A program made the position numbers and the translations under genes. Shown one piece after another: positions 1-64,000 of a stretch of DNA of 64,000 nucleotides. The DNA comes from Candidatus Bipolaricaulota bacterium (GTDB taxonomy: Bacteria; Bipolaricaulota; Bipolaricaulia; RBG-16-55-9; DRXL01), in contig JANXCC010000001.1 in NCBI GenBank assembly GCA_025060395.1, positions 62,276 to 126,275 on the forward strand. Direction: 5' to 3'. The notes under the pieces were generated by a model, which was not told where the DNA came from, made no database searches, and worked only from the letters and a program-made list of their open reading frames with translations. Position 1 is the first letter of the stretch; each line of letters starts with the position of its first letter.

Positions 1-516
1 TTGGATTCTGTGGCTGAGGCAGCGTTTGTGCGGAGCTGGGCTGTGGGGCTGGGGTTGCTCATCACCGCGGGTGTGCTGACTCTCGTCGAGCGTCGCGATA
101 GTATCCAGGCAAAATCGCTCGATCAGCTGAGCTGGCGCGATGCGCTCTGGATCGGGCTGGCTCAAGGGATTGCGGTCCTACCGGGGATCTCTCGCAGCGG
201 CAGCACAATTGCGATGGGGCTTCTCTGTGGGTTGCGTCGCCAAGATGCAGCAGAATTCTCGTTTTTGCTCTTCATCCCCGCGATATTGGGGGCCACGCTG
301 CTGAAGCTCGCTGAAGCGCTCTCTGAACCGACAGTGCACAGCGCCCTGTGGGGCGGCTACCTTGCTGGGACGGCCGTCGCGTTGTTATCGGGCGTGATCG
401 CGATTCGCTTCTTGATGAAGTACTTACGTGAGCGCTCCTTGACGCCCTTTGCGATCTATTGCGCTCTCCTTGGGCTTCTGGCCGTGTTATGGAGTATAGC
501 GCGCTCGAACGCATAG
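1..516 (+). CDS. uppP: Undecaprenyl-diphosphatase, C-terminal part
   Basis: Integral membrane enzyme that recycles undecaprenyl diphosphate to the monophosphate lipid carrier for peptidoglycan and other envelope polymers. The visible 171 residues carry the family signature GISRSGSTI followed by the RRQDAAEFSFLLFIPAI block, and several hydrophobic segments. Family members are about 260-280 residues, so roughly the first 100 residues lie left of the window; the TTG at base 1 is probably internal. The last 61 bases overlap the 3' end of gatA on the other strand. The family assignment is firm; only the true start is unseen. Confidence 0.9.
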   Translation: MDSVAEAAFVRSWAVGLGLLITAGVLTLVERRDSIQAKSLDQLSWRDALWIGLAQGIAVLPGISRSGSTIAMGLLCGLRRQDAAEFSFLLFIPAILGATLLKLAEALSEPTVHSALWGGYLAGTAVALLSGVIAIRFLMKYLRERSLTPFAIYCALLGLLAVLWSIARSNA

Positions 517-1895
517 GCAACGCGCAGGAGCTTGCTCTCTTGAAATGCATTCGCGATGAGCTGGATCCCGAAGGGTAGGCCCTCTACTCTTCCCCCAGGG
601 ACGGAGATCGCCGGAAGGCCCGCCAAGCTCGCGGGCACAGTGAAGATATCTGAGAGATACATGGCTAAGGGATCTTTTAGGCGCTCGCCGAGCTTAAACG
701 CCGGCGTCGGCGAGGTCGGTGAGATGAGAATATCGACTTTCTGAAAAGCGCTCTCAAAGTCTTGACGAATGAGCGCTCGGACCCTCTGGGCCTTCCCGTA
801 CCAAGCTTCGTAGTAGCCGGCGCTGAGCGCGTACGTCCCGATCATGATTCTGCGTTTGACTTCGGGGCCAAACCCCTGACTTCGACTCTCCGCAAACATC
901 GCGTCGACGGAGCTCTCACTCATGCGCTTGGTGTAACGCACCCCGTCAAAACGTGCCAAGTTTGCGCTGGCCTCCGACGACGAGATCAGATAATACGCGG
1001 GAATTGCATACTCGGTGTGGGGCAACGAGAGTTCTAGGATCTGCGCGCCAAGTTCACGAAAGATTGCTATCCATGACTCGACGCACACTTTAGCCTGTCC
1101 CGAAAGCTCGACAATATATTCTCTAGGTACCCCAATGCGAAAGCCCTTGATCTCTTGACCGAGCTCTCGTGTATAGTCTTCAGGCGGGCGCTGGACGCTC
1201 GTTGAGTCGTTGTGGTCATGCCCAGCGATATAATTTAATAAGAGTGCGCAGTCGTACACGTCCTTGGTCATCGGGCCGATTTGATCGAGAGAGCTTGCAA
1301 ACGCGACCAAGCCGTAGCGCGAGACCAGCCCGTAGGTGGGCTTGAGCCCTACGATCCCGCAAAACGCAGCGGGCTGGCGGATGGAACCGCCTGTGTCAGA
1401 TCCCAGGGCGCAGATCGCTTCGTGAGCTGCGACGGCGGCCGCCGAGCCCCCCGATGATCCCCCAGGAACTCGCTCTAGATCATGGGGATTGCGTGTAGGG
1501 AAGAACGCGCTGTTCTCGGTAGACGAGCCCATCGCAAATTCATCTAGATTCGTCTTGCCCAAGATCGTCGCGCCGGCGTCCTTCAGTCTCTTTATAACTG
1601 TGGCGTCGAAGATCGGCTGGAAGTTCTCTAAAAAACGCGAAGCGCAGGTCGTCTTGAGCTCCTTGGTCACGATATTGTCTTTGACGGCGATGGGTATCCC
1701 CTTGAGGGGCTTATCGCACAAGCGCTCGCATTCTGCAAGCAGGCGCTCTTGAGGCGCTACCGAGATATAGGCTCGAATCTGAGGTTCTCTCTCGGCAATC
1801 GCAGCATAGAGATCGCTGATGACGTCGCGGGGTTGGATCTCGTTCTTCTCGATGAGGGCAAGCAGTTCATGTAAAGGCTTCTCGTTGAGATTCAT
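456..1895 (-). CDS. gatA: Glutamyl/aspartyl-tRNA amidotransferase subunit A
   Basis: Amidase subunit of GatCAB, which converts Glu-tRNA(Gln) or Asp-tRNA(Asn) to the amide form using ammonia from glutamine. The 479 residues match the usual family length. The Ser-cisSer-Lys amidase triad is visible: Lys in GIPIAVKDN, the glycine-rich GGSSGGSAAAV motif, and the nucleophile serine in GSDTGGSIRQPA. I chose the ATG at 1895 because GGGAG lies about 10 nt upstream; the open frame runs further upstream but through a tRNA gene. It follows tRNA-Leu by 57 nt and probably shares its promoter. gatB and gatC are not in the window. Its 3' end overlaps uppP by 61 nt, tail to tail. Confidence 0.96.
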   Translation of the reverse strand: MNLNEKPLHELLALIEKNEIQPRDVISDLYAAIAEREPQIRAYISVAPQERLLAECERLCDKPLKGIPIAVKDNIVTKELKTTCASRFLENFQPIFDATVIKRLKDAGATILGKTNLDEFAMGSSTENSAFFPTRNPHDLERVPGGSSGGSAAAVAAHEAICALGSDTGGSIRQPAAFCGIVGLKPTYGLVSRYGLVAFASSLDQIGPMTKDVYDCALLLNYIAGHDHNDSTSVQRPPEDYTRELGQEIKGFRIGVPREYIVELSGQAKVCVESWIAIFRELGAQILELSLPHTEYAIPAYYLISSSEASANLARFDGVRYTKRMSESSVDAMFAESRSQGFGPEVKRRIMIGTYALSAGYYEAWYGKAQRVRALIRQDFESAFQKVDILISPTSPTPAFKLGERLKDPLAMYLSDIFTVPASLAGLPAISVPGGRVEGLPFGIQLIANAFQESKLLRVAYAFERAILHNTARSPRRAQ

Positions 1896-1952
1896 AACGA
1901 AAAAAGCTCCCAGCTCCTCGCGCAACTGAGAACTCACACTCATCGTGTGTCG

Positions 1953-2038
1953 TGCCGAGGGAGGGATTTGAACCCTCACGGGATGAAACTCCCCTACGGT
2001 CCTGAGCCGTAGGCGTCTGCCAATTCCGCCACCTCGGC
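1953..2038 (-). tRNA. tRNA-Leu (anticodon CAG)
   Basis: Acceptor arm GCCGAGG pairs with CCTCGGC, followed by discriminator A. The anticodon stem closes a seven-base loop CTCAGGA, giving anticodon CAG, which reads CUG. A long variable arm of class II type and a normal T arm (GGTTCAAATCC) are present. The 3' CCA is not encoded. gatA follows on the same strand. Confidence 0.96.
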
Positions 2039-2048
2039 CTATATTTCT

Positions 2049-2065
2049 GCCAGCTATTGGCTGGC
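2049..2065 (-). other. Hairpin in the tRNA-Leu leader
   Basis: GCCAGC and GCTGGC form a perfect 6-bp stem with a 5-nt loop. It lies between the predicted transcription start (about 2066) and the tRNA 5' end at 2038, so it would sit at the 5' end of the precursor. It may protect the precursor or guide its processing; the role is inferred. Confidence 0.5.
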
Positions 2066-2072
2066 AAAGGAT

Positions 2073-2101
2073 ATTGTACTGTGGCCGATTTGGCTTGTCA
2101 A
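2073..2101 (-). promoter_or_regulatory. Promoter for tRNA-Leu and gatA
   Basis: On the minus strand TTGACA (2096-2101), 17 nt, then TACAAT (2073-2078): a near-consensus housekeeping sigma promoter. Its -35 box abuts the -35 box of the divergent lipid-kinase promoter. Confidence 0.85.
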
Positions 2102-2119
2102 CCGATTTCACGCTATACT
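2090..2119 (+). promoter_or_regulatory. Promoter of the lipid kinase gene, probably leaderless
   Basis: TTGGCT (2090-2095), 18 nt, TATACT (2114-2119). The start codon is at 2127, 7 nt after the -10 box, so transcription should begin at or next to the ATG. No ribosome binding site is present. Confidence 0.65.
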
Positions 2120-2126
2120 GATCTTT

Positions 2127-3020
2127 ATGGGCGACGAATGCTTTGTCATTGTCAATCTGCTGGCGGGGCGGGGGCGATGTCGGCGACTCTGGCCCGCGAT
2201 TAAGCACGCCTTGCAGCACTCTAAGCTTTCATTTCGCTATGCTTTCACTGAGGCTCCCGGAGCAGCGATCGCCGTTGCTCAGCGCGTTGCGCGAGATTTT
2301 CCGACCGTCGTCGCCGTCGGTGGAGACGGCACGATCCACGAGGTTGCTACGGGCTTAATGGGTACTTCCGCAAAGCTTGGGATCATTCCTGCAGGCACAG
2401 GAAATGATTTCGTCAAGATGCTCGGCATCCCTCCCAAGGATCCGTTGGGGGCTATTCCCATCCTGGAAGCGGGACACACGAAGCGTGTAGACGTTGGTCG
2501 TGTGGGTGAGCGCTACTTTGTCAACGGGCTTGGGCTCGGCTTGGATGGAGCGGTGGCCTGGCGAGTCTTTCACAGCTGGCGCTGGCCCTGGCTTGCTCAC
2601 TGGATCTATCTCTATGCTGCTGTGCGGGAGGCCCTCTTCTTCCGAAGCAGCACGCTCTCTGTCTCCGCTCCAAGCTGGGAGTGCTCCGGCACGCTCATGA
2701 TGCTTGGCGTGTGTAATGGGCGGTACCTTGCCGGCGATTTTCGGCTCGCGCCGCATGCCGAGATCGATGATGGGCTCTTTGATGTCTATCTGATCGCAGA
2801 CATGCCCCCATTGAGGAGAATCTTGCAGATTCCCAAGGCACGTCGTGGGGAGCATCTTAGGCTTCCGGAGGTGCAACTCCACCGTGCTCCATGGGTCGAG
2901 ATCTCTTCAAAAAGCCCGCTCTTGGGACATCTCGATGGGGAGCCTATAGAGTTTCCTCCAGGGAAGCTTCGCGTTGAGCTGCTGCCCAAAGCACTAGAAG
3001 TGATCGTACGCTGCTCGTGA
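2127..3020 (+). CDS. Diacylglycerol/lipid kinase, YegS/DgkB family
   Basis: Cytosolic kinase of the family that phosphorylates diacylglycerol or related lipids and sphingoid bases with ATP. The 297 residues show the nucleotide-binding motif VGGDGTIHEV near residue 70 and the IIPAGTGNDF motif near residue 90, followed by the beta-sandwich C-terminal domain (LGHLDGEP). The length is typical (about 290-310). The ATG at 2127 sits directly downstream of a TATACT box. The gene is monocistronic and is followed by the convergent tRNA-Gly gene. The exact lipid substrate cannot be read from sequence. Confidence 0.9.
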   Translation: MGDECFVIVNLLAGRGRCRRLWPAIKHALQHSKLSFRYAFTEAPGAAIAVAQRVARDFPTVVAVGGDGTIHEVATGLMGTSAKLGIIPAGTGNDFVKMLGIPPKDPLGAIPILEAGHTKRVDVGRVGERYFVNGLGLGLDGAVAWRVFHSWRWPWLAHWIYLYAAVREALFFRSSTLSVSAPSWECSGTLMMLGVCNGRYLAGDFRLAPHAEIDDGLFDVYLIADMPPLRRILQIPKARRGEHLRLPEVQLHRAPWVEISSKSPLLGHLDGEPIEFPPGKLRVELLPKALEVIVRCS

Positions 3021-3076
3021 GCTTGATTTTCGCTGACTGAAGGCTAGCGAGGGTGTACAATCCAGACGGAGTCTAG

Positions 3077-3151
3077 TGGAGCGGGCGACGGGATTCGAAC
3101 CCGCGACACCCGGCTTGGGAAGCCGGTACTCTACCGCTGAGCTACGCCCGC
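3077..3151 (-). tRNA. tRNA-Gly (anticodon CCC)
   Basis: Acceptor arm GCGGGCG pairs with CGCCCGC, then discriminator T and an encoded CCA (3077-3079). The anticodon stem CCGGC/GCCGG closes the loop TTCCCAA, anticodon CCC, reading GGG. D and T arms are normal. Unlike tRNA-Leu nearby, the CCA is in the DNA. Confidence 0.96.
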
Positions 3152-3162
3152 GTAGCTGATTT

Positions 3163-3191
3163 ATTATAGACACCCTTGGGTTGCTTGTCAA
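3163..3191 (-). promoter_or_regulatory. Promoter of tRNA-Gly
   Basis: Perfect consensus on the minus strand: TTGACA (3186-3191), 17 nt, TATAAT (3163-3168). The start would be near 3156, a few bases before the tRNA 5' end. Its -35 box overlaps the -35 region of thiI. Confidence 0.9.
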
Positions 3192-3209
3192 TACCCCCTT
3201 GCTTACAAT
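3181..3209 (+). promoter_or_regulatory. Promoter of thiI, probably leaderless
   Basis: TTGCTT (3181-3186), 17 nt, TACAAT (3204-3209). The ATG is at 3219, so the transcript leader would be only about 2-3 nt. No Shine-Dalgarno sequence precedes the ATG. Confidence 0.65.
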
Positions 3210-3218
3210 TATAACCCC

Positions 3219-4715
3219 ATGCGTATTCTTATTCGGTTCTCTGGGGAGATCACGGTGAAGAAACGCCGCACGCGCGCCCGCTTCTTAGAACGCTTGGCTA
3301 TGAACGTCCAGGATGCCCTGCAGACGACAGAGATGCCCTTTACTTTCTTAGATGAGGGCAATCGCTTCCTAGTAGACTCAGACTCCCCTCATGCTTTGGC
3401 GCTCTTATCTTGTATCTTTGGGGTGCAGTCGCTCTCGATTGTCGAGCGTCGCTCGTTCAAGATGCTCGACGATATTCTCAAAGCTGGCACAGAGCTCTAT
3501 AGCTCTGCTGTTGCTGGGAAGCGCTTTGCCGTGCGCGCGCGACGTCTTCTCCAAGGGCGGCATCTCCCGTTCTCGTCGCTCGATATCGAGCGTGAGCTTG
3601 GGGCAGCTTTGCGCCCCTACGCCGCTGGAGTCAATTTAGAGAGCCCTGAGATCACGATCTTTGTCGAGGTTCGAGCTCATGAAGCTGATTTCTTCACCGA
3701 GAAGCTCGCTGGGCCTGGGGGATTGCCTTTAGGCACCGCGGGTAGGAGCATCGCGCTGCTTTCGGGGGGATTCGATTCGGCGGTTGCCAGTTGGCTGATG
3801 CTCAAGCGCGGCGTCGCTTTAGATTATCTCTTTTGTCGGCTGGGAGGCAGTCTTCACGAGCACGGCGCCCTCCAGGTCGCAAAGGTACTCGCCGATCGCT
3901 GGAGCTATGGGAGCTTTCCCAAACTCTATTCGGTCAATTTTGAGCCAATTGTCGCACATATCCAGCAGCGCGTGCACCCCTGCTATTGGCAAGTGATCTT
4001 AAAGCGCTTCATGTACCGGGCTGCCGAGCGCTGCGCCCGACGGTTCCATCTCCTTGGGATCGTCACCGGAGAGTCTATCGGGCAAGTCTCGTCACAGACC
4101 TTGCAGAACTTAGCCGTGATCTCCCAAGCGACAGCTCTACCCCTGTGGCGCCCTCTGATTGGGCTTAACAAAGACGAGATCATTGCTCTGGCGCGCCGCA
4201 TCGGCACGTATGAGTACTCTGCAGCCGTCGCGGAGTATTGTGCGATCTTGCCCAAGCGTCCCGTGACGGCAGCATCGCTCTCTGACGTGCTCGCTGAAGA
4301 AGAGAAGCTCGATATGGAGGTTCTCGATCGGGCTCTCGAGGAGATGCGCGTCTACGATCTGCGGCGCGTAGTGCTCAGCGAGCTAGAGCTTCCTGCCATA
4401 GAGATCGAGGAGATCCCTGATGGTGCTGTCGTCGTCGACCTGAGATCGCCGCAGAGCTATCGCGCATGGCACTATCCCGGGGCGATCTTCAAAGACTTCT
4501 TGACTGCTCTTAAAGAGTACCCAGCGTGGGACAGAACGAAGGTCTATGTGCTCTACTGCGAGCTGGGGCTCAAGAGCGCTCATTTAGCTGAGCAGATGCG
4601 CCAGGCAGGATTCCAAGCGTTTCACTTTAAGGGGGGATGGTCCAAGCTTGTGCAGTATGCGTTGGAGCGCGGGCTGATTCCCCCAGAGATCTTGCCCTCC
4701 AGCGCCTGGGCTTAG
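3219..4715 (+). CDS. thiI: tRNA 4-thiouridine synthase with rhodanese domain
   Basis: Sulfurtransferase that makes 4-thiouridine in tRNA; in species with the C-terminal rhodanese domain it can also pass sulfur to thiamine biosynthesis. Domains in order: ferredoxin-like and THUMP region (about 1-165), PP-loop ATPase with SGGFDS at 182-187, and a rhodanese domain from about 400 whose persulfide cysteine is probably Cys447 in YCELGLKS. At 498 residues it matches the long E. coli type. The start is set by the promoter just upstream (TACAAT 3204-3209). Its stop overlaps the stop of pgk by 4 nt, tail to tail. IscS, the usual sulfur donor, is not in the window. Confidence 0.95.
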   Translation: MRILIRFSGEITVKKRRTRARFLERLAMNVQDALQTTEMPFTFLDEGNRFLVDSDSPHALALLSCIFGVQSLSIVERRSFKMLDDILKAGTELYSSAVAGKRFAVRARRLLQGRHLPFSSLDIERELGAALRPYAAGVNLESPEITIFVEVRAHEADFFTEKLAGPGGLPLGTAGRSIALLSGGFDSAVASWLMLKRGVALDYLFCRLGGSLHEHGALQVAKVLADRWSYGSFPKLYSVNFEPIVAHIQQRVHPCYWQVILKRFMYRAAERCARRFHLLGIVTGESIGQVSSQTLQNLAVISQATALPLWRPLIGLNKDEIIALARRIGTYEYSAAVAEYCAILPKRPVTAASLSDVLAEEEKLDMEVLDRALEEMRVYDLRRVVLSELELPAIEIEEIPDGAVVVDLRSPQSYRAWHYPGAIFKDFLTALKEYPAWDRTKVYVLYCELGLKSAHLAEQMRQAGFQAFHFKGGWSKLVQYALERGLIPPEILPSSAWA

Positions 4716-5875
4716 GATTTTTTAAGTATTTCTATGGGCAGGAGCCTGCGGCCCCCAATGAATTCTAGCGCCGCTCCGCCGCCCGTCGAACAGTAGATAT
4801 TCTTTGCATGAGCTAAACCCGCTTGATGCAGAGCTGCCGCTGTATCCCCGCCACCGATGATCGCAAACGCTTCGGATGCTGCGATAGCCTGAGCAACGGC
4901 GCGCGTGCCCGCATCATAGGGAGGCTCTTCAAACTTGCCCAACGGGCCAGCCCAGACAATCGTCTTGGCACGCCTCACTTGCTCTTGGAAGAGCCTGATC
5001 GTCTGTGGGCCGATGTCCCATGCCTGCCAACCATCGGGAATCGCATCCGCGGGCACCAGAGCGCGCTCGCCCCCACGCCCCACGTGCGCATCCACAGGCA
5101 GAATTAGCTCTGTCTCTGGAACGCGCTGCAGAAACTGACGCGCCTCGTCGAGCATCTTCTCGTCGACCAGAGAGCTGCCCACACGGCCCCCTCGAGCTTT
5201 GATCACGGTAAACGCCACCGCACCTCCAATCAAAAAGGCCTCGACCTTCCCGAGGAGATCTTTGAGCACCCCGATCTTGTCGGAGAGCTTCGCACCCCCA
5301 ACGATAGCAATGAATGGTCGTGCCGGGTTCTCTGTGGCGCGGCTGAGCATAGTGACCTCGCGCTCAAGCAGCAGCCCTGCCGCTGCCGGTAGAAACTTCG
5401 CTACCCCATAAGTGCTCGCATGCGCCCGATGCGCCGCGCCAAACGCATCGTTCACATAACAGTCTGCAAGCCGAGCCAGCTCTCTCGCAAACCCTTCGTC
5501 ATTGGCTTCTTCTTGGGGGTAGAACCGCACGTTCTCTAGGAGAACTATATCTCCGGGCCGCATTTGGGAGAGAACGCGAGAGACCTCTGGCCCAATACAG
5601 TCGTTGAGTTTGGTGACGGGACGACCGAGAAGCTCTGCGAGGCGTCGGGCTATAGGATCGAGGCGCAGTTCTGGGACGACCTTGCCAGCAGGCCGCCCCA
5701 AGTGTGAGAGTAAAATAATCTTCGCCTGGTGGGTAAGCAGATACTCTAGAGTAGGGAGGCTCTCACGGAGGCGTGCGTCATCGAGAATCCGTTCCCCTTG
5801 CAAGGGGACGTTATAGTCGACTCGAACCAGGACGCGCCTTCCTGCGACCTCAAGGTCGCGTAGAGTCCTTAGCAT
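4712..5875 (-). CDS. pgk: Phosphoglycerate kinase
   Basis: Glycolytic/gluconeogenic enzyme that interconverts 1,3-bisphosphoglycerate plus ADP and 3-phosphoglycerate plus ATP. Visible motifs: RVDYNVPL at the N-terminus, LLSHLGRPAGK, the FGAAHRAHAS block, and the C-terminal nucleotide region IIGGGDTAAALHQ. The 387 residues are the normal length. The ATG at 5875 begins 2 nt after the stop of the bifunctional-nuclease gene, so the two form an operon. The usual neighbours gap and tpiA are absent. Confidence 0.97.
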   Translation of the reverse strand: MLRTLRDLEVAGRRVLVRVDYNVPLQGERILDDARLRESLPTLEYLLTHQAKIILLSHLGRPAGKVVPELRLDPIARRLAELLGRPVTKLNDCIGPEVSRVLSQMRPGDIVLLENVRFYPQEEANDEGFARELARLADCYVNDAFGAAHRAHASTYGVAKFLPAAAGLLLEREVTMLSRATENPARPFIAIVGGAKLSDKIGVLKDLLGKVEAFLIGGAVAFTVIKARGGRVGSSLVDEKMLDEARQFLQRVPETELILPVDAHVGRGGERALVPADAIPDGWQAWDIGPQTIRLFQEQVRRAKTIVWAGPLGKFEEPPYDAGTRAVAQAIAASEAFAIIGGGDTAAALHQAGLAHAKNIYCSTGGGAALEFIGGRRLLPIEILKKS

Positions 5876-5877
5876 CC

Positions 5878-6396
5878 CTAGACTCCGCCTTCGGAGACGA
5901 ATCTCTTGAAGTCAGCGAGCCTCATCTCACTCTCGACAAAAGTCCGAAAGCGATCTGGAGAGAAGTCTTTGGAATCTCGCTCGTCCTCGAGAATGGGCAT
6001 CTCCACGGCGGCCACTTGGAAGACTTCCTCGGAGACGTAGATTGGACTCCCCAATCTCAGAGCGATCGCAATCGAGTCCGAAGGCCGTGCGTCGATCTCG
6101 ATGGTCTTGCCCAAGTGGTCCCGGATATGTAGCGTGGCAAAGTAGGTCGAGTCTTGAATGCTATCGATGACCACCATGTCGAGATCTCCTCCAAGGCCCT
6201 TGAGGATCGCTTTGATCAAGTCGTGAGCGAGAGGGCGGGGGAACTCGCGCTGATGGAGGACCATGGCGATAGAGGTGGCTTCAGGCTGCCCGATCCAGAC
6301 AGGCACAACCTTGTTCGACTGTAGATCGCGCAGCAGCAGCACCGGCATGTTCTGCGTCGGATCCATCACCAGCGCCTTGACTTCGACTTCACGCAT
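5878..6396 (-). CDS. Bifunctional nuclease family protein (DUF151)
   Basis: 172-residue protein of the BFN/DUF151 family. Some members have been reported to have DNase and RNase activity; the cellular role in bacteria is unclear. The conserved core is seen: VLLLRDLQSNKVVPVWIG near the N-terminus and the ARPSDSIAIALRLGSPIYV block near residue 115. A C-terminal extension of about 35 residues (from EDERDSKDF) is acidic and charged. The start at 6396 is supported by GAGGAGG 8 nt upstream. It is the first gene of an operon with pgk, under the promoter at 6433-6461. Confidence 0.85.
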   Translation of the reverse strand: MREVEVKALVMDPTQNMPVLLLRDLQSNKVVPVWIGQPEATSIAMVLHQREFPRPLAHDLIKAILKGLGGDLDMVVIDSIQDSTYFATLHIRDHLGKTIEIDARPSDSIAIALRLGSPIYVSEEVFQVAAVEMPILEDERDSKDFSPDRFRTFVESEMRLADFKRFVSEGGV

Positions 6397-6432
6397 GGCA
6401 TAACCTCCTCTCAGGCTTCTCTGGCCACGCTG

Positions 6433-6461
6433 ATTATAACACGCTTGCCTGCCTTTGACAA
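6433..6461 (-). promoter_or_regulatory. Promoter of the bifunctional nuclease-pgk operon
   Basis: TTGTCA (6456-6461), 17 nt, TATAAT (6433-6438) on the minus strand. Confidence 0.85.
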
Positions 6462-6506
6462 AATGGTGTAGATCACTCTCCTACCTTGGCGATGAGAGAG
6501 AGGATC

Positions 6507-6536
6507 TTGTCAGGCTATATCTTATTCAGATATACT
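6507..6536 (+). promoter_or_regulatory. Promoter of glmS, probably leaderless
   Basis: TTGTCA (6507-6512), 18 nt, TATACT (6531-6536). The start codon is at 6544, 8 nt after the -10 box, which is where transcription should begin. No ribosome binding site and no room for a glmS ribozyme are present. Confidence 0.75.
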
Positions 6537-6543
6537 AACTTGC

Positions 6544-8376
6544 ATGTGCGGGATCGTAGGCTATGTGGGGCAGCGTCCGGCCAAAGAGCTCTTACTTGAG
6601 GCCCTCAAGCACTTGGAATATCGTGGCTATGATTCCGCAGGGATCGCCCTTCTGGAAGGCAATCAGCTCTTCTTAGCTAAGCGTGCCGGGAAGGTGAGTG
6701 AGCTCGCTGAACTTGTCAGCAAGAAGAGCTCCCAGGCTACTGTCGGGCTGGGACACACCCGCTGGGCTACTCATGGCCCACCAACTGACTCGAATGCCCA
6801 CCCCCACTGCGATTGTCACCAGAAGATCGCAGTCATCCATAACGGGATTATAGAGAACTACCTGCCCTTCAAGGAGGAGCTGCAGGCCCGCGGCCATCTC
6901 TTTCGCTCGCAAACTGACTCCGAAGTCATCGCCCATCTCATTGAAGAACACTATGATGGGACCAATCTCCTGGAAGCCGTAAAGCGAGCGCTGCACCCGT
7001 TGCGCGGTGCTTATGCCATTGCTGTACTAGCTGCCGACTCGCCCGATGAAGTCGTGGTGGCACGTCAAGGCAGCCCGCTTGTGCTTGGCTTGGGCCAGAA
7101 CGAGAATTTCGCGGCTTCAGATATCCCCACCCTGCTTGCCTTCACCAAGACCGTAGTCTTTCTCAATGACGGCGAATTGGCTGTGCTCCGTCGCCACGGA
7201 GTTGAGCTCGTTGACCGCGAGGGTCGGCAAATCTATCGAGAACCCCAGCAGATCGAGTGGAACGCAGTTACGGCATACAAGCAAGGCTACAAACACTTTA
7301 TGCTCAAGGAGATTCATGAGCAGCCCCTTGCTTTCGCTAACACTCTACAAAATCGCTATGAACTAGGGACAGGCAGAATCATACTCCCTGAATTGCACAC
7401 CCTAACCGATAAGATCCACCAAGTCCAGATGGTCTACCTGACCGCGATGGGGACGGCCTACTATGCCGGGTTGGTAGCCAAATATTTGTGGCGCGAGTTC
7501 TTTAAGATCCCCATTGCCGTAGAACTTGCCTCAGAGTTTCGCTACAGCAAGCCTTATCTTGACGAACATACGCTCGTCATAGCGATCTCGCAGTCTGGGG
7601 AGACGGCCGATACCCTGGGAGCTGTTCGCGAAGCCCGCGCGCGCGGCGCTCCCGTCATCGCGATAGTCAACGTCGCGGGAGCCACGCTAACCCGTGAGTC
7701 GGACGCGACGCTCTACACCCACGCCGGTCCAGAGATCAGCGTTGCCTCGACGAAGGCATTCGTCGCACAATTAGCCGCGCTCAATCTCTTGGGATTCTTT
7801 ATTGCTCAGCAGCGGGGCTGGCTCTCCACCGGGCAGACGCGCCCAGCCATCGAGAGCATGGCCCGTGGACCGACGCTCATCGAACAGCTCCTACAGAAAG
7901 AGCATGAGATCGCACGGCTTGCCCAAATCTTCTACGAAAAAGAGCACTTTCTCTTTCTCGGCAGAGATCTCCTCTACCCCATCGCTCTTGAGGGGGCGCT
8001 CAAGCTCAAAGAGATCTCGTATATCCATGCCGAGGGCTACGCCGCTGGGGAGCTCAAGCACGGCCCTATCGCGCTTATCGACGCTCAGATGCCCACCGTC
8101 GTGCTCGTCACCAAAGAGAGCGTTTATGAGAAAGTCTTCTCAAATATTGAGGAAGTCAAAGCGCGGCGAGGCATCGTCATCACCGTGACGGACTCTCTCA
8201 ACAGAGAGATCGAGCACGTCTCGGACTTTATTATAGAAATTCCCCAGAGCTCACGGTGGCTCGTGCCGATATTGTTTGTCGTGCCGTTGCAGCTCTTTGC
8301 GTATCATATAGCAGACCTGCGGGGCACCGATATAGATCAGCCGAGAAATCTAGCCAAGAGCGTCACCGTGGAGTAA
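6544..8376 (+). CDS. glmS: Glutamine-fructose-6-phosphate aminotransferase (isomerising)
   Basis: Makes glucosamine-6-phosphate from fructose-6-phosphate and glutamine, the first step to UDP-GlcNAc for the cell wall. The N-terminus MCGIVGYVG gives the catalytic Cys as residue 2 (Cys1 after Met removal). An N-terminal class II glutamine amidotransferase domain (about 1-230, with GHTRWATHG) is followed by two SIS sugar-isomerase domains (about 290-610). The 610 residues match the family. There is no Shine-Dalgarno sequence and the promoter places the start of transcription at the ATG. It is followed 52 nt later by acs in the same direction. Confidence 0.97.
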   Translation: MCGIVGYVGQRPAKELLLEALKHLEYRGYDSAGIALLEGNQLFLAKRAGKVSELAELVSKKSSQATVGLGHTRWATHGPPTDSNAHPHCDCHQKIAVIHNGIIENYLPFKEELQARGHLFRSQTDSEVIAHLIEEHYDGTNLLEAVKRALHPLRGAYAIAVLAADSPDEVVVARQGSPLVLGLGQNENFAASDIPTLLAFTKTVVFLNDGELAVLRRHGVELVDREGRQIYREPQQIEWNAVTAYKQGYKHFMLKEIHEQPLAFANTLQNRYELGTGRIILPELHTLTDKIHQVQMVYLTAMGTAYYAGLVAKYLWREFFKIPIAVELASEFRYSKPYLDEHTLVIAISQSGETADTLGAVREARARGAPVIAIVNVAGATLTRESDATLYTHAGPEISVASTKAFVAQLAALNLLGFFIAQQRGWLSTGQTRPAIESMARGPTLIEQLLQKEHEIARLAQIFYEKEHFLFLGRDLLYPIALEGALKLKEISYIHAEGYAAGELKHGPIALIDAQMPTVVLVTKESVYEKVFSNIEEVKARRGIVITVTDSLNREIEHVSDFIIEIPQSSRWLVPILFVVPLQLFAYHIADLRGTDIDQPRNLAKSVTVE

Positions 8377-8388
8377 GAGCCCCCAAGC

Positions 8389-8417
8389 CCTTTCCTGTGT
8401 CAGGGGTGAGGGAAAGG
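8389..8417 (+). promoter_or_regulatory. Hairpin that may mask the acs ribosome binding site
   Basis: CCTTTCC (8389-8395) is the exact complement of GGAAAGG (8411-8417), which is the left part of the strong ribosome binding site GGAAAGGAGG. A 15-nt loop separates them. It could lower acs translation on a read-through transcript; this is inference. Confidence 0.35.
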
Positions 8418-8428
8418 AGGCAAGCTGT

Positions 8429-10345
8429 ATGACGCACAAGTTCGCCTGGATTCCGCCAAAAGAGTACATCGAGCGCAGCAACATCTGGCGCTTTATGCAG
8501 AAGCACCGGGTCAAAGACTATCAGGAGCTTGTCCGGCGCTCCATTGACGAGCCCGAATGGTTCTGGGACGCCGTTGTCACAGATCTCCAGATCGAGTTCT
8601 TTAGCCCTTACACAAAAGTCTTAGATGTCTCCCAAGGGATTCCCTGGGCCAAATGGTTCGTCGGTGGGAAGATCAACATCGCCCATAATTGCGTCGAGAA
8701 GCACGCCCGTGCTCGCCCCAAGAAGATCGCGCTCATCTGGGAAGGGGAAGACGGCTCCGTCCGACATGTCACATACCAAGAGCTCGCCGAGCAGACGAAT
8801 CGTATAGCTCATACGCTCAAGGAGATGAGCATAGCCAAAGGGGATCGAGTTGGGATCTTCATGCCTATGATTCCGGAGACGGTCATGGCGCTGATGGCCT
8901 GTGCTAAGCTTGGGGCAATCTTCACTCCGATCTTCTCGGGCTTTGGCGCTCAGGCTGTGGCTGCTCGGCTGAACGACTGCGAAGCAAAGCTCTTGATAAC
9001 TGCGGAAAGCTTCGCCCGCAAGGGCGCGCGGATCGAGATGGGGAAGATCGCTCGTGAAGCTGCTCAGCTCTGCCCCACAGTGAAAGATATACTCGTCTTT
9101 GAAGGCTCGAAGGTCCGCGTAGGAGCAGAGACTTATGAGCTTACGCACTTGCAAACCCGTGAATTGCCCACGGAGCAGACAGATGCTGAAGACCCGTTTA
9201 TGATTATCTATACGTCTGGGACGACCGGCCGCCCTAAGGGCGCTGTACACGTCCACGGAGGATTTCTAGTCAAGATCGCTCAAGAAGTCGCCTACCAGGT
9301 CGATCTGCAAGAAGAAGATGTTCTCTACTGGGTGACGGACATGGGTTGGATCATGGGGCCGTGGGAGGTTGTAGGCGGACTTGCTCTGGGAGGCACTGTC
9401 TTTCTCTATGAAGGCGCGCCAGATTACCCTAGCGCTGACAGACTCTGGGCCATGGTCGAGCGCCATAGGATCTCGATCTTAGGGGTCTCGCCCACGCTCA
9501 TTCGGGCTCTCATGAAGTTCGGTACGGACCCCGTCCGTAGCCATGATCTGTCGAGCTTAAGAATCTTAGCTTCGACAGGGGAGCCGTGGAATCCCGATCC
9601 GTGGTGGTGGCTCTTCGAGCATGTGGGACAGAGACGATGCCCGATCATCAATCTCTCTGGAGGCACAGAAGTCGGGGCCTGTTTCTTATCACCTTTGCCG
9701 ATTATGCCGCTCAAACCCTGCACGCTGGGGGGACCGGCGCTGGGGATGGATATTGACGTCTTCGATGCTGAAGGCAGGCCGCTGCGCGGCGGGGTGGGGG
9801 AGTTAGTCTGTAAAAAGCCCTGGCCAGGGATGACCCGCGGCATCTGGAAAGACCCGGAGAGATACCTACAGACCTACTGGTCGCGCTGGCCGAATATCTG
9901 GGTACATGGGGACTGGGCGTCCATAGATGAAGACGGCTTCTGGTACCTACATGGGCGCAGTGATGACACTATTAAGATTGCGGGCAAGCGTCTAGGTCCG
10001 GCGGAGATCGAGTCTATTCTGGTGAGCCATCCCGCGGTGGCAGAGTCAGCAGCCATCGGAGCGCCGCACGAGCTGAAAGGCGAGGCGATTTGGTGCTACG
10101 TCGTCTTAAGGCCGGGGTATGAGCCCAGCGACGCGTTGCGAAGAGAGCTGCGCGAGCGAGTCATAGAAGCCCTAGGGAAGTCGTTTGCGCCGGAGCAGAT
10201 CAAGTTTGTCGGGGAGCTGCCCAAGACGCGCAACGCGAAGATCTTGCGTCGTGCGATTCGGGCCGTAGCGCTGGGGCAAGAGCCGGGAGATCTATCGAAT
10301 TTGGAAAACCCGCAAGCACTCGAAGAGATTGCCCGGGCAAGGTAG
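8429..10345 (+). CDS. acs: Acetyl-CoA synthetase (AMP-forming) or close acyl-CoA synthetase
   Basis: Activates acetate, or a similar short acid, to the acyl-CoA via an acyl-adenylate. In this 638-residue ANL-superfamily protein the P-loop-like YTSGTTGRPKGAVHV lies near residue 260, the acetate-pocket region TDMGWIMGPWEV near 305, the hinge GRSDDTIKIAGKRLGP near 515, and the C-terminal lysine in LPKTRNAKILRR near 605, the residue acetylated in regulated Acs enzymes. It has the N-terminal ACS extension (WFVGGKINIAHNC). The start has a strong ribosome binding site, AAAGGAGG, 9 nt upstream. In an anaerobe it could run in either direction of acetate metabolism. Confidence 0.88.
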   Translation: MTHKFAWIPPKEYIERSNIWRFMQKHRVKDYQELVRRSIDEPEWFWDAVVTDLQIEFFSPYTKVLDVSQGIPWAKWFVGGKINIAHNCVEKHARARPKKIALIWEGEDGSVRHVTYQELAEQTNRIAHTLKEMSIAKGDRVGIFMPMIPETVMALMACAKLGAIFTPIFSGFGAQAVAARLNDCEAKLLITAESFARKGARIEMGKIAREAAQLCPTVKDILVFEGSKVRVGAETYELTHLQTRELPTEQTDAEDPFMIIYTSGTTGRPKGAVHVHGGFLVKIAQEVAYQVDLQEEDVLYWVTDMGWIMGPWEVVGGLALGGTVFLYEGAPDYPSADRLWAMVERHRISILGVSPTLIRALMKFGTDPVRSHDLSSLRILASTGEPWNPDPWWWLFEHVGQRRCPIINLSGGTEVGACFLSPLPIMPLKPCTLGGPALGMDIDVFDAEGRPLRGGVGELVCKKPWPGMTRGIWKDPERYLQTYWSRWPNIWVHGDWASIDEDGFWYLHGRSDDTIKIAGKRLGPAEIESILVSHPAVAESAAIGAPHELKGEAIWCYVVLRPGYEPSDALRRELRERVIEALGKSFAPEQIKFVGELPKTRNAKILRRAIRAVALGQEPGDLSNLENPQALEEIARAR

Positions 10346-10361
10346 CCTCGATAAGTCATAT

Positions 10362-10390
10362 TTGAAAAGGCCGGCCTGCATACGTATAAT
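10362..10390 (+). promoter_or_regulatory. Promoter of the lipoprotein gene
   Basis: TTGAAA (10362-10367), 17 nt, TATAAT (10385-10390). Confidence 0.85.
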
Positions 10391-10424
10391 CAACTATTAT
10401 ACACTTGAAGCCCGAGGAGGTTTG

Positions 10425-10847
10425 ATGAGCACGAAACGCTTTGTGCTACTTTTGATTCCGGCCCTGGCTCTCGTCCTCGCAGGATGTCCGAAGATTATCT
10501 CAGGGGTCAATATTCGCATTGAAGAGATCGATGCGAGCTGTCGGGGAGCTCAGTTTGCGGCCCTGGCCTTTCAAAACGATGCAGCCATTGGCCGATTCGA
10601 GATGCGTGTGACGCATAAGCTCCAAGCGGAGTTCATCATCCCCGAAGGGGTCGCCCAGCGCATCGACTTCAACCAGCCTGTCTACCTACGTATCTATATG
10701 GTTGGCGGGGATGCTTTTGAGTGCGTTATCGCTGGCAAGGTCTTAAGCTTCCGGGGTGTGCTCAAGCGCCATGGCACCGACCCGCGCACAGGCAATCCCG
10801 TCTACGTGCTGAAATTCTACGAAGACTTTAAGATCGAGCACCGGTAA
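10425..10847 (+). CDS. Predicted lipoprotein, function unknown
   Basis: 140 residues. The N-terminus is a lipoprotein signal peptide: MSTKRF, a hydrophobic stretch, then the lipobox LVLAGC with the acylated Cys near residue 21. The rest looks like an all-beta domain with two further Cys. I do not recognise a family. The ATG at 10425 has GAGGAGG 6 nt upstream. It has its own promoter and sits just before the fibre-like operon, which has a separate promoter, so a link between the two is possible but not shown. Confidence 0.75.
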   Translation: MSTKRFVLLLIPALALVLAGCPKIISGVNIRIEEIDASCRGAQFAALAFQNDAAIGRFEMRVTHKLQAEFIIPEGVAQRIDFNQPVYLRIYMVGGDAFECVIAGKVLSFRGVLKRHGTDPRTGNPVYVLKFYEDFKIEHR

Positions 10848-10893
10848 CTCTGCTTATCCAGTCTTTCTCAGTGATATACACTACATTCATCTC

Positions 10894-10923
10894 TTGACAT
10901 CGTTCTCATTTTTACACTATAAT
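10894..10923 (+). promoter_or_regulatory. Consensus promoter of the fibre-like operon
   Basis: TTGACA (10894-10899), 18 nt, TATAAT (10918-10923): both boxes match consensus perfectly. This suggests strong, possibly constitutive expression of the secreted proteins downstream, with a leader of about 30 nt. Confidence 0.92.
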
Positions 10924-10960
10924 ATGTCTGCTGTAAAAAGCTCGATAAAAGGAGGTAGTG

Positions 10961-11485
10961 ATGCATCCCGCAAGATCAATAGCAATTGTCTTGCTCGCTT
11001 TGGCAATAGGGTGGGCCAGCGGTCTTTCTCAGACCTCGCAAACCGTCACGGTTACCGTCAATCAGTCGCTCTATTTGGACTGCTCTGCTGCCGTAGCGAT
11101 CAATTATACCGTTACCCAAACCGACATCGAAGGGCCTCAGCCGTTCACTATCGGGACATGGGGTTGTAACGTCGATTCGCTGACAAACTTCGAACTCAGT
11201 GCCAATATGACCATGACCTCTACCGCTGACATTGTCAACGCGAGCGCGGACGACTTCTCCGCAACATGCACCTCAGCAAGCGGTGGTGGCAGCCCTAGCT
11301 GCGGCCCGGGGGGCACGTTCGGGCCGATCACCCTAGGTAGCGGTGGCAACACCGCCGGAACCCCAGGCGCTGACTTCAGTGGAAACGTCCGACTCAACGT
11401 AAGCGACTGGGATGTCCGAGCTATCCCGCCCAGCCGCAGCGTCAGCGGAGTGATTAACTACTCAGTCACGGACTCAACGCCATAG
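10961..11485 (+). CDS. Small exported protein, paralogue 1 of 3 (pilin-subunit-like)
   Basis: 174 residues with a Sec signal peptide (cleavage probably after a residue near 22-25, before QTSQTVTV). The mature part looks all-beta and shares a pattern with the next two genes: QSLYLDC, GPQPFTIGTWGCNVD, NTAGTPGADFSG and a C-terminal YSVTDSTP. Four Cys could make two disulfides. The layout (signal peptide, short beta domain, conserved final strand) resembles spore-coat-U or pilin-type subunits, but I see no diagnostic family motif. The ATG at 10961 has GGAGG 5 nt upstream. It is the first gene after a consensus promoter. Confidence 0.7.
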   Translation: MHPARSIAIVLLALAIGWASGLSQTSQTVTVTVNQSLYLDCSAAVAINYTVTQTDIEGPQPFTIGTWGCNVDSLTNFELSANMTMTSTADIVNASADDFSATCTSASGGGSPSCGPGGTFGPITLGSGGNTAGTPGADFSGNVRLNVSDWDVRAIPPSRSVSGVINYSVTDSTP

Positions 11486-11520
11486 CAGACGACAAAAATT
11501 TGGCAAAGGAGGCCTGCATC

Positions 11521-12075
11521 ATGATCAGAAAGCTGCTCGTCGCGGCGCTTGGTGGAGTATTGGGGCTCTCCCTCTCAGCGGGGCTTGTCGCTCAACAAAA
11601 CGTCACAATCGAGATTGGACAGTCGCTCTACTTGGACTGTGTGCCGCCGGATCAGCCTGGAGATATTTATTACGTCGTCTTGCAGAGCGATATTGAAGCG
11701 CCACAGCCCATTGATATCGGCGACTGGGGCTGTAATGTCGATGCCGTAACGCAGTATAGACTTAACTCTCAGTTCACGTCGTTCTCTGCGCCCTTTGTCG
11801 TCAACGCTGATACCTCAGACTTCACCGCTGACTGCGATACAGCTGACGACTATGGGGTGTGCGCGCCCAACTCGTCTCTGACCCTTGGGGACGTCGACCC
11901 CAACACGCGGCGCGGCATAGGCTACAACACCGCTGGGACAAACGGGGCAGACTTTGCTGGGGATGTCTTCGTGAACATGGGGGTTGGCCCTGGGGGCTGG
12001 GACGTCATGTCTTCGCAGCTCCCGGTCTACGTGACCGGAATCATTACCTACACAGTGACGGATACTACTCCCTAG
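11521..12075 (+). CDS. Small exported protein, paralogue 2 of 3 (pilin-subunit-like)
   Basis: 184 residues with a signal peptide ending near LVAQQ. It shares with the upstream paralogue the motifs QSLYLDC, APQPIDIGDWGCNVD, NTAGTNGADFAGDV and the end TYTVTDTTP, and keeps all four Cys. It adds a central DTADDYGVC segment that is also found in paralogue 3. The start at 11521 is preceded by AAAGGAGG with 9 nt spacing; an in-frame upstream TTG is less likely. Tandem duplication of the subunit gene is the simplest origin. Function unknown beyond being exported. Confidence 0.7.
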   Translation: MIRKLLVAALGGVLGLSLSAGLVAQQNVTIEIGQSLYLDCVPPDQPGDIYYVVLQSDIEAPQPIDIGDWGCNVDAVTQYRLNSQFTSFSAPFVVNADTSDFTADCDTADDYGVCAPNSSLTLGDVDPNTRRGIGYNTAGTNGADFAGDVFVNMGVGPGGWDVMSSQLPVYVTGIITYTVTDTTP

Positions 12076-12115
12076 CTCGCGGCCTTTCGCTATTATTTGG
12101 GGATGGGAGAGCTCT

Positions 12116-12643
12116 ATGAAGAAAAGGGCGAAGGCCGCTGGAGCTATGGCGCTAGTGATAGCCTTGCTCGGCTGGGGGAGCCTAGCCCAGACGAGCCAGA
12201 ACGTGCGCGTGACGCTCGTCATCCCTCAGCCGCTCTTTATTGCCGCCGTGATCCCCTCTATCACGGCAGAGATCACCTTGCGAGAGGTCGAAGGGCCACA
12301 GCCGTTCAAGATCGGCGACTGGCACGTCAATATCGACGCGCTCACGCCGTATAGACTCAATTCGTCGATCGTGACTATAGATACGAATATCTTCGACGCT
12401 GGCCCAGAGGACTTTCTCACCGACTGTGATTTTGCCGATGACTTCGGCGAGTGTACCGATAGGACTTCGCTGTCGGAGCCCGATCCCCAGAATCGTCGCG
12501 GCTCCGGACAGAACACCGCAGGCTTAGATGGTGCAGACTTTATGGGCGAGATCTTCTTAGATATTCGATCCTGGGATGTCAGCAAACTGCCAGGATTTTA
12601 TATCGGCGTCATTCTCTTCACGACAACGGACATAACTCCGTAG
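12116..12643 (+). CDS. Small exported protein, paralogue 3 of 3, lacking one Cys pair
   Basis: 175 residues with a signal peptide ending near SLAQTSQ. It matches the two upstream paralogues in EGPQPFKIGDWHVNID, the DFADDFGEC segment, NTAGLDGADFMGEI and the C-terminal TTTDITP. The two Cys of the LDC and WGC motifs are both replaced (FIAAV and WHVN), while the later pair remains, so the first two Cys probably pair with each other in the paralogues. GGGAG lies about 6 nt before the ATG at 12116. It belongs to the same operon. Confidence 0.7.
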   Translation: MKKRAKAAGAMALVIALLGWGSLAQTSQNVRVTLVIPQPLFIAAVIPSITAEITLREVEGPQPFKIGDWHVNIDALTPYRLNSSIVTIDTNIFDAGPEDFLTDCDFADDFGECTDRTSLSEPDPQNRRGSGQNTAGLDGADFMGEIFLDIRSWDVSKLPGFYIGVILFTTTDITP

Positions 12644-12652
12644 GAGACAACG

Positions 12653-13585
12653 ATGAACCTCTTCCGAGCTATAGGGACTCTTGTCCTAGCTGTCACACTC
12701 GGGAGTCTATTAGTGCAAGCCGTCTCCCAAGGGCCAAACTATGCTAGCACGTATGCAGCCACAGGGTGGTCTAACGCCAGCGCTGCTGTAGGAACTCCAG
12801 ACAACACATGTGCCGAACGCACTGGAGCTGGCGGCGGCTCTCTCGATCTGACGGGCTTTGGTTTCACCATCCCCGATGCAGCCGTCATCCAGGGCATCAC
12901 GGTGGAAGTCGACATGGCCGCGACCACGTCAAATGAAGGGGTCCGCGTGCGCTTGCTCAAGGGCGGGTCTCCCGTGGGCAATACCCAAGATATCTACGGC
13001 ATCGCGGGGCAGACCGGCTGTAGCACAAGCGCTTTCCGTACTGTAGGCGGCCCTACAGATCTGTGGGGGACTTCATGGACTGCTGCTGATATCAATAGTG
13101 CGAACTTCGGGGTGCGCTTGTCCAAGCTCGGCTCTACAAACACTGCGTATGTTGACGCCGTGCGCATCACCATCGAATACCAAGACGTGATGACTGTCTC
13201 GGTGATCTCTGGTACAGCGCTCTCGGCCAACGTCACGAGCGCTTCCCAAGTTGAGAACGGCATCGTGCCGTTCATCGGCCAGACAACGCTCCAAGTCGTC
13301 GCGACGCGCAACTGGCGCGTCTGCGCCAAGGTCAATGCTTATAGCTATCCCCCTGGCGCCGATGATCCCACTGCTAATGCTCTGCAGATCAGAGATTATC
13401 TAGGCAATTGGCAACCTGGCGGCTCAAGCGTCGTCGTCGGCCAGGGGGCTCCTACGCCCGCCGGAGGCATCACCGTGACTGTCGATCAACGTGTACTCTT
13501 AGCAAGCTTTGGCGACGGCAAGATCGGTCCATATCAGTTTAATCTTGATTACTCGATCGACGGCCAAGGCGTGCCCTGTCCGTAA
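12653..13585 (+). CDS. Two-domain exported protein, adhesin-like
   Basis: 310 residues with a signal peptide. The N-terminal domain (about 25-175) has the look of a carbohydrate-binding or adhesin beta-sandwich: WSNASAAVGTPDN, SLDLTGFGF, IQGITVEVDM, and YVDAVRITIEYQ as a closing strand. The C-terminal domain (about 178-310) is a second all-beta unit ending in a subunit-like strand (PYQFNLDYSIDGQ). Receptor domain plus subunit domain is the arrangement of a fibre-tip adhesin. That reading rests on architecture and position after three small paralogues, not on a recognised family. It starts 9 nt after the previous stop, with GGAG 7 nt upstream of the ATG. Confidence 0.6.
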   Translation: MNLFRAIGTLVLAVTLGSLLVQAVSQGPNYASTYAATGWSNASAAVGTPDNTCAERTGAGGGSLDLTGFGFTIPDAAVIQGITVEVDMAATTSNEGVRVRLLKGGSPVGNTQDIYGIAGQTGCSTSAFRTVGGPTDLWGTSWTAADINSANFGVRLSKLGSTNTAYVDAVRITIEYQDVMTVSVISGTALSANVTSASQVENGIVPFIGQTTLQVVATRNWRVCAKVNAYSYPPGADDPTANALQIRDYLGNWQPGGSSVVVGQGAPTPAGGITVTVDQRVLLASFGDGKIGPYQFNLDYSIDGQGVPCP

Positions 13586-13601
13586 AGGAGCGTGAGTGTT
13601 C

Positions 13602-14411
13602 ATGCGAAAGATTCTCTTGAGTTTCGTGCTCATAGTAGCAAGCGGGCTGCTGGCGCAAGGCCAGATTGGGATCTCTACGCTCAGTATAGATATAAATCTG
13701 CCCCCTGGCGGGAGCTTCACCGGCGGGTTTGAAGTCATCAACAACAGCAATCAGCCACGCGAGTTTACCGTCGAACTCAAAGACTATGATAGAAATATCG
13801 AGGGTGGCTTGGTTTTGCTGAACTCTGGGACGCATCCGCGCTCGCTCGCCAAGTTCTTATCGTTTACGCCGGCGCGGTTTACGCTGGCACCCAAGCAGAA
13901 ACAAGTCATCACATTTAAGGTCGAGATTCCCACAACGGAGCGCGGGCCACACTGGGCAGCTCTGGCTATAACCAGCCCGGCACCATCGTCGGGCGCGCAG
14001 CCGCCGCCCCCAGCCGGACAGCAGCCGTCTATCCCAGTCACCATCGGGACAGCCGAACAGTTTATCGTCAAGATTCGGCACACCGATCCAACGAACGCTG
14101 TCAATCGCGGACGGATTCTCAGCGTCCAAGCACTGCTGCCAGAGCGCGATAAACCCTTGCGCATCGTCGTCGAGTACGAGAACACCGGAACGACGTTCCA
14201 AGTCGTCAAGACTCAGCTGCGCATCGTGAACGCCAAGGGCGAGGTCGTGGTCCAGAAGAAGGGGGAGGATATGGCCGTGCTCCCTGGCGGTAAGCAACGG
14301 CTAGAAATCCCCGTGACGGAAAGACTGGCGCCGGGAACGTACTTAGCGCTCGTCATCATTGACTTTGGCGGTGATGTCTTGGTTGCCGGGCAAGTGCGGT
14401 TCAAGCTCTAA
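13602..14411 (+). CDS. Exported two-Ig-domain protein, periplasmic chaperone-like
   Basis: 269 residues from the ATG at 13602 (271 if the GTG at 13596 is used; the ribosome binding site AAAGGAG fits either). A signal peptide is followed by an Ig-like domain (INLPPGGSFTGGFEVINNSNQPREFTVEL, FTLAPKQKQVITFKVEIP), a Pro-rich linker near 140-150, and a second beta domain (PLRIVVEYENTGTTF, LAPGTYLALVIIDFG). Two Ig domains in about 250 residues is the layout of PapD-type pilus chaperones and also of DUF916-like proteins. Its place between subunit-like genes and a large surface protein fits a chaperone role, which remains inference. Confidence 0.55.
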   Translation: MRKILLSFVLIVASGLLAQGQIGISTLSIDINLPPGGSFTGGFEVINNSNQPREFTVELKDYDRNIEGGLVLLNSGTHPRSLAKFLSFTPARFTLAPKQKQVITFKVEIPTTERGPHWAALAITSPAPSSGAQPPPPAGQQPSIPVTIGTAEQFIVKIRHTDPTNAVNRGRILSVQALLPERDKPLRIVVEYENTGTTFQVVKTQLRIVNAKGEVVVQKKGEDMAVLPGGKQRLEIPVTERLAPGTYLALVIIDFGGDVLVAGQVRFKL

Positions 14412-14431
14412 AAGCAGCGAGGGAAGGTAAT

Positions 14432-17362
14432 ATGATACGCGGAGCGTGTACGGGGCTTACACTTGCGGTTCTGAGTGTTTTGATAGCTCTTGCTCAAGGG
14501 CAACCCCTGGAGCTGATCGCGCCGCCGACACGCTCGGCTCTACCTGGAGATATCATCACTCTCACCTTTGTGGCGATCAACCGCGGGACGACCTCAGATA
14601 CATATCTATTCTCGGTTGAAGCCCCGCGAGGTTTCCAGATCCTTGGGGCTTTGCCTCCCATCACGATCGCCCCTGGCACCCAGGAGCCGGTCTTCGTCAC
14701 GCTGCTTATTGCCCAAGAGACGCCCGCGGGAACGTACACAATTGGGCTCGAAGCTGTTTCTCAAAGCGATCCGGCAATCCGAGCACGTGCTCAGACAGCG
14801 ATCACGGTTGAGAAGACCACAGGGGTCATCGTGCGCGCTCCCGCTTCTCAAGAAGTCGATCCCGGCGCCGAAGTGATTCTGACGTTCAGCGTGACCAATC
14901 GGGGCAACGTCATAGACGCTTTTCGCCTGGACGCGTTCACGCCGCGAGGCTTTCTCACCGTTGTTGAGCCAAGACTTGTCGAGTTGCTCCCCGGTGAGAC
15001 CCGCTCGGTTCTCGTTACTGTCAGGATCCCTCAAGATGCCTCGCCGGGATTTGAGCCGGTCACACTCACAGCGATTTCATTGCGCCATGAAGGAATTCAA
15101 GCTTATGGAGCCGCGACGCTCATCATTCTGCCTCCAGAGGCTGCTAAGGTCCCTACAGCACTCTATTTGCTTGCCCCAGCAGAGTTCTCTGTAGGAGCGA
15201 ACGCTTCCTTGAGCAGCGGTGCCCTGAGCTCTCTCATCTCGTTTCTCACCTATACGACGCTGCCAGAAGAGCAACGCTTCAGCCTAAAGATCACGGTCTC
15301 GGATATCGTGCGATCCCAGATCCCTTCGGGGTTACCTATCAGTGTGAAGGAGTTTCTCTTTACATCCCAACGCGAGACGTTCTTTGCCCAGCTGGGCGAT
15401 CTCCCGCAATCGCCCCTCATCTATAATCTGTTACCGCGTCGTGGCGTCGAGGTGGGGTTTACAGATCTCTTCTCGCTCGTGGCGACGTTTGAAGATCACG
15501 ATGGGGACTTCTTCCAAGAACAACGTGCCATGGCTTTGAACTTCAATGGGGCGAGCGTCCGAGCGTCGCTAGCGCGGCTGAGCGTCTCCGGGGCTACCCC
15601 ATATGTGCTGACAGCAGCCAACTTCCGGAGCGGCGTGCTCTCCGTCGAGGGAGCTGTCGCCGAAGTGAGCGCAGGCCTACGGCGCATGGTCTTCCTGCGC
15701 GCGGCGCCGTCGTTCTTTGGGGTAACGCTTGGGGGAGAGTACCTGCGCGTTGAGCCGGATTTCCCAAGTCTCATCAGCGTTCCTGCGGTCATAGCTGACA
15801 CTCAAATCTGGACGCTCTTTGGCAACGGGAGCATCGGGGCACTAGGGGTGAACGTGCTCGTCTCGGGCAAGAGAACTGATCTCTTCAACGATCCCGCTGT
15901 GCAAGAGATCACTGCCATAACATCCCAGGGACGCCTGGTCGTACGAAGCTTTCTGCCAGGGTGGCCTAGTGTGTTCTTCGATATCAAATTCATCTCGCGA
16001 CGCAGCAACGATCCGCCGTTCCCTTCCATCAGCACTGACGAAGATATCAAATCTCTCACAATCGCCGACATTGCCAGCCCAGTTAGCTATATTTTGACAT
16101 TCCAAAGCAATCTCTTTCGGGATAATCTCGCCCCCGCCAATAACACCGATACGTTTGAACTCATCAGTGTGCTCATCACTCGTCCGTTGTTGGGCGTTGA
16201 AGGGCTCTCCCTCAACTTAAGCGTGAAGAGCACCTTCCAAGTCGCCCCCACTACGAACACGATACTTGATCACCAAGTAGCGTTCATCGGGCGGATAGCG
16301 TTCACGACCGCGCGCGTCTCCGCGTTCTTGTTATTAGGGGTCAATAGCAATCTACTCTACCCGTTCTTGTCGAGTTACTTTGGCTCGTTCAGCGCGACGC
16401 TCTTTGGGCCGGTGAGCACCTCATTCGGCTTTGCATTCACGGAGCCGTCCTCGTTGAGCTTTAATATTGAGATACGCACGAAGTTTGCAATGCCCTTTGA
16501 GTCTGTGATAATTAAAGGTCGCGTCGAGGGCTATCTGTATATAGACATCAATAATAACGGCCAACACGACCCCGGCGAGCCCGGCGTCACAGACGCCCTC
16601 TTGCGCTTAGACAATCAGTTGGCCCGCACTGACGCCCAAGGATACTTCCGGTTCCCGCCTGTTGATCCTGGTTCTTATAAAGTCGAGATCGCACGGGCCC
16701 CCTTGGGATTAGTAACTACTGTTCCCACTCCGATCCCAGTCACTGTAGCTATCGGACAGATCGTTACCCTGGAGATCCCTATGCGCTCGGTGGGTATTAT
16801 CCGCGGCCGAGTCTTCGACGACAAGAACCGCAACGGCAAGCCCGATCCCGACGAGCGCGGCTTAGCCAACGTACGGGTCTTTGCCATCGGCACGACAAGC
16901 GCTGAGGTTCGCTCCAGCGCCGATGGCCAATATCTCCTCCAAGTCTCGCCGGGAGATTACACGGTGACAGTCGATCGCACAACACTGCCTAAGCGCTATG
17001 AGCTCACGACGCCGCCCAGCGTAACTGTCACGGTACAGACGGGCCAGACCGTCACTGTAGACTTTGGAGCCTATGAAGTCCCCCGCCCAGTGCTCTTCGC
17101 ACCGATAGCCGACTTCACGTTCACGCCCGCGCAACCAAGAGTCGGCGAGCGCGTTATCTTTGACGCTTCAGCGTCGACGGACAGCGACGGCCAGATCGTC
17201 CGATACGAGTGGGACTTCACCGGCGATGGCACGGTCGACGCCATGGGTAAGATCGTCGAGTGGGTCTTCACAAGCGCCGGAGATTTTCCTGTCAAGCTCA
17301 CCGTCACGGACAACGACACGCTGCAGAACTCTATCACTAAGATCGTACCCGTGCGGCCATGA
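14432..17362 (+). CDS. Large surface or outer-membrane protein: NEW3-like, barrel-like, SdrD/B-like and PKD domains
   Basis: 976 residues. Order seen: signal peptide; two NEW3/CARDB-like beta domains (about 25-235, each with a GNxxDxF-type strand and LLPGETRSVLVTVRIP); a long middle region (about 240-690) of alternating hydrophobic residues, Gly and aromatics that could be a membrane beta-barrel; two SdrD B-like domains with calcium-type loops (DINNNGQHDPGEPG near 705, DDKNRNGKPDPDERG near 795); and a C-terminal PKD domain (DASASTDSDGQIVRYEWDF). I see no classical usher signature. Placed after subunit-like and chaperone-like genes, it is the best candidate for the outer-membrane platform. The ATG has GGAAGGT 5 nt upstream. 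Its stop overlaps the next start (ATGA). Confidence 0.65.
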   Translation: MIRGACTGLTLAVLSVLIALAQGQPLELIAPPTRSALPGDIITLTFVAINRGTTSDTYLFSVEAPRGFQILGALPPITIAPGTQEPVFVTLLIAQETPAGTYTIGLEAVSQSDPAIRARAQTAITVEKTTGVIVRAPASQEVDPGAEVILTFSVTNRGNVIDAFRLDAFTPRGFLTVVEPRLVELLPGETRSVLVTVRIPQDASPGFEPVTLTAISLRHEGIQAYGAATLIILPPEAAKVPTALYLLAPAEFSVGANASLSSGALSSLISFLTYTTLPEEQRFSLKITVSDIVRSQIPSGLPISVKEFLFTSQRETFFAQLGDLPQSPLIYNLLPRRGVEVGFTDLFSLVATFEDHDGDFFQEQRAMALNFNGASVRASLARLSVSGATPYVLTAANFRSGVLSVEGAVAEVSAGLRRMVFLRAAPSFFGVTLGGEYLRVEPDFPSLISVPAVIADTQIWTLFGNGSIGALGVNVLVSGKRTDLFNDPAVQEITAITSQGRLVVRSFLPGWPSVFFDIKFISRRSNDPPFPSISTDEDIKSLTIADIASPVSYILTFQSNLFRDNLAPANNTDTFELISVLITRPLLGVEGLSLNLSVKSTFQVAPTTNTILDHQVAFIGRIAFTTARVSAFLLLGVNSNLLYPFLSSYFGSFSATLFGPVSTSFGFAFTEPSSLSFNIEIRTKFAMPFESVIIKGRVEGYLYIDINNNGQHDPGEPGVTDALLRLDNQLARTDAQGYFRFPPVDPGSYKVEIARAPLGLVTTVPTPIPVTVAIGQIVTLEIPMRSVGIIRGRVFDDKNRNGKPDPDERGLANVRVFAIGTTSAEVRSSADGQYLLQVSPGDYTVTVDRTTLPKRYELTTPPSVTVTVQTGQTVTVDFGAYEVPRPVLFAPIADFTFTPAQPRVGERVIFDASASTDSDGQIVRYEWDFTGDGTVDAMGKIVEWVFTSAGDFPVKLTVTDNDTLQNSITKIVPVRP

Positions 17363-18084
17363 GGAAGGGCGTGCTCGTCGCACTTGGCGTGCTCGTTGGT
17401 GTCCTTGGAGCTTGGTGGATCTGGCAAAGATCTTCCTTCCAACACGAAGAGAGTTCAGGCCCCCTGAGGGTCTTCCCGACAAAGATCAGAGTAGATGGTA
17501 ACCCCGATGATTTTGTGACTCTTGTCTTTATGCTACACAATCTCAGCGATCAAGAGCACTCTTATGAGCTACGCGCGGAAGTGCCTCCAGGATGGCAACT
17601 GCTTGAGGCACTCCGGGCTATCGCCGTTAGTCCTCAAGCCCAACACGAGGTCTTTTTCACCGTGCAGATCCCGCCGGGGACACCGCCCGGTCGCTATACC
17701 CTTGGCCTCTATGCTGCTAGCGGGGTGGACTTCGCTGTCGGAAGGGCGCAGGTTATCGTGAGGGCCCGCGAACGACTCAAGCTCTCACTTGCTTCGGCAG
17801 ATTTACTCGTCCGTCCTAGCGAAGAGAAATCGATCACCTTGACAGTGACCAACCGAGGGAATATTCCAGCTCGAGCGACAGTAGCGGTGGCGACAGCCCC
17901 TCTCGGGTGGCAGTTTCAGCTGCAAGAGAGTGCTCTGACCCTCGCTCCACGTGAGAGCAAGACCGTAGAGCTGAGGGTCAAACCCTTGCCCGGAGTAGAG
18001 CTAGCGCCAGGACGATTCACCGTGCAGGCGATCTCTCCCTCAGCACGCGATGAGCTCTCAGTGACCGTTGTCCTTGTGCCGTAG
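17359..18084 (+). CDS. Membrane-anchored protein with two NEW3-like domains
   Basis: 241 residues. One N-terminal transmembrane segment (about 5-23) is followed by two NEW3-like Ig domains: the first with LVFMLHNLSDQEHSYELRA and IPPGTPPGRYTLGLY, the second with LTVTNRGNIPARATVAVA and LAPGRFTVQAI. These resemble the N-terminal domains of the 976-residue protein it overlaps by 4 nt (ATGA), so the pair is translationally coupled and probably acts together. It is the last gene of the fibre-like operon. The function is unknown. Confidence 0.65.
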   Translation: MRKGVLVALGVLVGVLGAWWIWQRSSFQHEESSGPLRVFPTKIRVDGNPDDFVTLVFMLHNLSDQEHSYELRAEVPPGWQLLEALRAIAVSPQAQHEVFFTVQIPPGTPPGRYTLGLYAASGVDFAVGRAQVIVRARERLKLSLASADLLVRPSEEKSITLTVTNRGNIPARATVAVATAPLGWQFQLQESALTLAPRESKTVELRVKPLPGVELAPGRFTVQAISPSARDELSVTVVLVP

Positions 18085-18091
18085 CCCTCCG

Positions 18092-18120
18092 TTGAATATC
18101 GCTCATGAAAGTGCTAGAAT
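18092..18120 (+). promoter_or_regulatory. Promoter of ftsH
   Basis: TTGAAT (18092-18097), 17 nt, TAGAAT (18115-18120). Confidence 0.7.
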
Positions 18121-18154
18121 GAAGCCGAGAGCACGGTGACGAGGAGGATGTAGG

Positions 18155-20323
18155 TTGTTTCCCCATGACGACGAACAACAGAGGCGAGTGCGGAATCTCC
18201 GGAATATTGCCCTGGTGATGATCGTGATCATCTTCGCTGTGATCTTATTACAATCGTTCTTTGGAAGCCCTGATTCTGCGGAGAAGCAGATTCGATACTC
18301 AGAATTTCTTGCGCTGCTGCAAGCAGGTCAGGTCACCACGGTGACCCTGGAAGGGACGTCCTTTGTGACCGTATCGGGGCGTGTGCGACCTGTGAGCGCT
18401 CTTGCGGAAAATCCCTTCATAGCCGATCTGGATGCACGAAGGAGCCAAGAGCATCAACGGAAGGAAAAGATCGAGGCTTTGCAAGACCATCAGAGTCGGC
18501 GCTTGGCCTGGATCATGGCTTTGCGCTCGGAGCTGCCTTATCCTCTGCTCTCCACGGCTCAAACGATCCAGCGCCAGCTTCTAGGGCTTGCGGTGCGCCA
18601 TGCTGAGGTCGCGCGTGCCCTCGAGGCTCTCGTGCAGGCTCGCAAGCAGAAAGCCGACGAGATCAGTGCCTTGACCCAGGGGATCTTAGGGAGAGCCGAG
18701 CGCTTCCGCACGAAGGCCGCCCTCACGGACGTCTTGCAAGAATTGAGACAGCACAAGATCGACTACGACTACAAAGAGACCGGAGACTCCTCATGGATCT
18801 TCTCGGTCTTGCTCTCGCTCTTGCCGCTCTTGATTATCGCGTTGCTCTGGTACGGGATGATGCGGCGGATGCAAGGCGAGGGCAGCAGCGCGTTAAACTT
18901 CGGGCGCAGCCAGGCCAAATTAGTCACCAAAGAGTACTCACGGGTCACCTTTGACGATGTTGCTGGTATCGACGAAGTCAAAGAAGAAGTCCAGGAGATC
19001 GTAGATTATCTGAAAGACCCGCAAAAATTTACGCGCATCGGCGCGCAGATCCCCAAGGGCGTTCTGTTAGTTGGCCCGCCGGGGACGGGCAAGACGCTCC
19101 TGGCGCGCGCCATTGCCGGCGAGGCTGATGTGCCCTTCTTCTCGATCTCGGGTTCGGACTTTGTCGAGATGTTTGTGGGCGTCGGGGCTGCCCGCGTGAG
19201 GGATCTGTTTCGCAGGGCTAAGGAGGAAGCGAAGGGCAAGCGCGGCGTGATCATCTTCATCGACGAGATCGACGCGGTAGGCCGGAAGCGCGGGGCGGGG
19301 ATCGGGGGGGGTCACGACGAGCGGGAACAGACGTTGAACCAGCTGCTCTCAGAGATGGATGGCTTTGAGAAGAACGAGCACGTGATCATCTTAGCCGCGA
19401 CCAATAGACCCGATATTCTCGATCCCGCGCTCTTGCGCCCCGGACGCTTCGATAGAAAGATCACGGTGCCGCCGCCGGACTCCAAGGGCCGCGAGGCTAT
19501 TTTGAAAGTCCACACGCGCAACAAGAAGCTGGCTCCCGATGTCGACTTGAAGGTCTTAGCGCGGCGTACCCCAGGTTTTGTCGGGGCAGACTTAGAGAAT
19601 CTCTGTAACGAAGCGGCGCTTCTTGCTGCCCGACGGAACAAAGAATTTATAGATATGAAGGACTTCGAGGACGCGATCGACCGGGTGATCGCGGGGATCG
19701 AGCGCAAGGGAAGGCTCTTAAGCGAGGAAGAGAAAGTGAAGATCGCCTATCATGAAGCGGGGCACGCCCTACTGGGCAAGCTTCTGCCCAAGGCCGATCC
19801 CGTCCACAGAATCTCGATTGTTCCTCGCGGGGAGGCCCTGGGATATACGCTGCAGCTCCCGCTCAACGACAAGTATCTCTTCACCAAAGAAGAGCTGCTG
19901 GATCGCATCACCGGGATCTTGGGGGGCCGCGCTGCTGAAGAACTCATCTTCAACGAGATCTCCACGGGAGCCTATGATGATCTCAAGAAGGCCACAGAGA
20001 TTGCCAAGCGCATGGTGGTCAGCTATGGCATGAGCGAGCGGGTGGGCCCTATCAATCTCGGTCAAGAGAACGGGAACGTCTTCCTCGGAGTTGATCTGGT
20101 CTTGAACCGCGAGCACAGCGAGAAGATGCTCTCCCTGGCCGACGAGGAGATCAAGAACATCATCGAGTCGTGCTATAAGCGCGCCAAGGAGTTGCTGCAG
20201 CGCAACCTCCAAGCGTTGCACAAGCTGGCTCGCAGGCTCCTGGAGGTCGAGGTGCTTGAGGGGGAGCAGCTCGACGCGCTCCTGAAGGACTCGCTCGTGC
20301 TCCCGGCCCCAACTCCAGCCTAG
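18155..20323 (+). CDS. ftsH: ATP-dependent zinc metalloprotease FtsH with enlarged extracytoplasmic domain
   Basis: Membrane AAA+ protease that degrades damaged membrane and short-lived soluble proteins. TM1 is about 17-34 and TM2 about 214-233. The AAA module has Walker A GPPGTGKT, Walker [12 protein letters not shown] and the second region of homology [20 protein letters not shown]; the zinc site HEAGH begins the protease domain. The 722 residues exceed the usual 610-650: an extra helical, charged segment of about 95 residues (about 92-185) lies in the domain between the two TM helices. The start is TTG at 18155, with AGGAGG 7 nt upstream; the nearer ATG is followed at once by a stop. Confidence 0.97.
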
Positions 20324-20341
20324 CTCCCGGCAGAGAGACCG

Positions 20342-21535
20342 ATGGCCTCGATGCCCCCGAGTCCCCTCATAAGGAAGCGCCTCGCGATCTTAGGTTCGAC
20401 CGGCTCGGTTGGGTCGCAGACGCTCGCCGTCGTCGAAGCTCTCACTCGAGCCGGGCATGCTTTTTCGGTGGTAGCCCTGGCAGCAGGCAAGAATTTAGAG
20501 CTTCTGGCAGCCCAAGCTCAGCGCTTCCAGCCAAAACTAATCGCCATCGAGCGCGCAAAAGACCTGAGCAAGTTGCGACGGCTCGTGGGGACTTTCTGGA
20601 GTGGGGAGATCGTCGTCGGCGAGGAGGGACTAATTGCTGCAGCTACTCACCCTGATGCCGATCTTATCGTCAACGCCCTGGTCGGCGCCCTGGGGTTGAT
20701 CCCGACTCTTGAGGCCCTCAAAGCCAAGAAAATCGTCGCACTAGCGAACAAAGAGTCCCTGGTCATCGGTGGGCATCTCGTGCACGGCGTACAGTCCAAG
20801 CGAAGCCTGATCCCCATAGACAGCGAGCACAGCGCGCTCTTCCAGCTCATGCACTCTCTCCACCCTAGCGAGATCGAGAGAATTATTCTGACGGCGTCGG
20901 GTGGGCCGTTTCGCACTCGTCCGTTAGATTCTTTCGCGCAGATCACGGTAGCAGAAGCCCTGCAGCACCCCACCTGGCAGATGGGCAAGCGAATCACTAT
21001 AGATTCAGCGACGCTCGTCAACAAAGCCTTCGAAGTGATCGAAGCCCATTGGCTCTTTGATCTACCTTATGAAAAAATCTCGGTGCTCATCCATCCGCAG
21101 AGCGTTGTGCACGGCTTGGTCGAGCTGACCGATGGCAGCATCCTTGCTCATCTGAGCACGACGGATATGAAGCTACCCATTCAGTATGCCCTCACATACC
21201 CGGAGCGCGTTCCATCGTCAGTAGCGAGACTAGACTTAGTCAAACAGAAGCTCGAATTTGCGCCGGTGGGGCGGGAGCGCTATCCGGCATTTTGGCTGGT
21301 GTGCGAGGCCGGGCAGCGCGGCGGGACGTTCCCTGCCGTGGCGAACGCTGCCGACGAAGTCTTCGTACAGAGATTCTTAAAGAACGAGATTCCGTTTGTG
21401 GGAATCGCTCGAGGCATAGAGCGAGTGCTTGCGGAGCATGAGGGCGTGCCTACCCCTGCTCTTGAAGAGATTCTTGAAGCCGATCGGTGGGCGCGCCAGC
21501 GAGCTAGCGAATTCCCTCCAAATTCGCTATCATAA
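20342..21535 (+). CDS. dxr: 1-deoxy-D-xylulose-5-phosphate reductoisomerase
   Basis: NADPH-dependent enzyme forming 2-C-methyl-D-erythritol 4-phosphate, the first committed step of the MEP isoprenoid pathway. The 397 residues show the dinucleotide motif ILGSTGSVGSQ at the N-terminus, ALANKESLVIGG near 140, the metal/substrate block IPIDSEHSALFQ, the flexible-loop region HPTWQMGKRITIDSATLVNKA, and HPQSVVHGLVE. The length is normal. It starts 18 nt after the ftsH stop and is probably co-transcribed with it. Its neighbour in many genomes, the site-2 protease rseP, is missing here. Confidence 0.96.
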   Translation: MASMPPSPLIRKRLAILGSTGSVGSQTLAVVEALTRAGHAFSVVALAAGKNLELLAAQAQRFQPKLIAIERAKDLSKLRRLVGTFWSGEIVVGEEGLIAAATHPDADLIVNALVGALGLIPTLEALKAKKIVALANKESLVIGGHLVHGVQSKRSLIPIDSEHSALFQLMHSLHPSEIERIILTASGGPFRTRPLDSFAQITVAEALQHPTWQMGKRITIDSATLVNKAFEVIEAHWLFDLPYEKISVLIHPQSVVHGLVELTDGSILAHLSTTDMKLPIQYALTYPERVPSSVARLDLVKQKLEFAPVGRERYPAFWLVCEAGQRGGTFPAVANAADEVFVQRFLKNEIPFVGIARGIERVLAEHEGVPTPALEEILEADRWARQRASEFPPNSLS

Positions 21536-21542
21536 TAAAGCT

Positions 21543-22730
21543 ATGGAGAACGCGCGCAAGTGGTTTGCTGTCTCGGCTGTGTTGTTGCTCCTTTTGGTCT
21601 TTACGATCGCCCTTGCAAACTACAATCAAGAGTGGAAGAGGTACCAACGGGCGTATCTGATCAAAGTCTTCACGGAGAAGGCCTTGGCGGAGAAGGGCTC
21701 GCTCTCACTTCTCGATCAGATCGCGATTGCTGTGAGCGCCGAAGCCAATCTTCAGATAAAGAAGGTCGTCACGGAAGTGGGGCGCAGTGCCGATCTGTGT
21801 ATGACGTGTCACATCAACGTCGGTGTTCCCGGCTTTGCCCAAGAACCCTTGAAAGATCTCTTAGAGACCCATAAGAATTTGAAGATCATCGAGCAGTTGC
21901 CGTTCGATCAAGTCGGCTGTACCGCATGTCATGGGGGCAACTCTCTAGCGCTGACTTCTGAGCTCGCTCATCACGAGATGCGCTCGCGCTTTGCCCAGAT
22001 TTTTGAAGAATCTATCGAGAAGTTGCGCTCGGAACGCTGGGCGGAGCGCCAGCAGGGTATTGAACGAATTCGCTGGATGACCGCGAACGACTTTGGATTT
22101 GTCTTTAACGCCCCGAAGGAGAAACGCGAGGAAGCGATCGCTCGGATTCTCGCGTGGTGGCAACTCCACAAAGACACGTTCTTGGTCGAGGGCTTTGGGG
22201 AGCGGAGCTCGCCGTTCCGCACAGAAAATCCTCAGGCCAAAGTAATCGAAGCCCGCACCGACGTCTCGATCGCTGGGGAACCGTTGCAATTTGTCGGCTC
22301 AGCAACATGCGTAGCGTGTCATGGGCATCCCGAGATCAGCGATGCCTACATTCCTGAGTCGAGCAAGCGTCACGTCGAGCTCTGGTTCCGCCCGGAGTTT
22401 ATGACCAGCACAAACATTGAAGCATTCAAAGAGCACCCGTTCATAGACGAACAGACCCTCAAGACCATGGACGTGACGTGCGAGGCGTGTCACGGTCCAG
22501 GGAGCGAGTACACGAAGCTGATGCAGAAGGGGATGGCGCTCGAAGCCTTGGGGCAGAGCGTGGAAGCCGCGGCCTTGATCGCCAAGGGCAAGGAGATCGC
22601 GCGCGCCAATGCCCGCACAATCATCAGCGAGCACGACCCGGCAACAGGCTACTCCCGCGTCTGGGCGATCTTCGAGCGCCTCATCGAAAAGGCATTGGCA
22701 GCCCAAGGACAGAACCGCCCTACAGAATAA
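21543..22730 (+). CDS. Membrane-anchored tetraheme c-type cytochrome
   Basis: 395 residues. A single N-terminal TM helix (about 8-26) is an uncleaved anchor; the rest faces outside the cytoplasm. Four CxxCH heme sites are visible: 86-90, 126-130, 256-260 and 313-317. They form two pairs separated by a helical, charged stretch of about 125 residues. The last pair belongs to a cytochrome c554/NrfA-like part with further His residues as possible distal ligands. A CATAAT box (21531-21536) ends 6 nt before the ATG, so the mRNA may be leaderless. It lies 2.5 kb from the 3' end of the Rieske/b/Rnf operon and could be the electron acceptor of that complex. That pairing is inference. Confidence 0.85.
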   Translation: MENARKWFAVSAVLLLLLVFTIALANYNQEWKRYQRAYLIKVFTEKALAEKGSLSLLDQIAIAVSAEANLQIKKVVTEVGRSADLCMTCHINVGVPGFAQEPLKDLLETHKNLKIIEQLPFDQVGCTACHGGNSLALTSELAHHEMRSRFAQIFEESIEKLRSERWAERQQGIERIRWMTANDFGFVFNAPKEKREEAIARILAWWQLHKDTFLVEGFGERSSPFRTENPQAKVIEARTDVSIAGEPLQFVGSATCVACHGHPEISDAYIPESSKRHVELWFRPEFMTSTNIEAFKEHPFIDEQTLKTMDVTCEACHGPGSEYTKLMQKGMALEALGQSVEAAALIAKGKEIARANARTIISEHDPATGYSRVWAIFERLIEKALAAQGQNRPTE

Positions 22731-22746
22731 AAATAAATGCCAGGAT

Positions 22747-22775
22747 TTGACTTTCGCACAGATCTTTCTTACAAT
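22747..22775 (+). promoter_or_regulatory. Promoter of the Rrf2-Mrp operon
   Basis: TTGACT (22747-22752), 17 nt, TACAAT (22770-22775). The transcription start would be near 22782, inside the dyad that follows. Confidence 0.88.
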
Positions 22776-22782
22776 GAACTCG

Positions 22783-22795
22783 GAGTATTTTACTC
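22783..22795 (+). promoter_or_regulatory. Candidate Rrf2 operator
   Basis: GAGTA-TTT-TACTC is a perfect 5-bp dyad with a 3-nt centre at the transcription start. ACTCGGA also occurs twice, 14 nt apart (22778-22784 and 22792-22798). The AT-rich centre between half-sites resembles IscR-type sites (GACTNNNNYAGTC). Autoregulation by the downstream gene is likely but inferred. Confidence 0.6.
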
Positions 22796-22813
22796 GGAAT
22801 TTGAGGTCCTCCT

Positions 22814-23224
22814 ATGAGGGTGACGCGCAAGAGCGATTATGGGCTCCGGGCGCTTTGTACCTTGGCTCGGCATTATAATCGCGAACCGGTCTCGATTGGG
22901 CAGCTCTCGGCAGAGCACAAGATTCCTGAGCCGTTCCTCGAGAAGATCATGCAGGAGTTACGCGAGCATGGGTTAGTCGAAGCAACCCACGGGCGGGGCG
23001 GAGGATATCTGCTGAAGAAGCGTCCGTCACAGATCTCTCTCCGGGAGATCGTGCAAGCTCTCGATGGACCAATCGCGCTCGTGACGTGTCTCGATCCCAG
23101 CTTAAAATGCGCTATCGAAGATGGCTGTCCCACCAGTCCCATCTGGGAGATCGTGAATCATCAGCTTGAAGAGTATTTGGCATCGCTCACGCTGAGCGAT
23201 GTCATGAAACTGCAGGGTGAGTGA
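22814..23224 (+). CDS. Rrf2-family transcription regulator, probably Fe-S sensing
   Basis: 136-residue winged-helix protein of the Rrf2/IscR family. The N-terminus MRVTRKSDYGLRALCTLA and the wing ATHGRGGGYLLKK are classic. Three Cys in LVTCLDPSLKCAIEDGC (spacing C-x6-C-x5-C, residues about 95-108) match the cluster-binding region of IscR-type sensors. GAGG lies about 9 nt before the ATG. It heads an operon with two Fe-S cluster assembly proteins, so it probably tunes Fe-S biogenesis and may autoregulate through the dyad over its transcription start. Confidence 0.9.
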   Translation: MRVTRKSDYGLRALCTLARHYNREPVSIGQLSAEHKIPEPFLEKIMQELREHGLVEATHGRGGGYLLKKRPSQISLREIVQALDGPIALVTCLDPSLKCAIEDGCPTSPIWEIVNHQLEEYLASLTLSDVMKLQGE

Positions 23225-23233
23225 GGCCCCGTC

Positions 23234-24277
23234 ATGGATCTCAGCGAGCGTGCTCTTGAAGTCTTGCGCCAGATCGAGATCCCTCGGACTCGCCGGCCCT
23301 TGGGTGATCTCATCGAAGATCTCTCCATTGATGGAGGGTCTGTCCATGTGCGGATGAGGCTCGCTCCTGCCTATGCCTCCAAATCTCAGCTTACCTCGTG
23401 GGTCGAGCAAGCTCTTAAGGCCATCCCCGGGGTCGAGAGGGTGCAGGTCGAGTTCGTCCAGACTCAGCGCCCGCGCCCGAGGGTGCTCACCCAGAAGGTG
23501 CGCTTCCCTCAGATCGCACGGATTCTCGTAGTCTTCAGTGGCAAGGGTGGGGTGGGCAAGAGTACCGTCAGTGTGAATCTGGCGGTAGCGCTTGCGCAGC
23601 AGGGAGCGCGAGTGGGGCTCTTTGACGCCGACGTGCATGGCCCCAATATCCCTACTCTTCTAGGGCTGACCGAGCCCCCTGTGGTGAAGGAGGGCAAACT
23701 CCTCCCGATCTTCAAACACGGGGTTCACGCGATCTCGATTGGCTTATTAGTCGGAGGAGGAGATCCGCTCATCTGGCGCGGCCCGATGATATCCAAGGCG
23801 ATTCGTGAACTTTTAGAGAGCACGGCCTGGCCAGAGCTAGACTATCTGATTGTCGACATGCCTCCAGGAACAGGAGATGCGCAGCTAGGGTTGGCGCAAG
23901 ACGTGGAGCTGACAGGTGCCATTGCCGTGACGACCCCCCAGGAAGTGGCGCTCTCCGATGTGCGTCGAGGCATAGGCGCGTTCTTCAAGCTCCATGTGCC
24001 CGTCCTTGGGATCATCGAGAATATGGCGTATTATCTCTGTCCCAAGTGCGGGCATCGAGAATATATCTTCGGTCAAGGCGGCGGTGAGGCCGAAGCCCGG
24101 CGACAGAAGATTCCGCTCCTCGGGCAGATCCCGCTAGATCCGAAGCTGCGCGAGGGCGGTGACGCCGGTATGCCCATCGTGATCGCTCATCCGTCGTCAC
24201 CTGCGGCGCAAGAGTTCGGCAAGATCGCTGAGAGGCTCATGAGATATTTTGCTCTCAGTCAAGGAGAGCAGCAATGA
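23234..24277 (+). CDS. Mrp/ApbC-type Fe-S cluster carrier ATPase
   Basis: P-loop NTPase that carries and delivers [4Fe-4S] clusters to apoproteins in the cytosol. In its 347 residues an N-terminal MIP18/DUF59 domain (about 1-85) is followed by the MinD-like ATPase with deviant Walker A FSGKGGVGKSTV near 100, DADVHGPNIPTLLG, and the switch VDMPPGTGDAQL. The cluster-binding CxxC is in YLCPKCGHREY near 275. It follows the Rrf2 regulator by 9 nt and its stop overlaps the next gene (ATGA). Confidence 0.95.
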   Translation: MDLSERALEVLRQIEIPRTRRPLGDLIEDLSIDGGSVHVRMRLAPAYASKSQLTSWVEQALKAIPGVERVQVEFVQTQRPRPRVLTQKVRFPQIARILVVFSGKGGVGKSTVSVNLAVALAQQGARVGLFDADVHGPNIPTLLGLTEPPVVKEGKLLPIFKHGVHAISIGLLVGGGDPLIWRGPMISKAIRELLESTAWPELDYLIVDMPPGTGDAQLGLAQDVELTGAIAVTTPQEVALSDVRRGIGAFFKLHVPVLGIIENMAYYLCPKCGHREYIFGQGGGEAEARRQKIPLLGQIPLDPKLREGGDAGMPIVIAHPSSPAAQEFGKIAERLMRYFALSQGEQQ

Positions 24278-24603
24278 AGGAGGAGGTGACTCTCTATATG
24301 TCTCCTGACGAGATCCGCGAAGTGATTCGGGAGAACGTCTTCGACCCCGAGTTGGGCTACAATGTCGTGGATCTGGGGTTGCTTTACGACGTCGAAGTCC
24401 GCGGTGACAAAGATGTCCGCCTCGAGATGACGCTGACGACTGTGGGCTGCCCGCTCTACGAGCAGATCCAAGCCGATTGCGAGCGCGCTATCAAAGAGCA
24501 CTTCGGCGAAGACGTCAACGTCGAGGTCGACTTCGTCTTCGATCCCCCATGGACCCCAGAGATGATGTCAGAAGAGATCCGCGCGGAGATGGGTTTCATC
24601 TAA
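24274..24603 (+). CDS. MIP18/DUF59 metal-sulfur cluster assembly protein
   Basis: 109-residue stand-alone DUF59 domain protein, a family (SufT, PaaD, MIP18) that helps mature Fe-S proteins. The core DPELGYNVVDLGLLYDVEV and the TTVGCPLYEQI motif with the single conserved Cys are clear; the C-terminal FDPPWTPEMMSEE is typical. The ATG overlaps the stop of the mrp gene (ATGA), with AAGGAGAG upstream, so the two are coupled. It duplicates the domain at the N-terminus of the Mrp protein next door. Confidence 0.92.
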   Translation: MKEEVTLYMSPDEIREVIRENVFDPELGYNVVDLGLLYDVEVRGDKDVRLEMTLTTVGCPLYEQIQADCERAIKEHFGEDVNVEVDFVFDPPWTPEMMSEEIRAEMGFI

Positions 24604-25236
24604 ATGGCTCTCTGTGTGTACTGTGCCAAGAAGGCGGGCAAACGCTCATGCCCAGCGCTGGGAGGCCTCATCTGTCCCAGCTGTTGTGGACACCATCGAG
24701 GTATCGCGATCAGTTGTCCCGTTAGTTGCAAGTATCTCAAGACCCACGAGAGCTATCAACGGGTCCGCCTAGCGGAAGAGTTCCACGCGCTCTGGGTTGA
24801 GAAGACGGAACCGCTCTATAAGGCCGGCAAGGAGCGCTCAATCGATCTTCTAGTATGGATAGAGATGCTGATCTATCAGTTCTATCGTGAGCGCGCGTTG
24901 GGCACAGACAGCGAAGTCGTCGAGGCCCTTGAATTTTTGCGACGTCGGTTCAGTTCGTTGATAATCGTCGAAGCCGGAGGTACGACCTTAGCCAAGCATC
25001 TGTGGGAAGGACTCCAAGAGTTTCTCAAGAGAGAGTCGTTCCCTGCAGAAGCGGTCTCTGAGGTTCTCGAGAAGAGCCTTGAGATCTTTCGGGCGTATGT
25101 AGACCCTGCACAACCACGAAGGTATTTGCACGGGATGTTGGGCCATGTCGAGCGATATTTTACGCTCCCTGACGAGTTGAAAGGAAGTCCGTCGCTAATT
25201 GCTACCCCGCAGATCGTCACGCCCAAGATGTCTTAG
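24604..25236 (+). CDS. Conserved-looking protein with N-terminal Cys-rich metal-binding motif
   Basis: 210 residues, not assigned to a named family. The first 45 residues contain nine Cys in a pattern CxxC...CPALGGLICPSCCGHHR...CPVSCKYL, as expected for a zinc- or Fe-S-binding knuckle. I recall similar CPAL-CCG-CPxxCxYL N-termini in other bacterial hypothetical proteins. The remaining 165 residues look helical, with no obvious catalytic motif. The ATG comes directly after the TAA of the DUF59 gene, without spacing, so it is in the Fe-S assembly operon and may serve metal or cluster handling. Tail to tail with the Rnf operon, 7 nt apart. Confidence 0.75.
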   Translation: MALCVYCAKKAGKRSCPALGGLICPSCCGHHRGIAISCPVSCKYLKTHESYQRVRLAEEFHALWVEKTEPLYKAGKERSIDLLVWIEMLIYQFYRERALGTDSEVVEALEFLRRRFSSLIIVEAGGTTLAKHLWEGLQEFLKRESFPAEAVSEVLEKSLEIFRAYVDPAQPRRYLHGMLGHVERYFTLPDELKGSPSLIATPQIVTPKMS

Positions 25237-25243
25237 CGAACGG

Positions 25244-26287
25244 CTATTTCCAAGGGAGGACCCACTCCCACTGCGGACCGCGGAAGTACTGCCCGATAAT
25301 GATTAGCACGATTATGGCTCCAACGACGAGCGTAAAGAGTGCGGTGGTGACGGGGCGATCTCGCAGCCGGCGTCCCACGGGTTTGCTCTTGTCTTTGCGC
25401 CAAAACTCGAGATAGGGCTCAATATACGGAATAGCCATCAAGAAGAGCACAAGGAGCGCAGGGATGATCACTCCGCCAATTGCTACGCTCGTCAACGGCC
25501 CAATATTAGGGGAGATCGCCAGGAGCTCTTGAATCCCCACGAAGTACCACGGGGCTTTTTCAGGGTTAGGCGTGAACGATGGGGTTGCCGGCTCTTCCAG
25601 CGGGGCATCGCGGAAGACAGAGTAGATCCCTAAGCCCGCTATTAAGAAGAACAGCACGGTGAACGCCACATAAAGAAAGTATGGGTAGGTGATAATCTCT
25701 TCTTCTTCGGCGGGCAGGCGCTTCGCAAACGCTTCTAAAATCTTCTCGATCTTCTCACCGGTCAGCTCAGGGATCTCTTGAGCTCTGTGGTCCTTGCCGA
25801 TATAGCTGAAGACGGCATAGAGCACCTCGAAATCGTTAGGATCGCCACCGCCCTCTAAGAGCGACTCCGTGCGATTACTTAAATCTTTTAGTCTCTTGAC
25901 AGTGATCTTCTGGGTGGAGGGCAGCTCGCTCAAGGGGATCTTTTCGGCCGCATAGGCGAGGACAGTACGCACCAGCTCCGGTTCAATCTGAATCGCTTCA
26001 GCAACCTCATAGCCAGGGACTTCGACTTCAATATCTTGATTGACAGAGATCTGGCACGAGAGTCTCCAGCCCTTGGCAAGTTGCTCTTCCCCTAAGACTT
26101 CTTTCTCGTTTTGGTTGGGGTCTCCACCGCCCTTGAGGACGCGCACAGCACACGTTGAGCATTGCCCCTGGCCTCCACAGGTTGCCGGGAGCTGATCATC
26201 ATAGCGCTGCTCTTTCAAGAGCTGCAAGAGATTGGTCCCAGGGCGAACGTCGAGCTCTTTTTGTCCTAGAATGACGACCTTGGGCAT
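25244..26287 (-). CDS. 2Fe-2S ferredoxin fused to cytochrome b subunit IV-like domain
   Basis: 347 residues with two parts rarely seen together. Residues 1-90 are a plant-type [2Fe-2S] ferredoxin with cluster Cys 37, 43, 46 and 78 (CGGQGQCSTC plus LSCQI). Residues 90-195 are a soluble helical linker. From about 198 it is the C-terminal half of cytochrome b (subunit IV of b6f): TM about 203-223, the quinol-site motif APWYF at 245-249 (the PEWY counterpart of menaquinol-type complexes), and two more TM helices (about 266-288, 314-334). It completes the b-type subunit whose N-terminal half is encoded at 31547-32305. It starts 1 nt after the RnfB-like gene. The ferredoxin domain resembles that of its neighbour. 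Confidence 0.85.
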   Translation of the reverse strand: MPKVVILGQKELDVRPGTNLLQLLKEQRYDDQLPATCGGQGQCSTCAVRVLKGGGDPNQNEKEVLGEEQLAKGWRLSCQISVNQDIEVEVPGYEVAEAIQIEPELVRTVLAYAAEKIPLSELPSTQKITVKRLKDLSNRTESLLEGGGDPNDFEVLYAVFSYIGKDHRAQEIPELTGEKIEKILEAFAKRLPAEEEEIITYPYFLYVAFTVLFFLIAGLGIYSVFRDAPLEEPATPSFTPNPEKAPWYFVGIQELLAISPNIGPLTSVAIGGVIIPALLVLFLMAIPYIEPYLEFWRKDKSKPVGRRLRDRPVTTALFTLVVGAIIVLIIIGQYFRGPQWEWVLPWK

Positions 26288-26288
26288 A

Positions 26289-26927
26289 TCAGCTGACCCT
26301 CACTCCTACTTCAGCTGCTGCTTGTCGGAGTCTCTCGAGAACGGGCTTACCGCCAGGATAGCAACCATCGAGCTTGGCCTTTCCTGCTGCCAGCGCTTCA
26401 GCGAACTCTTCGCAAGTCGGGTAGCCACAGGCCGAGCAATCGAATCCGGGGAGGACTGCGCGCAGCTTAGCCGCTGCCGGTGAGAGCGCCGGGGCCTTCG
26501 GAGCCTCTTCGACAGCCTTACCTTCGACCTTGGGCCAAGACATCACTAAGGGCTTAAAGAGCTCAATTGTGAGATCGTTCTTCACCGAGATCTGGCATGA
26601 GAGGACCCAGCCCTCCTTGCGCAATTTGTCGCTTAATGGGCCGAGCATCGCCGGGGTGATCTGCTCAGGCTTAAGCCCGTCTAAGACTTTGACACGACAC
26701 GTCGCGCACGTACCTTTGCCGCCACACTGAGCAAACAGATCGTACCCCGCTTTCTTGAGGGATTGCATCAGATTTTGTTCTAACGGCAAGACCAGCTCAT
26801 TGCCATCATTTACTATCTTGACTTTCGCTTCACCCTCAACCGTAAGCAGGTTCTTCACTACCCCTAAGATGACAGCGACGGAGATGGCCATGAGAGCCAT
26901 CGTCGCTACGGGCACAAGGTAGACCAT
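26289..26927 (-). CDS. RnfB-like protein with a plant-type 2Fe-2S domain replacing the bacterial ferredoxin domain
   Basis: 212 residues. An N-terminal TM helix (about 5-25) as in RnfB is followed by a [2Fe-2S] domain with Cys 68, 74, 77 and 111 (CGGKGTCATC, LSCQI), like the ferredoxin domain of NqrF. The C-terminal Fe-S domain has the RnfB four-Cys signature GFDCSACGYPTCEEF plus Cys189 (ligands 164, 167, 172, 189). Normal RnfB continues with two CxxCxxCxxxCP clusters; these are absent. The ATG at 26927 has GGAGG 6 nt upstream and lies 1 nt after the rnfA stop. It takes the rnfB position in the operon and is presumably the route of electrons into the membrane module. Confidence 0.8.
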   Translation of the reverse strand: MVYLVPVATMALMAISVAVILGVVKNLLTVEGEAKVKIVNDGNELVLPLEQNLMQSLKKAGYDLFAQCGGKGTCATCRVKVLDGLKPEQITPAMLGPLSDKLRKEGWVLSCQISVKNDLTIELFKPLVMSWPKVEGKAVEEAPKAPALSPAAAKLRAVLPGFDCSACGYPTCEEFAEALAAGKAKLDGCYPGGKPVLERLRQAAAEVGVRVS

Positions 26928-26928
26928 C

Positions 26929-27525
26929 TTAGCCTCCAAAGTCACGAATGTTAATCATCCCTGAGAACCCTACGAAGCTCATGGCCATTAACCCTGCGAT
27001 GATGAGGGCGATCCCTGGGCCTTTAAGCCCTTCAGGGATGGGGGCGAATCGCAGGCGTTCTCTAATAGCAGCCATAAGGATAATCGCGAGCGCCCAGCCA
27101 ACTCCACCACCAAACCCGTAGGCCACGCTTTGCATGAAGCCCAGATTCCACGTGGCAATCGCGAAGAGCACCCCGCCTAAGATCGCGCAATTGACCGTGA
27201 TCAACGGCAAGAAGATCCCCAGCGAGCTATACAGCGCTGGGAGGAAGCGCTTCATGAACATCTCCACAACCTGAACCAAGAACGCGATCGTGACAATATA
27301 GACGATGAGCGACAGATACCCTACGCCCAACGGATCGAGCACGAAGTGCTTAATGAGCCAGTTAGCAGGCAAGGTCATCGTCAGCACGAAGATGACCGCC
27401 ATGCCCATCCCTGACGCCGACGCGTACTCCCCTGATACCCCAATAAACGGGCAGATCCCCAGAAACGTCGTCAGCAGAATATTATTCGTTAAGATCGCAC
27501 CCAGCACGATGAGGAAGATGTCCAT
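26929..27525 (-). CDS. rnfA: Rnf complex subunit A (RnfA/NqrE family)
   Basis: 198-residue membrane protein with six predicted TM helices. RnfA and RnfE form a pseudo-symmetric pair holding an intramembrane iron site. The two conserved half-channel cysteines are in LGICPFIGVSG near residue 25 and TVNCAILGG near 112. The length is typical. It lies 3 nt after rnfE and 1 nt before the RnfB-like gene. It could equally be called NqrE from sequence; the presence of rnfC and the absence of nqrA and nqrF favour Rnf. Confidence 0.93.
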   Translation of the reverse strand: MDIFLIVLGAILTNNILLTTFLGICPFIGVSGEYASASGMGMAVIFVLTMTLPANWLIKHFVLDPLGVGYLSLIVYIVTIAFLVQVVEMFMKRFLPALYSSLGIFLPLITVNCAILGGVLFAIATWNLGFMQSVAYGFGGGVGWALAIILMAAIRERLRFAPIPEGLKGPGIALIIAGLMAMSFVGFSGMINIRDFGG

Positions 27526-27528
27526 ATC

Positions 27529-28212
27529 TTAGGAGCCACCTCCGATCTGCCCGCCTGGCGAGAAGTGCTTGACGATCCCAACGTACAGCCCGACAACCAA
27601 GAATGCCCCGGCGGGGATGATCATGATGACCCAGGGGGTCCAGCCGCTGAAAATCTGAATGCCAAAGAGACTGCCAAAGCCCAGCAGCTCACGGATAATC
27701 CCTAGAAGCGTCAACGACATTGTGAATCCCAGGCCGACTCCCAAAGCATCGAGCGCTGAGAGCCCAGGGCTGTTCTGGCTCGCAAACGCTTCAGCACGCC
27801 CTAACACAAAGCAGTTTGTAATAATTAACGGGACATACGGGCCCAAGGCTGCCGACAGCGGCGGCAGATACGCCCGCAAGAAGATATCGACGATCGTAAC
27901 CCAGAACGCAATGATGATCATGTACGCTGGGAGTCGCACCTCCGCAGGGATGAGGGTGCGTAGAGCTGCCACCGTAACACTGGAAGCAACGGTCGCGACC
28001 AGCGTTGCCAGCCCCTGCGCCATGCCGTTGATGGCCATGTTCGTAGCGCCCATAGTGGGACACATCGCCAAGATCATTCGGAATGTCGGATTATCATCCC
28101 AGATGTCACGAACTAACTCTTTCCACCCCTTGGTCTGGGGCAGCCGCTGCGTTAATGGGATCGCTGGAGCTGATGCTTGTTGCATCGTCGTTGTCTTCAC
28201 TTCTGCCGCCAT
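27529..28212 (-). CDS. rnfE: Rnf complex subunit E (RnfE/NqrD family)
   Basis: 227 residues from the ATG at 28212, which has AAGGAG 9 nt upstream; the open frame extends to a TTG at 28278 but that region has no clear ribosome binding site. Partner of RnfA in the membrane. Conserved Cys lie in LAMCPTMGAT near residue 49 and ITNCFVLGRAEAFAS near 128. An N-terminal tail of about 30 polar residues precedes the first helix, longer than usual. Six TM helices are expected. It is flanked by rnfG and rnfA. Confidence 0.92.
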   Translation of the reverse strand: MAAEVKTTTMQQASAPAIPLTQRLPQTKGWKELVRDIWDDNPTFRMILAMCPTMGATNMAINGMAQGLATLVATVASSVTVAALRTLIPAEVRLPAYMIIIAFWVTIVDIFLRAYLPPLSAALGPYVPLIITNCFVLGRAEAFASQNSPGLSALDALGVGLGFTMSLTLLGIIRELLGFGSLFGIQIFSGWTPWVIMIIPAGAFLVVGLYVGIVKHFSPGGQIGGGS

Positions 28213-28284
28213 CTGCCTCAACTCCTTCTGGCCGGCTTTGGCCACAAAAAGCATACTATAATAGTCTGCTTTTTTCAAGGCTCG

Positions 28285-28980
28285 CTACCGGCGCTCTTTT
28301 TGCACGATCTTGCGTAGGTTCGCGATCGCCTGGTTCAGCAGATCCCGCACGGTCGTCGACGTATACGTCGCCCCGGTGATCGCGTCGAATTGATTAGGAG
28401 CCTTAGGGGTGTTGGGATCACGGAACTTGACGAATTCGATCCTAGGATCAGGCTTGATCCCCTTGAACTGGCTCCAGAACTGTTCTTCAGTCATGCGGAA
28501 GCCCAGTCCTGGGGTCTCCCCGATCTCGAAGGTGACGACGTGAGCCCCGATAATCTCAGAGAGATCAGGCTTGAGGGCGACTTGCATCGCGACCAGCCCC
28601 TGAAAGCCGCTCCCCGCAATGCGGATCACATAAGCCATTAGATCCCCACCGATCTTGTCTTTGTAGACCTTCCAATAGGTGAAGCTGTCCGTCTTGATCT
28701 CTTCAATATGCTCTTTGAAATACTGATCGACCTGGGCGGCGGAGAGCTTGGGCAATCCCTCGGCGGGAAAGAGCTCTTCGGCGGTGTACAGCCCTACAGC
28801 CACGAGAATACTCGATCTCAACCGAGCTTTGGCGTTCGCTTCGATGGTCGCTTTGGTCACTTCGTTGACAAGAGCAAGCAGCCCGCCGGCGATCGCCGCG
28901 ATCGCCGTCAGCACGATGATCATGCGCCACTCGTGCGGCCCGATCAGCTTCTTCTGCTTCTTGGGAGCTTGCTGTGCCAT
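28285..28980 (-). CDS. rnfG: Rnf complex subunit G, covalent FMN protein
   Basis: 231 residues. One TM helix (about 20-40) anchors an extracytoplasmic FMN-binding domain. The flavinylation motif reads TGATYTSTTV near residue 205, with a threonine in the position to which FMN is attached by a phosphoester bond; ETPGLGFRM is also typical. The start at 28980 has GAGGTGA upstream; the open frame continues upstream through rnfD and should be ignored. An ApbE flavin transferase would be needed, but none is in the window. It starts 4 nt after the rnfD stop. Confidence 0.92.
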   Translation of the reverse strand: MAQQAPKKQKKLIGPHEWRMIIVLTAIAAIAGGLLALVNEVTKATIEANAKARLRSSILVAVGLYTAEELFPAEGLPKLSAAQVDQYFKEHIEEIKTDSFTYWKVYKDKIGGDLMAYVIRIAGSGFQGLVAMQVALKPDLSEIIGAHVVTFEIGETPGLGFRMTEEQFWSQFKGIKPDPRIEFVKFRDPNTPKAPNQFDAITGATYTSTTVRDLLNQAIANLRKIVQKERR

Positions 28981-28984
28981 GGAA

Positions 28985-30103
28985 TCACCTCTTTTGGATC
29001 GCGGGAGCGGAGAAGCTCTTTGGGATTGTGAATCTGTCGAGCAACGGCGTGAACATATTGCCAATCAAGATAGAGAACGTCACCCATTCGGCGTAGCCGG
29101 TCAGCCCACGTCCTAGGACCGTCAGCACACCGAGCATCATCCCGAAGATCCAACGGCCACGGACGGTCATAGGGCTGGTGACAGGATCAGTCGCATTGAG
29201 AAATGCCGCAAAGAGCAAGCCTCCTGACAACATCGTGTAGAGGCCATCGGGGAATCTAGAGGGATCGACGAAGTGGAGGAACTGTGAGGTTAGCCCGGCG
29301 CTCACGATCATCACAATCGAAACGCGCCAATCGATGACTCGTGCCTGCAGCAGATACAAGCCGCTCAAGAGCACGAGCATGGCTGAAGTGGCCCCTAGGA
29401 CGTCTGCGCGTCCAAACCCTGTCACGAGCGTAAACAGATCGGGATTGGCAAGAGCAGGATCCCTGAAGGCTCCCAGAGGGGTTGCCTTAGCAATAGCATC
29501 GAGCCCCTTGACCGACTCCGGCGACCAATGTAAAAAGCCCCCAAGCCCATCGGTTAGGGGATTGAAGGGTACATACCAGAAGTTGGTCATTGCTGCGGGA
29601 AACGCTAATAACAAGAAGGCTCGCCCGCTGATCGCCGGGTTGAAGATATTGTAGCCTGAGCCCCCAAAGAGCTCTTTGATCCCAATAGCAAAGGCAATCC
29701 CCACCGCAACCATCCAGAAAGGCAGCGTTGGGGGCAACGAGAGCGCGTAGAGCATACACGTCACTAGGAGCCCCTCGGTAATCTCATGGCGACGAATAGC
29801 ACAGAACGTAAGCTCTACAGCAATCCCCACAAGATACGTTACGATGATGATCGCTAGCGAGCGCCAGCCGTAAAAGTATATGCTGGCCAAGACCAAGGGG
29901 ATGCACGCCAGGAGCGGTGCGCCCATATAGCGTTGCATCCCGATTGCATCGCGGATATAGGGAGCTTGACGAGCAGCCTTCTCGCTGCCGCCGAAGATCG
30001 CGTCCTTAATGCCCTCGACGATAATAGCCAAACCCTCACGACGGCGTGCTACCAAGTCTTGATGAATTCTTTCGAACAGCTCGTAGATTCTGTCCTGAAG
30101 CAT
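28985..30103 (-). CDS. rnfD: Rnf complex subunit D (RnfD/NqrB family)
   Basis: 372-residue polytopic membrane protein (about ten TM helices) that binds FMN covalently and probably riboflavin, and is thought to form part of the ion-translocation path. Family motifs: RRHEITEGLLVTCMLYALSLP, ELFGGSGYNIFNPAISGRAF, the probable FMN threonine in IAKATPLGAF near residue 210, and the late DPVTSPMT. A soluble N-terminal stretch of about 55 residues precedes TM1. GAGGAG lies 7 nt before the ATG. It follows rnfC by 13 nt. Confidence 0.93.
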   Translation of the reverse strand: MLQDRIYELFERIHQDLVARRREGLAIIVEGIKDAIFGGSEKAARQAPYIRDAIGMQRYMGAPLLACIPLVLASIYFYGWRSLAIIIVTYLVGIAVELTFCAIRRHEITEGLLVTCMLYALSLPPTLPFWMVAVGIAFAIGIKELFGGSGYNIFNPAISGRAFLLLAFPAAMTNFWYVPFNPLTDGLGGFLHWSPESVKGLDAIAKATPLGAFRDPALANPDLFTLVTGFGRADVLGATSAMLVLLSGLYLLQARVIDWRVSIVMIVSAGLTSQFLHFVDPSRFPDGLYTMLSGGLLFAAFLNATDPVTSPMTVRGRWIFGMMLGVLTVLGRGLTGYAEWVTFSILIGNMFTPLLDRFTIPKSFSAPAIQKR

Positions 30104-30116
30104 ATTCTACTCCTCT

Positions 30117-31544
30117 CTAGGCAGCTTCAGCCAGGATCTTACGCTTGCCTTCACGAATCTGCTCCAACAGCGGGATCTTGCTGGGACAGACATACGCGCA
30201 CAGGCCACACTCAATACACGCAAAGAGATCCATGTCCTGGGCTTCGCTCAAGAGCCCATGGGCGGAGTATTCCCCAAGCAACGCCGGCATGAGATTCTGG
30301 GGACATACATCGACACAGAAGCCGCACCTGACGCACGGCCTAGGATTACCGTTCAAGCTTGTGGTTGCGCGTTTGTAGCGAACCCAGGGCACGCTTAGAT
30401 AAACGCCGGTGAACGAGTCGCGATCAAATCCTGGGCCAGCCACGGGAAAGAGCTCACGCTCGGCTTCTCGTAACACGATGACCGCGGAAATCTCTTTAGT
30501 AATCGGGGTATTGAGATCGTCCTGGGCCTGCCCGCGCAGGACGCTCCCCAGGACAATCCGCCCATTACACTTCGTATTATTATTCTCCAACAGATTGCTT
30601 AAAGGCGTACCCACGCGCACCCGATAGTTCCCTGGCTCTTGAATAGCTGAGCCAGCCACTGAAACGACGCGCTCGACGAACGGCTTACCCTCGACGACGG
30701 CCTCGTAGGCCGCTACACACTGCTGGACGTCTTGCACGACGCAGCCAACGTCGGTCGCGTAGCCCCGCTGGGGCAGGAGCACCCCCAGGAGGGTGCGAAT
30801 GAGCACGGCATCGTCATGCTGGGGATATTTGGGGCGCAATTGGTGAATCGTGCACCAATCATAGTATTCCAAGCGCTCGATCAGCTCTTCGTAGATCCTG
30901 GGTTTGTTATACCCAAGCCCAATATGTACCTGAACGTTACCCAGGGCTTGGCGCAGGATCTTCATCCCGTTTACGAACTTGTCGAACTCTTCATAGAGCA
31001 ACTGATCGGTGGCTTCGCAGAACGGCTCGGTCTCGACGGCATTAATGATGAGATAGCGAATCTTCTCAGGGGTGGTGAACGCCGAGTGATAGGCGGTAGG
31101 GAAGCCAGCTTGGCCACCGGCTGTGACCCCTGCTTCGTAGAGAATTCTTCCTAGCTCTTCTGGGGAGAGCCTCTCGTAGTTAGCGGGAGGGTTGAGCTTG
31201 GCCCAATCGTCCTTGCCGTCGGACTCGATGTGGACGCAGAGCGTCTCACCTCCTAGGGGGTGAGGGCGCTTGTCGATCTTGACGACCCTGCCCGAGATGC
31301 TCGCGTGGACAGGGGTTGAAGGCTTCTTGGGATTGGGCTCAGCCCGCCCGATTATCTGCCCTGTCTTGACGCGGTCGCCCTCCTTGACGACAGGAGCCAC
31401 TTCGGCGGAAAACCCCTGACGCAAAGGGATGATCACTCTTTGGGGTGTCGGCGCTGTTTTTAATCTCTTGCCGCGCGGTGTCCCCTCAAAGAGCCCAAAG
31501 TAGTGGCCACCTTTAAAGGTCTTCAGAGATCCCAAGACGGCCAT
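30117..31544 (-). CDS. rnfC: Rnf complex subunit C
   Basis: Peripheral subunit expected to bind NADH and FMN and to pass electrons through two [4Fe-4S] clusters. In its 475 residues the N-terminal RnfC barrel-sandwich (FKGGHYFG, TPVHASISGRVV) is followed by the nucleotide-binding SLBB/51-kDa-like part with GGQAGFPTAYH near 145 and NAVETEPFCEATDQLL. The clusters use Cys 404, 407, 410, 414 and 443, 446, 449, 453. It lies between cytochrome b6 (2 nt away) and rnfD, which is the unusual point. It lacks the long Ala-rich C-terminal tail of E. coli RsxC. Confidence 0.95.
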   Translation of the reverse strand: MAVLGSLKTFKGGHYFGLFEGTPRGKRLKTAPTPQRVIIPLRQGFSAEVAPVVKEGDRVKTGQIIGRAEPNPKKPSTPVHASISGRVVKIDKRPHPLGGETLCVHIESDGKDDWAKLNPPANYERLSPEELGRILYEAGVTAGGQAGFPTAYHSAFTTPEKIRYLIINAVETEPFCEATDQLLYEEFDKFVNGMKILRQALGNVQVHIGLGYNKPRIYEELIERLEYYDWCTIHQLRPKYPQHDDAVLIRTLLGVLLPQRGYATDVGCVVQDVQQCVAAYEAVVEGKPFVERVVSVAGSAIQEPGNYRVRVGTPLSNLLENNNTKCNGRIVLGSVLRGQAQDDLNTPITKEISAVIVLREAERELFPVAGPGFDRDSFTGVYLSVPWVRYKRATTSLNGNPRPCVRCGFCVDVCPQNLMPALLGEYSAHGLLSEAQDMDLFACIECGLCAYVCPSKIPLLEQIREGKRKILAEAA

Positions 31545-31546
31545 TG

Positions 31547-32305
31547 CTAACGTCGCTTCCTTTCTTCAGTCCAGTAGGGCTTGCTGTACTCGTCCTTGCG
31601 GATCCTCCAGAAATGGAACGCTATGAGGAAGATCGTAATCATGGGCAACACAAAGACGTGAAGCACATACCAACGCAGGAGCGCCGGCTGCCACAGGTCT
31701 GTGCCGCCTAGCAGAATCTCCTGGACATACGGCCCCACAACGGGCACCCCAGCGGCAATGTTGCTAGCGATCTTGGCGGCATAATAGCCCAGCTGATCCC
31801 ACGGCAGAATATACCCGCTAAAGGCAAAGAGAACCGTAATCACCAGGAGCAGCACCCCGATGACCCAATTGAATTCCCTGGGCTTCTGATACGATCCGGT
31901 GAAGAAGACCCGCAGCATATGGAAGAAGACGGCAAAGACCATCAGCTCCGCAGCCCACTTGTGCATATTGCGCATAAATCTGCCCAAAGGAACTACGTTG
32001 ATGATCTCCCGGACAGAGTCATAAGCGCGCTCGACCGAGGGCACGTAATAGAACATCAAGAAGCCACCAGTGATAGCCAAGATAAGGAAGAGCCAGGTGC
32101 TGATAACCCCCATCCAGACCCAGTTATAACTGAGTCTCGCTGATTCTTTATGAATCTTAGCGGGGAGAATATGTACGAAGAAGTTGCGGCGATTCATGGC
32201 GAGTCGGTCGGCTTCGGTCTGAGGTAATCCCTCACGACGGAAGATCGAGAGCCAGACTCGCGAGCGTCGGATGCCCTGTAAGATTAGAAGGATCTTGTCG
32301 ATCAT
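31547..32305 (-). CDS. Cytochrome b6-like subunit (N-terminal half of cytochrome b)
   Basis: 252 residues, four TM helices, two b hemes. The axial ligands are His115 and His129 (14 apart) and His216 and His231 (15 apart). The 14/15 spacing is that of b6-type cytochromes rather than mitochondrial bc1 (14/14). ITGGFLMFYYVPS, MHKWAAELMVF and SGYILPWDQLGYYA are typical. A soluble N-terminal extension of about 55 residues is longer than in plastid b6. Its start overlaps the Rieske stop by 4 nt. The matching C-terminal half is seven genes downstream, fused to a ferredoxin. Confidence 0.94.
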   Translation of the reverse strand: MIDKILLILQGIRRSRVWLSIFRREGLPQTEADRLAMNRRNFFVHILPAKIHKESARLSYNWVWMGVISTWLFLILAITGGFLMFYYVPSVERAYDSVREIINVVPLGRFMRNMHKWAAELMVFAVFFHMLRVFFTGSYQKPREFNWVIGVLLLVITVLFAFSGYILPWDQLGYYAAKIASNIAAGVPVVGPYVQEILLGGTDLWQPALLRWYVLHVFVLPMITIFLIAFHFWRIRKDEYSKPYWTEERKRR

Positions 32306-32865
32306 GAGAACTTGATGTCGCTCCCGTCGGGTGTGGGACCTTCGATCTCTTGGCCTTCAACCGTGAGATACCAGGTAGAAGGGACAGTCTGAGCGTTGTC
32401 GACCTGAAGGCGTCCATCGGGCGTCAGGGATAGCCTGTAGAATGGTAACGGCTTAGGAGCCGGTCCCCCGAGCACCCGCCCATCACGCGCAAAGACGCTC
32501 CCATGACAAGGACAGACAGCGTGCACCACAGGATATTCTCGGGTTGGTGGCCCAAACGGCTTATAGCTGCACCCCAGATGGGTGCAAGTCATAGAGAGTG
32601 CTTGGAAGCCTAAGGGTGTTCGGAATATCAGGACCCTCTTGGCTTCGATAGGACGCATCTCCCCGACTTGATAATCACTGGGACGTCCCACTATGAAAGT
32701 TGTTGTGGGCTCGTAGGTAAGTCGTGGTTTGAGATAGAAGGGGATACCTTGGGCTATGCCTCCAAGGGCCAGAGCGAGCGATCCCCACCCTAGCCATCCT
32801 AAGAAGCGTCGCCGCGTCAACGACCCTATGGGAAGCTCGATAGTCGAATCTCTCTCGGCTTCCAT
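32302..32865 (-). CDS. Rieske 2Fe-2S protein of a quinol-cytochrome c/plastocyanin-type complex
   Basis: 187 residues. N-terminal Tat-type anchor: TRRRFLGW then a hydrophobic helix (about 22-45). The Rieske cluster motifs are CTHLGC (94-99) and CPCHGS (118-123), so Cys94, His96, Cys118 and His121 hold the cluster, and Cys99 and Cys120 form the disulfide. ARDGRVLGGPAPKPL closes the cluster fold. I chose the ATG at 32865; a GTG at 32886 is in frame but the ribosome binding site fits the ATG. It is the first gene of the Rieske-b6-Rnf operon, under a perfect consensus promoter. Confidence 0.93.
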   Translation of the reverse strand: MEAERDSTIELPIGSLTRRRFLGWLGWGSLALALGGIAQGIPFYLKPRLTYEPTTTFIVGRPSDYQVGEMRPIEAKRVLIFRTPLGFQALSMTCTHLGCSYKPFGPPTREYPVVHAVCPCHGSVFARDGRVLGGPAPKPLPFYRLSLTPDGRLQVDNAQTVPSTWYLTVEGQEIEGPTPDGSDIKFS

Positions 32866-32912
32866 CAAGCCACCCTTCTCCTTCACATTGCAGCCGCACT
32901 GTCGTGTGCCGC

Positions 32913-32941
32913 ATTATAGCAAGGGCTCTACGTCCTGTCAA
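32913..32941 (-). promoter_or_regulatory. Consensus promoter of the Rieske-cytochrome b-Rnf operon
   Basis: TTGACA (32936-32941), 17 nt, TATAAT (32913-32918) on the minus strand: perfect in both boxes and spacing. It leaves a leader of about 40 nt. A strong promoter fits a major energy-conserving complex. Confidence 0.93.
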
Positions 32942-32965
32942 ACGGTGAGCTTGAGGCATAGCTTG

Positions 32966-32979
32966 ATGACATGCGTCAT
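32966..32979. promoter_or_regulatory. Dyad between the Rnf and riboflavin operons
   Basis: ATGAC-ATGC-GTCAT, a perfect 5-bp inverted repeat with a 4-nt centre. It lies 25 nt upstream of the Rieske -35 box and about 24 nt upstream of the ribE -10 region, so a bound regulator could affect both. Candidate only. Confidence 0.35.
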
Positions 32980-33017
32980 GTGAGGGTCCTCCTCCTTTTT
33001 GCTATGATATCATATTG

Positions 33018-33612
33018 ATGTTTACCGGGATCATCATCGACACGGGCGAGGTCGTGTATGCCAGCTCGCATCGCCTGACCGTGAGCACCCCTAGGCTCTT
33101 TAAGGAGCTAGAGATCGGACGGAGTATCGCGGTCAACGGCGTATGCTTGACTATTATTGAGCTTACCCCAGCGTCAGAGAGCTTTTCAGCGGAGCTCAGC
33201 CCCGAGACGCTTGCGCGCACGAACTTGGGGTTGCTGCGGCGCGGCGATCTCGTCAATTTGGAACTGCCCTTGAGGCTTTCGGATCGTCTCGATGGGCACT
33301 TCGTGCTGGGGCACGTCGACACTGTTGGGGAGGTCGTCTCGATCTCCCGGAAAGAGAAGGGCGCGGTCTTCCGTTTTCGGGTCGACGCAAGATACTCGCC
33401 CTACCTCATCGAGAAAGGCTCGATCGCCCTCGATGGGATCAGCTTGACGATCTTTAATATTCGCAACGGGGAGTTCGACGTCGCGGTCATTCCCCACACG
33501 CTAGAGCAGACGAATCTACGCACGCGGCGTCCGGGGGATAAGATCAACGTTGAGTTCGATGTGCTGGGGAAATACATAGAGAAATTGTTCCAAGACAAAG
33601 GAGGCCAGCGAG

Positions 33613-33626
<14 letters not shown>
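33018..33626 (+). CDS. ribE: Riboflavin synthase, alpha subunit
   Basis: Dismutates two 6,7-dimethyl-8-ribityllumazine molecules to riboflavin. The 202 residues form two similar lumazine-binding halves: [12 protein letters not shown] and NGVCLTI in the first, [13 protein letters not shown] and LDGISLTIF in the second. The ATG at 33018 is preferred to the in-frame TTG at 33015 because the family starts MFTGI. TATGAT (33003-33008) ends 9 nt before the ATG, so a leaderless or near-leaderless mRNA is likely. No FMN riboswitch is visible upstream. It overlaps ribBA by 14 nt. Confidence 0.95.
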
Positions 33627-34828
<1,202 letters not shown>

Positions 34829-34839
<11 letters not shown>

Positions 34840-35248
34840 GATCGCGATCGTCGTCAGTCAGTTTAATAAAGAGATCACCCAAGAGCTGCTCAAGGCTGCG
34901 CAAGAAGAGCTTCAGCGAGCTGGGGTCGCGGAGATTGATGTCTTTTGGGTGCCGGGGGCGTTTGAGTTGCCCGCAACGGTGAAGCGTTTAGCTCAAGTGG
35001 GGCGCTATGATGGGATTCTGCCGCTGGGGTGCGTGATCAAGGGGGAGACCGCGCACTTTGAGCATATCGCTCGGGCAGTCGCTGATGGACTCATGCGCGT
35101 GACGCTCGAATGTGATACTCCCATAGTCTTTGGGGTGCTGACGCCGTACACCGAAGAGCAGGCGTGGGCGCGGATCTACAAAGGCGCTGAAGTCGCCAAG
35201 AGCCTAATAGAACTGATTCATCTTCGGCGGAAGCTGAGATCTGCCTAG
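34829..35248 (+). CDS. ribH: 6,7-dimethyl-8-ribityllumazine synthase
   Basis: Condenses the products of RibB and RibD/RibA to the lumazine precursor of riboflavin; usually a 60-subunit shell or a pentamer. In its 139 residues [11 protein letters not shown] at the N-terminus, [14 protein letters not shown] near 45, [15 protein letters not shown] near 75 and [15 protein letters not shown] near 105 are all conserved. It is slightly short (usual 150-160), missing part of the N-terminal tail. Its start overlaps the end of ribBA. Last gene of the riboflavin operon, where nusB often follows. Confidence 0.96.
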
Positions 35249-35280
35249 ACGGGTCCTGCTTATTCACGGCAAGCTCACCC

Positions 35281-35302
35281 CTCTCTATGAGAGCATAGAG
35301 AG
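35281..35302. repeat. Perfect inverted repeat after ribH
   Basis: CTCTCTATG-AGAG-CATAGAGAG, a 9-bp perfect stem with a 4-nt loop. There is no T run after it, so it is not a classic terminator. It ends 18 nt before a weak -35 box, which makes it an operator or a 3'-end stabiliser candidate. Confidence 0.5.
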
Positions 35303-35320
35303 CCACAGTGAAGATTCTTC

Positions 35321-35349
35321 TCGAAAGTCTCTTCGCTCTGTGCTACAAT
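35321..35349 (+). promoter_or_regulatory. Promoter before the small unknown gene
   Basis: TCGAAA (35321-35326), 17 nt, TACAAT (35344-35349). A GTG codon begins 9 nt after the -10 box. Confidence 0.5.
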
Positions 35350-35358
35350 AATCTTTGG

Positions 35359-35655
35359 GTGATCATTGTGATAGCAGCGAAAGATCGTCAGGTGCTTCAG
35401 ATGCTCGACACGCTCGGTGCGCCTCATAATAGCGATCTCGCGACGCGCACCGAGAGATTGCTGAACACCTTAGGTGTCTGGGAGGTCGCGCATCGACTGC
35501 GTTCTGCTTGTGCCGAGTACCCGCGCGAAGCTCAGGCGTTTTTAGAGTATCTGGCCCAGATCAACCCTGCCGCCGCTGATAGAATTCAAATATTGCTCAC
35601 AGCCACCAAGGGCGAAGACAAAGAGCTCGTTAGGCGCGAGTTCGGCGCAGAATAA
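35359..35655 (+). CDS. Small protein of unknown function
   Basis: 98 residues if it starts at the GTG at 35359, which is where a transcript from the TACAAT box would begin. A second GTG (35368) and an upstream start at 35308 are also in frame, but the latter precedes the promoter. The sequence is helical and charged (AAKDRQVLQMLDTLG, HRLRSACAEYPREAQAFLEYL) with no membrane segment or recognised motif. The position after ribH is where nusB sits in many genomes, and a very diverged relative cannot be excluded. The UPF0173 gene follows after 18 nt. Confidence 0.5.
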   Translation: MIIVIAAKDRQVLQMLDTLGAPHNSDLATRTERLLNTLGVWEVAHRLRSACAEYPREAQAFLEYLAQINPAAADRIQILLTATKGEDKELVRREFGAE

Positions 35656-35673
35656 ATCTTGAAGGAGGTCCCT

Positions 35674-36348
35674 ATGCAAATTACGTTCATTGGTCATGCC
35701 GCCGTCGAGATCAGAACCAACAAACACTCGATCTTGATCGATCCGTTCATCACTGGCAACCCCGTCGCAAAACACAAGCCTGAAGACTTCAAGCCCGACG
35801 CAATCTTGCTCACTCACGGCCACGCCGATCATTTGGGCGATGCCGTATCGATCAGCCAGCGCACCGGTGCGCCGATCATCGCGATCTTTGAGTTGGCAAC
35901 GTACTGTCAGTCCCAAGGGGCAAAAGCCGTCGGGATGAACATCGGCGGCCCAAGCCGCTTCGAGTTCGGAACCGTCCAATTAACCCCAGCAATCCATAGC
36001 TCCAGCCACAACGGACATTACTTGGGAGAACCCTGTGGGATAGTCCTCACGACCCTAGAGAACACAAAGATCTACCACGCGGGCGATACTGCGCTCTTTG
36101 GCGACATGGCCCTCATCGGAAAACTCGGATTAGATATAGCTTTCTTGCCCATCGGGAGTTACTATACGATGGACCCCGACGCGGCTGCTGAAGCCGTCCA
36201 GTTGCTCAAACCCAAGATCGTCATCCCGATTCACTATAATACCCTGCCGGCAATCACCCAAGATCCCCACAGATTCAAGACGATGGTCGAGTCACGGACT
36301 CAAACACAAGTCATTATCATGCGTCCCGGTGAGAGCGTGACTGTTTAA
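35674..36348 (+). CDS. Metallo-beta-lactamase-fold hydrolase, UPF0173 family
   Basis: 224 residues, close to the usual length of this family. The metal site THGHADHLGD near residue 50 is the HxHxDH motif; IHSSSHNGHYLG, the AGDTALFGDM aspartate and PIHYNT supply further ligands. Family members are predicted metal-dependent hydrolases with no firmly known substrate. The ATG at 35674 has GGAGG 5 nt upstream. Probably co-transcribed with the small gene before it. Confidence 0.88.
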   Translation: MQITFIGHAAVEIRTNKHSILIDPFITGNPVAKHKPEDFKPDAILLTHGHADHLGDAVSISQRTGAPIIAIFELATYCQSQGAKAVGMNIGGPSRFEFGTVQLTPAIHSSSHNGHYLGEPCGIVLTTLENTKIYHAGDTALFGDMALIGKLGLDIAFLPIGSYYTMDPDAAAEAVQLLKPKIVIPIHYNTLPAITQDPHRFKTMVESRTQTQVIIMRPGESVTV

Positions 36349-36449
36349 CGGGAATGGCCGACTGTTATTGAAAATCTGTGACGGCTGTCGCCCTTGACAG
36401 GGGAGGGTCCCTGCCCCATAATAGCCCTGGGAGTGTAGCGCGCATCACG

Positions 36450-36477
36450 TTGCGACACGCCGCAGATACGCTATAAT
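36450..36477 (+). promoter_or_regulatory. Promoter of nrdJ
   Basis: TTGCGA (36450-36455), 16 nt, TATAAT (36472-36477). It leaves a leader of about 100 nt. Confidence 0.75.
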
Positions 36478-36483
36478 CTACAT

Positions 36484-36583
36484 AGGAAGGGGCTTTCCCA
36501 GCCGAATCGGCCCACCTAGGTGTGCGACCGATACGAGGCTCAAGCGATCATCGCGGCGTCACGCAGAAGGGGGAAAATCCGAA
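36484..36583 (+). other. Structured leader of nrdJ
   Basis: Within the leader are GGAAGGGGCTTTCC (a small hairpin), GCCGAATCGGC (a 4-bp stem) and the perfect palindrome CACCTAGGTG. Because NrdJ uses B12 I looked for a cobalamin riboswitch: the leader is too short and the B12 box is not visible. It may fold, but I cannot assign it to a known class. Confidence 0.4.
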
Positions 36584-38905
36584 ATGGTACAGGAGATCAG
36601 CACGGCCAAGACCACCGCGATTGCTCCGGAGACCATTGAGTTCTTCGGAGGCGATGAACTCCGCATCCGATGCTTTTTAGATAAATACGCCCTGCGCGAT
36701 CTGTCGGGAAAGATCATCGAGAAGACGCCCTTGGAGATGTGGGAACGCGTAGCCCGTGAGATAGCATCTGTCGAGACGGACGCGAAGAAGCGCCGCGAGT
36801 GGGAGAAGAGATTCTATTGGCTCTTAGAAGACTTCCGCTTCATTCCTGGCGGGCGGATTATGTTTGGTGCAGGGCAGCCACGCCGCGCTACACTTTTGAA
36901 CTGCTACGTGATCCCAATCAAAGAAGACTCTATTGAAGGGATCTTCGAGTGGTGCAAAGAAGCCGCGCGCACATACTCTTTCGGCGGTGGCGTGGGAACC
37001 GATATCTCCATTCTGAGGCCCAAGGGCACTCCCGTCAACAATTCGGCGATCTACTCTTCGGGATCTGTGAGCTTCATGGAACTCTTCTCTACGACGACGG
37101 GCACGATCGGCCAAGCGGGGCGGAGGGGCGCTCTGATGATCACGATTAGCGTTGATCATCCTGACATCTTGGATTTTATCGAGATCAAGAACGATCCGGA
37201 GCGCCGCAGAGTCCAGTATGCGAACATCAGCGTGCGTGTGACCGACGAATTTATGAGGGCCGTTGAGCGCGACGCCAACTTCCTGCTACGCTACGAGAGC
37301 GACAGGGTCGGGCGCATAGAGAAGCATGTGCGGGCGCGGGAGATCTGGGAGAAGCTCGTGAAGAACGCCTGGGCGAGCGCTGAGCCGGGTGTGATCTTCT
37401 GGGACACGATCAAGCGCGAGTCGACCACAGAGTACAACGGCATGGAAGTGATCACGACCAACCCCTGCAGCGAGATCCCCCTGGAAGCTTACGGGGCATG
37501 CTGCTTGGGCAATATTAACCTATCAAAGTTTGTGCTGGACAGCTTCACACCCAAGGCGCGCATGGACTGGGTCAATCTCGAGAAAGCCCTGCGCTACGCA
37601 GTGCGCTTCCTGGATAATGTCCTCGACTATAACGTCGACAAGCACCCATTGCCGGCCCAGCGCGAGGCGTCGCTGCGCTCGCGCAGAATCGGGGTCGGCT
37701 TTACCGGCTTTGGAGACATGCTCATCAAGCTCAATTTAAAGTACGATACCGAAGAGGCGATCGAATTTACGGATAAGCTCTTTGAGCGCATCAAGCATAT
37801 CGTCTATGACGAGAGCACTGAGTTGGCCGTCGAGAAGGGGACCTTCCCGGCATTCGACTGTGAGAAGCATCTGAAGAGCGCGTTCATTAGGCGTCTGGAT
37901 GCGTCCCTCATAGAGAAGATCAAGAAGAACGGGCTGCGGAACGCGGCACTTCTGACGGTGCCACCGGTTGGCTCTGGCTCAGTGCTTGCGGGATGTTCTT
38001 CGGGAATCGAGCCGATCTTCTCGCTCAGCTATGTGCGCAAGTCCAAGTCGCTCAGCAAGGACGAATTTGAAGTGAGCCACCCCTTGGTGCGTGAGTACAT
38101 GGAGAAGATGAGGCTCTCAAATCTCCAAGAGCTCCCCAAGACCTTCGTCACGGCGCACGAGATCGAACCCATTATGAGAGTTCGCATGCAAGCGACGATT
38201 CAAAAGCACATTGATCACGCGATCTCCAGCACGGTCAACCTGGCCAAGGACGTCTCACCGGAGACGATCGGGGATATCTATTTCGAGGCTTGGAAGGCCG
38301 GTTGCAAGGGGATCACGGTCTACAGGGAGGGCTCGCGCGAGGGCATTCTCTTGACGAAAGAAGCAGCCAAGGAGAGCGAAAAACCCGCGCGCGCGACGCT
38401 GGCTCCGCGCCCGCGCCCCAAGGTCGTCAAGGGTAAGACCTACCGAATGAAGACGGAGCTGGGCACGGTCTTCATAACGGTCAACGAAGACGATGAAGGG
38501 ATCTTTGAGGTCTTCGTGCAGGGGCTAGGGAAGTCTGGCACGTCCACGGCGGCGTTCACTGAAGCGATTGGGCGCTTGATCTCGCTCGCCTTGCGATCAG
38601 GAGTCAAGCCCAGCGCGATCATCGATCAACTTAGTTTGATTCGCGGCTCACGCCCCGTAGTACAAGAGGACGGCACAGTCGTCTTCTCCGTGCCCGATGC
38701 GGTTGCCAAAGCCATCGCAGAGTACCTGCGCGGTGGTGAGCAATTGACGCTCATAGAGGGAGTGAAACCGAGACCAGTACCTCCTCCCTCCAATGGCCAT
38801 GACACTAAGCGGGACGTCGAACTCTGTCCCAGCTGCGGCGGGGTCTTAATCTTCACTAATGGCTGCTACATCTGCAGCGACTGCGGTTTCTCGGAATGTG
38901 ATTGA
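36584..38905 (+). CDS. nrdJ: Ribonucleoside-diphosphate reductase, adenosylcobalamin-dependent (class II)
   Basis: Makes deoxyribonucleotides with a B12-derived thiyl radical, independent of oxygen. In its 773 residues the N-terminal GGRIMFGAG and LNCYVIP give one redox Cys, FGGGVGTDIS follows, the radical/active-site motif NPCSEIPLE is near residue 290, and PVGSGSVLAGCSSGIEP near 465. A TSCPD-type domain (KTELGTVFITVNEDDEG) lies near 625-715. The C-terminus is a zinc-ribbon-like CPSCGG...CYICSDCGFSEC that also supplies the mobile cysteines. No ATP-cone is seen at the N-terminus, so overall-activity regulation by dATP may be absent. Confidence 0.95.
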   Translation: MVQEISTAKTTAIAPETIEFFGGDELRIRCFLDKYALRDLSGKIIEKTPLEMWERVAREIASVETDAKKRREWEKRFYWLLEDFRFIPGGRIMFGAGQPRRATLLNCYVIPIKEDSIEGIFEWCKEAARTYSFGGGVGTDISILRPKGTPVNNSAIYSSGSVSFMELFSTTTGTIGQAGRRGALMITISVDHPDILDFIEIKNDPERRRVQYANISVRVTDEFMRAVERDANFLLRYESDRVGRIEKHVRAREIWEKLVKNAWASAEPGVIFWDTIKRESTTEYNGMEVITTNPCSEIPLEAYGACCLGNINLSKFVLDSFTPKARMDWVNLEKALRYAVRFLDNVLDYNVDKHPLPAQREASLRSRRIGVGFTGFGDMLIKLNLKYDTEEAIEFTDKLFERIKHIVYDESTELAVEKGTFPAFDCEKHLKSAFIRRLDASLIEKIKKNGLRNAALLTVPPVGSGSVLAGCSSGIEPIFSLSYVRKSKSLSKDEFEVSHPLVREYMEKMRLSNLQELPKTFVTAHEIEPIMRVRMQATIQKHIDHAISSTVNLAKDVSPETIGDIYFEAWKAGCKGITVYREGSREGILLTKEAAKESEKPARATLAPRPRPKVVKGKTYRMKTELGTVFITVNEDDEGIFEVFVQGLGKSGTSTAAFTEAIGRLISLALRSGVKPSAIIDQLSLIRGSRPVVQEDGTVVFSVPDAVAKAIAEYLRGGEQLTLIEGVKPRPVPPPSNGHDTKRDVELCPSCGGVLIFTNGCYICSDCGFSECD

Positions 38906-38928
38906 GCTGCTTTCGGTGCTGGTGGGAG

Positions 38929-38964
38929 GCCCTCATCCTCTAAAATTATAAGGGGGATGAGGGC
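38929..38964 (+). terminator. Long hairpin between nrdJ and mutM
   Basis: GCCCTCATCC (38929-38938) is the exact complement of GGATGAGGGC (38955-38964): a 10-bp stem with a 16-nt AT-rich loop. No T run follows, so it may be a weak or Rho-assisted terminator or an mRNA 3' protector. A TATAAG sequence lies in the loop and could serve mutM. Confidence 0.45.
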
Positions 38965-38978
38965 TGCAAATCTTCTCT

Positions 38979-39782
38979 ATGCCTGAGCTTCCCGAAGTTG
39001 AAACGCTTCGTCGTGCCTTGGCCAGAGAGCTTGAAGGATGCAGACTGAAAGCGCTAAAAATTTATGAGCCGCGTCTGCTCCAGAATACCTCGGAGCAGGA
39101 ACTGCAGCAAGTGCTTATAGGTAGTCGTTTGCGCGCGGTGAAGCGTCGTGCGAAGTTCCTGCTCTTCGATTTCGGAAGGCATACAGCTATCCTACACTTG
39201 CGCATGACAGGCTGGCTTGCGCTCCATCCTATAGCGAACCCGCGTTTCTGCTTTGAGTTTGTCGAAAACAAAACCCTCTATCTTCACGATACGCGGCGCT
39301 TGGCGACGCTCTATCTGGTGCCAAGCACGCGTGTCAACAAGCTTCCCCCGCTCTGCAAGCTTGGTATTGAGCCATTCCAGCCTAGCTACACCTTTGAGAA
39401 TTTCATCGCGCTCTTGCAGACAGACCAAGAGATCAAAAGGCTCCTCCTTGATCAACGCAAGATCGCAGGGATTGGGAATATCTACGCCTGCGAAGCGCTC
39501 TTTGCTAGCAAGATTCATCCCCAGCGTCCGGCTAAGAGCCTCTCTCGTTTGGAAGCACGAAGGCTCTTTACTCAGATCGATAAGATTCTTATGCGCGCGC
39601 TTGCAGAGCAGGGAACTTCGGTGAGAACATATAGAGGGCTGATGGGTGAACCCGGGGGCTTTCAAAATTTTTTGAAAGTCTATGATCGCGCAGGCAAGCC
39701 GTGTGTACGCTGCCGCGCGAAGATCGTGCGCATCATGCAGAGCGGGCGAGGGACGTACTTCTGCCCACACTGCCAAAAATAA
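38979..39782 (+). CDS. mutM: Formamidopyrimidine-DNA glycosylase
   Basis: Base-excision repair enzyme that removes 8-oxoguanine and formamidopyrimidines and cuts the strand. In its 267 residues the N-terminal catalytic proline is in MPELPEVETLRRAL, with the conserved Glu next to it; KRRAKFLLFDF gives the catalytic lysine region; the helix-two-turn-helix has IAGIGNIYACEAL near 163; and the C-terminal zinc finger is CVRCRAKIVRIMQSGRGTYFCPHCQ in a single beta hairpin. The length is normal. No clear ribosome binding site precedes the ATG. Confidence 0.96.
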   Translation: MPELPEVETLRRALARELEGCRLKALKIYEPRLLQNTSEQELQQVLIGSRLRAVKRRAKFLLFDFGRHTAILHLRMTGWLALHPIANPRFCFEFVENKTLYLHDTRRLATLYLVPSTRVNKLPPLCKLGIEPFQPSYTFENFIALLQTDQEIKRLLLDQRKIAGIGNIYACEALFASKIHPQRPAKSLSRLEARRLFTQIDKILMRALAEQGTSVRTYRGLMGEPGGFQNFLKVYDRAGKPCVRCRAKIVRIMQSGRGTYFCPHCQK

Positions 39783-39784
39783 GA

Positions 39785-39813
39785 ACGCCCTCACCCTTAT
39801 CGAGTGAGGGCGT
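39785..39813. terminator. Bidirectional terminator hairpin between mutM and the subtilase gene
   Basis: ACGCCCTCAC and GTGAGGGCGT form a perfect 10-bp stem with a 9-nt loop. It sits between two convergent genes. TCTTTG follows on the plus strand and TTCTTATTTTTGG follows on the minus strand, so termination is more convincing for the subtilase transcript. Confidence 0.75.
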
Positions 39814-39831
39814 GTCTTTGGCAGACTCTTC

Positions 39832-41967
39832 TTATCTAAGATCTATGTACGCGATATCGCCACACAAGGTCACTGTCTTGCCCGCTGATATGTCGTACTC
39901 CGTACGCGTGCTACCGTCGGCGAGAGTCATGCGGATACGTTGAGCCTCCGCGCTGTTATTCGTGTAAACGAAGCAACCATCGGTGCTGCGCTCGCTCCGC
40001 GCCCACGCTGATGGATTGGCAAACTCTACTTTGCTGAGGATGAGAGCGATCAGCTCTCCTGTGGGAGCACCCTCGGTGATCTGAATCTCGATAGGGACGG
40101 AGAACGGGCTGTTCTGCGCCCTCTCAGCCGTGATGGTGATCTCGCTCTGGTGCGTCCCTACGGCTAACCCAGCAGTATCCACGCTCACGTGGAGGACGGC
40201 TTGCCCGATCCCTTGAGTCGCCGAGAGCTTCACGAAAGCCGCCTGCGCTTGCGCTGTCCAGATGAGATCGCCCGCGCCTAGGTTCGCGATCTCTAAGAGT
40301 TGCGGGGCAGGAGCCGGACCGTTCGCTTGCGCCACGAACTTCAGCTTCTCCGGAAAGACCCCAATGATCACGTCAGCAGGCTTTTCTTCTTGGAGCGGCT
40401 CACCAAGAGCGATACGCCCAAGCCCATACGTGTTATCCGGGCCATCGTCGCCACGATCAACGGCACGCGACGCGAGAAAGTCCGCGATCTCCTTGGGACC
40501 CCACTGAGGCCGAGCGCTCTTAACGAGGGCGGCAGCACCAGCGACGTGAGGACTAGCAGCAGACGTCCCAAAGAACTGGCGAAAGCTCACGGTGCGCACG
40601 CCATCAGGGGCAACGAAATCGGGCTTGATCCTCCCATCCTTTGTCGGCCCGCGTGAGCTGTAGCGTCGCGCAGAATCGTTGCGAAAATCCACAGCGCCGA
40701 CGCTGTACGCACTGGGAGATATGGCCGGTTCAAAGATCCCGACGCTCCCTTCCCAAACCGCGTACTCCGGCTCGAACTCCACGACCGTGAGATCCAACCG
40801 CGCCGTAGGCTTGGTCGCTGAACGCTGTCGAATCTTGAGATGATAGCGTCCTGACTCCCGCGGAGTGAAGATGAGTAAGCGCGAGGGCCAGCCCAGACGC
40901 AGTTGCCCTCCGCTGGAACGACGCCGATCCGCGTCATCGAAGAGAAGCAGTTCATAATTCTCGGTCGCTTGGCCACACTTGTCCTCCCAGCCCAGCACAG
41001 CGATAACCCTGCTCCCCTCTTGAGCCTCGACCTCGATGGTGAGCCCTTCATCGTCTCCTAAGAAGTTATGGAATCCATCTCTGTCGGGATCGTCGAAGAT
41101 CCCCTGCCAATGCTCCGTCGCATGGTTGCCCACGGAGACCGCCCAAAAGATCCCTGCATCTCGAGCCTTCTTGACGATGGGCTCGATGAGTCCCGTCCCC
41201 TCCCAGGGACAGCCCGTCCCTAAGAAGTTAAACGACGTATTGATCACGTGCACGCCCTCGGAGATCAGAAAATCTATAGCTCGCCCCAGCTGAACGTCCG
41301 AGTCGAAGTTCACCAGATAGAATGTGGCCTCAGGGACTAGATCGTAGACGATCTCCGCTACGGCAGTGCCATGGCGCTGATTGGCTTCGATATTTTCTTC
41401 GCGGGTGAACGAGCGCACGATGACGCGCTCGGCCGGAGGCAGCTCGCTCCCCAAGAGTCGCTTATAGCCCATAAAGCCAGCATCAATAATAGCGACCTTT
41501 ACCCCTTGGCCCTTGATCCCGGCTTCATGCCACAAATTGGCCCCGATGACCCGCACGCCCTCACTGACAGAGCCGCCTTGCTCCCAAAGGGGCACAAATG
41601 GTGTGCGCACCCAGGAGACAGAGCTCAGCTCAGCGAGCGCGTTCACAGCTTTTATCGGCACAAACGCTTGGACGAGATTCTCATAGACAGCCTCGACATG
41701 CCCACCGAGCATTGCCACACGGGCTTGAATACCCTGCACCTCAGACGCCTCAGTCGCTTCGAGCACGAGGCGCACCTTACCGGCCTTTAAGTCTTCGGGA
41801 TTGTTGGCCGGCAGCGAGGGAAGCTCCAATCCCGACTCGAACGCCGTCAAGCTCTCAGCTAAGAGCTCTTGGATCTTGAGCGAGCGCCCCTCGTGCGCCT
41901 GATAATTAGGGAAGACAACAGCCGACATCGCAATGAGCAGAACCCCAAGAGCAAAAACTCTTCTCAT
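39832..41967 (-). CDS. Secreted subtilisin-family (S8) serine protease
   Basis: 711 residues from the ATG at 41967 (AAGGAG 9 nt upstream). Signal peptide, a propeptide-like domain (about 62-125: KVRLVLEATEAS, YENLVQAFVPIKA), then the S8 domain with Asp162 in AIIDAGF, His199 in QRHGTAVAE, the oxyanion Asn281 in SVGNHA and Ser469 in FGTSAASPHVAG. A beta-sandwich insert (about 305-400) lies inside the catalytic domain. After about 530 follow two C-terminal beta domains. It is the third gene of a run nfeD, small anchored protein, protease; that small protein is a free copy of the propeptide-like domain. Confidence 0.9.
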   Translation of the reverse strand: MRRVFALGVLLIAMSAVVFPNYQAHEGRSLKIQELLAESLTAFESGLELPSLPANNPEDLKAGKVRLVLEATEASEVQGIQARVAMLGGHVEAVYENLVQAFVPIKAVNALAELSSVSWVRTPFVPLWEQGGSVSEGVRVIGANLWHEAGIKGQGVKVAIIDAGFMGYKRLLGSELPPAERVIVRSFTREENIEANQRHGTAVAEIVYDLVPEATFYLVNFDSDVQLGRAIDFLISEGVHVINTSFNFLGTGCPWEGTGLIEPIVKKARDAGIFWAVSVGNHATEHWQGIFDDPDRDGFHNFLGDDEGLTIEVEAQEGSRVIAVLGWEDKCGQATENYELLLFDDADRRRSSGGQLRLGWPSRLLIFTPRESGRYHLKIRQRSATKPTARLDLTVVEFEPEYAVWEGSVGIFEPAISPSAYSVGAVDFRNDSARRYSSRGPTKDGRIKPDFVAPDGVRTVSFRQFFGTSAASPHVAGAAALVKSARPQWGPKEIADFLASRAVDRGDDGPDNTYGLGRIALGEPLQEEKPADVIIGVFPEKLKFVAQANGPAPAPQLLEIANLGAGDLIWTAQAQAAFVKLSATQGIGQAVLHVSVDTAGLAVGTHQSEITITAERAQNSPFSVPIEIQITEGAPTGELIALILSKVEFANPSAWARSERSTDGCFVYTNNSAEAQRIRMTLADGSTRTEYDISAGKTVTLCGDIAYIDLR

Positions 41968-42022
41968 GTACTTCAACTCCTTGTTGTACTATAAAATTCG
42001 CCGTTATTATACCAAAAGAATG

Positions 42023-42463
42023 TCATCTGTTGTCGAGCTTAGGCCGCAGAGGCAATCGAATAAACTCAATATGCGGGTGTTTCGCCAGTTTGAGCAACGC
42101 CTTGATGGGAACGAGCGCTTGCAGCTGATTCTCATAGTCGGCTTCTACGGTGCCGTCGAGCGCCTCTACGGCCCAGCGCAGCTCTTCCAACGCTTCGGGG
42201 CTGACGGCCTCAATTACGACGACGACCTTGCCGTCTTTCACGTCTTGCTCAAAGCCATGTTCTTTAGAGAACAGAGCGGGATCGGGAGCGGAGATCAACA
42301 AGACTAAGCGCTCTTGCAGCCTGGGATAATCATCAGGGTTGAGGATCACCCTGGGCTCTGCTGGGGATGGCGTTGGGCTAGGACGCGTCGAGATGTACCA
42401 CAACGCCCCGATAATGAGCACAAGCCCGATGAGTACCACAAAAAAACTCGCAGTCTTCTGCAT
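42023..42463 (-). CDS. Membrane-anchored protein homologous to the neighbouring protease propeptide
   Basis: 146 residues. TM helix about 8-25, a Pro-rich linker (RPSPTPSPAEP), then a domain from about 78 whose sequence KVVVVIEAVSPEALEELR, TVEADYENQLQALVPIKALLKLAKHPHIEFIRLPL lines up with residues 64-127 of the subtilase encoded just downstream. Its ATG has GAGGAGG 8 nt upstream. A free, tethered propeptide could inhibit the protease or help it fold, as I9-type propeptides do; this is inference. It lies between nfeD (26 nt) and the protease gene (55 nt). Confidence 0.75.
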   Translation of the reverse strand: MQKTASFFVVLIGLVLIIGALWYISTRPSPTPSPAEPRVILNPDDYPRLQERLVLLISAPDPALFSKEHGFEQDVKDGKVVVVIEAVSPEALEELRWAVEALDGTVEADYENQLQALVPIKALLKLAKHPHIEFIRLPLRPKLDNR

Positions 42464-42489
42464 AGAGGACCTCCTCTGATCGATGAGGG

Positions 42490-43803
42490 TTAGACCTTGC
42501 GCACAATGAGCTTGCCGTTCTCCAGGCGCTCGACGCGCACAGATTCACCGGGCTTGATTGGGGCATCTAGTGCTGTCGCTAACCAATACTCACCTTGGAC
42601 AAAGACCATCCCTGTAGGGTTGAGCTCGTCACGAGCCGTGCCCACTGCTCCGATCATCCCTTCCTTGCCAGTGGCCACAGGCTTACGCTGAATCAATAGC
42701 CCCTTGGTCACCATGAAGACAAAGAGCGCTGTGATCGCCCCAACGGTCACAAAGATATTGATAGGAGAGATGCTGATCGCTGGGGCTTCAAAGCTCTCGA
42801 TATCAAAGAGCATAAACGACCCGATCAACAGCGAGATCACGCCGCCCACCGTCAGCGCCAAGTGCGTCGATGCGAAGACATCAATGACCATTAAAGCCAC
42901 ACCCAAGAGAATGAACGCCAAGCCCACAACGTTAAACGGCAAGACCTGCAAGCCTAACAACGCTAGTAAGAGACAGATGGCCCCGCCGATTCCCACCCCA
43001 AACCCCGGCGTGAAGAACTCCGCGACTAGGGCGTAAATCCCTATCGTCAACAACAGATAGACGACATTCGGATCGGCTAGGTAGTTCATCACTTGCTCTT
43101 TGAGAGTGCGCTCATAGACCTTGATGGGCACCCCTAAGGTATGGAGCTGGATCGTCTGGCCGTCGCGCTGGAATTGATAGCCATCGAGACGGTTCAGCAA
43201 CTCTTCACGGCTGTTTGCAATTAAGTTGATGATATTATGCTCGAGCGCTTCGCGAGCTGTCAGTGACTTACCCTCCAACACGAACTTTTCTGCCCACTCC
43301 TTGGATCGCCCGCGCTTCTCAGCTATTTTTCGCGCCTCCGAGGCGACAAACTCCATGATTTTCTTGCGCGCGGGATCGTCTTGGTTGGGCTGGTCGCCCT
43401 CGCTTGGTGCGAGGGAGACCGGCGTCGAAGAACCGATGTTCGTCCCCTCGGCCATCGCTGCGATGTCAGCAGCCAGTGTGATGAACGCCCCAGCAGAGGC
43501 TGCGCGCGCTCCCCCTGGCCCAACCCAAATCACTATAGGAATGGGAGCATTCAAGATCGCCGTGACCATATCTTTAGTAGATTCTAAGAGCCCGCCAGGA
43601 GTGTCTAGGCGAACGACTAGGAACGAAGCGCCATCGCGGTGTGCTTCGGTGATGACGCGCAGCAGAAAGTCCTTCGTGATGGGATTGATGGAGCTGTTAA
43701 GTTCTGCGTAAGCGATGAACGACGGAGGATCTTGGGGCTGGCCCAGGGCAAGGGCGGCTCCCAATCCCAGCGAACATATGGCGAGTGCCCATCGGTAGCA
43801 CAT
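42490..43803 (-). CDS. NfeD-family membrane serine protease
   Basis: 437 residues, long NfeD (1510-N type). Signal peptide, then a ClpP/SppA-like protease domain (about 28-225) with VVRLDTPGGLLESTKDMV and the nucleophile Ser in GARAASAGAFIT near 105; the Lys partner is likely around 155-170. Next come four or so TM helices (about 240-365) and a C-terminal OB-fold NfeD domain (IGAVGTARDELNPTGMVFVQGEYW). Such proteases act with stomatin-like proteins in membrane quality control; no stomatin gene is in the window. Its ATG is only 8 nt after the end of the tmRNA gene and has no ribosome binding site. Confidence 0.9.
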   Translation of the reverse strand: MCYRWALAICSLGLGAALALGQPQDPPSFIAYAELNSSINPITKDFLLRVITEAHRDGASFLVVRLDTPGGLLESTKDMVTAILNAPIPIVIWVGPGGARAASAGAFITLAADIAAMAEGTNIGSSTPVSLAPSEGDQPNQDDPARKKIMEFVASEARKIAEKRGRSKEWAEKFVLEGKSLTAREALEHNIINLIANSREELLNRLDGYQFQRDGQTIQLHTLGVPIKVYERTLKEQVMNYLADPNVVYLLLTIGIYALVAEFFTPGFGVGIGGAICLLLALLGLQVLPFNVVGLAFILLGVALMVIDVFASTHLALTVGGVISLLIGSFMLFDIESFEAPAISISPINIFVTVGAITALFVFMVTKGLLIQRKPVATGKEGMIGAVGTARDELNPTGMVFVQGEYWLATALDAPIKPGESVRVERLENGKLIVRKV

Positions 43804-43811
43804 AGAAGAGT

Positions 43812-44170
43812 TGGTGGAGGTGGCGGGAGTTGAACCCGCGTCCGAAGATGCTTTCGTTCGGCATCTACAGGCTTAGTTCGGTGTTTTGCTTTAGGATTAG
43901 CCGCTCCCACCGAACAGGATCGGCTGATCCGAGCTCCATGTAGAGATTCCCGCACGCCCTGGAGCCGAGCGCGCGGTCAGCCCGTCTTGTCCCTCCCTCA
44001 CGTGGGCCGACGGGCGGAGCCCTCGTGAGAGATGCTTCCCTTTAGTTCAGAGAAGCAGTGGCATAAGCAAACGAGTTGGCACTTTTTGGCCAACGGCCGT
44101 TTTGAGGAGGTGGCCGCAACCTCCGCCTGCAGCCTCCCTGCCGCATCTCCGTCGAATCCAGTGCACCCCC
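43812..44170 (-). ncRNA. ssrA: Transfer-messenger RNA (tmRNA)
   Basis: Rescues stalled ribosomes and tags the unfinished protein. The 5' end GGGGGTGCACTGGATTCGAC and the 3' T-arm GGGTTCAACTCCCGCC with encoded CCA are diagnostic; acceptor GGGGGTG pairs with CACCTCC. The tag frame after the resume codon GCC reads ANSFAYATASLN, then TAA, which lies in the loop of the usual GCTTC/GAAGC helix. The end SLN differs from the common LAA or VAA. The GGGCGTG-type pseudoknot region fills the middle. Confidence 0.95.
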
Positions 44171-44204
44171 ACTTGTCAAAGACCATGCGCTCTGGCGCTT
44201 TATA

Positions 44205-44232
44205 ATTATAGCAAAAAGTCAAGGAGTTTCAA
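44205..44232 (-). promoter_or_regulatory. Promoter of ssrA
   Basis: TTGAAA (44227-44232), 16 nt, TATAAT (44205-44210) on the minus strand. The mature 5' end at 44170 implies a precursor leader of about 28 nt to be removed by RNase P. Confidence 0.65.
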
Positions 44233-44244
44233 AGCCTTTGCTCA

Positions 44245-45183
44245 TCACCGGGGCAAGATCGCCTCTGGAAAAGCCTCCCAGACCGGAACGCCCAGCCAAT
44301 CCGATGGGATTGCTATCCCAAGCGCCGCCAGCACCGTTGCCGCAGTGTCGTAGATGCGTATAGCGCGATTCAGCTCGCGTCCGATCTCGATCTTAGGAGT
44401 CCATAAGATCCAGGGAATTGTCGTATCTCTGGGATCATCAGTCCCGTGGATGCGTCCGTGTCCCCCATGATCGGCCGTCACGATAATAACAGAGCTCTCG
44501 AGAATATGGGATTCTTCTAAGCTGGCGAGCAGAAGCCCGATCGCTTCGTCCACGCGCTCGATAGCCTGGAATTGCTTCACCGTCATCCAGCCAGAGCGAT
44601 GGCCCGCATCGTCTACATCTGACAGATGGAGAAAGACCAATCTCGGCCGATGCTTGACAATATATTCTATCGCTTCTTCGATGAGACCGCGTGCATCAGT
44701 ATTGAGCACGAAGAGCGGCGTTTGGGGACTAAAGAGCTGTTCAAGCTTGCGCTTGCTCACAAACGCGACCGTCGAGATATGTTCGCGTTGAGCTATCTCA
44801 AAAATAGTCGGCACGGTGATGCGTCCGCGCTCCGGCGCCCAATAGTTCCAAAGAATTTGATGGCGCTCTGGAGACACGCCGCTCAAGAGCGAGGCGATGG
44901 CGGGCAGTGTCGTGCTCGGCATCACGGTCTGAGCCGTCCAGCTATAGAGTCCCGATTGCCAGAGTCTGTCTATATTTGGAGTCTGAGCACGTCGCAACGC
45001 ATCGGGGCGCAAGCCATCTACGACAATCACGAAGACATAAGTGACGGCAAAGGAGTGCGCCTGTGGGGGTAGCAGTGAGCTTGGAGGTGGAGTTGGGGGA
45101 GATGCGATGCCCTCAGGGGCCTGAGGAGGCGGCAGGCTCCCTAGTGTAACAAAGAGCAGAAAGAGCAAGAATTCAAGGCTCAT
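44245..45183 (-). CDS. Exported alkaline-phosphatase-superfamily phosphodiesterase/pyrophosphatase
   Basis: 312 residues, type I phosphodiesterase/nucleotide pyrophosphatase fold. A short signal peptide (about 1-16) and a Pro-rich linker precede the catalytic domain. Metal and nucleophile residues are visible: VVDGLRPDAL (first Asp), the nucleophile Thr in MPSTTLPAIASLLSG, the HLSDVDDAGHRSG block, TADHGGHGRIHG and the late DDPRDTTIPW. The substrate (nucleotide, phospholipid or sugar phosphate) cannot be told. GGAG lies about 6 nt before the ATG. It overlaps the end of the upstream NTPase gene by 11 nt, so the two are co-transcribed. Confidence 0.85.
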   Translation of the reverse strand: MSLEFLLFLLFVTLGSLPPPQAPEGIASPPTPPPSSLLPPQAHSFAVTYVFVIVVDGLRPDALRRAQTPNIDRLWQSGLYSWTAQTVMPSTTLPAIASLLSGVSPERHQILWNYWAPERGRITVPTIFEIAQREHISTVAFVSKRKLEQLFSPQTPLFVLNTDARGLIEEAIEYIVKHRPRLVFLHLSDVDDAGHRSGWMTVKQFQAIERVDEAIGLLLASLEESHILESSVIIVTADHGGHGRIHGTDDPRDTTIPWILWTPKIEIGRELNRAIRIYDTAATVLAALGIAIPSDWLGVPVWEAFPEAILPR

Positions 45184-45697
45184 AGAGCTCCGGGCGCAGT
45201 CTAGGAATAAGCGCCATCAACACGGCTTGTTCGGTGAGCTGCTCTCGGGTCAAGAGATTTTTCGAGAGATACCCGATGGCGCCCATTTTATGTCCAAGCC
45301 TCTCGATCCCCGTCAGCTCGCTCATGACCTCGCCCACGGGGCGGCCCGCTAAGACCTCTGCTATCACTTTTGGGGGATAGACGAACCCTGACCCATGCCC
45401 GATGGTGAGCTTGCCATCTCGACTGATGATGGCACAAAACTGCACATCGAAATAGAGCTGTAGCTCGTGATGCCAGATGAGCCCGGCCTCGATGCCTACG
45501 CCGAAGTCCGCGTCTAACAAGGCTTTTCTAGCGCGCTCGCAGGCCCCTCTAGCAGTATCGTCACCGAAGGGTTGCGTCGGCACCCCCGACTCCACCGAGA
45601 TGAGGCGGACTTCCGTCGGCCCAAAAGCACGCTCAAAGACGTTCTTCACAGCCTGAGCTTTGATCGGATTGTTCGAACCGACATGAACGCGCATCAT
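45173..45697 (-). CDS. yjjX: Inosine/xanthosine triphosphatase (YjjX family)
   Basis: House-cleaning NTPase that hydrolyses ITP and XTP. 174 residues, the family length (about 170-180). The N-terminus MMRVHVGSNNPIKAQAV has the substrate-binding SNNP loop; PFGDDTARGACERARKAL and the VGIEAGL motif (metal/base contact) follow, then GHGSGFVYPP. I chose the ATG at 45697: CATAAT ends 6 nt upstream, and the long upstream extension of the frame has no ribosome binding site. This mRNA therefore looks leaderless. The phosphodiesterase gene follows with an 11-nt overlap. Confidence 0.9.
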   Translation of the reverse strand: MMRVHVGSNNPIKAQAVKNVFERAFGPTEVRLISVESGVPTQPFGDDTARGACERARKALLDADFGVGIEAGLIWHHELQLYFDVQFCAIISRDGKLTIGHGSGFVYPPKVIAEVLAGRPVGEVMSELTGIERLGHKMGAIGYLSKNLLTREQLTEQAVLMALIPRLRPELYEP

Positions 45698-45703
45698 GCC
45701 CAG

Positions 45704-45732
45704 ATTATGACAGAAACCAAACGGCCAAGCAA
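45704..45732 (-). promoter_or_regulatory. Promoter of the ITP/XTP phosphatase gene, probably leaderless
   Basis: TTGCTT (45727-45732), 17 nt, CATAAT (45704-45709) on the minus strand; the start codon follows after 6 nt. Confidence 0.65.
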
Positions 45733-45844
45733 CAGCAGCAAGTCTCAGCGGCGACGGGCTTTTCACGGCGTTTCCACAGATTTTCAACGTAAACTTTGAG
45801 TATAATTAAAGCACAAAAACGTAGCTTCAAAGGAGGAGATGTCC

Positions 45845-47113
45845 ATGCGTTCGCTTCTTCTTCGCCTGACGGCAGTGATGGTGGGGTTGGGCTTGGCGAT
45901 AGGAGGATTCGGGGGAGCGCAACCACGCGGCCCAGTTACGACGGACTTCGCGGACGAGACCGGCTCCCGGCTCCAGCCCGATCGGGATCGGAGTTTCTGG
46001 GTCCGCCCCGGCGATATCGATAAAGACGGCGATCTCGATCTCATCGTGGGCAATCGCCCGGGAGATCCCGCGCTCATTCGCGCTATGATCAATCAACAAG
46101 GGAGGTTTGAGAACGACTCTGCCCGTCGTATCCCCGCAATCCCAAGCCAGCTCCCATTTGGTGCCGACTTGGGCGACATCGATCGAGACGGAGATCTCGA
46201 TATAGCCCTTGCCATGGGGGGAGGCCAGGGTGGGGGCGAGCCCGATCGCCTTCTTGTAAACCTGGGGAATGGGCTCTTCCAGGATGAGACGGCGAATCGG
46301 CTCCCTGGTGTCGTGATCAATCGCTCGTTTGTCGCACGATTCTGTGACGTCGACTCCGATGGCGATCTCGATCTGTTTGTGGGCACTCAAGCAGGAGAGC
46401 CTGCCAGGCTCTGGATGAACGACGGCACCGGCCGCTACTCCGACGAGAGCGGCAGCCGCCTCCAGCAAGTCGGCGCGTTCAGCCTCGCGGCAGCCGATTG
46501 CGCCGATCCCGACAGAGACAATGATAACGATCTAGTCGTGGGCACGGGGGAGCCCACTCAAGGCGGTGTCAATCAAGTCAACCGCGTATGGATCAACAGC
46601 AACCGCGGCTTCTTCACCGACGAAACCGCGTATCGTGTCTCGTTTGAGCAGGGGACAAACACGCTCTCGATGAAGTATCTCGATGTCGATGGCGACGGCG
46701 ACTTGGACGTCTTCGCTTGCAACAACCCGATCACCCCGCCGACGATTGCTGGGCGGGCTGTGCTCTGGATCAACAATGGCAAGGGGTTCTTCAGCGATGA
46801 GACGGCGCTGAGACTGCCCTTTGGTGTCTTCAACTGCGTCGACTTTGACTATGCTGACTTCGATGGCGACAAAGACTTAGACATCGCCATGGTGCGGGTG
46901 CAGCAGACCCCGCAAGCTCCCAGCCTCTTGCTGATGAATGACGGACGCGGGTACTTCATCGCGATAGACCTGCCCGTCGAAGGGGGCAACGAGGGCGGCA
47001 ACGGGATCGTCTTTAAAGACCTAACTGGCGATGGGAAGCCCGATATCTACATTGCGCGTGTCGGCCAAGACGTGCTCTTAGTCAACAGAAATCCGGGGGC
47101 CTCTCGGCCGTAG
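45845..47113 (+). CDS. Exported FG-GAP/VCBS repeat protein
   Basis: 422 residues. Signal peptide (MRSLLLRLTAVMVG, about 1-25), then seven or so FG-GAP/VCBS repeats, each with a calcium loop such as DIDKDGDLDLIVGN, DIDRDGDLDIALA, DVDSDGDLDLFVGT, DVDGDGDLDVFA and DFDGDKDLDIAMV, alternating with a WxNxGxGxFxDET strand. These make a seven-bladed beta-propeller on the cell surface or in the medium; the partner is unknown. The ATG at 45845 is 8 nt after GGAGG; an earlier ATG at 45839 is too close to it. A TATAAT box lies at 45801-45806 without a good -35. A strong terminator follows. Confidence 0.85.
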   Translation: MRSLLLRLTAVMVGLGLAIGGFGGAQPRGPVTTDFADETGSRLQPDRDRSFWVRPGDIDKDGDLDLIVGNRPGDPALIRAMINQQGRFENDSARRIPAIPSQLPFGADLGDIDRDGDLDIALAMGGGQGGGEPDRLLVNLGNGLFQDETANRLPGVVINRSFVARFCDVDSDGDLDLFVGTQAGEPARLWMNDGTGRYSDESGSRLQQVGAFSLAAADCADPDRDNDNDLVVGTGEPTQGGVNQVNRVWINSNRGFFTDETAYRVSFEQGTNTLSMKYLDVDGDGDLDVFACNNPITPPTIAGRAVLWINNGKGFFSDETALRLPFGVFNCVDFDYADFDGDKDLDIAMVRVQQTPQAPSLLLMNDGRGYFIAIDLPVEGGNEGGNGIVFKDLTGDGKPDIYIARVGQDVLLVNRNPGASRP

Positions 47114-47133
47114 TCCTCAAGACTTGCCTGGGC

Positions 47134-47165
47134 ACGCCCCGGTAACTAGCCGGGGCGTTTTTTTT
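47134..47165 (+). terminator. Rho-independent terminator
   Basis: ACGCCCCGG and CCGGGGCGT form a 9-bp GC-rich stem with a 7-nt loop, followed by an uninterrupted run of eight T. Ends the FG-GAP transcript. Confidence 0.96.
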
Positions 47166-47214
47166 CGGCTACAATAGACCTCGCTCCCTGGATCTGGCAG
47201 AAGGAGATGGCACT

Positions 47215-48495
47215 ATGCTGGACATCAAACTGATCCGTGAAAACCCACACGAAGTGGAGCGCCGTCTGCGTACCCGAGACGAGTCGATCTCACTTGGCCC
47301 AGTGCTCAAGCTCGATGAGGAGCGTCGCAGGCTCATCGCTCAAGTCGAGCAATTGAAGGCGCAGCGCAACCAGGCGACCGAGAGGATTGCCCAGCTTAAG
47401 CGCGAGCGGAAAGAGAGCGAAGCCCAAGATCTCATCGCCGAGATGGGGCGCCTCTCTGATCAGATCAAGGCTCTCGATAGCCAACTTGTCCAGATCGAAC
47501 AGGAGCTCCACGACCTTCTGGCGCGCCTGCCAAACATCCCCCATGAGAGCGTCCCCGTCAGCCTCAACAAGGGCGACAAGAAGATCTTGCGAGAGTTTGG
47601 GCAGAAACCGACGTTTTCATTCCCGTTCAAGAATCACATTGAGTTAGGGGAGCAGCTCGGGTTGCTAGATTTCCCCAGGGCCGCGAAGATCGCCGGCTCG
47701 CGCTTCCCACTCTACAAGGGCAAGGGCGCGCTGCTCGAGATGGCCCTCATCAGCTTCATGATGCGCTATCAAACCGAGAAGAACGGCTATATCCCAATCT
47801 TTCCTCCGTTTTTAGGAAATCCTGAGAGCTTCTTCACCGCGGGGCAGCTTCCTAAATTTGCTGATCAAGTCTACTTTTGCCCCGAAGACAAACTCTACCT
47901 CAACCCTACGGCGGAAGTCTTGCTTACCAATCTCCATCGGGACGAGATCTTGGACGGCGCTCAGCTCCCCTTGAAGTACTGCGCGTATACAGCGTGCTTC
48001 CGGCGCGAAGCCGGCACCTACGGCGAAGAGGAACGGGGGCTCATCCGAATGCATCAGTTCAATAAAGTCGAGCTGTTTAAGTTTACCAAGCCTGAGGAGT
48101 CTTACGCTGAATTGGAGAGCCTAGTGGAAGACGCCGAAGATATCCTCAAAGAGCTGAATGTGCATTACCGAGTGGCGCTTCTGCCCACATGCGACTTGGC
48201 GCAGCAATCCGCAAAGACCATAGACTTAGAAGTGTGGATCCCTTCGCAGAATCGCTACTATGAGGTCAGTTCGATAAGCAACTGCGAAGACTTTCAAGCC
48301 CGCCGGGGCAACATCCGCTTCCGGCGCGAGAAGGGGAGCAAGCCCGAATACGTGCACACGCTCAACGGCTCCGGCTTGGCGACGTCACGATTGTTTGTCG
48401 CGATCCTGGAGAACAACCAACAACCTGACGGCTCGGTGTTCATCCCAAAGCCATTACAAGAGTATGTCGGGACGGATCGATTGACACCACCATGA
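47215..48495 (+). CDS. serS: Seryl-tRNA synthetase
   Basis: Charges tRNA(Ser) and tRNA(Sec) with serine. In its 426 residues the N-terminal tRNA-binding coiled-coil arm (about 25-105: LDEERRRLIAQVEQLKAQRNQ and the following heptads) is followed by the class II catalytic core with motif 2 FRREAGTYGEEERGLIRMHQF near 260 and motif 3 NGSGLATSRLFVAILENNQ near 385. GGAG lies about 11 nt before the ATG. TACAAT at 47170-47175 is a likely -10 box. The stop overlaps the next ATG (ATGA). No T-box leader is visible. Confidence 0.97.
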   Translation: MLDIKLIRENPHEVERRLRTRDESISLGPVLKLDEERRRLIAQVEQLKAQRNQATERIAQLKRERKESEAQDLIAEMGRLSDQIKALDSQLVQIEQELHDLLARLPNIPHESVPVSLNKGDKKILREFGQKPTFSFPFKNHIELGEQLGLLDFPRAAKIAGSRFPLYKGKGALLEMALISFMMRYQTEKNGYIPIFPPFLGNPESFFTAGQLPKFADQVYFCPEDKLYLNPTAEVLLTNLHRDEILDGAQLPLKYCAYTACFRREAGTYGEEERGLIRMHQFNKVELFKFTKPEESYAELESLVEDAEDILKELNVHYRVALLPTCDLAQQSAKTIDLEVWIPSQNRYYEVSSISNCEDFQARRGNIRFRREKGSKPEYVHTLNGSGLATSRLFVAILENNQQPDGSVFIPKPLQEYVGTDRLTPP

Positions 48496-49754
48496 GAGCC
48501 TTCAAAGTCTTTATTGCTTGTGTGGTTCTGCTGAGCGGCGCTGGGGCGTGGGCGCAACTGTTTCAAGCCCCTGATCTCGTCATCACTGCGGTCCGGCTCG
48601 ATCCGGCATTTCCCGCCCCAGGCAGCTCAGTGCAGATCGTCGCGACGATCGCTAACCAAGGCACGCGCACGACCAACGACGTCTTTGCAGTAGAGTTCAA
48701 GGCCGATAGATTTCAAATTGGCATACGCTTCCTTGCAGATCTTGCTCCTGGGCAGTCGCTCGAAATCCCTGTAGTGTGGGAGGCCAAGCCGGGCGAGACC
48801 GTCTTCCGTATTACTGTCGACCCGTTTAAGACTATCTCGGAGCTCGACGAAACCAATAATAGTTTCTATCAGATCGTCAACGCAACAGTACACGAATTTA
48901 CGGGGGCAGACTTGGTTGTGCGTCGCTTGCGGGTCGAGCCTGAGTCCCCCCTAGCGGGCGAGCAGACCCGGCTCGTCGCAACGGTAGCGAATGTTGGGTA
49001 TGGACCTGCGCTCTTTGTGCCCGTGGGCTTTTACGTCGATGGCGAGCAGCTAGCTGTACAGACTCTTTCAGAGCGCTTGCCAGCCGGACAAGAAGTGACA
49101 GTCGCCCTTCCTTGGGCGGCTGAAGTCGGGGAGAAGGTCCTGCGTGCTAAGGCCGACCCCAATGGTGAGCTCTTCGAGCTCGATGAAGCCAATAACGCTT
49201 GGACGGATTACTTTGAGTTCGCGCCTCCGCCCAACCGCTGTGCCCAGATCGTCTCGCTCGAGTTTGCCAGTACAAGCCTTGTTCTGTTAGAAGAGATGAC
49301 CTCGCTGCCTACCAGTGACTTAGTGGCTCTCTTCATCCCGGCGATTCGGCGCCAGATGGAGCGCGACTACGAGGGCGTCAACGTCAGATTCTATCTGCGC
49401 CAGCCCACGGGCATTTTCAGTACTGTTTTCTTCTCGCCGGAGAATCGCAGCCCGATCTTGGGATTAGCGCCGTTAGATTTTGGGAATCTGCGCAAGGACG
49501 ACCGCGGGTTTGTCTTTGTCGGGAGCTTTCACGCCAATCGCGGGTTGCGGCTTGCGCCCCCGGAGCTCTTAGCGATACTCTTTGCCAAGGTCGCCAGCCA
49601 CGAGCTGGGCCATATGTTAGGGCTTGGGCACAATCCCAACGGCGGGATCATGAACGCCCAAGCCGAGATCAATCCCTACTTAGTCCAGAACGCAAAATTC
49701 CGCCCAGAAGATTTAGAATACTTAAAGCGCATCCTGCCGCTGGACTGCCGGTAA
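48492..49754 (+). CDS. Secreted metzincin-type metalloprotease with two CARDB domains
   Basis: 420 residues. Signal peptide (about 1-21), two CARDB domains (about 25-130 and 137-245: PDLVITAVRLDP, LDETNNSFYQIV; ADLVVRRLRVEP, LDEANNAWTDYF), then a zinc protease domain with HELGHMLGLGH at 370-380 and a Met-turn candidate GGIMN at 384-388. This is the extended HExxHxxGxxH metzincin motif. The domain is short and not matched to a named family. Its start overlaps the serS stop by 4 nt, an odd partner for a secreted protease. Confidence 0.8.
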   Translation: MRAFKVFIACVVLLSGAGAWAQLFQAPDLVITAVRLDPAFPAPGSSVQIVATIANQGTRTTNDVFAVEFKADRFQIGIRFLADLAPGQSLEIPVVWEAKPGETVFRITVDPFKTISELDETNNSFYQIVNATVHEFTGADLVVRRLRVEPESPLAGEQTRLVATVANVGYGPALFVPVGFYVDGEQLAVQTLSERLPAGQEVTVALPWAAEVGEKVLRAKADPNGELFELDEANNAWTDYFEFAPPPNRCAQIVSLEFASTSLVLLEEMTSLPTSDLVALFIPAIRRQMERDYEGVNVRFYLRQPTGIFSTVFFSPENRSPILGLAPLDFGNLRKDDRGFVFVGSFHANRGLRLAPPELLAILFAKVASHELGHMLGLGHNPNGGIMNAQAEINPYLVQNAKFRPEDLEYLKRILPLDCR

Positions 49755-49764
49755 AGCCTCCACC

Positions 49765-49791
49765 TTGACGAAAAAAAAAATCGAGTATAAT
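49765..49791 (+). promoter_or_regulatory. Promoter of the Crp/Fnr-type regulator gene
   Basis: TTGACG (49765-49770), 15 nt that include a run of ten A, TATAAT (49786-49791). The short spacer and A-tract suggest regulated activity. About 55 nt of leader follow. Confidence 0.65.
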
Positions 49792-49854
49792 ATTGTGCAA
49801 GCCCTGGGGAGCAATCTTTCTCAAGGATAAACCCTAGAAAGAGAGGGGGTTGCG

Positions 49855-50556
49855 ATGGCAAAGCTCTCGTGTGTACCGTGCCAGCCGCCCTGCCCACTGG
49901 GAGACCTGCCCCCTCACGAGGCGCAGGCACTGAACGGACTTGTTCGCTCCGTCTCGTTTCTTCCAGGGCAGACGATTTTTGAGCAAGGAGAGCCCCACAG
50001 TGGGTGCTACCTCCTCTGTGAAGGCGTCGCGATGCTCTTTCATCGGACGCTCGAGGGGCGTCGGATCGTCGTTGGGGTGGTCGGGCCGGGAGACATAGTT
50101 GGTGTCGGAGGTTTTCTTGGGCAAGAGCGCCATGAGCTGAGAGCCTGCGCGCTTACGGACGTTCAAGCGCAGCATTTTAGCAAAGCTGCGTGCGAGCGAG
50201 TAGTCAAAGAGCCTTCAGTGCTGACGGGGCAACTGCTGCTGGTGGTGGCACGCCAGGTGAGGTGGCTGAGAAGACACGAGCGCCTCGTAGCAGCCCACGC
50301 GGGGGTGCGGGAGCGATTAGCAGCGTTGCTGGTGGAGCTTAGGGAGCGCTTTGGCCAGAAGCTAAGCCCAAAGGGCGTGCGCATTGAGCTGCCGCTGAGC
50401 TGCGAGCTCTTGGGCCAGATGATTGATGCCCATCGCTCGACAGTGAATGTAGAGTTAGTCAAGCTTGAGCGCCGTGGGCTGATCGAGAGGGTCTCGCGAC
50501 AGATCGCGATTCTGGACGAAGCCAAACTCAGGGATTTAGCGCAAAGCATTTTCTGA
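49855..50556 (+). CDS. Crp/Fnr-family transcription regulator with N-terminal Cys cluster
   Basis: 233 residues. An N-terminal extension has Cys 6, 9 and 13 (LSCVPCQPPC), resembling the cluster ligands of FNR; further Cys occur in GCYLLCEGV and RACALTD, one of which could be the fourth ligand. A cyclic-nucleotide-like beta-roll (about 20-125: FLPGQTIFEQGEPHSG), a dimerisation helix, and a helix-turn-helix near 185-205 (LLGQMIDAHRSTVNVELVKLERRG) complete it. Oxygen or redox sensing is likely but inferred. GAGAGGGGG is the ribosome binding site. It lies directly before the duplicated-leader/ABC cassette and may regulate it. Confidence 0.88.
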   Translation: MAKLSCVPCQPPCPLGDLPPHEAQALNGLVRSVSFLPGQTIFEQGEPHSGCYLLCEGVAMLFHRTLEGRRIVVGVVGPGDIVGVGGFLGQERHELRACALTDVQAQHFSKAACERVVKEPSVLTGQLLLVVARQVRWLRRHERLVAAHAGVRERLAALLVELRERFGQKLSPKGVRIELPLSCELLGQMIDAHRSTVNVELVKLERRGLIERVSRQIAILDEAKLRDLAQSIF

Positions 50557-50638
50557 CCGTGATCTTCCGAAAAGTGTTGCCAAGCCAACAGCCAGAGTGT
50601 TGTGAAGACGATATACTCAGTGTTGTCTTGGCGGCAGT

Positions 50639-50703
50639 CGGGCTCCGCGAGGCGGGGTAAGCTGAAGCATCTCAAACAAGAGGCGCACCGCCTCAAAGGA
50701 GGA
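50639..50703 (+). promoter_or_regulatory. Duplicated leader element, copy 1
   Basis: 65 nt, 60 of them identical to 53224-53288. TATACT (50612-50617) lies upstream at the same distance in both copies. CGCCTC (50689-50694) can pair with GAGGCG at 50680-50685 (tight hairpin, CAC loop), or, with one more base pair, CCGCCTC with GAGGCGG at 50649-50655. These exclusive foldings lie just before the ribosome binding site AGGAGG. The one change in the paired arm between copies (C50691 to T) keeps a G-T pair. No known riboswitch class is recognised. Confidence 0.6.
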
Positions 50704-50711
50704 GATGGAAG

Positions 50712-50771
50712 ATGAAGATGGTGATTATCATTATCGGTGATGGCTGGATCATCATTATTATCATTACCTAG
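50712..50771 (+). CDS. 19-residue isoleucine-rich peptide
   Basis: Reads MKMVIIIIGDGWIIIIIIT, ten Ile in 19 residues. AGGAGG (50697-50702) is 9 nt before the ATG, so translation is plausible. It could be an attenuation leader peptide that senses Ile-tRNA, or a small membrane or exported peptide linked to the ABC transporter. The Ile codons are a mix of ATT and ATC, none ATA. A terminator-like hairpin and the ABC ATPase gene follow. Confidence 0.5.
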   Translation: MKMVIIIIGDGWIIIIIIT

Positions 50772-50783
50772 AACAATCTCAGG

Positions 50784-50822
50784 CAAGGTCAGTCAGAGGG
50801 GGTTGCTCTGCTGGCCTTGTTT
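50784..50822 (+). terminator. Attenuator-like hairpin before the ABC transporter genes
   Basis: CAAGGTCAGTCAGAG (50784-50798) pairs with CTCTGCTGGCCTTG (50806-50819) with one bulge and one wobble pair, 7-nt loop, followed by TTTAGTT. A modest intrinsic terminator placed between the Ile-rich peptide and the ATPase gene. Confidence 0.55.
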
Positions 50823-50846
50823 AGTTACTCTGTAAAGGGATAGCCT

Positions 50847-51866
50847 ATGGGCGAAAGAGATGGCCTAATAGTCCAAAGCGTGTCCAAGAGCTTCAAAACT
50901 GGAATTGTCCTCCAAAATGTCACTTTTGAGACAAGGCGTGGAGAGGCACTCTTGCTTAGAGGCCCCAACGGCAGTGGGAAATCCACCCTAGTCGGACTCA
51001 TCTCTGGCATCTATAAAATAGACAGCGGAGAGATCTGGGTTGATGGGATCTCAGTAGTGAAGGAACCTCGCCGTGCCAAAGCTGCGGTTACGACCGTCTT
51101 CCAAGAGACGCTCTTTGACTCTGTCATATCCCCTGTACAAGCACTCTCTCTGCACGCTCGGTTCTATGGAGCACGATGGAGCCAGAAACAGATTTGTGAA
51201 ATCTTAGAAGAATTTGGCGTCACCGAGCCGAATCGCCCGATCTTCCAACTCTCCGGAGGCACAAAGAAGAAGGTCGAGCTACTCAAAGCACGTCTAGTAG
51301 AGACCCCTGTCTATATCTTCGACGAGCCGTTTGCGGGCCTAGACCAAGAGAGCCGGAAGCGCGCTGAGGACCTCATTCGCGAGCGCAAGCGCCAAGGGAA
51401 AGCTATTTTGCTTGTTAGCCATGAGCCGGGAAGACTTGACTTCGTAGATCGTACCATCTATATGGAAGCGGGTCGGATCGTGCCGCCCCCGGCCGTGAAG
51501 GAGGTCTTGCCGATGCTCGTAGAAGCAGTTGTTCGAGGCTGGCAGGAAGAGCTGCGCTCTCGACTCGAGGGCCAGCTACAGATCTTGGAAGTGCAGAGTG
51601 TGGAACCATCCGACCAAGAGATCGAAGATATCTTGAAATCGTTGGGATTAGATAAGCTTGGGGCACGTGTGCAGGTGCTGCGCGCCGACAGCACCACTGC
51701 TCAAGAGATCCTGAAGCAATTTGGAGGGACAGCGCAGACGGTTTCTGCCCCTCAGCGTGCAGAGTTGCGAACACGTCTCAAGATCTCCACGGAGCTCTCT
51801 CTCGCACAGCTCACGCAGCTCCTTGAGGAGCAGGGCTTGAAAGTGCTTGAGATCCGCCAACTCTAG
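50847..51866 (+). CDS. ABC transporter ATP-binding protein with long C-terminal extension
   Basis: 339 residues. The ABC domain (about 1-215) has Walker A GPNGSGKS (39-46), Q-loop VFQETLFD, signature LSGGTKKK near 135, Walker B YIFDEPFAGLD near 155 and the H-loop VSHEP. The remaining 120 residues are a helical and mixed extension without a known motif, as in some drug or polysaccharide exporter ATPases. No good ribosome binding site: AAAGGGATAG lies about 5 nt before the ATG. It pairs with the ABC-2 permease 4 nt downstream. The substrate is unknown; lipids, peptides or the small secreted proteins of the cassette are all possible. Confidence 0.88.
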   Translation: MGERDGLIVQSVSKSFKTGIVLQNVTFETRRGEALLLRGPNGSGKSTLVGLISGIYKIDSGEIWVDGISVVKEPRRAKAAVTTVFQETLFDSVISPVQALSLHARFYGARWSQKQICEILEEFGVTEPNRPIFQLSGGTKKKVELLKARLVETPVYIFDEPFAGLDQESRKRAEDLIRERKRQGKAILLVSHEPGRLDFVDRTIYMEAGRIVPPPAVKEVLPMLVEAVVRGWQEELRSRLEGQLQILEVQSVEPSDQEIEDILKSLGLDKLGARVQVLRADSTTAQEILKQFGGTAQTVSAPQRAELRTRLKISTELSLAQLTQLLEEQGLKVLEIRQL

Positions 51867-51870
51867 AAGT

Positions 51871-52608
51871 ATGCGCGCGACGGTCTTGTTGTGGCAGGTC
51901 TTTTTGAAGGAAGCCTTCACGAGATGGGAGTTACTCCTGCCCTTCGTGGTGAACCAGCTCTTGGCGCTGTGGGTCTTCAGCTGGGGTTTCCAGAGGGTGG
52001 CAGGGGCAGAATATGCGCAGGTGCTCGTCATCGGCTGGATCGGCTTTGCGATGGTGACGATCGGAGTCATCAGCAGCATCACGCTCACCATAGACTTGAG
52101 CCTGCAGAAGATTCGCTACTGGCTGAGCCTGCCTGTTGCTCCCGGCGCGATCGTGCTGGGGAAGCTGCTCAGCGCGAGCATCTTGTGTGTAGCGGCCTCG
52201 CTGTTTACGCTGGGCTTGGGGCAACTCTTCTTGCTTCGACTGAACCCGTCTCAGACGCTATGGGTTCTGGCGGCACTCATCTTGCAGGGGTTCACTCTTG
52301 TAGGCTTTCTCGCTTCCATCTCGATTTTCATTCGCGATATCACCAAGATCGGGGTGATCGTCAGCCTCATCATCGGGATATTGCAATATCTCAGCGTCGT
52401 CTATTTCCCCATTGAGGTCTTCCCAACGCCGGTGCGGGCGGTGATCTATCTCAACCCGCTGACGTATGCGATCACGTTCATTCGCGCGCTCGTGCTCTCT
52501 GGGCAGTTCGATTGGATCTCTCTTGCTGTGCTGGCTGGCTTGAGCGTCGCATGGCTGGGGGTGGGCTGGGGTGTCTTACAACGCAAAGCGCTCCATCATG
52601 AACGCTAA
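51871..52608 (+). CDS. ABC-2 type permease
   Basis: 245 residues from the ATG at 51871; a TTG 24 nt upstream is in frame but lies inside the ATPase gene. Six TM helices are visible (about 20-42, 50-75, 95-125, 130-155, 160-185, 215-237) with the ABC-2 layout. Helices four to five have the typical FPTPVRAVIYLNPLTYAITFIRALV block. It is the only permease in the cassette and would dimerise. The short gap to the ATPase gene and absence of a ribosome binding site point to translational coupling. Confidence 0.85.
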   Translation: MRATVLLWQVFLKEAFTRWELLLPFVVNQLLALWVFSWGFQRVAGAEYAQVLVIGWIGFAMVTIGVISSITLTIDLSLQKIRYWLSLPVAPGAIVLGKLLSASILCVAASLFTLGLGQLFLLRLNPSQTLWVLAALILQGFTLVGFLASISIFIRDITKIGVIVSLIIGILQYLSVVYFPIEVFPTPVRAVIYLNPLTYAITFIRALVLSGQFDWISLAVLAGLSVAWLGVGWGVLQRKALHHER

Positions 52609-52633
52609 GTCTCAAACGAAAGGAGGAACAACG

Positions 52634-53137
52634 ATGAACGGCTTCACGAAGACGATAGCAGTATGCGCTGTTGTGCTTGGGGTGTTGGCTGTAGGAGGAG
52701 CAGAGACGTTGAAGGCGCAAGCAGGACTCGATCTGAAAGCGCTCGTCAACACACGCACCGACGAGTTGATCAAGCTCGCCCAGGGTTTGAAAGTCGACAC
52801 GGGCAGCCTCTCCGCGTTTAAGCAATCGTTCAATGCCGATCAGATGGAAGCTGCCATCAAGTCGCTGAACGCTTTGCCAGTGGTGATCAGCATCATGTCC
52901 GGCCTAGGGCTACTGAAAAAGCTTGACGAAGCTGTCCTCCAAGCTGGCCTCTACAAGCTTACGGATGCCCTGGAACTCTTTCTCGAGACGGTTAAGAAAC
53001 AAGAGACTAAGATCTGCGTTGGTTTGTATATGACGGAGAAGAAGGAGGAGCGCATTATCGCACCATTCGTCAATGAAGCTCCTAAGGAGATCAGTGGCAC
53101 AGTACCCCTTAAGCTTCAAAGCCAGCAATGCATATAA
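52634..53137 (+). CDS. Exported helical protein of unknown function, paralogue A
   Basis: 167 residues from the ATG at 52634, with AGGAGG 7 nt upstream. Signal peptide about 1-28 (VVLGVLAVGGAETLKAQA). The mature part is helical: LDLKALVNTRTDELIKLAQ, SAFKQSFNADQMEAAIKSL, LLKKLDEAVLQAGLYKLTDALELF, then KICVGLYMTEKKEER. It shares this whole order with the downstream paralogue. No family recognised. It follows the permease by 25 nt, so it is probably part of the ABC operon and may be its secreted or periplasmic partner. Confidence 0.7.
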   Translation: MNGFTKTIAVCAVVLGVLAVGGAETLKAQAGLDLKALVNTRTDELIKLAQGLKVDTGSLSAFKQSFNADQMEAAIKSLNALPVVISIMSGLGLLKKLDEAVLQAGLYKLTDALELFLETVKKQETKICVGLYMTEKKEERIIAPFVNEAPKEISGTVPLKLQSQQCI

Positions 53138-53157
53138 ATTGAAGAGGCTCTGTGCAA

Positions 53158-53224
53158 AGTGTCTGCAAGCGGACAGTCAAAGGGTCGTCAAGCGGATATA
53201 CTAAGTGTCGGCGAGCGGACAGCC
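53158..53224 (+). repeat. Two 21-nt direct repeats around the copy-2 promoter
   Basis: AGTGTCTGCAAGCGGACAGTC (53158-53178) and AGTGTCGGCGAGCGGACAGC C (53204-53224) agree at 18 of 21 positions, 46 nt apart. A partial third unit, GTCAAGCGGATA, lies between them and overlaps the -10 box TATACT (53197-53202). Candidate protein-binding sites; there is no convincing -35 box. Confidence 0.45.
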
Positions 53225-53831
53225 GGGCTCCGCGAGGCGGTGTAAGTTGAAGCATCTCAAACAAGAGGCGCACCGTCTCGAAGGGGGAAACAATGAAGAA
53301 TTGGTCATTGAGTTTGAGATCAATCCCCGCTCAAGCCCGGCGCAGCCAGTGGTTCAGCCAGAGCAGCAAGCTTCCCTCGACCTGAAGGCGCTCGTGCTTA
53401 CACACTGGGATGAGTTACTCAAAGCGAGCGAGCAGCTTGCTAAGGACAACCCTGGTCTTAATACGCTCCGCGATCCGCTCACCGAGTTCAAGAAAGCTTT
53501 CGACTCGGGAAAGATGAACGATGCTGCTATCCAGCTTGACGCCTTTAGTGTCACATTGCTGTTTCTACAGCGAAACGGCCTCTTAACCAAGTTCCAAGAG
53601 ACATACCTGCGGACTGGTTTGCATCGCTTGGTCTCAGCGTTCGCTCTGTTTAGAGAACAGATCCAACGCCAAAAGATCAAGATCTGCACAGGCCTCTACG
53701 TCAGTGAAGATCAAAGATCTGAAGAGGTGCTCAGCCCTCTCTTGACGGAGATGATGAAAAAGCTCACGTTCACAAACCGCACCACGGGGGCCAAGGAGAC
53801 TTTCACCCTGAAAGAGTCAAGGCGCTACTGA
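53205..53831 (+). CDS. Paralogue B of the exported helical protein, N-terminus disrupted
   Basis: The frame is open for 208 codons from a GTG at 53205. From about residue 55 it parallels paralogue A: SLDLKALVLTHWDELLKA, LTEFKKAFDSGKMNDAAIQ, LLTKFQETYLRTGLHRLVSAF, KICTGLYVSEDQRSEE. No signal peptide is present in this frame; its first 28 residues come from the duplicated leader. The ribosome binding site of that leader points to an ATG at 53293, which is in another frame and stops after 30 codons. So either a frameshift has cut off the original start, making this a pseudogene, or the protein is now made from the GTG. The true start is unresolved. Confidence 0.5.
   Translation: MSASGQPGSARRCKLKHLKQEAHRLEGGNNEELVIEFEINPRSSPAQPVVQPEQQASLDLKALVLTHWDELLKASEQLAKDNPGLNTLRDPLTEFKKAFDSGKMNDAAIQLDAFSVTLLFLQRNGLLTKFQETYLRTGLHRLVSAFALFREQIQRQKIKICTGLYVSEDQRSEEVLSPLLTEMMKKLTFTNRTTGAKETFTLKESRRY
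53224..53288 (+). promoter_or_regulatory. Duplicated leader element, copy 2
   Basis: 65 nt with five differences from 50639-50703. The hairpin arms GAGGCG and CGTCTC still pair (one G-T pair). It ends in the ribosome binding site GGGGGA, 4 nt before an ATG at 53293. TATACT at 53197-53202 is at the same distance upstream as in copy 1. Confidence 0.55.
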
Positions 53832-53889
53832 GAGCGTTACGCTAAAGCTTTGCAAGAAGCGCTCGATAGTTCTTTCTCTAAGTCTGCGC

Positions 53890-54882
53890 TTACGCGATAA
53901 GCTTTCCTACGCCGATGCGCTCGCGCGCCTCTTCTAGGGTCTTTCGCGCGACGGCACGAGCGCGCGTGGCTCCTTCGTGGAGAATCTCGCGGACTTCAGA
54001 TTCATTGAGCTGCGCCCGCCGCGCTCGGATCGGCTCTAAAGTTTTAATTAAATACTCAGCGACGGTGCGCTTGAGAGGCTCGTATTTCAATGTGCCCTTG
54101 GCGTAGTCTGCTTCAAATTGCTCATAAATCTCTCTAGGAGCTGTCAGCTTTAAGAGCAAGAAGAGATTCGCGACCCCTGGGCTTTTCTCGCCCTCCGGAC
54201 GCGGCCCTACGTCGGTGACGGCTGTTTTAATCTTTTCTCGAATGGACTTCTCGGGTTCAGTGAGCGCGATATAGTGCTTTGGCCCTAACGATTTGCTCAT
54301 CTTGCGTGTGGGGTCTGCCGGGGACATAACCCGCGGGGCTTCTGTGAGCAAGGCTTCTGGCTCAGGAAACATCTCTCCAAAGCGAGAGTTAAATCTTCTC
54401 GCGATGCGCCGCGCCAGCTCGATGTGTTGCAGTTGGTCCTCCCCGACGGGAACTTTCGACGCTTTGTAGATCAGAATATCTGCGGCCTGGAGCACAGGAT
54501 ACGTAAAGAGCCCGCAGCTCACAAACTCTTGCATCTCGCCTTTCTCTTTGAACTGTGTCATTCTCTGTAAATCCCCGTAAGATGTGACGGCACTGAGAAT
54601 CCACGCGAGCTCGGTGTGCTCCGGGACCTGGGATTGCACAAAGAGCACACATTTTTTCGGATCGAGCCCACAAGCGAGCAGATCCATCGCCATAGCGATG
54701 GTGTTTCTGCGCAACTCTTGTGGATCGTGCTCCACGGTGATGGCGTGATAATCTACGATAGAATAGAAGCACTCGTACTGATCTTGCAGTGCGACGTAAT
54801 TCTTGACCGCGCCGAAGTAGTTGCCGATGTGGAGCGTGCCTGTGGGTTGGATGCCGGAGAGAACAACGGGTTTAGAAGCCAT
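53890..54882 (-). CDS. trpS: Tryptophanyl-tRNA synthetase
   Basis: Charges tRNA(Trp). 330 residues from the ATG at 54882, the normal length. Class I signatures: SGIQPTGTLHIGNYFGA at the N-terminus, the DYHAIT block, GEDQLQHIELAR and the KMSKS loop near 203. No ribosome binding site precedes the ATG; an in-frame GTG at 54918 would add 12 residues but also lacks one. A short frame with a good ribosome binding site lies just upstream (54896-54937) and ends 13 nt before the ATG, so re-initiation is possible. Promoter at 54966-54994. Confidence 0.95.
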   Translation of the reverse strand: MASKPVVLSGIQPTGTLHIGNYFGAVKNYVALQDQYECFYSIVDYHAITVEHDPQELRRNTIAMAMDLLACGLDPKKCVLFVQSQVPEHTELAWILSAVTSYGDLQRMTQFKEKGEMQEFVSCGLFTYPVLQAADILIYKASKVPVGEDQLQHIELARRIARRFNSRFGEMFPEPEALLTEAPRVMSPADPTRKMSKSLGPKHYIALTEPEKSIREKIKTAVTDVGPRPEGEKSPGVANLFLLLKLTAPREIYEQFEADYAKGTLKYEPLKRTVAEYLIKTLEPIRARRAQLNESEVREILHEGATRARAVARKTLEEARERIGVGKLIA

Positions 54883-54895
54883 AGGGGAAGCTACA

Positions 54896-54937
54896 TCAGA
54901 TAAGCCAAAGCCGATCACCGATGACGTGCTGCATCAT
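54896..54937 (-). CDS. Small upstream reading frame before trpS
   Basis: Reads MMQHVIGDRLWLI, 13 codons, with AGAAGGTG about 7 nt upstream of the ATG and one Trp codon near the end. It ends 13 nt before the trpS ATG. It could regulate or couple trpS translation; no attenuator hairpin is obvious. Inference only. Confidence 0.35.
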   Translation of the reverse strand: MMQHVIGDRLWLI

Positions 54938-54965
54938 GCGTATCACCTTCTATCGAGGTTGCGCG

Positions 54966-54994
54966 CTATTATAGACGGAGCACAGAAAGCTGTC
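54966..54994 (-). promoter_or_regulatory. Consensus promoter of trpS
   Basis: TTGACA (54989-54994), 17 nt, TATAAT (54966-54971) on the minus strand, a perfect match. The leader to the trpS ATG is about 77 nt. Confidence 0.92.
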
Positions 54995-55357
54995 AAGTAT
55001 CCCCCACTACTTGGCACTCTGACCAGCTCGCCTTGTTATTTGTCAAGACTAACGAGTCCCGACAGAATATTATGCAATTCCATGGCAGGGAGGCTAGAAC
55101 AAGAGCATGTCGTCACGGCGTATCGTGATGGATTCTTCTATTCACTTTGGCCAGCCCGTTCTATAAGGAACCCGTATCCCCGTCTAGTGCATGCTAGATT
55201 GCTAAGCAAGATTGTTGCCCAATTATTACCCTAACCGAAGAAGATATCTAAGCCTGCGTGTGCTACGCCACCGAGCTTATCAAATCCGAGGGATTGGAAA
55301 CAATCATGAGAACGCAAGACAAGTCCTTCAGTTGAGTCTTAGGTACAAGATTATCGA
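54995..55357. other. Intergenic stretch, nothing recognised
   Basis: About 360 nt between the divergent trpS and deaminase promoters. Both strands have only short open frames without ribosome binding sites, and the stretch looks more AT-rich than its neighbours. I see no repeat, RNA gene or gene remnant that I can name. Confidence 0.5.
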
Positions 55358-55361
55358 TTGG

Positions 55362-55390
55362 TTGCCTCAGCATTCCCTACATGCTATAAT
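55362..55390 (+). promoter_or_regulatory. Promoter of the deaminase gene
   Basis: TTGCCT (55362-55367), 17 nt, TATAAT (55385-55390). The start codon is 14 nt after the -10 box, so the leader is only about 7 nt. Confidence 0.7.
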
Positions 55391-55404
55391 AAGGGTTCAG
55401 CGCT

Positions 55405-56694
55405 ATGGCTATCCTCATCAAAGATTGCACGGCGATCACCATAAGCGAACCCTTCGTGCGTCGCAGGGTCTCTATCGCCATCGAAGACGGCAAGATCACC
55501 AAGATCAGCGAGAACCCTAAAGACTTCGAGGACAAACGCTTCGAGACCGTCATTGATGGGCACAATAAGTTAGCTCTGCCTGGCTTCGTCAACGCCCATA
55601 CGCACTTAGCGATGGTCCTACTGCGCGGTTACTCCGATGACAGAAATCTCCAAGACTGGCTCGAACACGATATCTGGCCTGCTGAGCGAAAATTAACAGA
55701 AGAAGACGTCTACTGGGCTTCGCTGGTGGGAATCGCTGAGATGCTGCGCTCTGGCACGACAGCCTTTTCGGATATGTATTTTTTTATGGACGCCGTCGCC
55801 CAAGCCGTGAAAGAATCAGGTATGCGCGCGCTCTTATCATACGGGATCATCGCACCCTCTCCAGGGGAGAGAGCCCAGCGCGAACTCTCAATCACTGAGA
55901 AGTTCCTCAAAGATTGGCATAATGCTGCTGACGGGCGCATAAGAGTCGCTGTCGGCCCTCACGCCCCCTATACTTGCTGTGATGCAGTCTGGCAGGATGC
56001 AACCGCCCTCGCCAGACAGTATAATACACTCATTCACACACACTTGCAGGAGACCAGAACGGAAGTGAACGATTCGATCAAAGAATATCAGAAAAGCCCA
56101 ACAGAGCGCCTAGCATCGCTTGGGGTCTTTCAAGCCAAGACGGTCGTAGCGCACGGGGTGCACCTCAGCGATAACGACGTGAAGATTCTAGTCGAGCGCG
56201 GCGTTGGGCTGGCTCACTGCCCTACGAGCAATCTCAAACTGAGTTCCGGGATCGCACCGGTGAAGAGATACAAAGAGCTGGGGTTGCGCGTGGGGATCGG
56301 CACCGATGGTGCAGCCTCGAATAATAACTTAGATATGCTTGAAGAATTGCGCTTAGCCGCGCTGCTCGCTAAGCGCGATGACCCCACGGCACTGCCCGCG
56401 GCCGAAGCGCTCCAGATGGCCACACGCGTCGGAGCCGAGATTCTCGGCTTCGAGGGTGTCGGGCGCTTGGCTGAGGGCGCCCAAGCTGATATCATCTTAG
56501 TGGAAACCCAGGGCGCGCACTGGCAGCCGGGCCACAACCCGGTGTCAGACCTGGTCTACGCTGCCCAGGCAAGTGACGTCACGACGGTTATTATCGCCGG
56601 GCGAATTGTCATGAAAGATCGAGAGATCCTCACCTTCGACGAGGAGCGTGCCAAAGAAAGAGTGCGCGCCCTCAGTCAGAAATACTTTCACTAG
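55405..56694 (+). CDS. mtaD: 5-methylthioadenosine/S-adenosylhomocysteine deaminase-type amidohydrolase
   Basis: 429-residue amidohydrolase of the MtaD/TrzN/SsnA group; these deaminate MTA or SAH to the inosine analogues, although some relatives act on guanine or triazines. Metal site: NAHTHLAM near 65, the HTHLQET His near 212, VAHGVHL near 250, and the Asp in GTDGAASNNNLDML near 296. SDMYFFMDA and GPHAPYTCC are typical of the MTA/SAH clade. It probably serves SAM-byproduct salvage. The gene has its own promoter and ends 12 nt before rpsO, so read-through into rpsO-pnp is likely. Confidence 0.85.
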   Translation: MAILIKDCTAITISEPFVRRRVSIAIEDGKITKISENPKDFEDKRFETVIDGHNKLALPGFVNAHTHLAMVLLRGYSDDRNLQDWLEHDIWPAERKLTEEDVYWASLVGIAEMLRSGTTAFSDMYFFMDAVAQAVKESGMRALLSYGIIAPSPGERAQRELSITEKFLKDWHNAADGRIRVAVGPHAPYTCCDAVWQDATALARQYNTLIHTHLQETRTEVNDSIKEYQKSPTERLASLGVFQAKTVVAHGVHLSDNDVKILVERGVGLAHCPTSNLKLSSGIAPVKRYKELGLRVGIGTDGAASNNNLDMLEELRLAALLAKRDDPTALPAAEALQMATRVGAEILGFEGVGRLAEGAQADIILVETQGAHWQPGHNPVSDLVYAAQASDVTTVIIAGRIVMKDREILTFDEERAKERVRALSQKYFH

Positions 56695-56706
56695 AGGGGG
56701 AAGACT

Positions 56707-56976
56707 ATGGCACTCACACAAGAAGAGAAGGCCAAGATCGCCGAGCCGTTCCGGATTCACTTGCAAGACACCGGCTCGGTAGAAGTCCAGATCGCGCAGT
56801 TGACCGAAGAGATCCGAAGGCTCACGGAGCACTTGAAAGTCCACAGGAAAGACTTTCACTCCCAGCGCGGCTTGATGATGAAAGTCGGGCACCGCAAGCG
56901 GCTCTTGCGATATTTAGCTCAGAACAAGCCAGAGAAATATATGCAACTGATCGAGCAGCTTGGGCTGCGCGGTTAA
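56707..56976 (+). CDS. rpsO: Ribosomal protein S15
   Basis: 89-residue 30S protein that binds 16S rRNA at the platform early in assembly. [16 protein letters not shown] and the [20 protein letters not shown] block are diagnostic. GAGGGGGAAG lies just before the ATG. As in many bacteria it is followed by pnp, and the gap holds a long hairpin. Confidence 0.97.
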
Positions 56977-56985
56977 AAACCCATG

Positions 56986-57081
56986 GACAGCCGGAACGGG
57001 GCAAGTTGCAAGTTGTAAGGTGCCCGTGAAGGGCATTCGCGAGCACCTTCGAACTTGTTACTTGTCCCTGGCCCGGCTGTC
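56986..57081 (+). promoter_or_regulatory. Long hairpin between rpsO and pnp
   Basis: Outer stem GACAGCCGG (56986-56994) with CCGGCTGTC (57073-57081); inner stems AAGTT with AACTT (57010-57014, 57052-57056) and AAGGTGC with GCACCTT (57017-57023, 57043-57049). In E. coli the same gap holds an RNase III site through which PNPase controls its own mRNA; a similar role is likely here. The pnp ribosome binding site follows at once. Confidence 0.8.
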
Positions 57082-57098
57082 AAGAAGGAGATGTCGCT

Positions 57099-59459
57099 AT
57101 GACGGAAGTCGTTGAGGTGCAGCGAGGGCCATGGAAGCTCTCGACGGGGAAGGTCGCGCGGCAAGCCGATGCGGCGGTCTTGGTCGAGTACGGCGAGACC
57201 GTCGTCTTGGTGACAGTGACGCGCGGAGAGGCTGAAGATCTCGACTATTTCCCACTCACGGTAGATTTTGAAGAGAAGTTCTACGCCACAGGGAAGATCC
57301 CCGGCGGGTTCTTGAAGCGCGAGGGTAAGCCTTCAGAAGCGGCTATACTGAGCGCGCGCATGATCGATCGGCCTATACGCCCTCTCTTCCCACCCAATTA
57401 CCGCGAGAAAGTCCACATCGTTGCAACGGTGCTGTCGGCTGATAACGAGCATTGCCCATCAATTGCTGGACTGCTCGGTGCTTCAGCAGCGTTGATGATA
57501 AGCGGCGCGCCGTTTTTGGGCCCCATCGCGGGGGTGCGCGTTGGTCGCATCAAGGGGGAGTTGATCGCTAATCCGTCCGATGCTGAGCTCCAGCAGTCCG
57601 ACATGGACATCGTTGTTGCTGGGAATAAAGAGAAGATCTTGATGGTCGAGGGCGCGATGAAAGAAGTTCCCGAAGACCAAGTCTTAGAAGCGCTAGCGTT
57701 CGCCCAGGGCGAGATCAGACATCTCATCGCCTTGCAAGAGGAGTTCTTGGCGAAGCTCCCACCACGAGAGAAAGTTCAACCAAAGCCACCTCCAGACACA
57801 AGCGAGCTGCGCGAAGCATTGAAGAGCTTAGTCTGGGATCGCTTTGAGAGCCTGCGCGGGCCGATGAGAAAGCTCGAGCGTGAGGCCAAGGCCGACGCTA
57901 TTCGCGACGAGGCCATCGAAAAGATTCTTGCAGAAAAACAGGCCGTCGGCGTCACCGATCCTTCAGAGCTCGAGAAGCTCAAGGAGCAGCTCACGGAGAT
58001 CTTCACCGAACTCTTAGAGGAATTCGTGCGCGTGAGCACCTTGACGACCAAGATCAGGATGGACGGCCGACGTGCTGACGAACTGCGCCCAATCTGGTGC
58101 GAAGTCGGGATTCTGCCCAGGGTGCACGGTTCGGCGCTCTTCACCCGCGGCGAGACTCAAAGCCTGGGAACAGTCACGTTGGGCACGTCAAGCCTAGACG
58201 AGCAGATCATAGATCGAATGCTTGAGGAAGGGCGCGAGCGCTTTATGTTGCACTACAATTTCCCGCCGTACAGCGTCGGGGAGGCGGGGCGGATGGGCCC
58301 ACCGGGCCGCCGCGAGATCGGCCACGGGAATCTAGCCAAGAACGCTATGAAAGCCGTCATCCCCAGCGAAGACGAGTTCCCCTATATTATTCGCGTCGTC
58401 TCAGAGATCTTAGAGTCGAACGGCTCGTCGTCGATGGCCACGGTCTGCTCGAGTTCTTTAGCTCTGATGGACGCGGGCGTGCCCATCAAGAAGCCCGTCG
58501 CGGGCATCGCCATGGGGCTCCTTACCCATGATTCAGACTATATGATTCTAACAGATCTGGCTGGATACGAAGATCACTTCGGCGACATGGACTTCAAACT
58601 CGCGGGCACACGCGACGGCCTGACAGGCTTTCAGCTCGACGTCAAGATCCATGGGATTACCTTACAGATTGCCAAAGAGGCGATGGAGCAAGCGCGTGCG
58701 GCTCGGCTCCAGATCTTAGATATCATGGAGAAGACGCTGCCGGCGCCGCGCCCCACGTTGAGCCGCTACGCTCCAATCCTCGAGGTCCTCCCCATCGATC
58801 CGGAGAAGATCGGCCTGGTGATCGGTCCGGGAGGCAAGACCATCCGCGCTATCCAAGCCGAGACCAACACCGAAATCGATATCGACGACGAGAAGAACGT
58901 CGTCAAGATTGCTGGGCGCTCTACAGAGATGGTGCGCAAGGCCCGCGAGCGCATCGAGCAGCTCACAGAAGACATAGAAGTGGGCAATCGCTACTCTGGG
59001 AAAGTCGTTCGCATCGAGAAGTTCGGTGCGTTCGTGGAGCTGCCCAATGGTATGCAAGGGTTGATCCGTCTCGCTGATCTCTCCGATCGGCCGGTCAGAA
59101 AGGTCGAGGACGTCGTCAAAATCGGCGACGTCGTCACTGTCGAGGTCATTGAGGTCGACGAGCTGAATCGAATCAACCTGAAGCTCGTGCGCGACACGCC
59201 CCCGTCGCAAGCGATTAAAGTTGGCGATATTCTCGTAGGGAAGATCGTGGGGATAGCCGACTATGGGGCGTTCGTCGAAACAGAAGCTGGGGTGCGTGGG
59301 CTCATTCACATCTCGCAGCTTGCTGACGGCTACGTCGAGCGCGTCGAAGACGTGGTCAAGGTCGGCGAGACTGTTCTCGTTCAAGTCGTTCGGATTGACA
59401 AAGAAGGGCGCTACTCTTTCAAGCGCCTGGGCCGGGAGGGCTTGAGGATTAGGACGTAA
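57099..59459 (+). CDS. pnp: Polyribonucleotide nucleotidyltransferase with two S1 domains
   Basis: 3'-5' phosphorolytic RNase of mRNA turnover, a trimer. In its 786 residues two RNase PH domains (about 1-140 and 320-550, with the helical domain between, about 235-315) are followed by KH (VIGPGGKTIRAIQ near 575) and two S1 domains (about 625-695, GKVVRIEKFGAFVEL; about 705-780, GKIVGIADYGAFVE). The usual enzyme has one S1 and about 700-720 residues, so the second S1 is an addition. The catalytic region GLLTHDSDYMILTDLAGYEDHFGDMDFK is intact. AAGGAG lies 8 nt before the ATG. The M16 peptidase begins directly after the stop. Confidence 0.96.
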   Translation: MTEVVEVQRGPWKLSTGKVARQADAAVLVEYGETVVLVTVTRGEAEDLDYFPLTVDFEEKFYATGKIPGGFLKREGKPSEAAILSARMIDRPIRPLFPPNYREKVHIVATVLSADNEHCPSIAGLLGASAALMISGAPFLGPIAGVRVGRIKGELIANPSDAELQQSDMDIVVAGNKEKILMVEGAMKEVPEDQVLEALAFAQGEIRHLIALQEEFLAKLPPREKVQPKPPPDTSELREALKSLVWDRFESLRGPMRKLEREAKADAIRDEAIEKILAEKQAVGVTDPSELEKLKEQLTEIFTELLEEFVRVSTLTTKIRMDGRRADELRPIWCEVGILPRVHGSALFTRGETQSLGTVTLGTSSLDEQIIDRMLEEGRERFMLHYNFPPYSVGEAGRMGPPGRREIGHGNLAKNAMKAVIPSEDEFPYIIRVVSEILESNGSSSMATVCSSSLALMDAGVPIKKPVAGIAMGLLTHDSDYMILTDLAGYEDHFGDMDFKLAGTRDGLTGFQLDVKIHGITLQIAKEAMEQARAARLQILDIMEKTLPAPRPTLSRYAPILEVLPIDPEKIGLVIGPGGKTIRAIQAETNTEIDIDDEKNVVKIAGRSTEMVRKARERIEQLTEDIEVGNRYSGKVVRIEKFGAFVELPNGMQGLIRLADLSDRPVRKVEDVVKIGDVVTVEVIEVDELNRINLKLVRDTPPSQAIKVGDILVGKIVGIADYGAFVETEAGVRGLIHISQLADGYVERVEDVVKVGETVLVQVVRIDKEGRYSFKRLGREGLRIRT

Positions 59460-60737
59460 ATGCGCGAACTCTATCCCAACTGCTACGCGGCACAGTTAGA
59501 GAACGGCGTCCGGGTGATCGTCGAGCCCCTAGAAGACCGTCCGTTGGCGCTGGGGGTGTGGGTGCGCGTGGGCAGCCGCGACGAGCCCGCTCATCTCGCG
59601 GGCATGGCCCACTTTATCGAGCACATGGTCTTCAAGGGCACAACAAACAGAACAGCATTTCAAATCTCTGAAGAAGTCGACGCGATGGGTGGGTACATCA
59701 ACGCCATGACCCATAAAGAGTACACGCTCTTTCATATTGATGTGCTCCCGACCCATCTGGAAGCCGCGCTTGATATCTTGGCAGACTTGGTGAAAAACCC
59801 ACTCTTCGCTGAAGAAGATATTCGTAAAGAGCAAGGGGTCGTCTTGGAAGAGATTCGCATGACTGAAGACAACCCCCAAGAAAAAGTGTTTGATCTCTTT
59901 GTGGAGCACATCTGGGATCACCAGCACGCGATGGCCCGACCCATCTTAGGGCGAGCTGAGACCGTTCAGCACTTTGACCGTCCGGGGATATTTGAGTTTT
60001 ACAAATACTATCAGCCAGAGCATCTTATCGTGACGGCTGCGGGAGGAGTCAAGCCAGAGAGAGTTCTAGACGCCGTCAAGCGCGCCTTTGGAGACTTAGA
60101 GCCGGGCGTGCGTGCCCCGACGCGCCAGCCTCCACAGCCCAATAGACACTTTTATATCGAAGACCGCGACTCCCAGCAAGCGAATTTAGTTTTAGGCGTG
60201 CCCAGCCTTGGGCGGCACGACGAACGCAGATTCACTTTAGAAGTGATGAACACGATCTTGGGCGGAGGGATGAGCTCTCGGCTCTTTAAAAAGATCCGTG
60301 AAGAGCTGGGCTTAGCGTATGCTGTTTTTAGCAGCGCGAGTCTCTTTGAAGACAGCGGGATCTTTATTATTTATGTGGGTACAGAGCCAAAGAACGCCCG
60401 TCAGACCGTCGAAATCGCTATAACTGAGATCGAACGCATGGTGCGCGAGCCTGTCCCGGAGGGCGAGCTGCGCCTAGCGAAAGAGAAGCTCAAGGGCAAT
60501 ATTCTCTTGGGTCTAGAAACCAGTCATTCTCGGATGGTGCGCTTAGGTATTGGCGAGCTCTATCAGATTCACGCGCCGGTCGAAGAATTAGCAGAGAAGA
60601 TCGAGCGCGTGACGGCTGACGAGATCCAAGAGATCGCGCGCGAGCTCTTTGGGCATGATGGGCTGAGCTTGAGCGCTGTGGGGCCAGCCGAAGAGCTGCG
60701 CAATTTGGAAGAACTCGTCTCAAGCGTAAAGATTTAG
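59460..60737 (+). CDS. M16-family zinc peptidase (processing-protease-like)
   Basis: 425-residue peptidase of the M16B type found next to pnp in many bacteria; related to mitochondrial processing peptidase. The inverted zinc motif HFIEHM lies at about 51-56, with the third ligand Glu in EEIRMTEDNP near 130; the C-terminal half is the inactive-type repeat with RLFKKIREELGLAYAVFS near 280. The ATG follows the pnp stop without a gap. The substrate is unknown. A terminator follows. Confidence 0.92.
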   Translation: MRELYPNCYAAQLENGVRVIVEPLEDRPLALGVWVRVGSRDEPAHLAGMAHFIEHMVFKGTTNRTAFQISEEVDAMGGYINAMTHKEYTLFHIDVLPTHLEAALDILADLVKNPLFAEEDIRKEQGVVLEEIRMTEDNPQEKVFDLFVEHIWDHQHAMARPILGRAETVQHFDRPGIFEFYKYYQPEHLIVTAAGGVKPERVLDAVKRAFGDLEPGVRAPTRQPPQPNRHFYIEDRDSQQANLVLGVPSLGRHDERRFTLEVMNTILGGGMSSRLFKKIREELGLAYAVFSSASLFEDSGIFIIYVGTEPKNARQTVEIAITEIERMVREPVPEGELRLAKEKLKGNILLGLETSHSRMVRLGIGELYQIHAPVEELAEKIERVTADEIQEIARELFGHDGLSLSAVGPAEELRNLEELVSSVKI

Positions 60738-60757
60738 TGCTGACATAAAAAACCAGG

Positions 60758-60778
60758 GAGAGGGTCTTATACCCTCTC
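60758..60778. terminator. Bidirectional terminator
   Basis: GAGAGGGT (60758-60765) pairs with ACCCTCTC (60771-60778) with a 5-nt loop. On the minus strand CCTGG then six T follow; on the plus strand the tail is CT-rich. It separates the convergent M16 and beta-propeller genes. Confidence 0.8.
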
Positions 60779-60807
60779 TCTGTCTGCTTTGCTCTTCTTC
60801 GCTTGTG

Positions 60808-61950
60808 TTACGGCTCGTCCCCTCGGAGCTGCGGGCACAGACCATCTAAGATATAGAGATTCAGCTCGCCGGGCTTGGCCGTGTTGGCTGCCCAGAGCTG
60901 TCTCTGAATGCGACTGACTAACTCCGGGTTCCCTGGCACACGCTCTTGAATCGTCAGCGGGATGAAGAGCGCCACAGCGCCAAGCCGCTCACCGACTAGG
61001 TACGACGTGACCGTATGGAACGGGTCCCTGCCCGTGGGAACGGTGGGATTGGGGCTACTGATGAGGTTAGCCTGCACCACCGCGATCGCGCTCTGGCCAT
61101 CCCCCGCATTGACAGTATACGCACAAAAACGCACAGAATCTAAGAAGATTGCCGCAGGCCTGCCTCCAGCAGGCACGGTCGAGTCCACCAGATGCGGCGG
61201 CGTAATCGTCACCCGGCTGATCGTGTTGTCCCCTTGATTGATGAAGTACGCATACATATCGCCGAGCCACGAGCCGACGTTCGTAGCAATCGCGCTGGGC
61301 TGCGGGCCAGTGGGCACCGTCGCAATTACTTTGTAGCGATTCTCATTGCCTGGATCATCATTGATATCGATGACGCTGATCGTGTTGCTGCCCGTGTTGG
61401 TGACAAATGCGCGATTATAAGCACCTAATGAGTAGAGCGCGATGGCGCTGGGCTGCGCGCCGACCTTTATCGTTGCCTTAACGGTATTTGTTTGGGTGTT
61501 GATGACCGAGACTGAGCCGTCTCCAGCGTTGACAACGTAGAGATCGGCATTATGCGTCGCGCGAGCCAGCGCACTGGGCTTCGTCCCCACAGGAATCTCA
61601 GCGCGAATAGCCCCGCTGGGCAGCGAGACGACGAAGACCTTGTTCACTGAAGAGTCAGCAACGAACACTACGGTGCAATCGAGATTGACGGCTAATGCGC
61701 TGGGATTTGCGATAGCAACCCTGACGCTAGCAGCAATCTCTCTCGAGAACGTGTTGATGATCTGCAAAACCGTGTTTCCCCCAGATCTGCTTGCAGCTAT
61801 GAGCCCGCTCCCTCCGGCACACGACGCTAAACCGACAACCTCACCTGAGAGAGCCAGGGTGCTGCTGGGCTTGAGCCCTTGCTCTCCGTAGGAGAAGAGC
61901 CCCATCACAGCAACCAAGAAGACGAACATCAGCACAGCTCTTCGCGTCAT
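60808..61950 (-). CDS. Exported YVTN-type beta-propeller protein
   Basis: 380 residues. Signal peptide (about 1-23), then YVTN-like repeats: VFVADSSVNKVFVVSLPSG, LYVVNAGDGSVSVINTQTN, AFVTNTGSNTISVIDI, AYFINQGDNTISRVTI, and AYTVNAGDGQSAIAVVQ. Each is followed by an IPVGTKPSAL-type strand, making a seven-bladed propeller. The C-terminal part (about 320-380) leaves the repeat pattern and has a single Cys. Such proteins are usually secreted surface proteins; the ligand is unknown. AAGGAGG is 5 nt before the ATG, and TATAAT lies at 61988-61993. Confidence 0.82.
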   Translation of the reverse strand: MTRRAVLMFVFLVAVMGLFSYGEQGLKPSSTLALSGEVVGLASCAGGSGLIAASRSGGNTVLQIINTFSREIAASVRVAIANPSALAVNLDCTVVFVADSSVNKVFVVSLPSGAIRAEIPVGTKPSALARATHNADLYVVNAGDGSVSVINTQTNTVKATIKVGAQPSAIALYSLGAYNRAFVTNTGSNTISVIDINDDPGNENRYKVIATVPTGPQPSAIATNVGSWLGDMYAYFINQGDNTISRVTITPPHLVDSTVPAGGRPAAIFLDSVRFCAYTVNAGDGQSAIAVVQANLISSPNPTVPTGRDPFHTVTSYLVGERLGAVALFIPLTIQERVPGNPELVSRIQRQLWAANTAKPGELNLYILDGLCPQLRGDEP

Positions 61951-62067
61951 CGCAACCTCCTTAATCTCAGTACTCTTGACATGAGAGATTATAGGGCTTT
62001 ACACGTGGCAAGTCTGTGCCGATATGGTGAAAAACGGGTGGAAGGCCTTATGGGACACTCGGGTTTT

Positions 62068-63375
62068 TTAGAAGTCCAAGGCGAGATAAAACTCTTGGAC
62101 TTTGAGGCCGGAGGGCTGAATTGCTGTGCCAACACGCCAACTCCAGCCCTTCTCCGCATAAGAGATTGTCAGCACAACCTTGTCTAAGGGCTTGATTAGC
62201 CCGAGGAACACGATGAGCAGATCGGCTCTCCAGGGGCCATGTTCCCATACGAGCTGAATATCATGCTGATAGATCGGGTCAAGTCCGAAACAGCCTGCAT
62301 CCGCAGCGCAGATGAAGAGATCGCTCGTGACACTCACCCCGCCAAGCGAGAAGCTCGTCGTAAACTCTCGCAATGAGAAGACAATTCCGCCGAGCGTGTC
62401 CGTCCATATTGCCAACACGAACGCGTCGCCCACAGACCAACTCGTGATGAGCGTGTGCGAGCTGAGGGTCAAGTCTGAGCCAAAAGAGAGAATATCCGTC
62501 ACGTCGAGGGCTAGCGGCTCGATTCGCCCAAAGCTCGTAATTTGAAGATATTCGATACCAGCCGGACCCTCATTTGCATTAAAGTTAAACGCAGTATCGA
62601 AGCTGATCGTCACTCCGGAAAGCTTCAGATCGGTTACGGTGAGGCGCTCGTACTCGAAATTCAAACCCGATACAACGCGCCCTTGAGGGAACTGAAGTTC
62701 TGGCATACACTCGCCAACGCATTCAAAGCCACGCCGTGCCCCTAAATACGTCTCAGACTTCACGGTTACTCCTGAAACCGTTTGCCCGCTTACCGTTAGG
62801 ATGGCTCCGGCTTCCCACTGCGGAGCTGCCGCGGAGCTCAGGTTCGCCAACAGCCCGACGGCCTTCACCGTTACCCCGCCAAAGACGAGCTGAGCCTCGA
62901 CGATCTTCTTGCGCAACGTAACGGATTCGGTAAGCGTTGGACCCAAGAGCCGCGCTAGCCGAGCATAGGGGGTCACCAAGTCTTTATAAAAGATCGGAAT
63001 ATACTGCCCCACGACCCCGCCAGGATCGGGATAGACAAACGTAATCTGATAGTACCGATGCTCGACTTCAACGATGTTTCGAGAGAAGAGAATAGTATTG
63101 ATGAGCGTGAGCGCCCCAATGGTTGTGTTCAGCTTGAAGACATGGGCTTCAACCCCCATCGTGCTAAAGGCCGTTATTGAGCTGATCTGCAACCCGCTCA
63201 GGGCGAGATTGAGTCGAAGCAGGCTCTCAACGGCCAAGGAGGGCTGAACGATCTTAGGCTGGAGGCCTTCTAAGATCAGCAAAAGCCGTGCGTCCCATCT
63301 GCCGCTCACCGGGGCAGCAAGCCCACAAGACCATGTAAGAACGCCCAAGCAAACGATGATGATTGCCCAGCGCAT
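62068..63375 (-). CDS. Exported beta-rich protein, function unknown
   Basis: 435 residues from the ATG at 63375 (GGGAGG about 6 nt upstream; the frame extends further but without support). A signal peptide ends near SCGLAAPVSG. The rest is a run of alternating beta strands: LSGLQISSITAFSTMG, FGGVTVKAVGLLANL, VSGVTVKSETYLG, LSGVTISFDTAFNF, LGGVSVTSDLFICA. Each has a V-S/G-G-V-T/S-hydrophobic core, so it is built from degenerate repeats of about 70 residues and may be a beta-barrel or solenoid at the outer surface. No family recognised. It has its own promoter and dyad. Confidence 0.65.
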   Translation of the reverse strand: MRWAIIIVCLGVLTWSCGLAAPVSGRWDARLLLILEGLQPKIVQPSLAVESLLRLNLALSGLQISSITAFSTMGVEAHVFKLNTTIGALTLINTILFSRNIVEVEHRYYQITFVYPDPGGVVGQYIPIFYKDLVTPYARLARLLGPTLTESVTLRKKIVEAQLVFGGVTVKAVGLLANLSSAAAPQWEAGAILTVSGQTVSGVTVKSETYLGARRGFECVGECMPELQFPQGRVVSGLNFEYERLTVTDLKLSGVTISFDTAFNFNANEGPAGIEYLQITSFGRIEPLALDVTDILSFGSDLTLSSHTLITSWSVGDAFVLAIWTDTLGGIVFSLREFTTSFSLGGVSVTSDLFICAADAGCFGLDPIYQHDIQLVWEHGPWRADLLIVFLGLIKPLDKVVLTISYAEKGWSWRVGTAIQPSGLKVQEFYLALDF

Positions 63376-63402
63376 AGGACCTCCCTGCTCTTTTTTTTCG
63401 AC

Positions 63403-63421
63403 GTGGGATACTATATCCCAC
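63403..63421. promoter_or_regulatory. Perfect dyad at a transcription start, candidate operator
   Basis: GTGGGATA-CTA-TATCCCAC, 8-bp perfect inverted repeat. The predicted start from the promoter at 63430-63459 falls at or just before it, so a repressor bound here would block transcription. Confidence 0.6.
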
Positions 63422-63429
63422 CTTGGCAT

Positions 63430-63459
63430 ATTATATCCGATAAGGGAGAGAGAAGTCAA
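63430..63459 (-). promoter_or_regulatory. Promoter of the exported beta-rich protein gene
   Basis: TTGACT (63454-63459), 18 nt, TATAAT (63430-63435) on the minus strand. The -35 box abuts the 3' end of gmk. Confidence 0.85.
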
Positions 63460-63462
63460 GCG

Positions 63463-64000
63463 TCAGAGCGATCGCTCGGCACGGATGATCGCGCATAGGC
63501 GTGTGACGCTCTCCGTCACACGACGGTTAATTACCATGTAATCGAAGAGATCGAGCGCGCTCAGTTCATCTAAGACCGCAGCTAATCGTCGACGCCGAGC
63601 TACCACGCTTTCAGTGCCTCGCCGGTCTAGGCGATGTTCCAACTCTTCCAGCGATGGCGGCAGGATGAAGATCGCTACAAGCCGTCCGGGGAGGCGTCGT
63701 CGCCGCAGCTGGCGCACCCCCTGCACCTCGGCTTCTTTGATCACGTCGTGCCCAGCTGCTAATAGCGTATACACCTCCGAGCGTGGAGTGCCGTAGTAAT
63801 GTTCCGCGTAGATGGCATATTCGAGAAACTCGTTTCGGCGGATGCGGCGCTCAAACTCTTCTCGTGAGATGAACCGATAGCGTCCAGACGTGAGTTCTTG
63901 TGGACTTCGGGGAGGCCGGCTTGTGTACGACGGCACATAGACCAAATCCGGGAATCGTTTGCGCACGCGAGTCAAAAGTGTCGTCTTGCCTGCCCCAGAA
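63463..64000 (-). CDS. gmk: Guanylate kinase, missing its extreme N-terminus
   Basis: Phosphorylates GMP to GDP. The frame enters from the right edge with SGAGKTTLL, the end of the P-loop, so only the first few residues are outside the window. YVPSYTSRPPRSPQE, GRYRFISREEFERR, FLEYAIYAEHYYGTP and the GHDVIKEAEVQGVRQLR lid region follow the family order. VIKEAE is usually VLLDID or VILEID, a modest difference. About 179 residues are visible, against the usual 190-210. It lies upstream of the exported-protein gene on the same strand. Confidence 0.93.
   Translation of the reverse strand, partial: SGAGKTTLLTRVRKRFPDLVYVPSYTSRPPRSPQELTSGRYRFISREEFERRIRRNEFLEYAIYAEHYYGTPRSEVYTLLAAGHDVIKEAEVQGVRQLRRRRLPGRLVAIFILPPSLEELEHRLDRRGTESVVARRRRLAAVLDELSALDLFDYMVINRRVTESVTRLCAIIRAERSL

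Follow-up and report, generated by a model that had tools for sequence, protein, structure and literature searches.

A nine-gene operon of Bipolaricaulota combines Rieske/cytochrome b genes with Rnf/NQR-type genes and may encode one NADH-linked respiratory complex

A gene cluster in which an Rnf-type ion pump accompanies a Rieske/cytochrome b complex has been mentioned once before: the cluster OP4C155-162 of 'Ca. Acetothermum autotrophicum' appears in one sentence as an ordinary Rnf, with rnfCDGEAB, Rieske and cytochrome b genes (PMC3267732, 2012). It is very probably the same system as the one analysed here, and an earlier note on this DNA, which knew of no described operon with this order, has to be corrected accordingly; the part of the paper that deals with the cluster mentions neither the ferredoxin-subunit IV fusion, nor the hybrid B' protein, nor the reduced forms described below. 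The Rnf complexes of A. woodii (9eri), C. tetanomorphum (7zc6) and A. vinelandii (8ahx) share with our locus the subunits RnfC, D, G, E and A including their cofactor residues, as well as the order C-D-G-E-A-B. In contrast to them, the operon has a B' protein with a [2Fe-2S] domain and no polyferredoxin, its rnf genes are flanked by a Rieske gene and a split cytochrome b, and the pump subunits have been lost in seven genomes.

The operon lies in a window of 64,000 nucleotides from a Candidatus Bipolaricaulota bacterium. Nine open reading frames on the minus strand (25244-32886) encode, in this order, a Rieske protein, a cytochrome b6-type subunit, RnfC, RnfD, RnfG, RnfE, RnfA, B' and a cytochrome b subunit IV. 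The ORF list confirmed the order and spacing reported in the earlier note, including an rnfG-rnfE gap of about 72 nt (a figure that presumes the RnfE start at the ATG at 28212), and Pfam and NCBIfam support the family calls; the other distances, given there as gaps of 1-13 nt, actually range from a 17-nt overlap up to 13 nt. Fourteen further genomes carry the operon, so that the proposed check for conservation beyond this contig had a positive outcome: the order is kept in 15 genomes of four families, and an assembly join was ruled out because several contigs of 51-370 kb, stemming from independent projects, show the identical order. Among 100 genomes of the phylum, the operon is confined to one order ('Acetothermia'/'Fraserbacteria'). 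The two cytochrome b halves, noticed at opposite ends with Rnf between them, flank the rnf genes in each cluster long enough to show both ends. ORF reading and Pfam revealed no gene for cytochrome c1/f or another c-type partner among the nine operon genes; a c-type cytochrome gene at 21429-22730 is located on the opposite strand, outside the operon. Divergently oriented riboflavin genes (33015-35248, plus strand) encode a synthase alpha (PF00677, E=2.6e-47) and, by ORF reading, ribBA-like and ribH-like products. Their homologues adjoin the cluster in four relatives and lie a few kb off in a fifth; they are conserved neighbours and not members of the complex.

A promoter-like site, TTGACA-N17-TATAAT (32913-32941, minus strand), is the sole 12/12 match in 14 kb (22000-36000). 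Separate promoters in relatives would have spoken against a common unit; instead, a perfect sigma-70-type promoter precedes the Rieske gene in eight genomes, seven of them relatives. The claim of one perfect promoter therefore stands as far as this site is concerned, but might be an incomplete account, because a conserved inverted repeat sits in the 72-nt gap between rnfG and rnfE. This 14-nt repeat (28246-28274, minus strand; arms 93% complementary, -9.6 kcal/mol, z -3.3) overlaps a 9/12 promoter-like site, has an exact match to its degenerate pattern in four relatives and occurs as a single match per genome in the genomes scanned genome-wide. It looks like an attenuator, processing or regulator site, and through this hairpin the operon may be expressed as two units.

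The Rieske [2Fe-2S] protein (32302-32886, minus strand; CTHLGC...CPCHGSVF; PF00355, E=2.9e-9) has cluster ligands that are unchanged in 12 genomes. All copies carry Phe, not Tyr, in the motif CPCHGS-x-F, a replacement that lowers the potential. The b6-type subunit (31547-32305, minus strand; PF00033, E=3.1e-44; best NCBIfam match ExtP, below cut-off) has two His pairs with spacing 14 and 15 and no Cys, therefore a covalent heme of the b6f type is not expected. The last gene (25244-26287, minus strand) had been read as cytochrome b subunit IV, which is correct for its three-helix membrane part (ExtQ 1.8e-12; weak petD); the whole protein is, however, a fusion in which a plant-type [2Fe-2S] ferredoxin domain (PF00111, 5.2e-12) is attached through a helical linker to its N-terminus. 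C37, C43, C46, C78 and the stretch TPNPEKAPWYF are invariant in 15 genomes, and Foldseek related the ferredoxin domain to that of NqrF. The Qo motif EKAPWYF contains APWY in place of PEWY, and together with the Rieske ligands and the four heme His the features of bc/b6f complexes are present. A pattern scan of 84,980 species, which could miss distant relatives because exact short motifs were required, found the full fusion protein only in Bipolaricaulota-type genomes. The remaining matches kept, mostly from Acidimicrobiia, cover the cytochrome part only, and 66 such loci contained none of RnfD, G, E, A and B'. The genome of the window has another Rieske/cytochrome b locus, which is accompanied by multiheme cytochromes.

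RnfC (30117-31544, minus strand; TIGR01945, 343.9 bits, above cut-off) combines an NADH/FMN domain with two four-cysteine [4Fe-4S] motifs, both retained in 12/12 copies, and its nearest solved chain is A. woodii RnfC (9eri_C). The membrane flavoprotein RnfD (28985-30103, minus strand; TIGR01946, 249.6 bits, above cut-off) retains the Thr of its FMN site (ATPL motif) and the riboflavin Asp. In a comparison with clusters of the phylum, its greatest similarity was to one that carries NqrF. RnfG (28285-28980, minus strand, start codon inferred; PF04205, E=1.4e-12; TIGR01947 below cut-off) has an FMN_bind domain with the flavinylation motif TGATYTS. RnfE (27529-28212, minus strand, start inferred at an ATG after an AGGAG site; PF02508, E=7e-56; PRK12405 above cut-off) and RnfA (26929-27525, minus strand; PF02508, E=1.1e-56; TIGR01943, 220 bits against a cut-off of 229) retain their cluster Cys, and the window thus holds the RnfA/RnfE pair with [2Fe-2S] cysteines plus the flavinylated-type RnfG by which an Rnf is recognized. 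The B' protein (26289-26945, minus strand; PF00111, 2.3e-10; PF04060, 4.1e-13), previously called RnfB-like, deserves this name for its RnfB-type [4Fe-4S] domain; the rest, one N-terminal helix and a [2Fe-2S] domain, is NqrF-like, making it an NqrF/RnfB hybrid whose eight cluster cysteines are all invariant in the alignment. The nqrF and rnfB models each cover a part only. Just positions 7-121 of 405 of TIGR01941 (NqrF) are matched, and the FAD/NADH domain expected of a Na+-NQR is absent from this match; the polyferredoxin domain expected of RnfB was absent by Pfam and NCBIfam. With TIGR01944, B' scored 47.5 bits against a cut-off of 68.7; the score of a canonical RnfB from this phylum was 106.6 bits.

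Six genomes carry a reduced cluster consisting of Rieske, b6, RnfC, RnfD, B' and IV, and another one shows D-B'-IV on a short contig. No rnfG was present in the clusters of these seven genomes, and no RnfA/E family member was found anywhere in them. The flavin transferase ApbE occurs in 7/8 full-cluster and 0/7 reduced-cluster genomes (Fisher two-sided ~0.0014, calculated by hand and not corrected for kinship). The B' of reduced clusters starts with the last helices of RnfA (hhalign E=6e-9; 1.2e-6 without G006); a single deletion could account for all reduced clusters (p-AU 0.11), although the best tree has two changes. The remnant of C, D and B' cannot be an Rnf pump, RnfD probably serves there mainly as membrane anchor of RnfC, and the ion-pump arm is best read as an optional addition that evolution could dispense with.

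Complex-I-type NuoF above the family cut-off was found in 0/19 genomes, and four genomes with a full cluster, each at least 91% complete, yielded no NuoH, in a search directed at NuoF and NuoH types. Strong NuoF-like matches occur in six genomes; the one looked at, that of G000, was rejected as a complex I module, being a soluble NuoF-GltD fusion. Since no complex-I-type NuoF exceeded the cut-off, RnfC appears to be the likeliest NADH port. A heme-copper oxidase is encoded in 15/19 genomes.

These observations led us to propose that the operon probably encodes one membrane complex, in which an NADH module is joined to a quinone enzyme of the Rieske/cytochrome b type (b6 + IV). RnfC would bind NADH and FMN and pass electrons via its [4Fe-4S] clusters to B' and to the [2Fe-2S] domain of IV, expected on the cytoplasmic side near the b heme and the quinone-reducing site of that side, where menaquinone would be reduced. 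Quinol would be oxidised at the opposite EKAPWYF/Rieske site, delivering electrons to cytochrome c and a terminal oxidase. In the window version, RnfD, G, E and A would supply in addition the U-shaped flavin/[2Fe-2S] path by which Rnf/NQR pump Na+ (or H+), and this path would be deleted in the reduced versions. RnfC and RnfB clusters in a solved Rnf are >30 Å apart (PMC11889175), therefore electrons could pass directly from RnfC to B' only if the geometry were different; AlphaFold models of single chains IV and B', of modest confidence (pLDDT 66 and 74), were confident mainly for the ferredoxin domains and of no use for contacts. The absence of a cytochrome c gene from the operon, the second Rieske/cytochrome b locus of this genome and the hairpin, which may divide expression, also weigh against the proposal. 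The direction from NADH to quinone is our tentative first choice. The existence of relatives without the pump but with all other parts points to a respiratory enzyme of an uncharacterised type, and we consider the chances about even that an NADH module and Rnf/NQR pump parts were built into a Rieske/cytochrome b complex via the [2Fe-2S] domain of IV, with a dispensable pump arm whose loss leaves a six-gene NADH:quinone/Rieske complex. The earlier suggestion of one assembly linking NADH or ferredoxin, quinone and cytochrome c is thereby strengthened for NADH, quinone and a Rieske acceptor, by gene order, promoter, wiring domains and the pump-less relatives keeping Rieske, b6, IV, RnfC and RnfD; a ferredoxin port is weakened, as B' is devoid of the ferredoxin-docking polyferredoxin domain of RnfB.

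The same complex might possibly, if with rather low probability, run in reverse: the electrons of quinol would be bifurcated at the Rieske site; one would run downhill to cytochrome c/O2, the other would travel over heme b, the [2Fe-2S] wire and RnfC and yield NADH for CO2 fixation. The Phe in all Rieske copies speaks against this direction, and so does the NADH-oxidising role that is needed in several genomes because they have no NuoF-type NADH dehydrogenase above cut-off; terminal oxidases are nevertheless present in most of these genomes, and PMC3267732 describes the relative 'Ca. A. autotrophicum' as an acetyl-CoA-pathway autotroph. The reverse direction has also been proposed for the NAD(P)-linked Rieske/cytochrome b complexes of Kuenenia, whose measured Rieske potentials are high (PMC12954380). 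It is improbable that the operon encodes two separate enzymes, a Rieske/cytochrome b complex and an unusual pump similar to Rnf/NQR, which share a promoter for use in the same growth mode. Sequentially acting subunits are often co-transcribed, the hairpin may part the transcript in two, and contact between Rnf and cytochrome b is hypothetical; however, the cytochrome b halves flank the rnf genes wherever the cluster is long enough, a [2Fe-2S] domain is fused to IV, and C, D and B' stay between b6 and IV in reduced clusters that have no possible Rnf pump. The assumption of the 2012 annotation, a canonical Na+-pumping ferredoxin:NAD+ Rnf to which the extra genes are incidental, is very unlikely, and both B' and the reduced clusters led to its rejection: RnfC and RnfD exceed the Rnf cut-offs, A and E nearly do so, and the full version retains FMN and cluster residues, but the cluster has no canonical RnfB, and A, E and G are missing from the reduced clusters and ApbE from their genomes.

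If the NADH-linked complex exists as proposed, it would let electrons pass directly between NADH and a cytochrome b complex on its cytoplasmic side, in one direction or the other; such a step is under debate both in the cyclic electron flow of b6f and in the way anammox bacteria generate NAD(P)H. The natural series from full cluster to truncated cluster to ApbE loss would illustrate how an Rnf/NQR pump was dismantled, and would allow tests of what RnfC and RnfD do in the absence of the pump. Among known systems, the b-type cytochromes ExtP/ExtQ of Geobacter give the best NCBIfam matches, each below cut-off, to b6 and to the membrane portion of IV; to our knowledge, no ferredoxin domain and no rnf genes occur there. 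B' resembles the helix and [2Fe-2S] domain of NqrF in the Na+-NQR of V. cholerae (7xk3/8a1t), but is without the FAD/NADH domain, and RnfC is found in place of the redox-inert NqrA. The closest functional parallel is represented by the Rieske/cytochrome b complexes of Kuenenia stuttgartiensis (Kuste4569-4574, Kustd1480-1485; PMC12954380). Both share a Rieske/b6/subunit IV core with a putative cytoplasmic NAD(P) module, connected via iron-sulfur clusters, which in our operon would be the co-encoded RnfC. The Kuenenia complexes differ in having multiheme cytochromes c and an Nfn-like FAD module, where the operon has RnfC/RnfD, B' and [2Fe-2S]-IV, with or without RnfA/E/G, and no cytochrome c gene.

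The nine minus-strand genes that the earlier note had placed in one operon (25244-32886; Rieske, b6, RnfC, RnfD, RnfG, RnfE, RnfA, an RnfB-like protein and subunit IV) were borne out, with identities assigned by Pfam and NCBIfam. They lie on a 370-kb contig of a draft genome (1.70 Mb, 86 contigs, 88% complete), and riboflavin biosynthesis genes stand divergently across the promoter, as well as near the clusters of several relatives. Three features had been absent from that note: a subunit IV fusion, a hybrid protein B' and the histidine spacing of a cysteine-free cytochrome b6. In subunit IV (25244-26287), residues 8-82 make up a [2Fe-2S] ferredoxin domain of the plant/NqrF type, whose four cysteines are invariant; a helical linker and three membrane helices follow, the latter part carrying the motif TPNPEKAPWYF, also invariant. 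The Arg/Lys-rich loop that joins helices 2 and 3 suggests, by the positive-inside pattern, a cytoplasmic position for the ferredoxin domain. The RnfB slot is occupied by B' (26289-26945), which combines an NqrF-like N-terminal helix and [2Fe-2S] domain with a single part of RnfB, its small [4Fe-4S] domain. In NQR, the former domain passes electrons to NqrD/E (PMC12174285); in Rnf, the latter passes them to RnfA/E (PMC11889175). Variants of B' were observed in genome G013 (locus L046 11678-12472), with two tandem FeS [4Fe-4S] domains, and in genome G006 (locus L040 8411-9773), where two genes share it, one with the RnfA remnant and Fer2, the other with Fer2 and FeS. Cytochrome b6 shows b6-type His spacing, and since the window's copy contains no cysteine, it is expected to lack b6f's covalent heme.

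The fusion is present in 14 further genomes and, among the 100 genomes of the phylum examined, is confined to one order (families f1, f3, f4 and f5); the named cluster-bearing relatives mostly carry the label Candidatus Bipolaricaulota, Acetothermia or Fraserbacteria. According to tblastn maps of gene order, full clusters, which include rnfG, rnfE and rnfA, occur in the window and in G002, G005, G007, G008 and G013, and on partial contigs in G003 and G004. Reduced clusters (Rieske-b6-RnfC-RnfD-B'-IV) occur in G006, G011, G012, G016, G017 and G018, and on a short contig, as RnfD-B'-IV, in G015. In these, B' directly follows RnfD, in several with a short overlap, so that no sequence is missing there. 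Searches of the seven reduced genomes returned no RnfA/E family protein at any locus, and full genomes have exactly two, both from this cluster. ApbE, which attaches FMN to RnfG and RnfD (PMC12174285), was found in 7/8 full genomes (the exception, G004, is 72% complete) but in 0/7 reduced ones. The N-terminus of reduced-cluster B' carries extra membrane helices, the first part of which aligns with residues 121-183 of RnfA (hhalign E 6e-9; 1.2e-6 without G006). Such a remnant would be expected after an in-frame deletion that ran from the end of rnfD into rnfA. Reduced-cluster RnfD keeps the FMN threonine, but in G016, G017 and G018 it has His or Gln where alignment places the Asn that contacts riboflavin (A. 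woodii N123). In a five-protein concatenated tree G006 groups with the full f1 clusters (support 93/95), which implies two losses; a single-loss topology is not rejected (p-AU 0.11).

As to assembly and the order of electron transfer, we infer, with somewhat better than even confidence, that the operon encodes one NADH-linked Rieske/cytochrome b complex. Electrons would pass between RnfC (FMN, two [4Fe-4S]), B' ([4Fe-4S], [2Fe-2S]), subunit IV ([2Fe-2S]) and heme b or the quinone site. This wiring is the simplest, given that RnfC, RnfD, B' and IV persist in reduced clusters, which cannot run the U-shaped Rnf path. NADH oxidation is slightly favored over quinol-driven NAD+ reduction, and the Rnf arm of the full version may serve in energy conservation, as in NQR. 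NuoF was found above the family cut-off in 0/19 genomes. G002, G005, G007 and G013 yielded no NuoH; it is present in all reduced genomes, and the ORFs of G006 and G012 place it within a membrane-arm operon with NuoEFG not adjacent. On these searches for complex I subunits, NADH electrons most probably enter the membrane chain through RnfC. Terminal heme-copper oxidases occur in 15/19 genomes, and elsewhere in the window's genome multiheme cytochromes accompany a second Rieske/cytochrome b locus (L051). At locus L146 (1-2927; contig 11 of genome G000), a single frame of 975 aa joins a NuoF-like protein to a GltD-like domain; the product is probably a soluble enzyme of the flavin-based bifurcating kind.

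The single promoter previously proposed was found as a perfect sigma-70-type site 5' of the Rieske gene, kept in G002, G005, G007, G008, G013, G006 and G011. It may not by itself govern the whole operon, since the 72-nt rnfG-rnfE gap contains a 14-nt inverted repeat whose arms are rich in A and T (28246-28274; predicted fold -9.6 kcal/mol, z -3.3). This repeat may act as an attenuator, as a processing site or as the operator of an internal promoter. The repeat pattern is matched exactly, by nearly identical sequences, in G002, G004, G005 and G007, has a single occurrence in each of the four g1 genomes that were scanned and carry it, and is not present in G003 and G013.

The earlier claim that no operon of this order had been described has to be narrowed, as the arrangement is not wholly undescribed: a 2012 report on 'Ca. 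Acetothermum autotrophicum' gives rnfCDGEAB, Rieske and cytochrome b as a single cluster, interpreted as Rnf (PMC3267732). Linkage of NAD(P) to a Rieske/cytochrome b complex has likewise been proposed in Kuenenia (PMC12954380). For the fusion, the hybrid B', the reduced series and the co-loss of ApbE, no description was found in the open-access literature searched. In G010, from a family of the same order without the cluster, the same Fer2 and FeS module is fused to NuoC (L048 8349-9338). Genes resembling NuoH and NuoD lie next to it, as does a Vhu-type [NiFe] hydrogenase pair, and the locus looks like a hybrid of hydrogenase and complex I that uses this wire module. The Kuenenia-type arrangement is resembled in Actinomycetota by an Acidimicrobiia locus (L069 7236-9182), where a NAD(P) oxidoreductase that is GltD-like and bears a 4Fe-4S domain lies just upstream of a Rieske/cytochrome b locus; among 66 loci, L069 and others from Acidimicrobiia, 36 have the 4Fe-4S match. 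On the NQR side, a cluster in G038, a genome of the same class (L138 1820-7293), has as its first subunit an RnfC-like protein that scores below the Rnf cut-off, together with RnfD/G/E/A and a true NqrF; it looks intermediate between Rnf and NQR, and among the phylum clusters compared its RnfD is the most similar to that of the present system.
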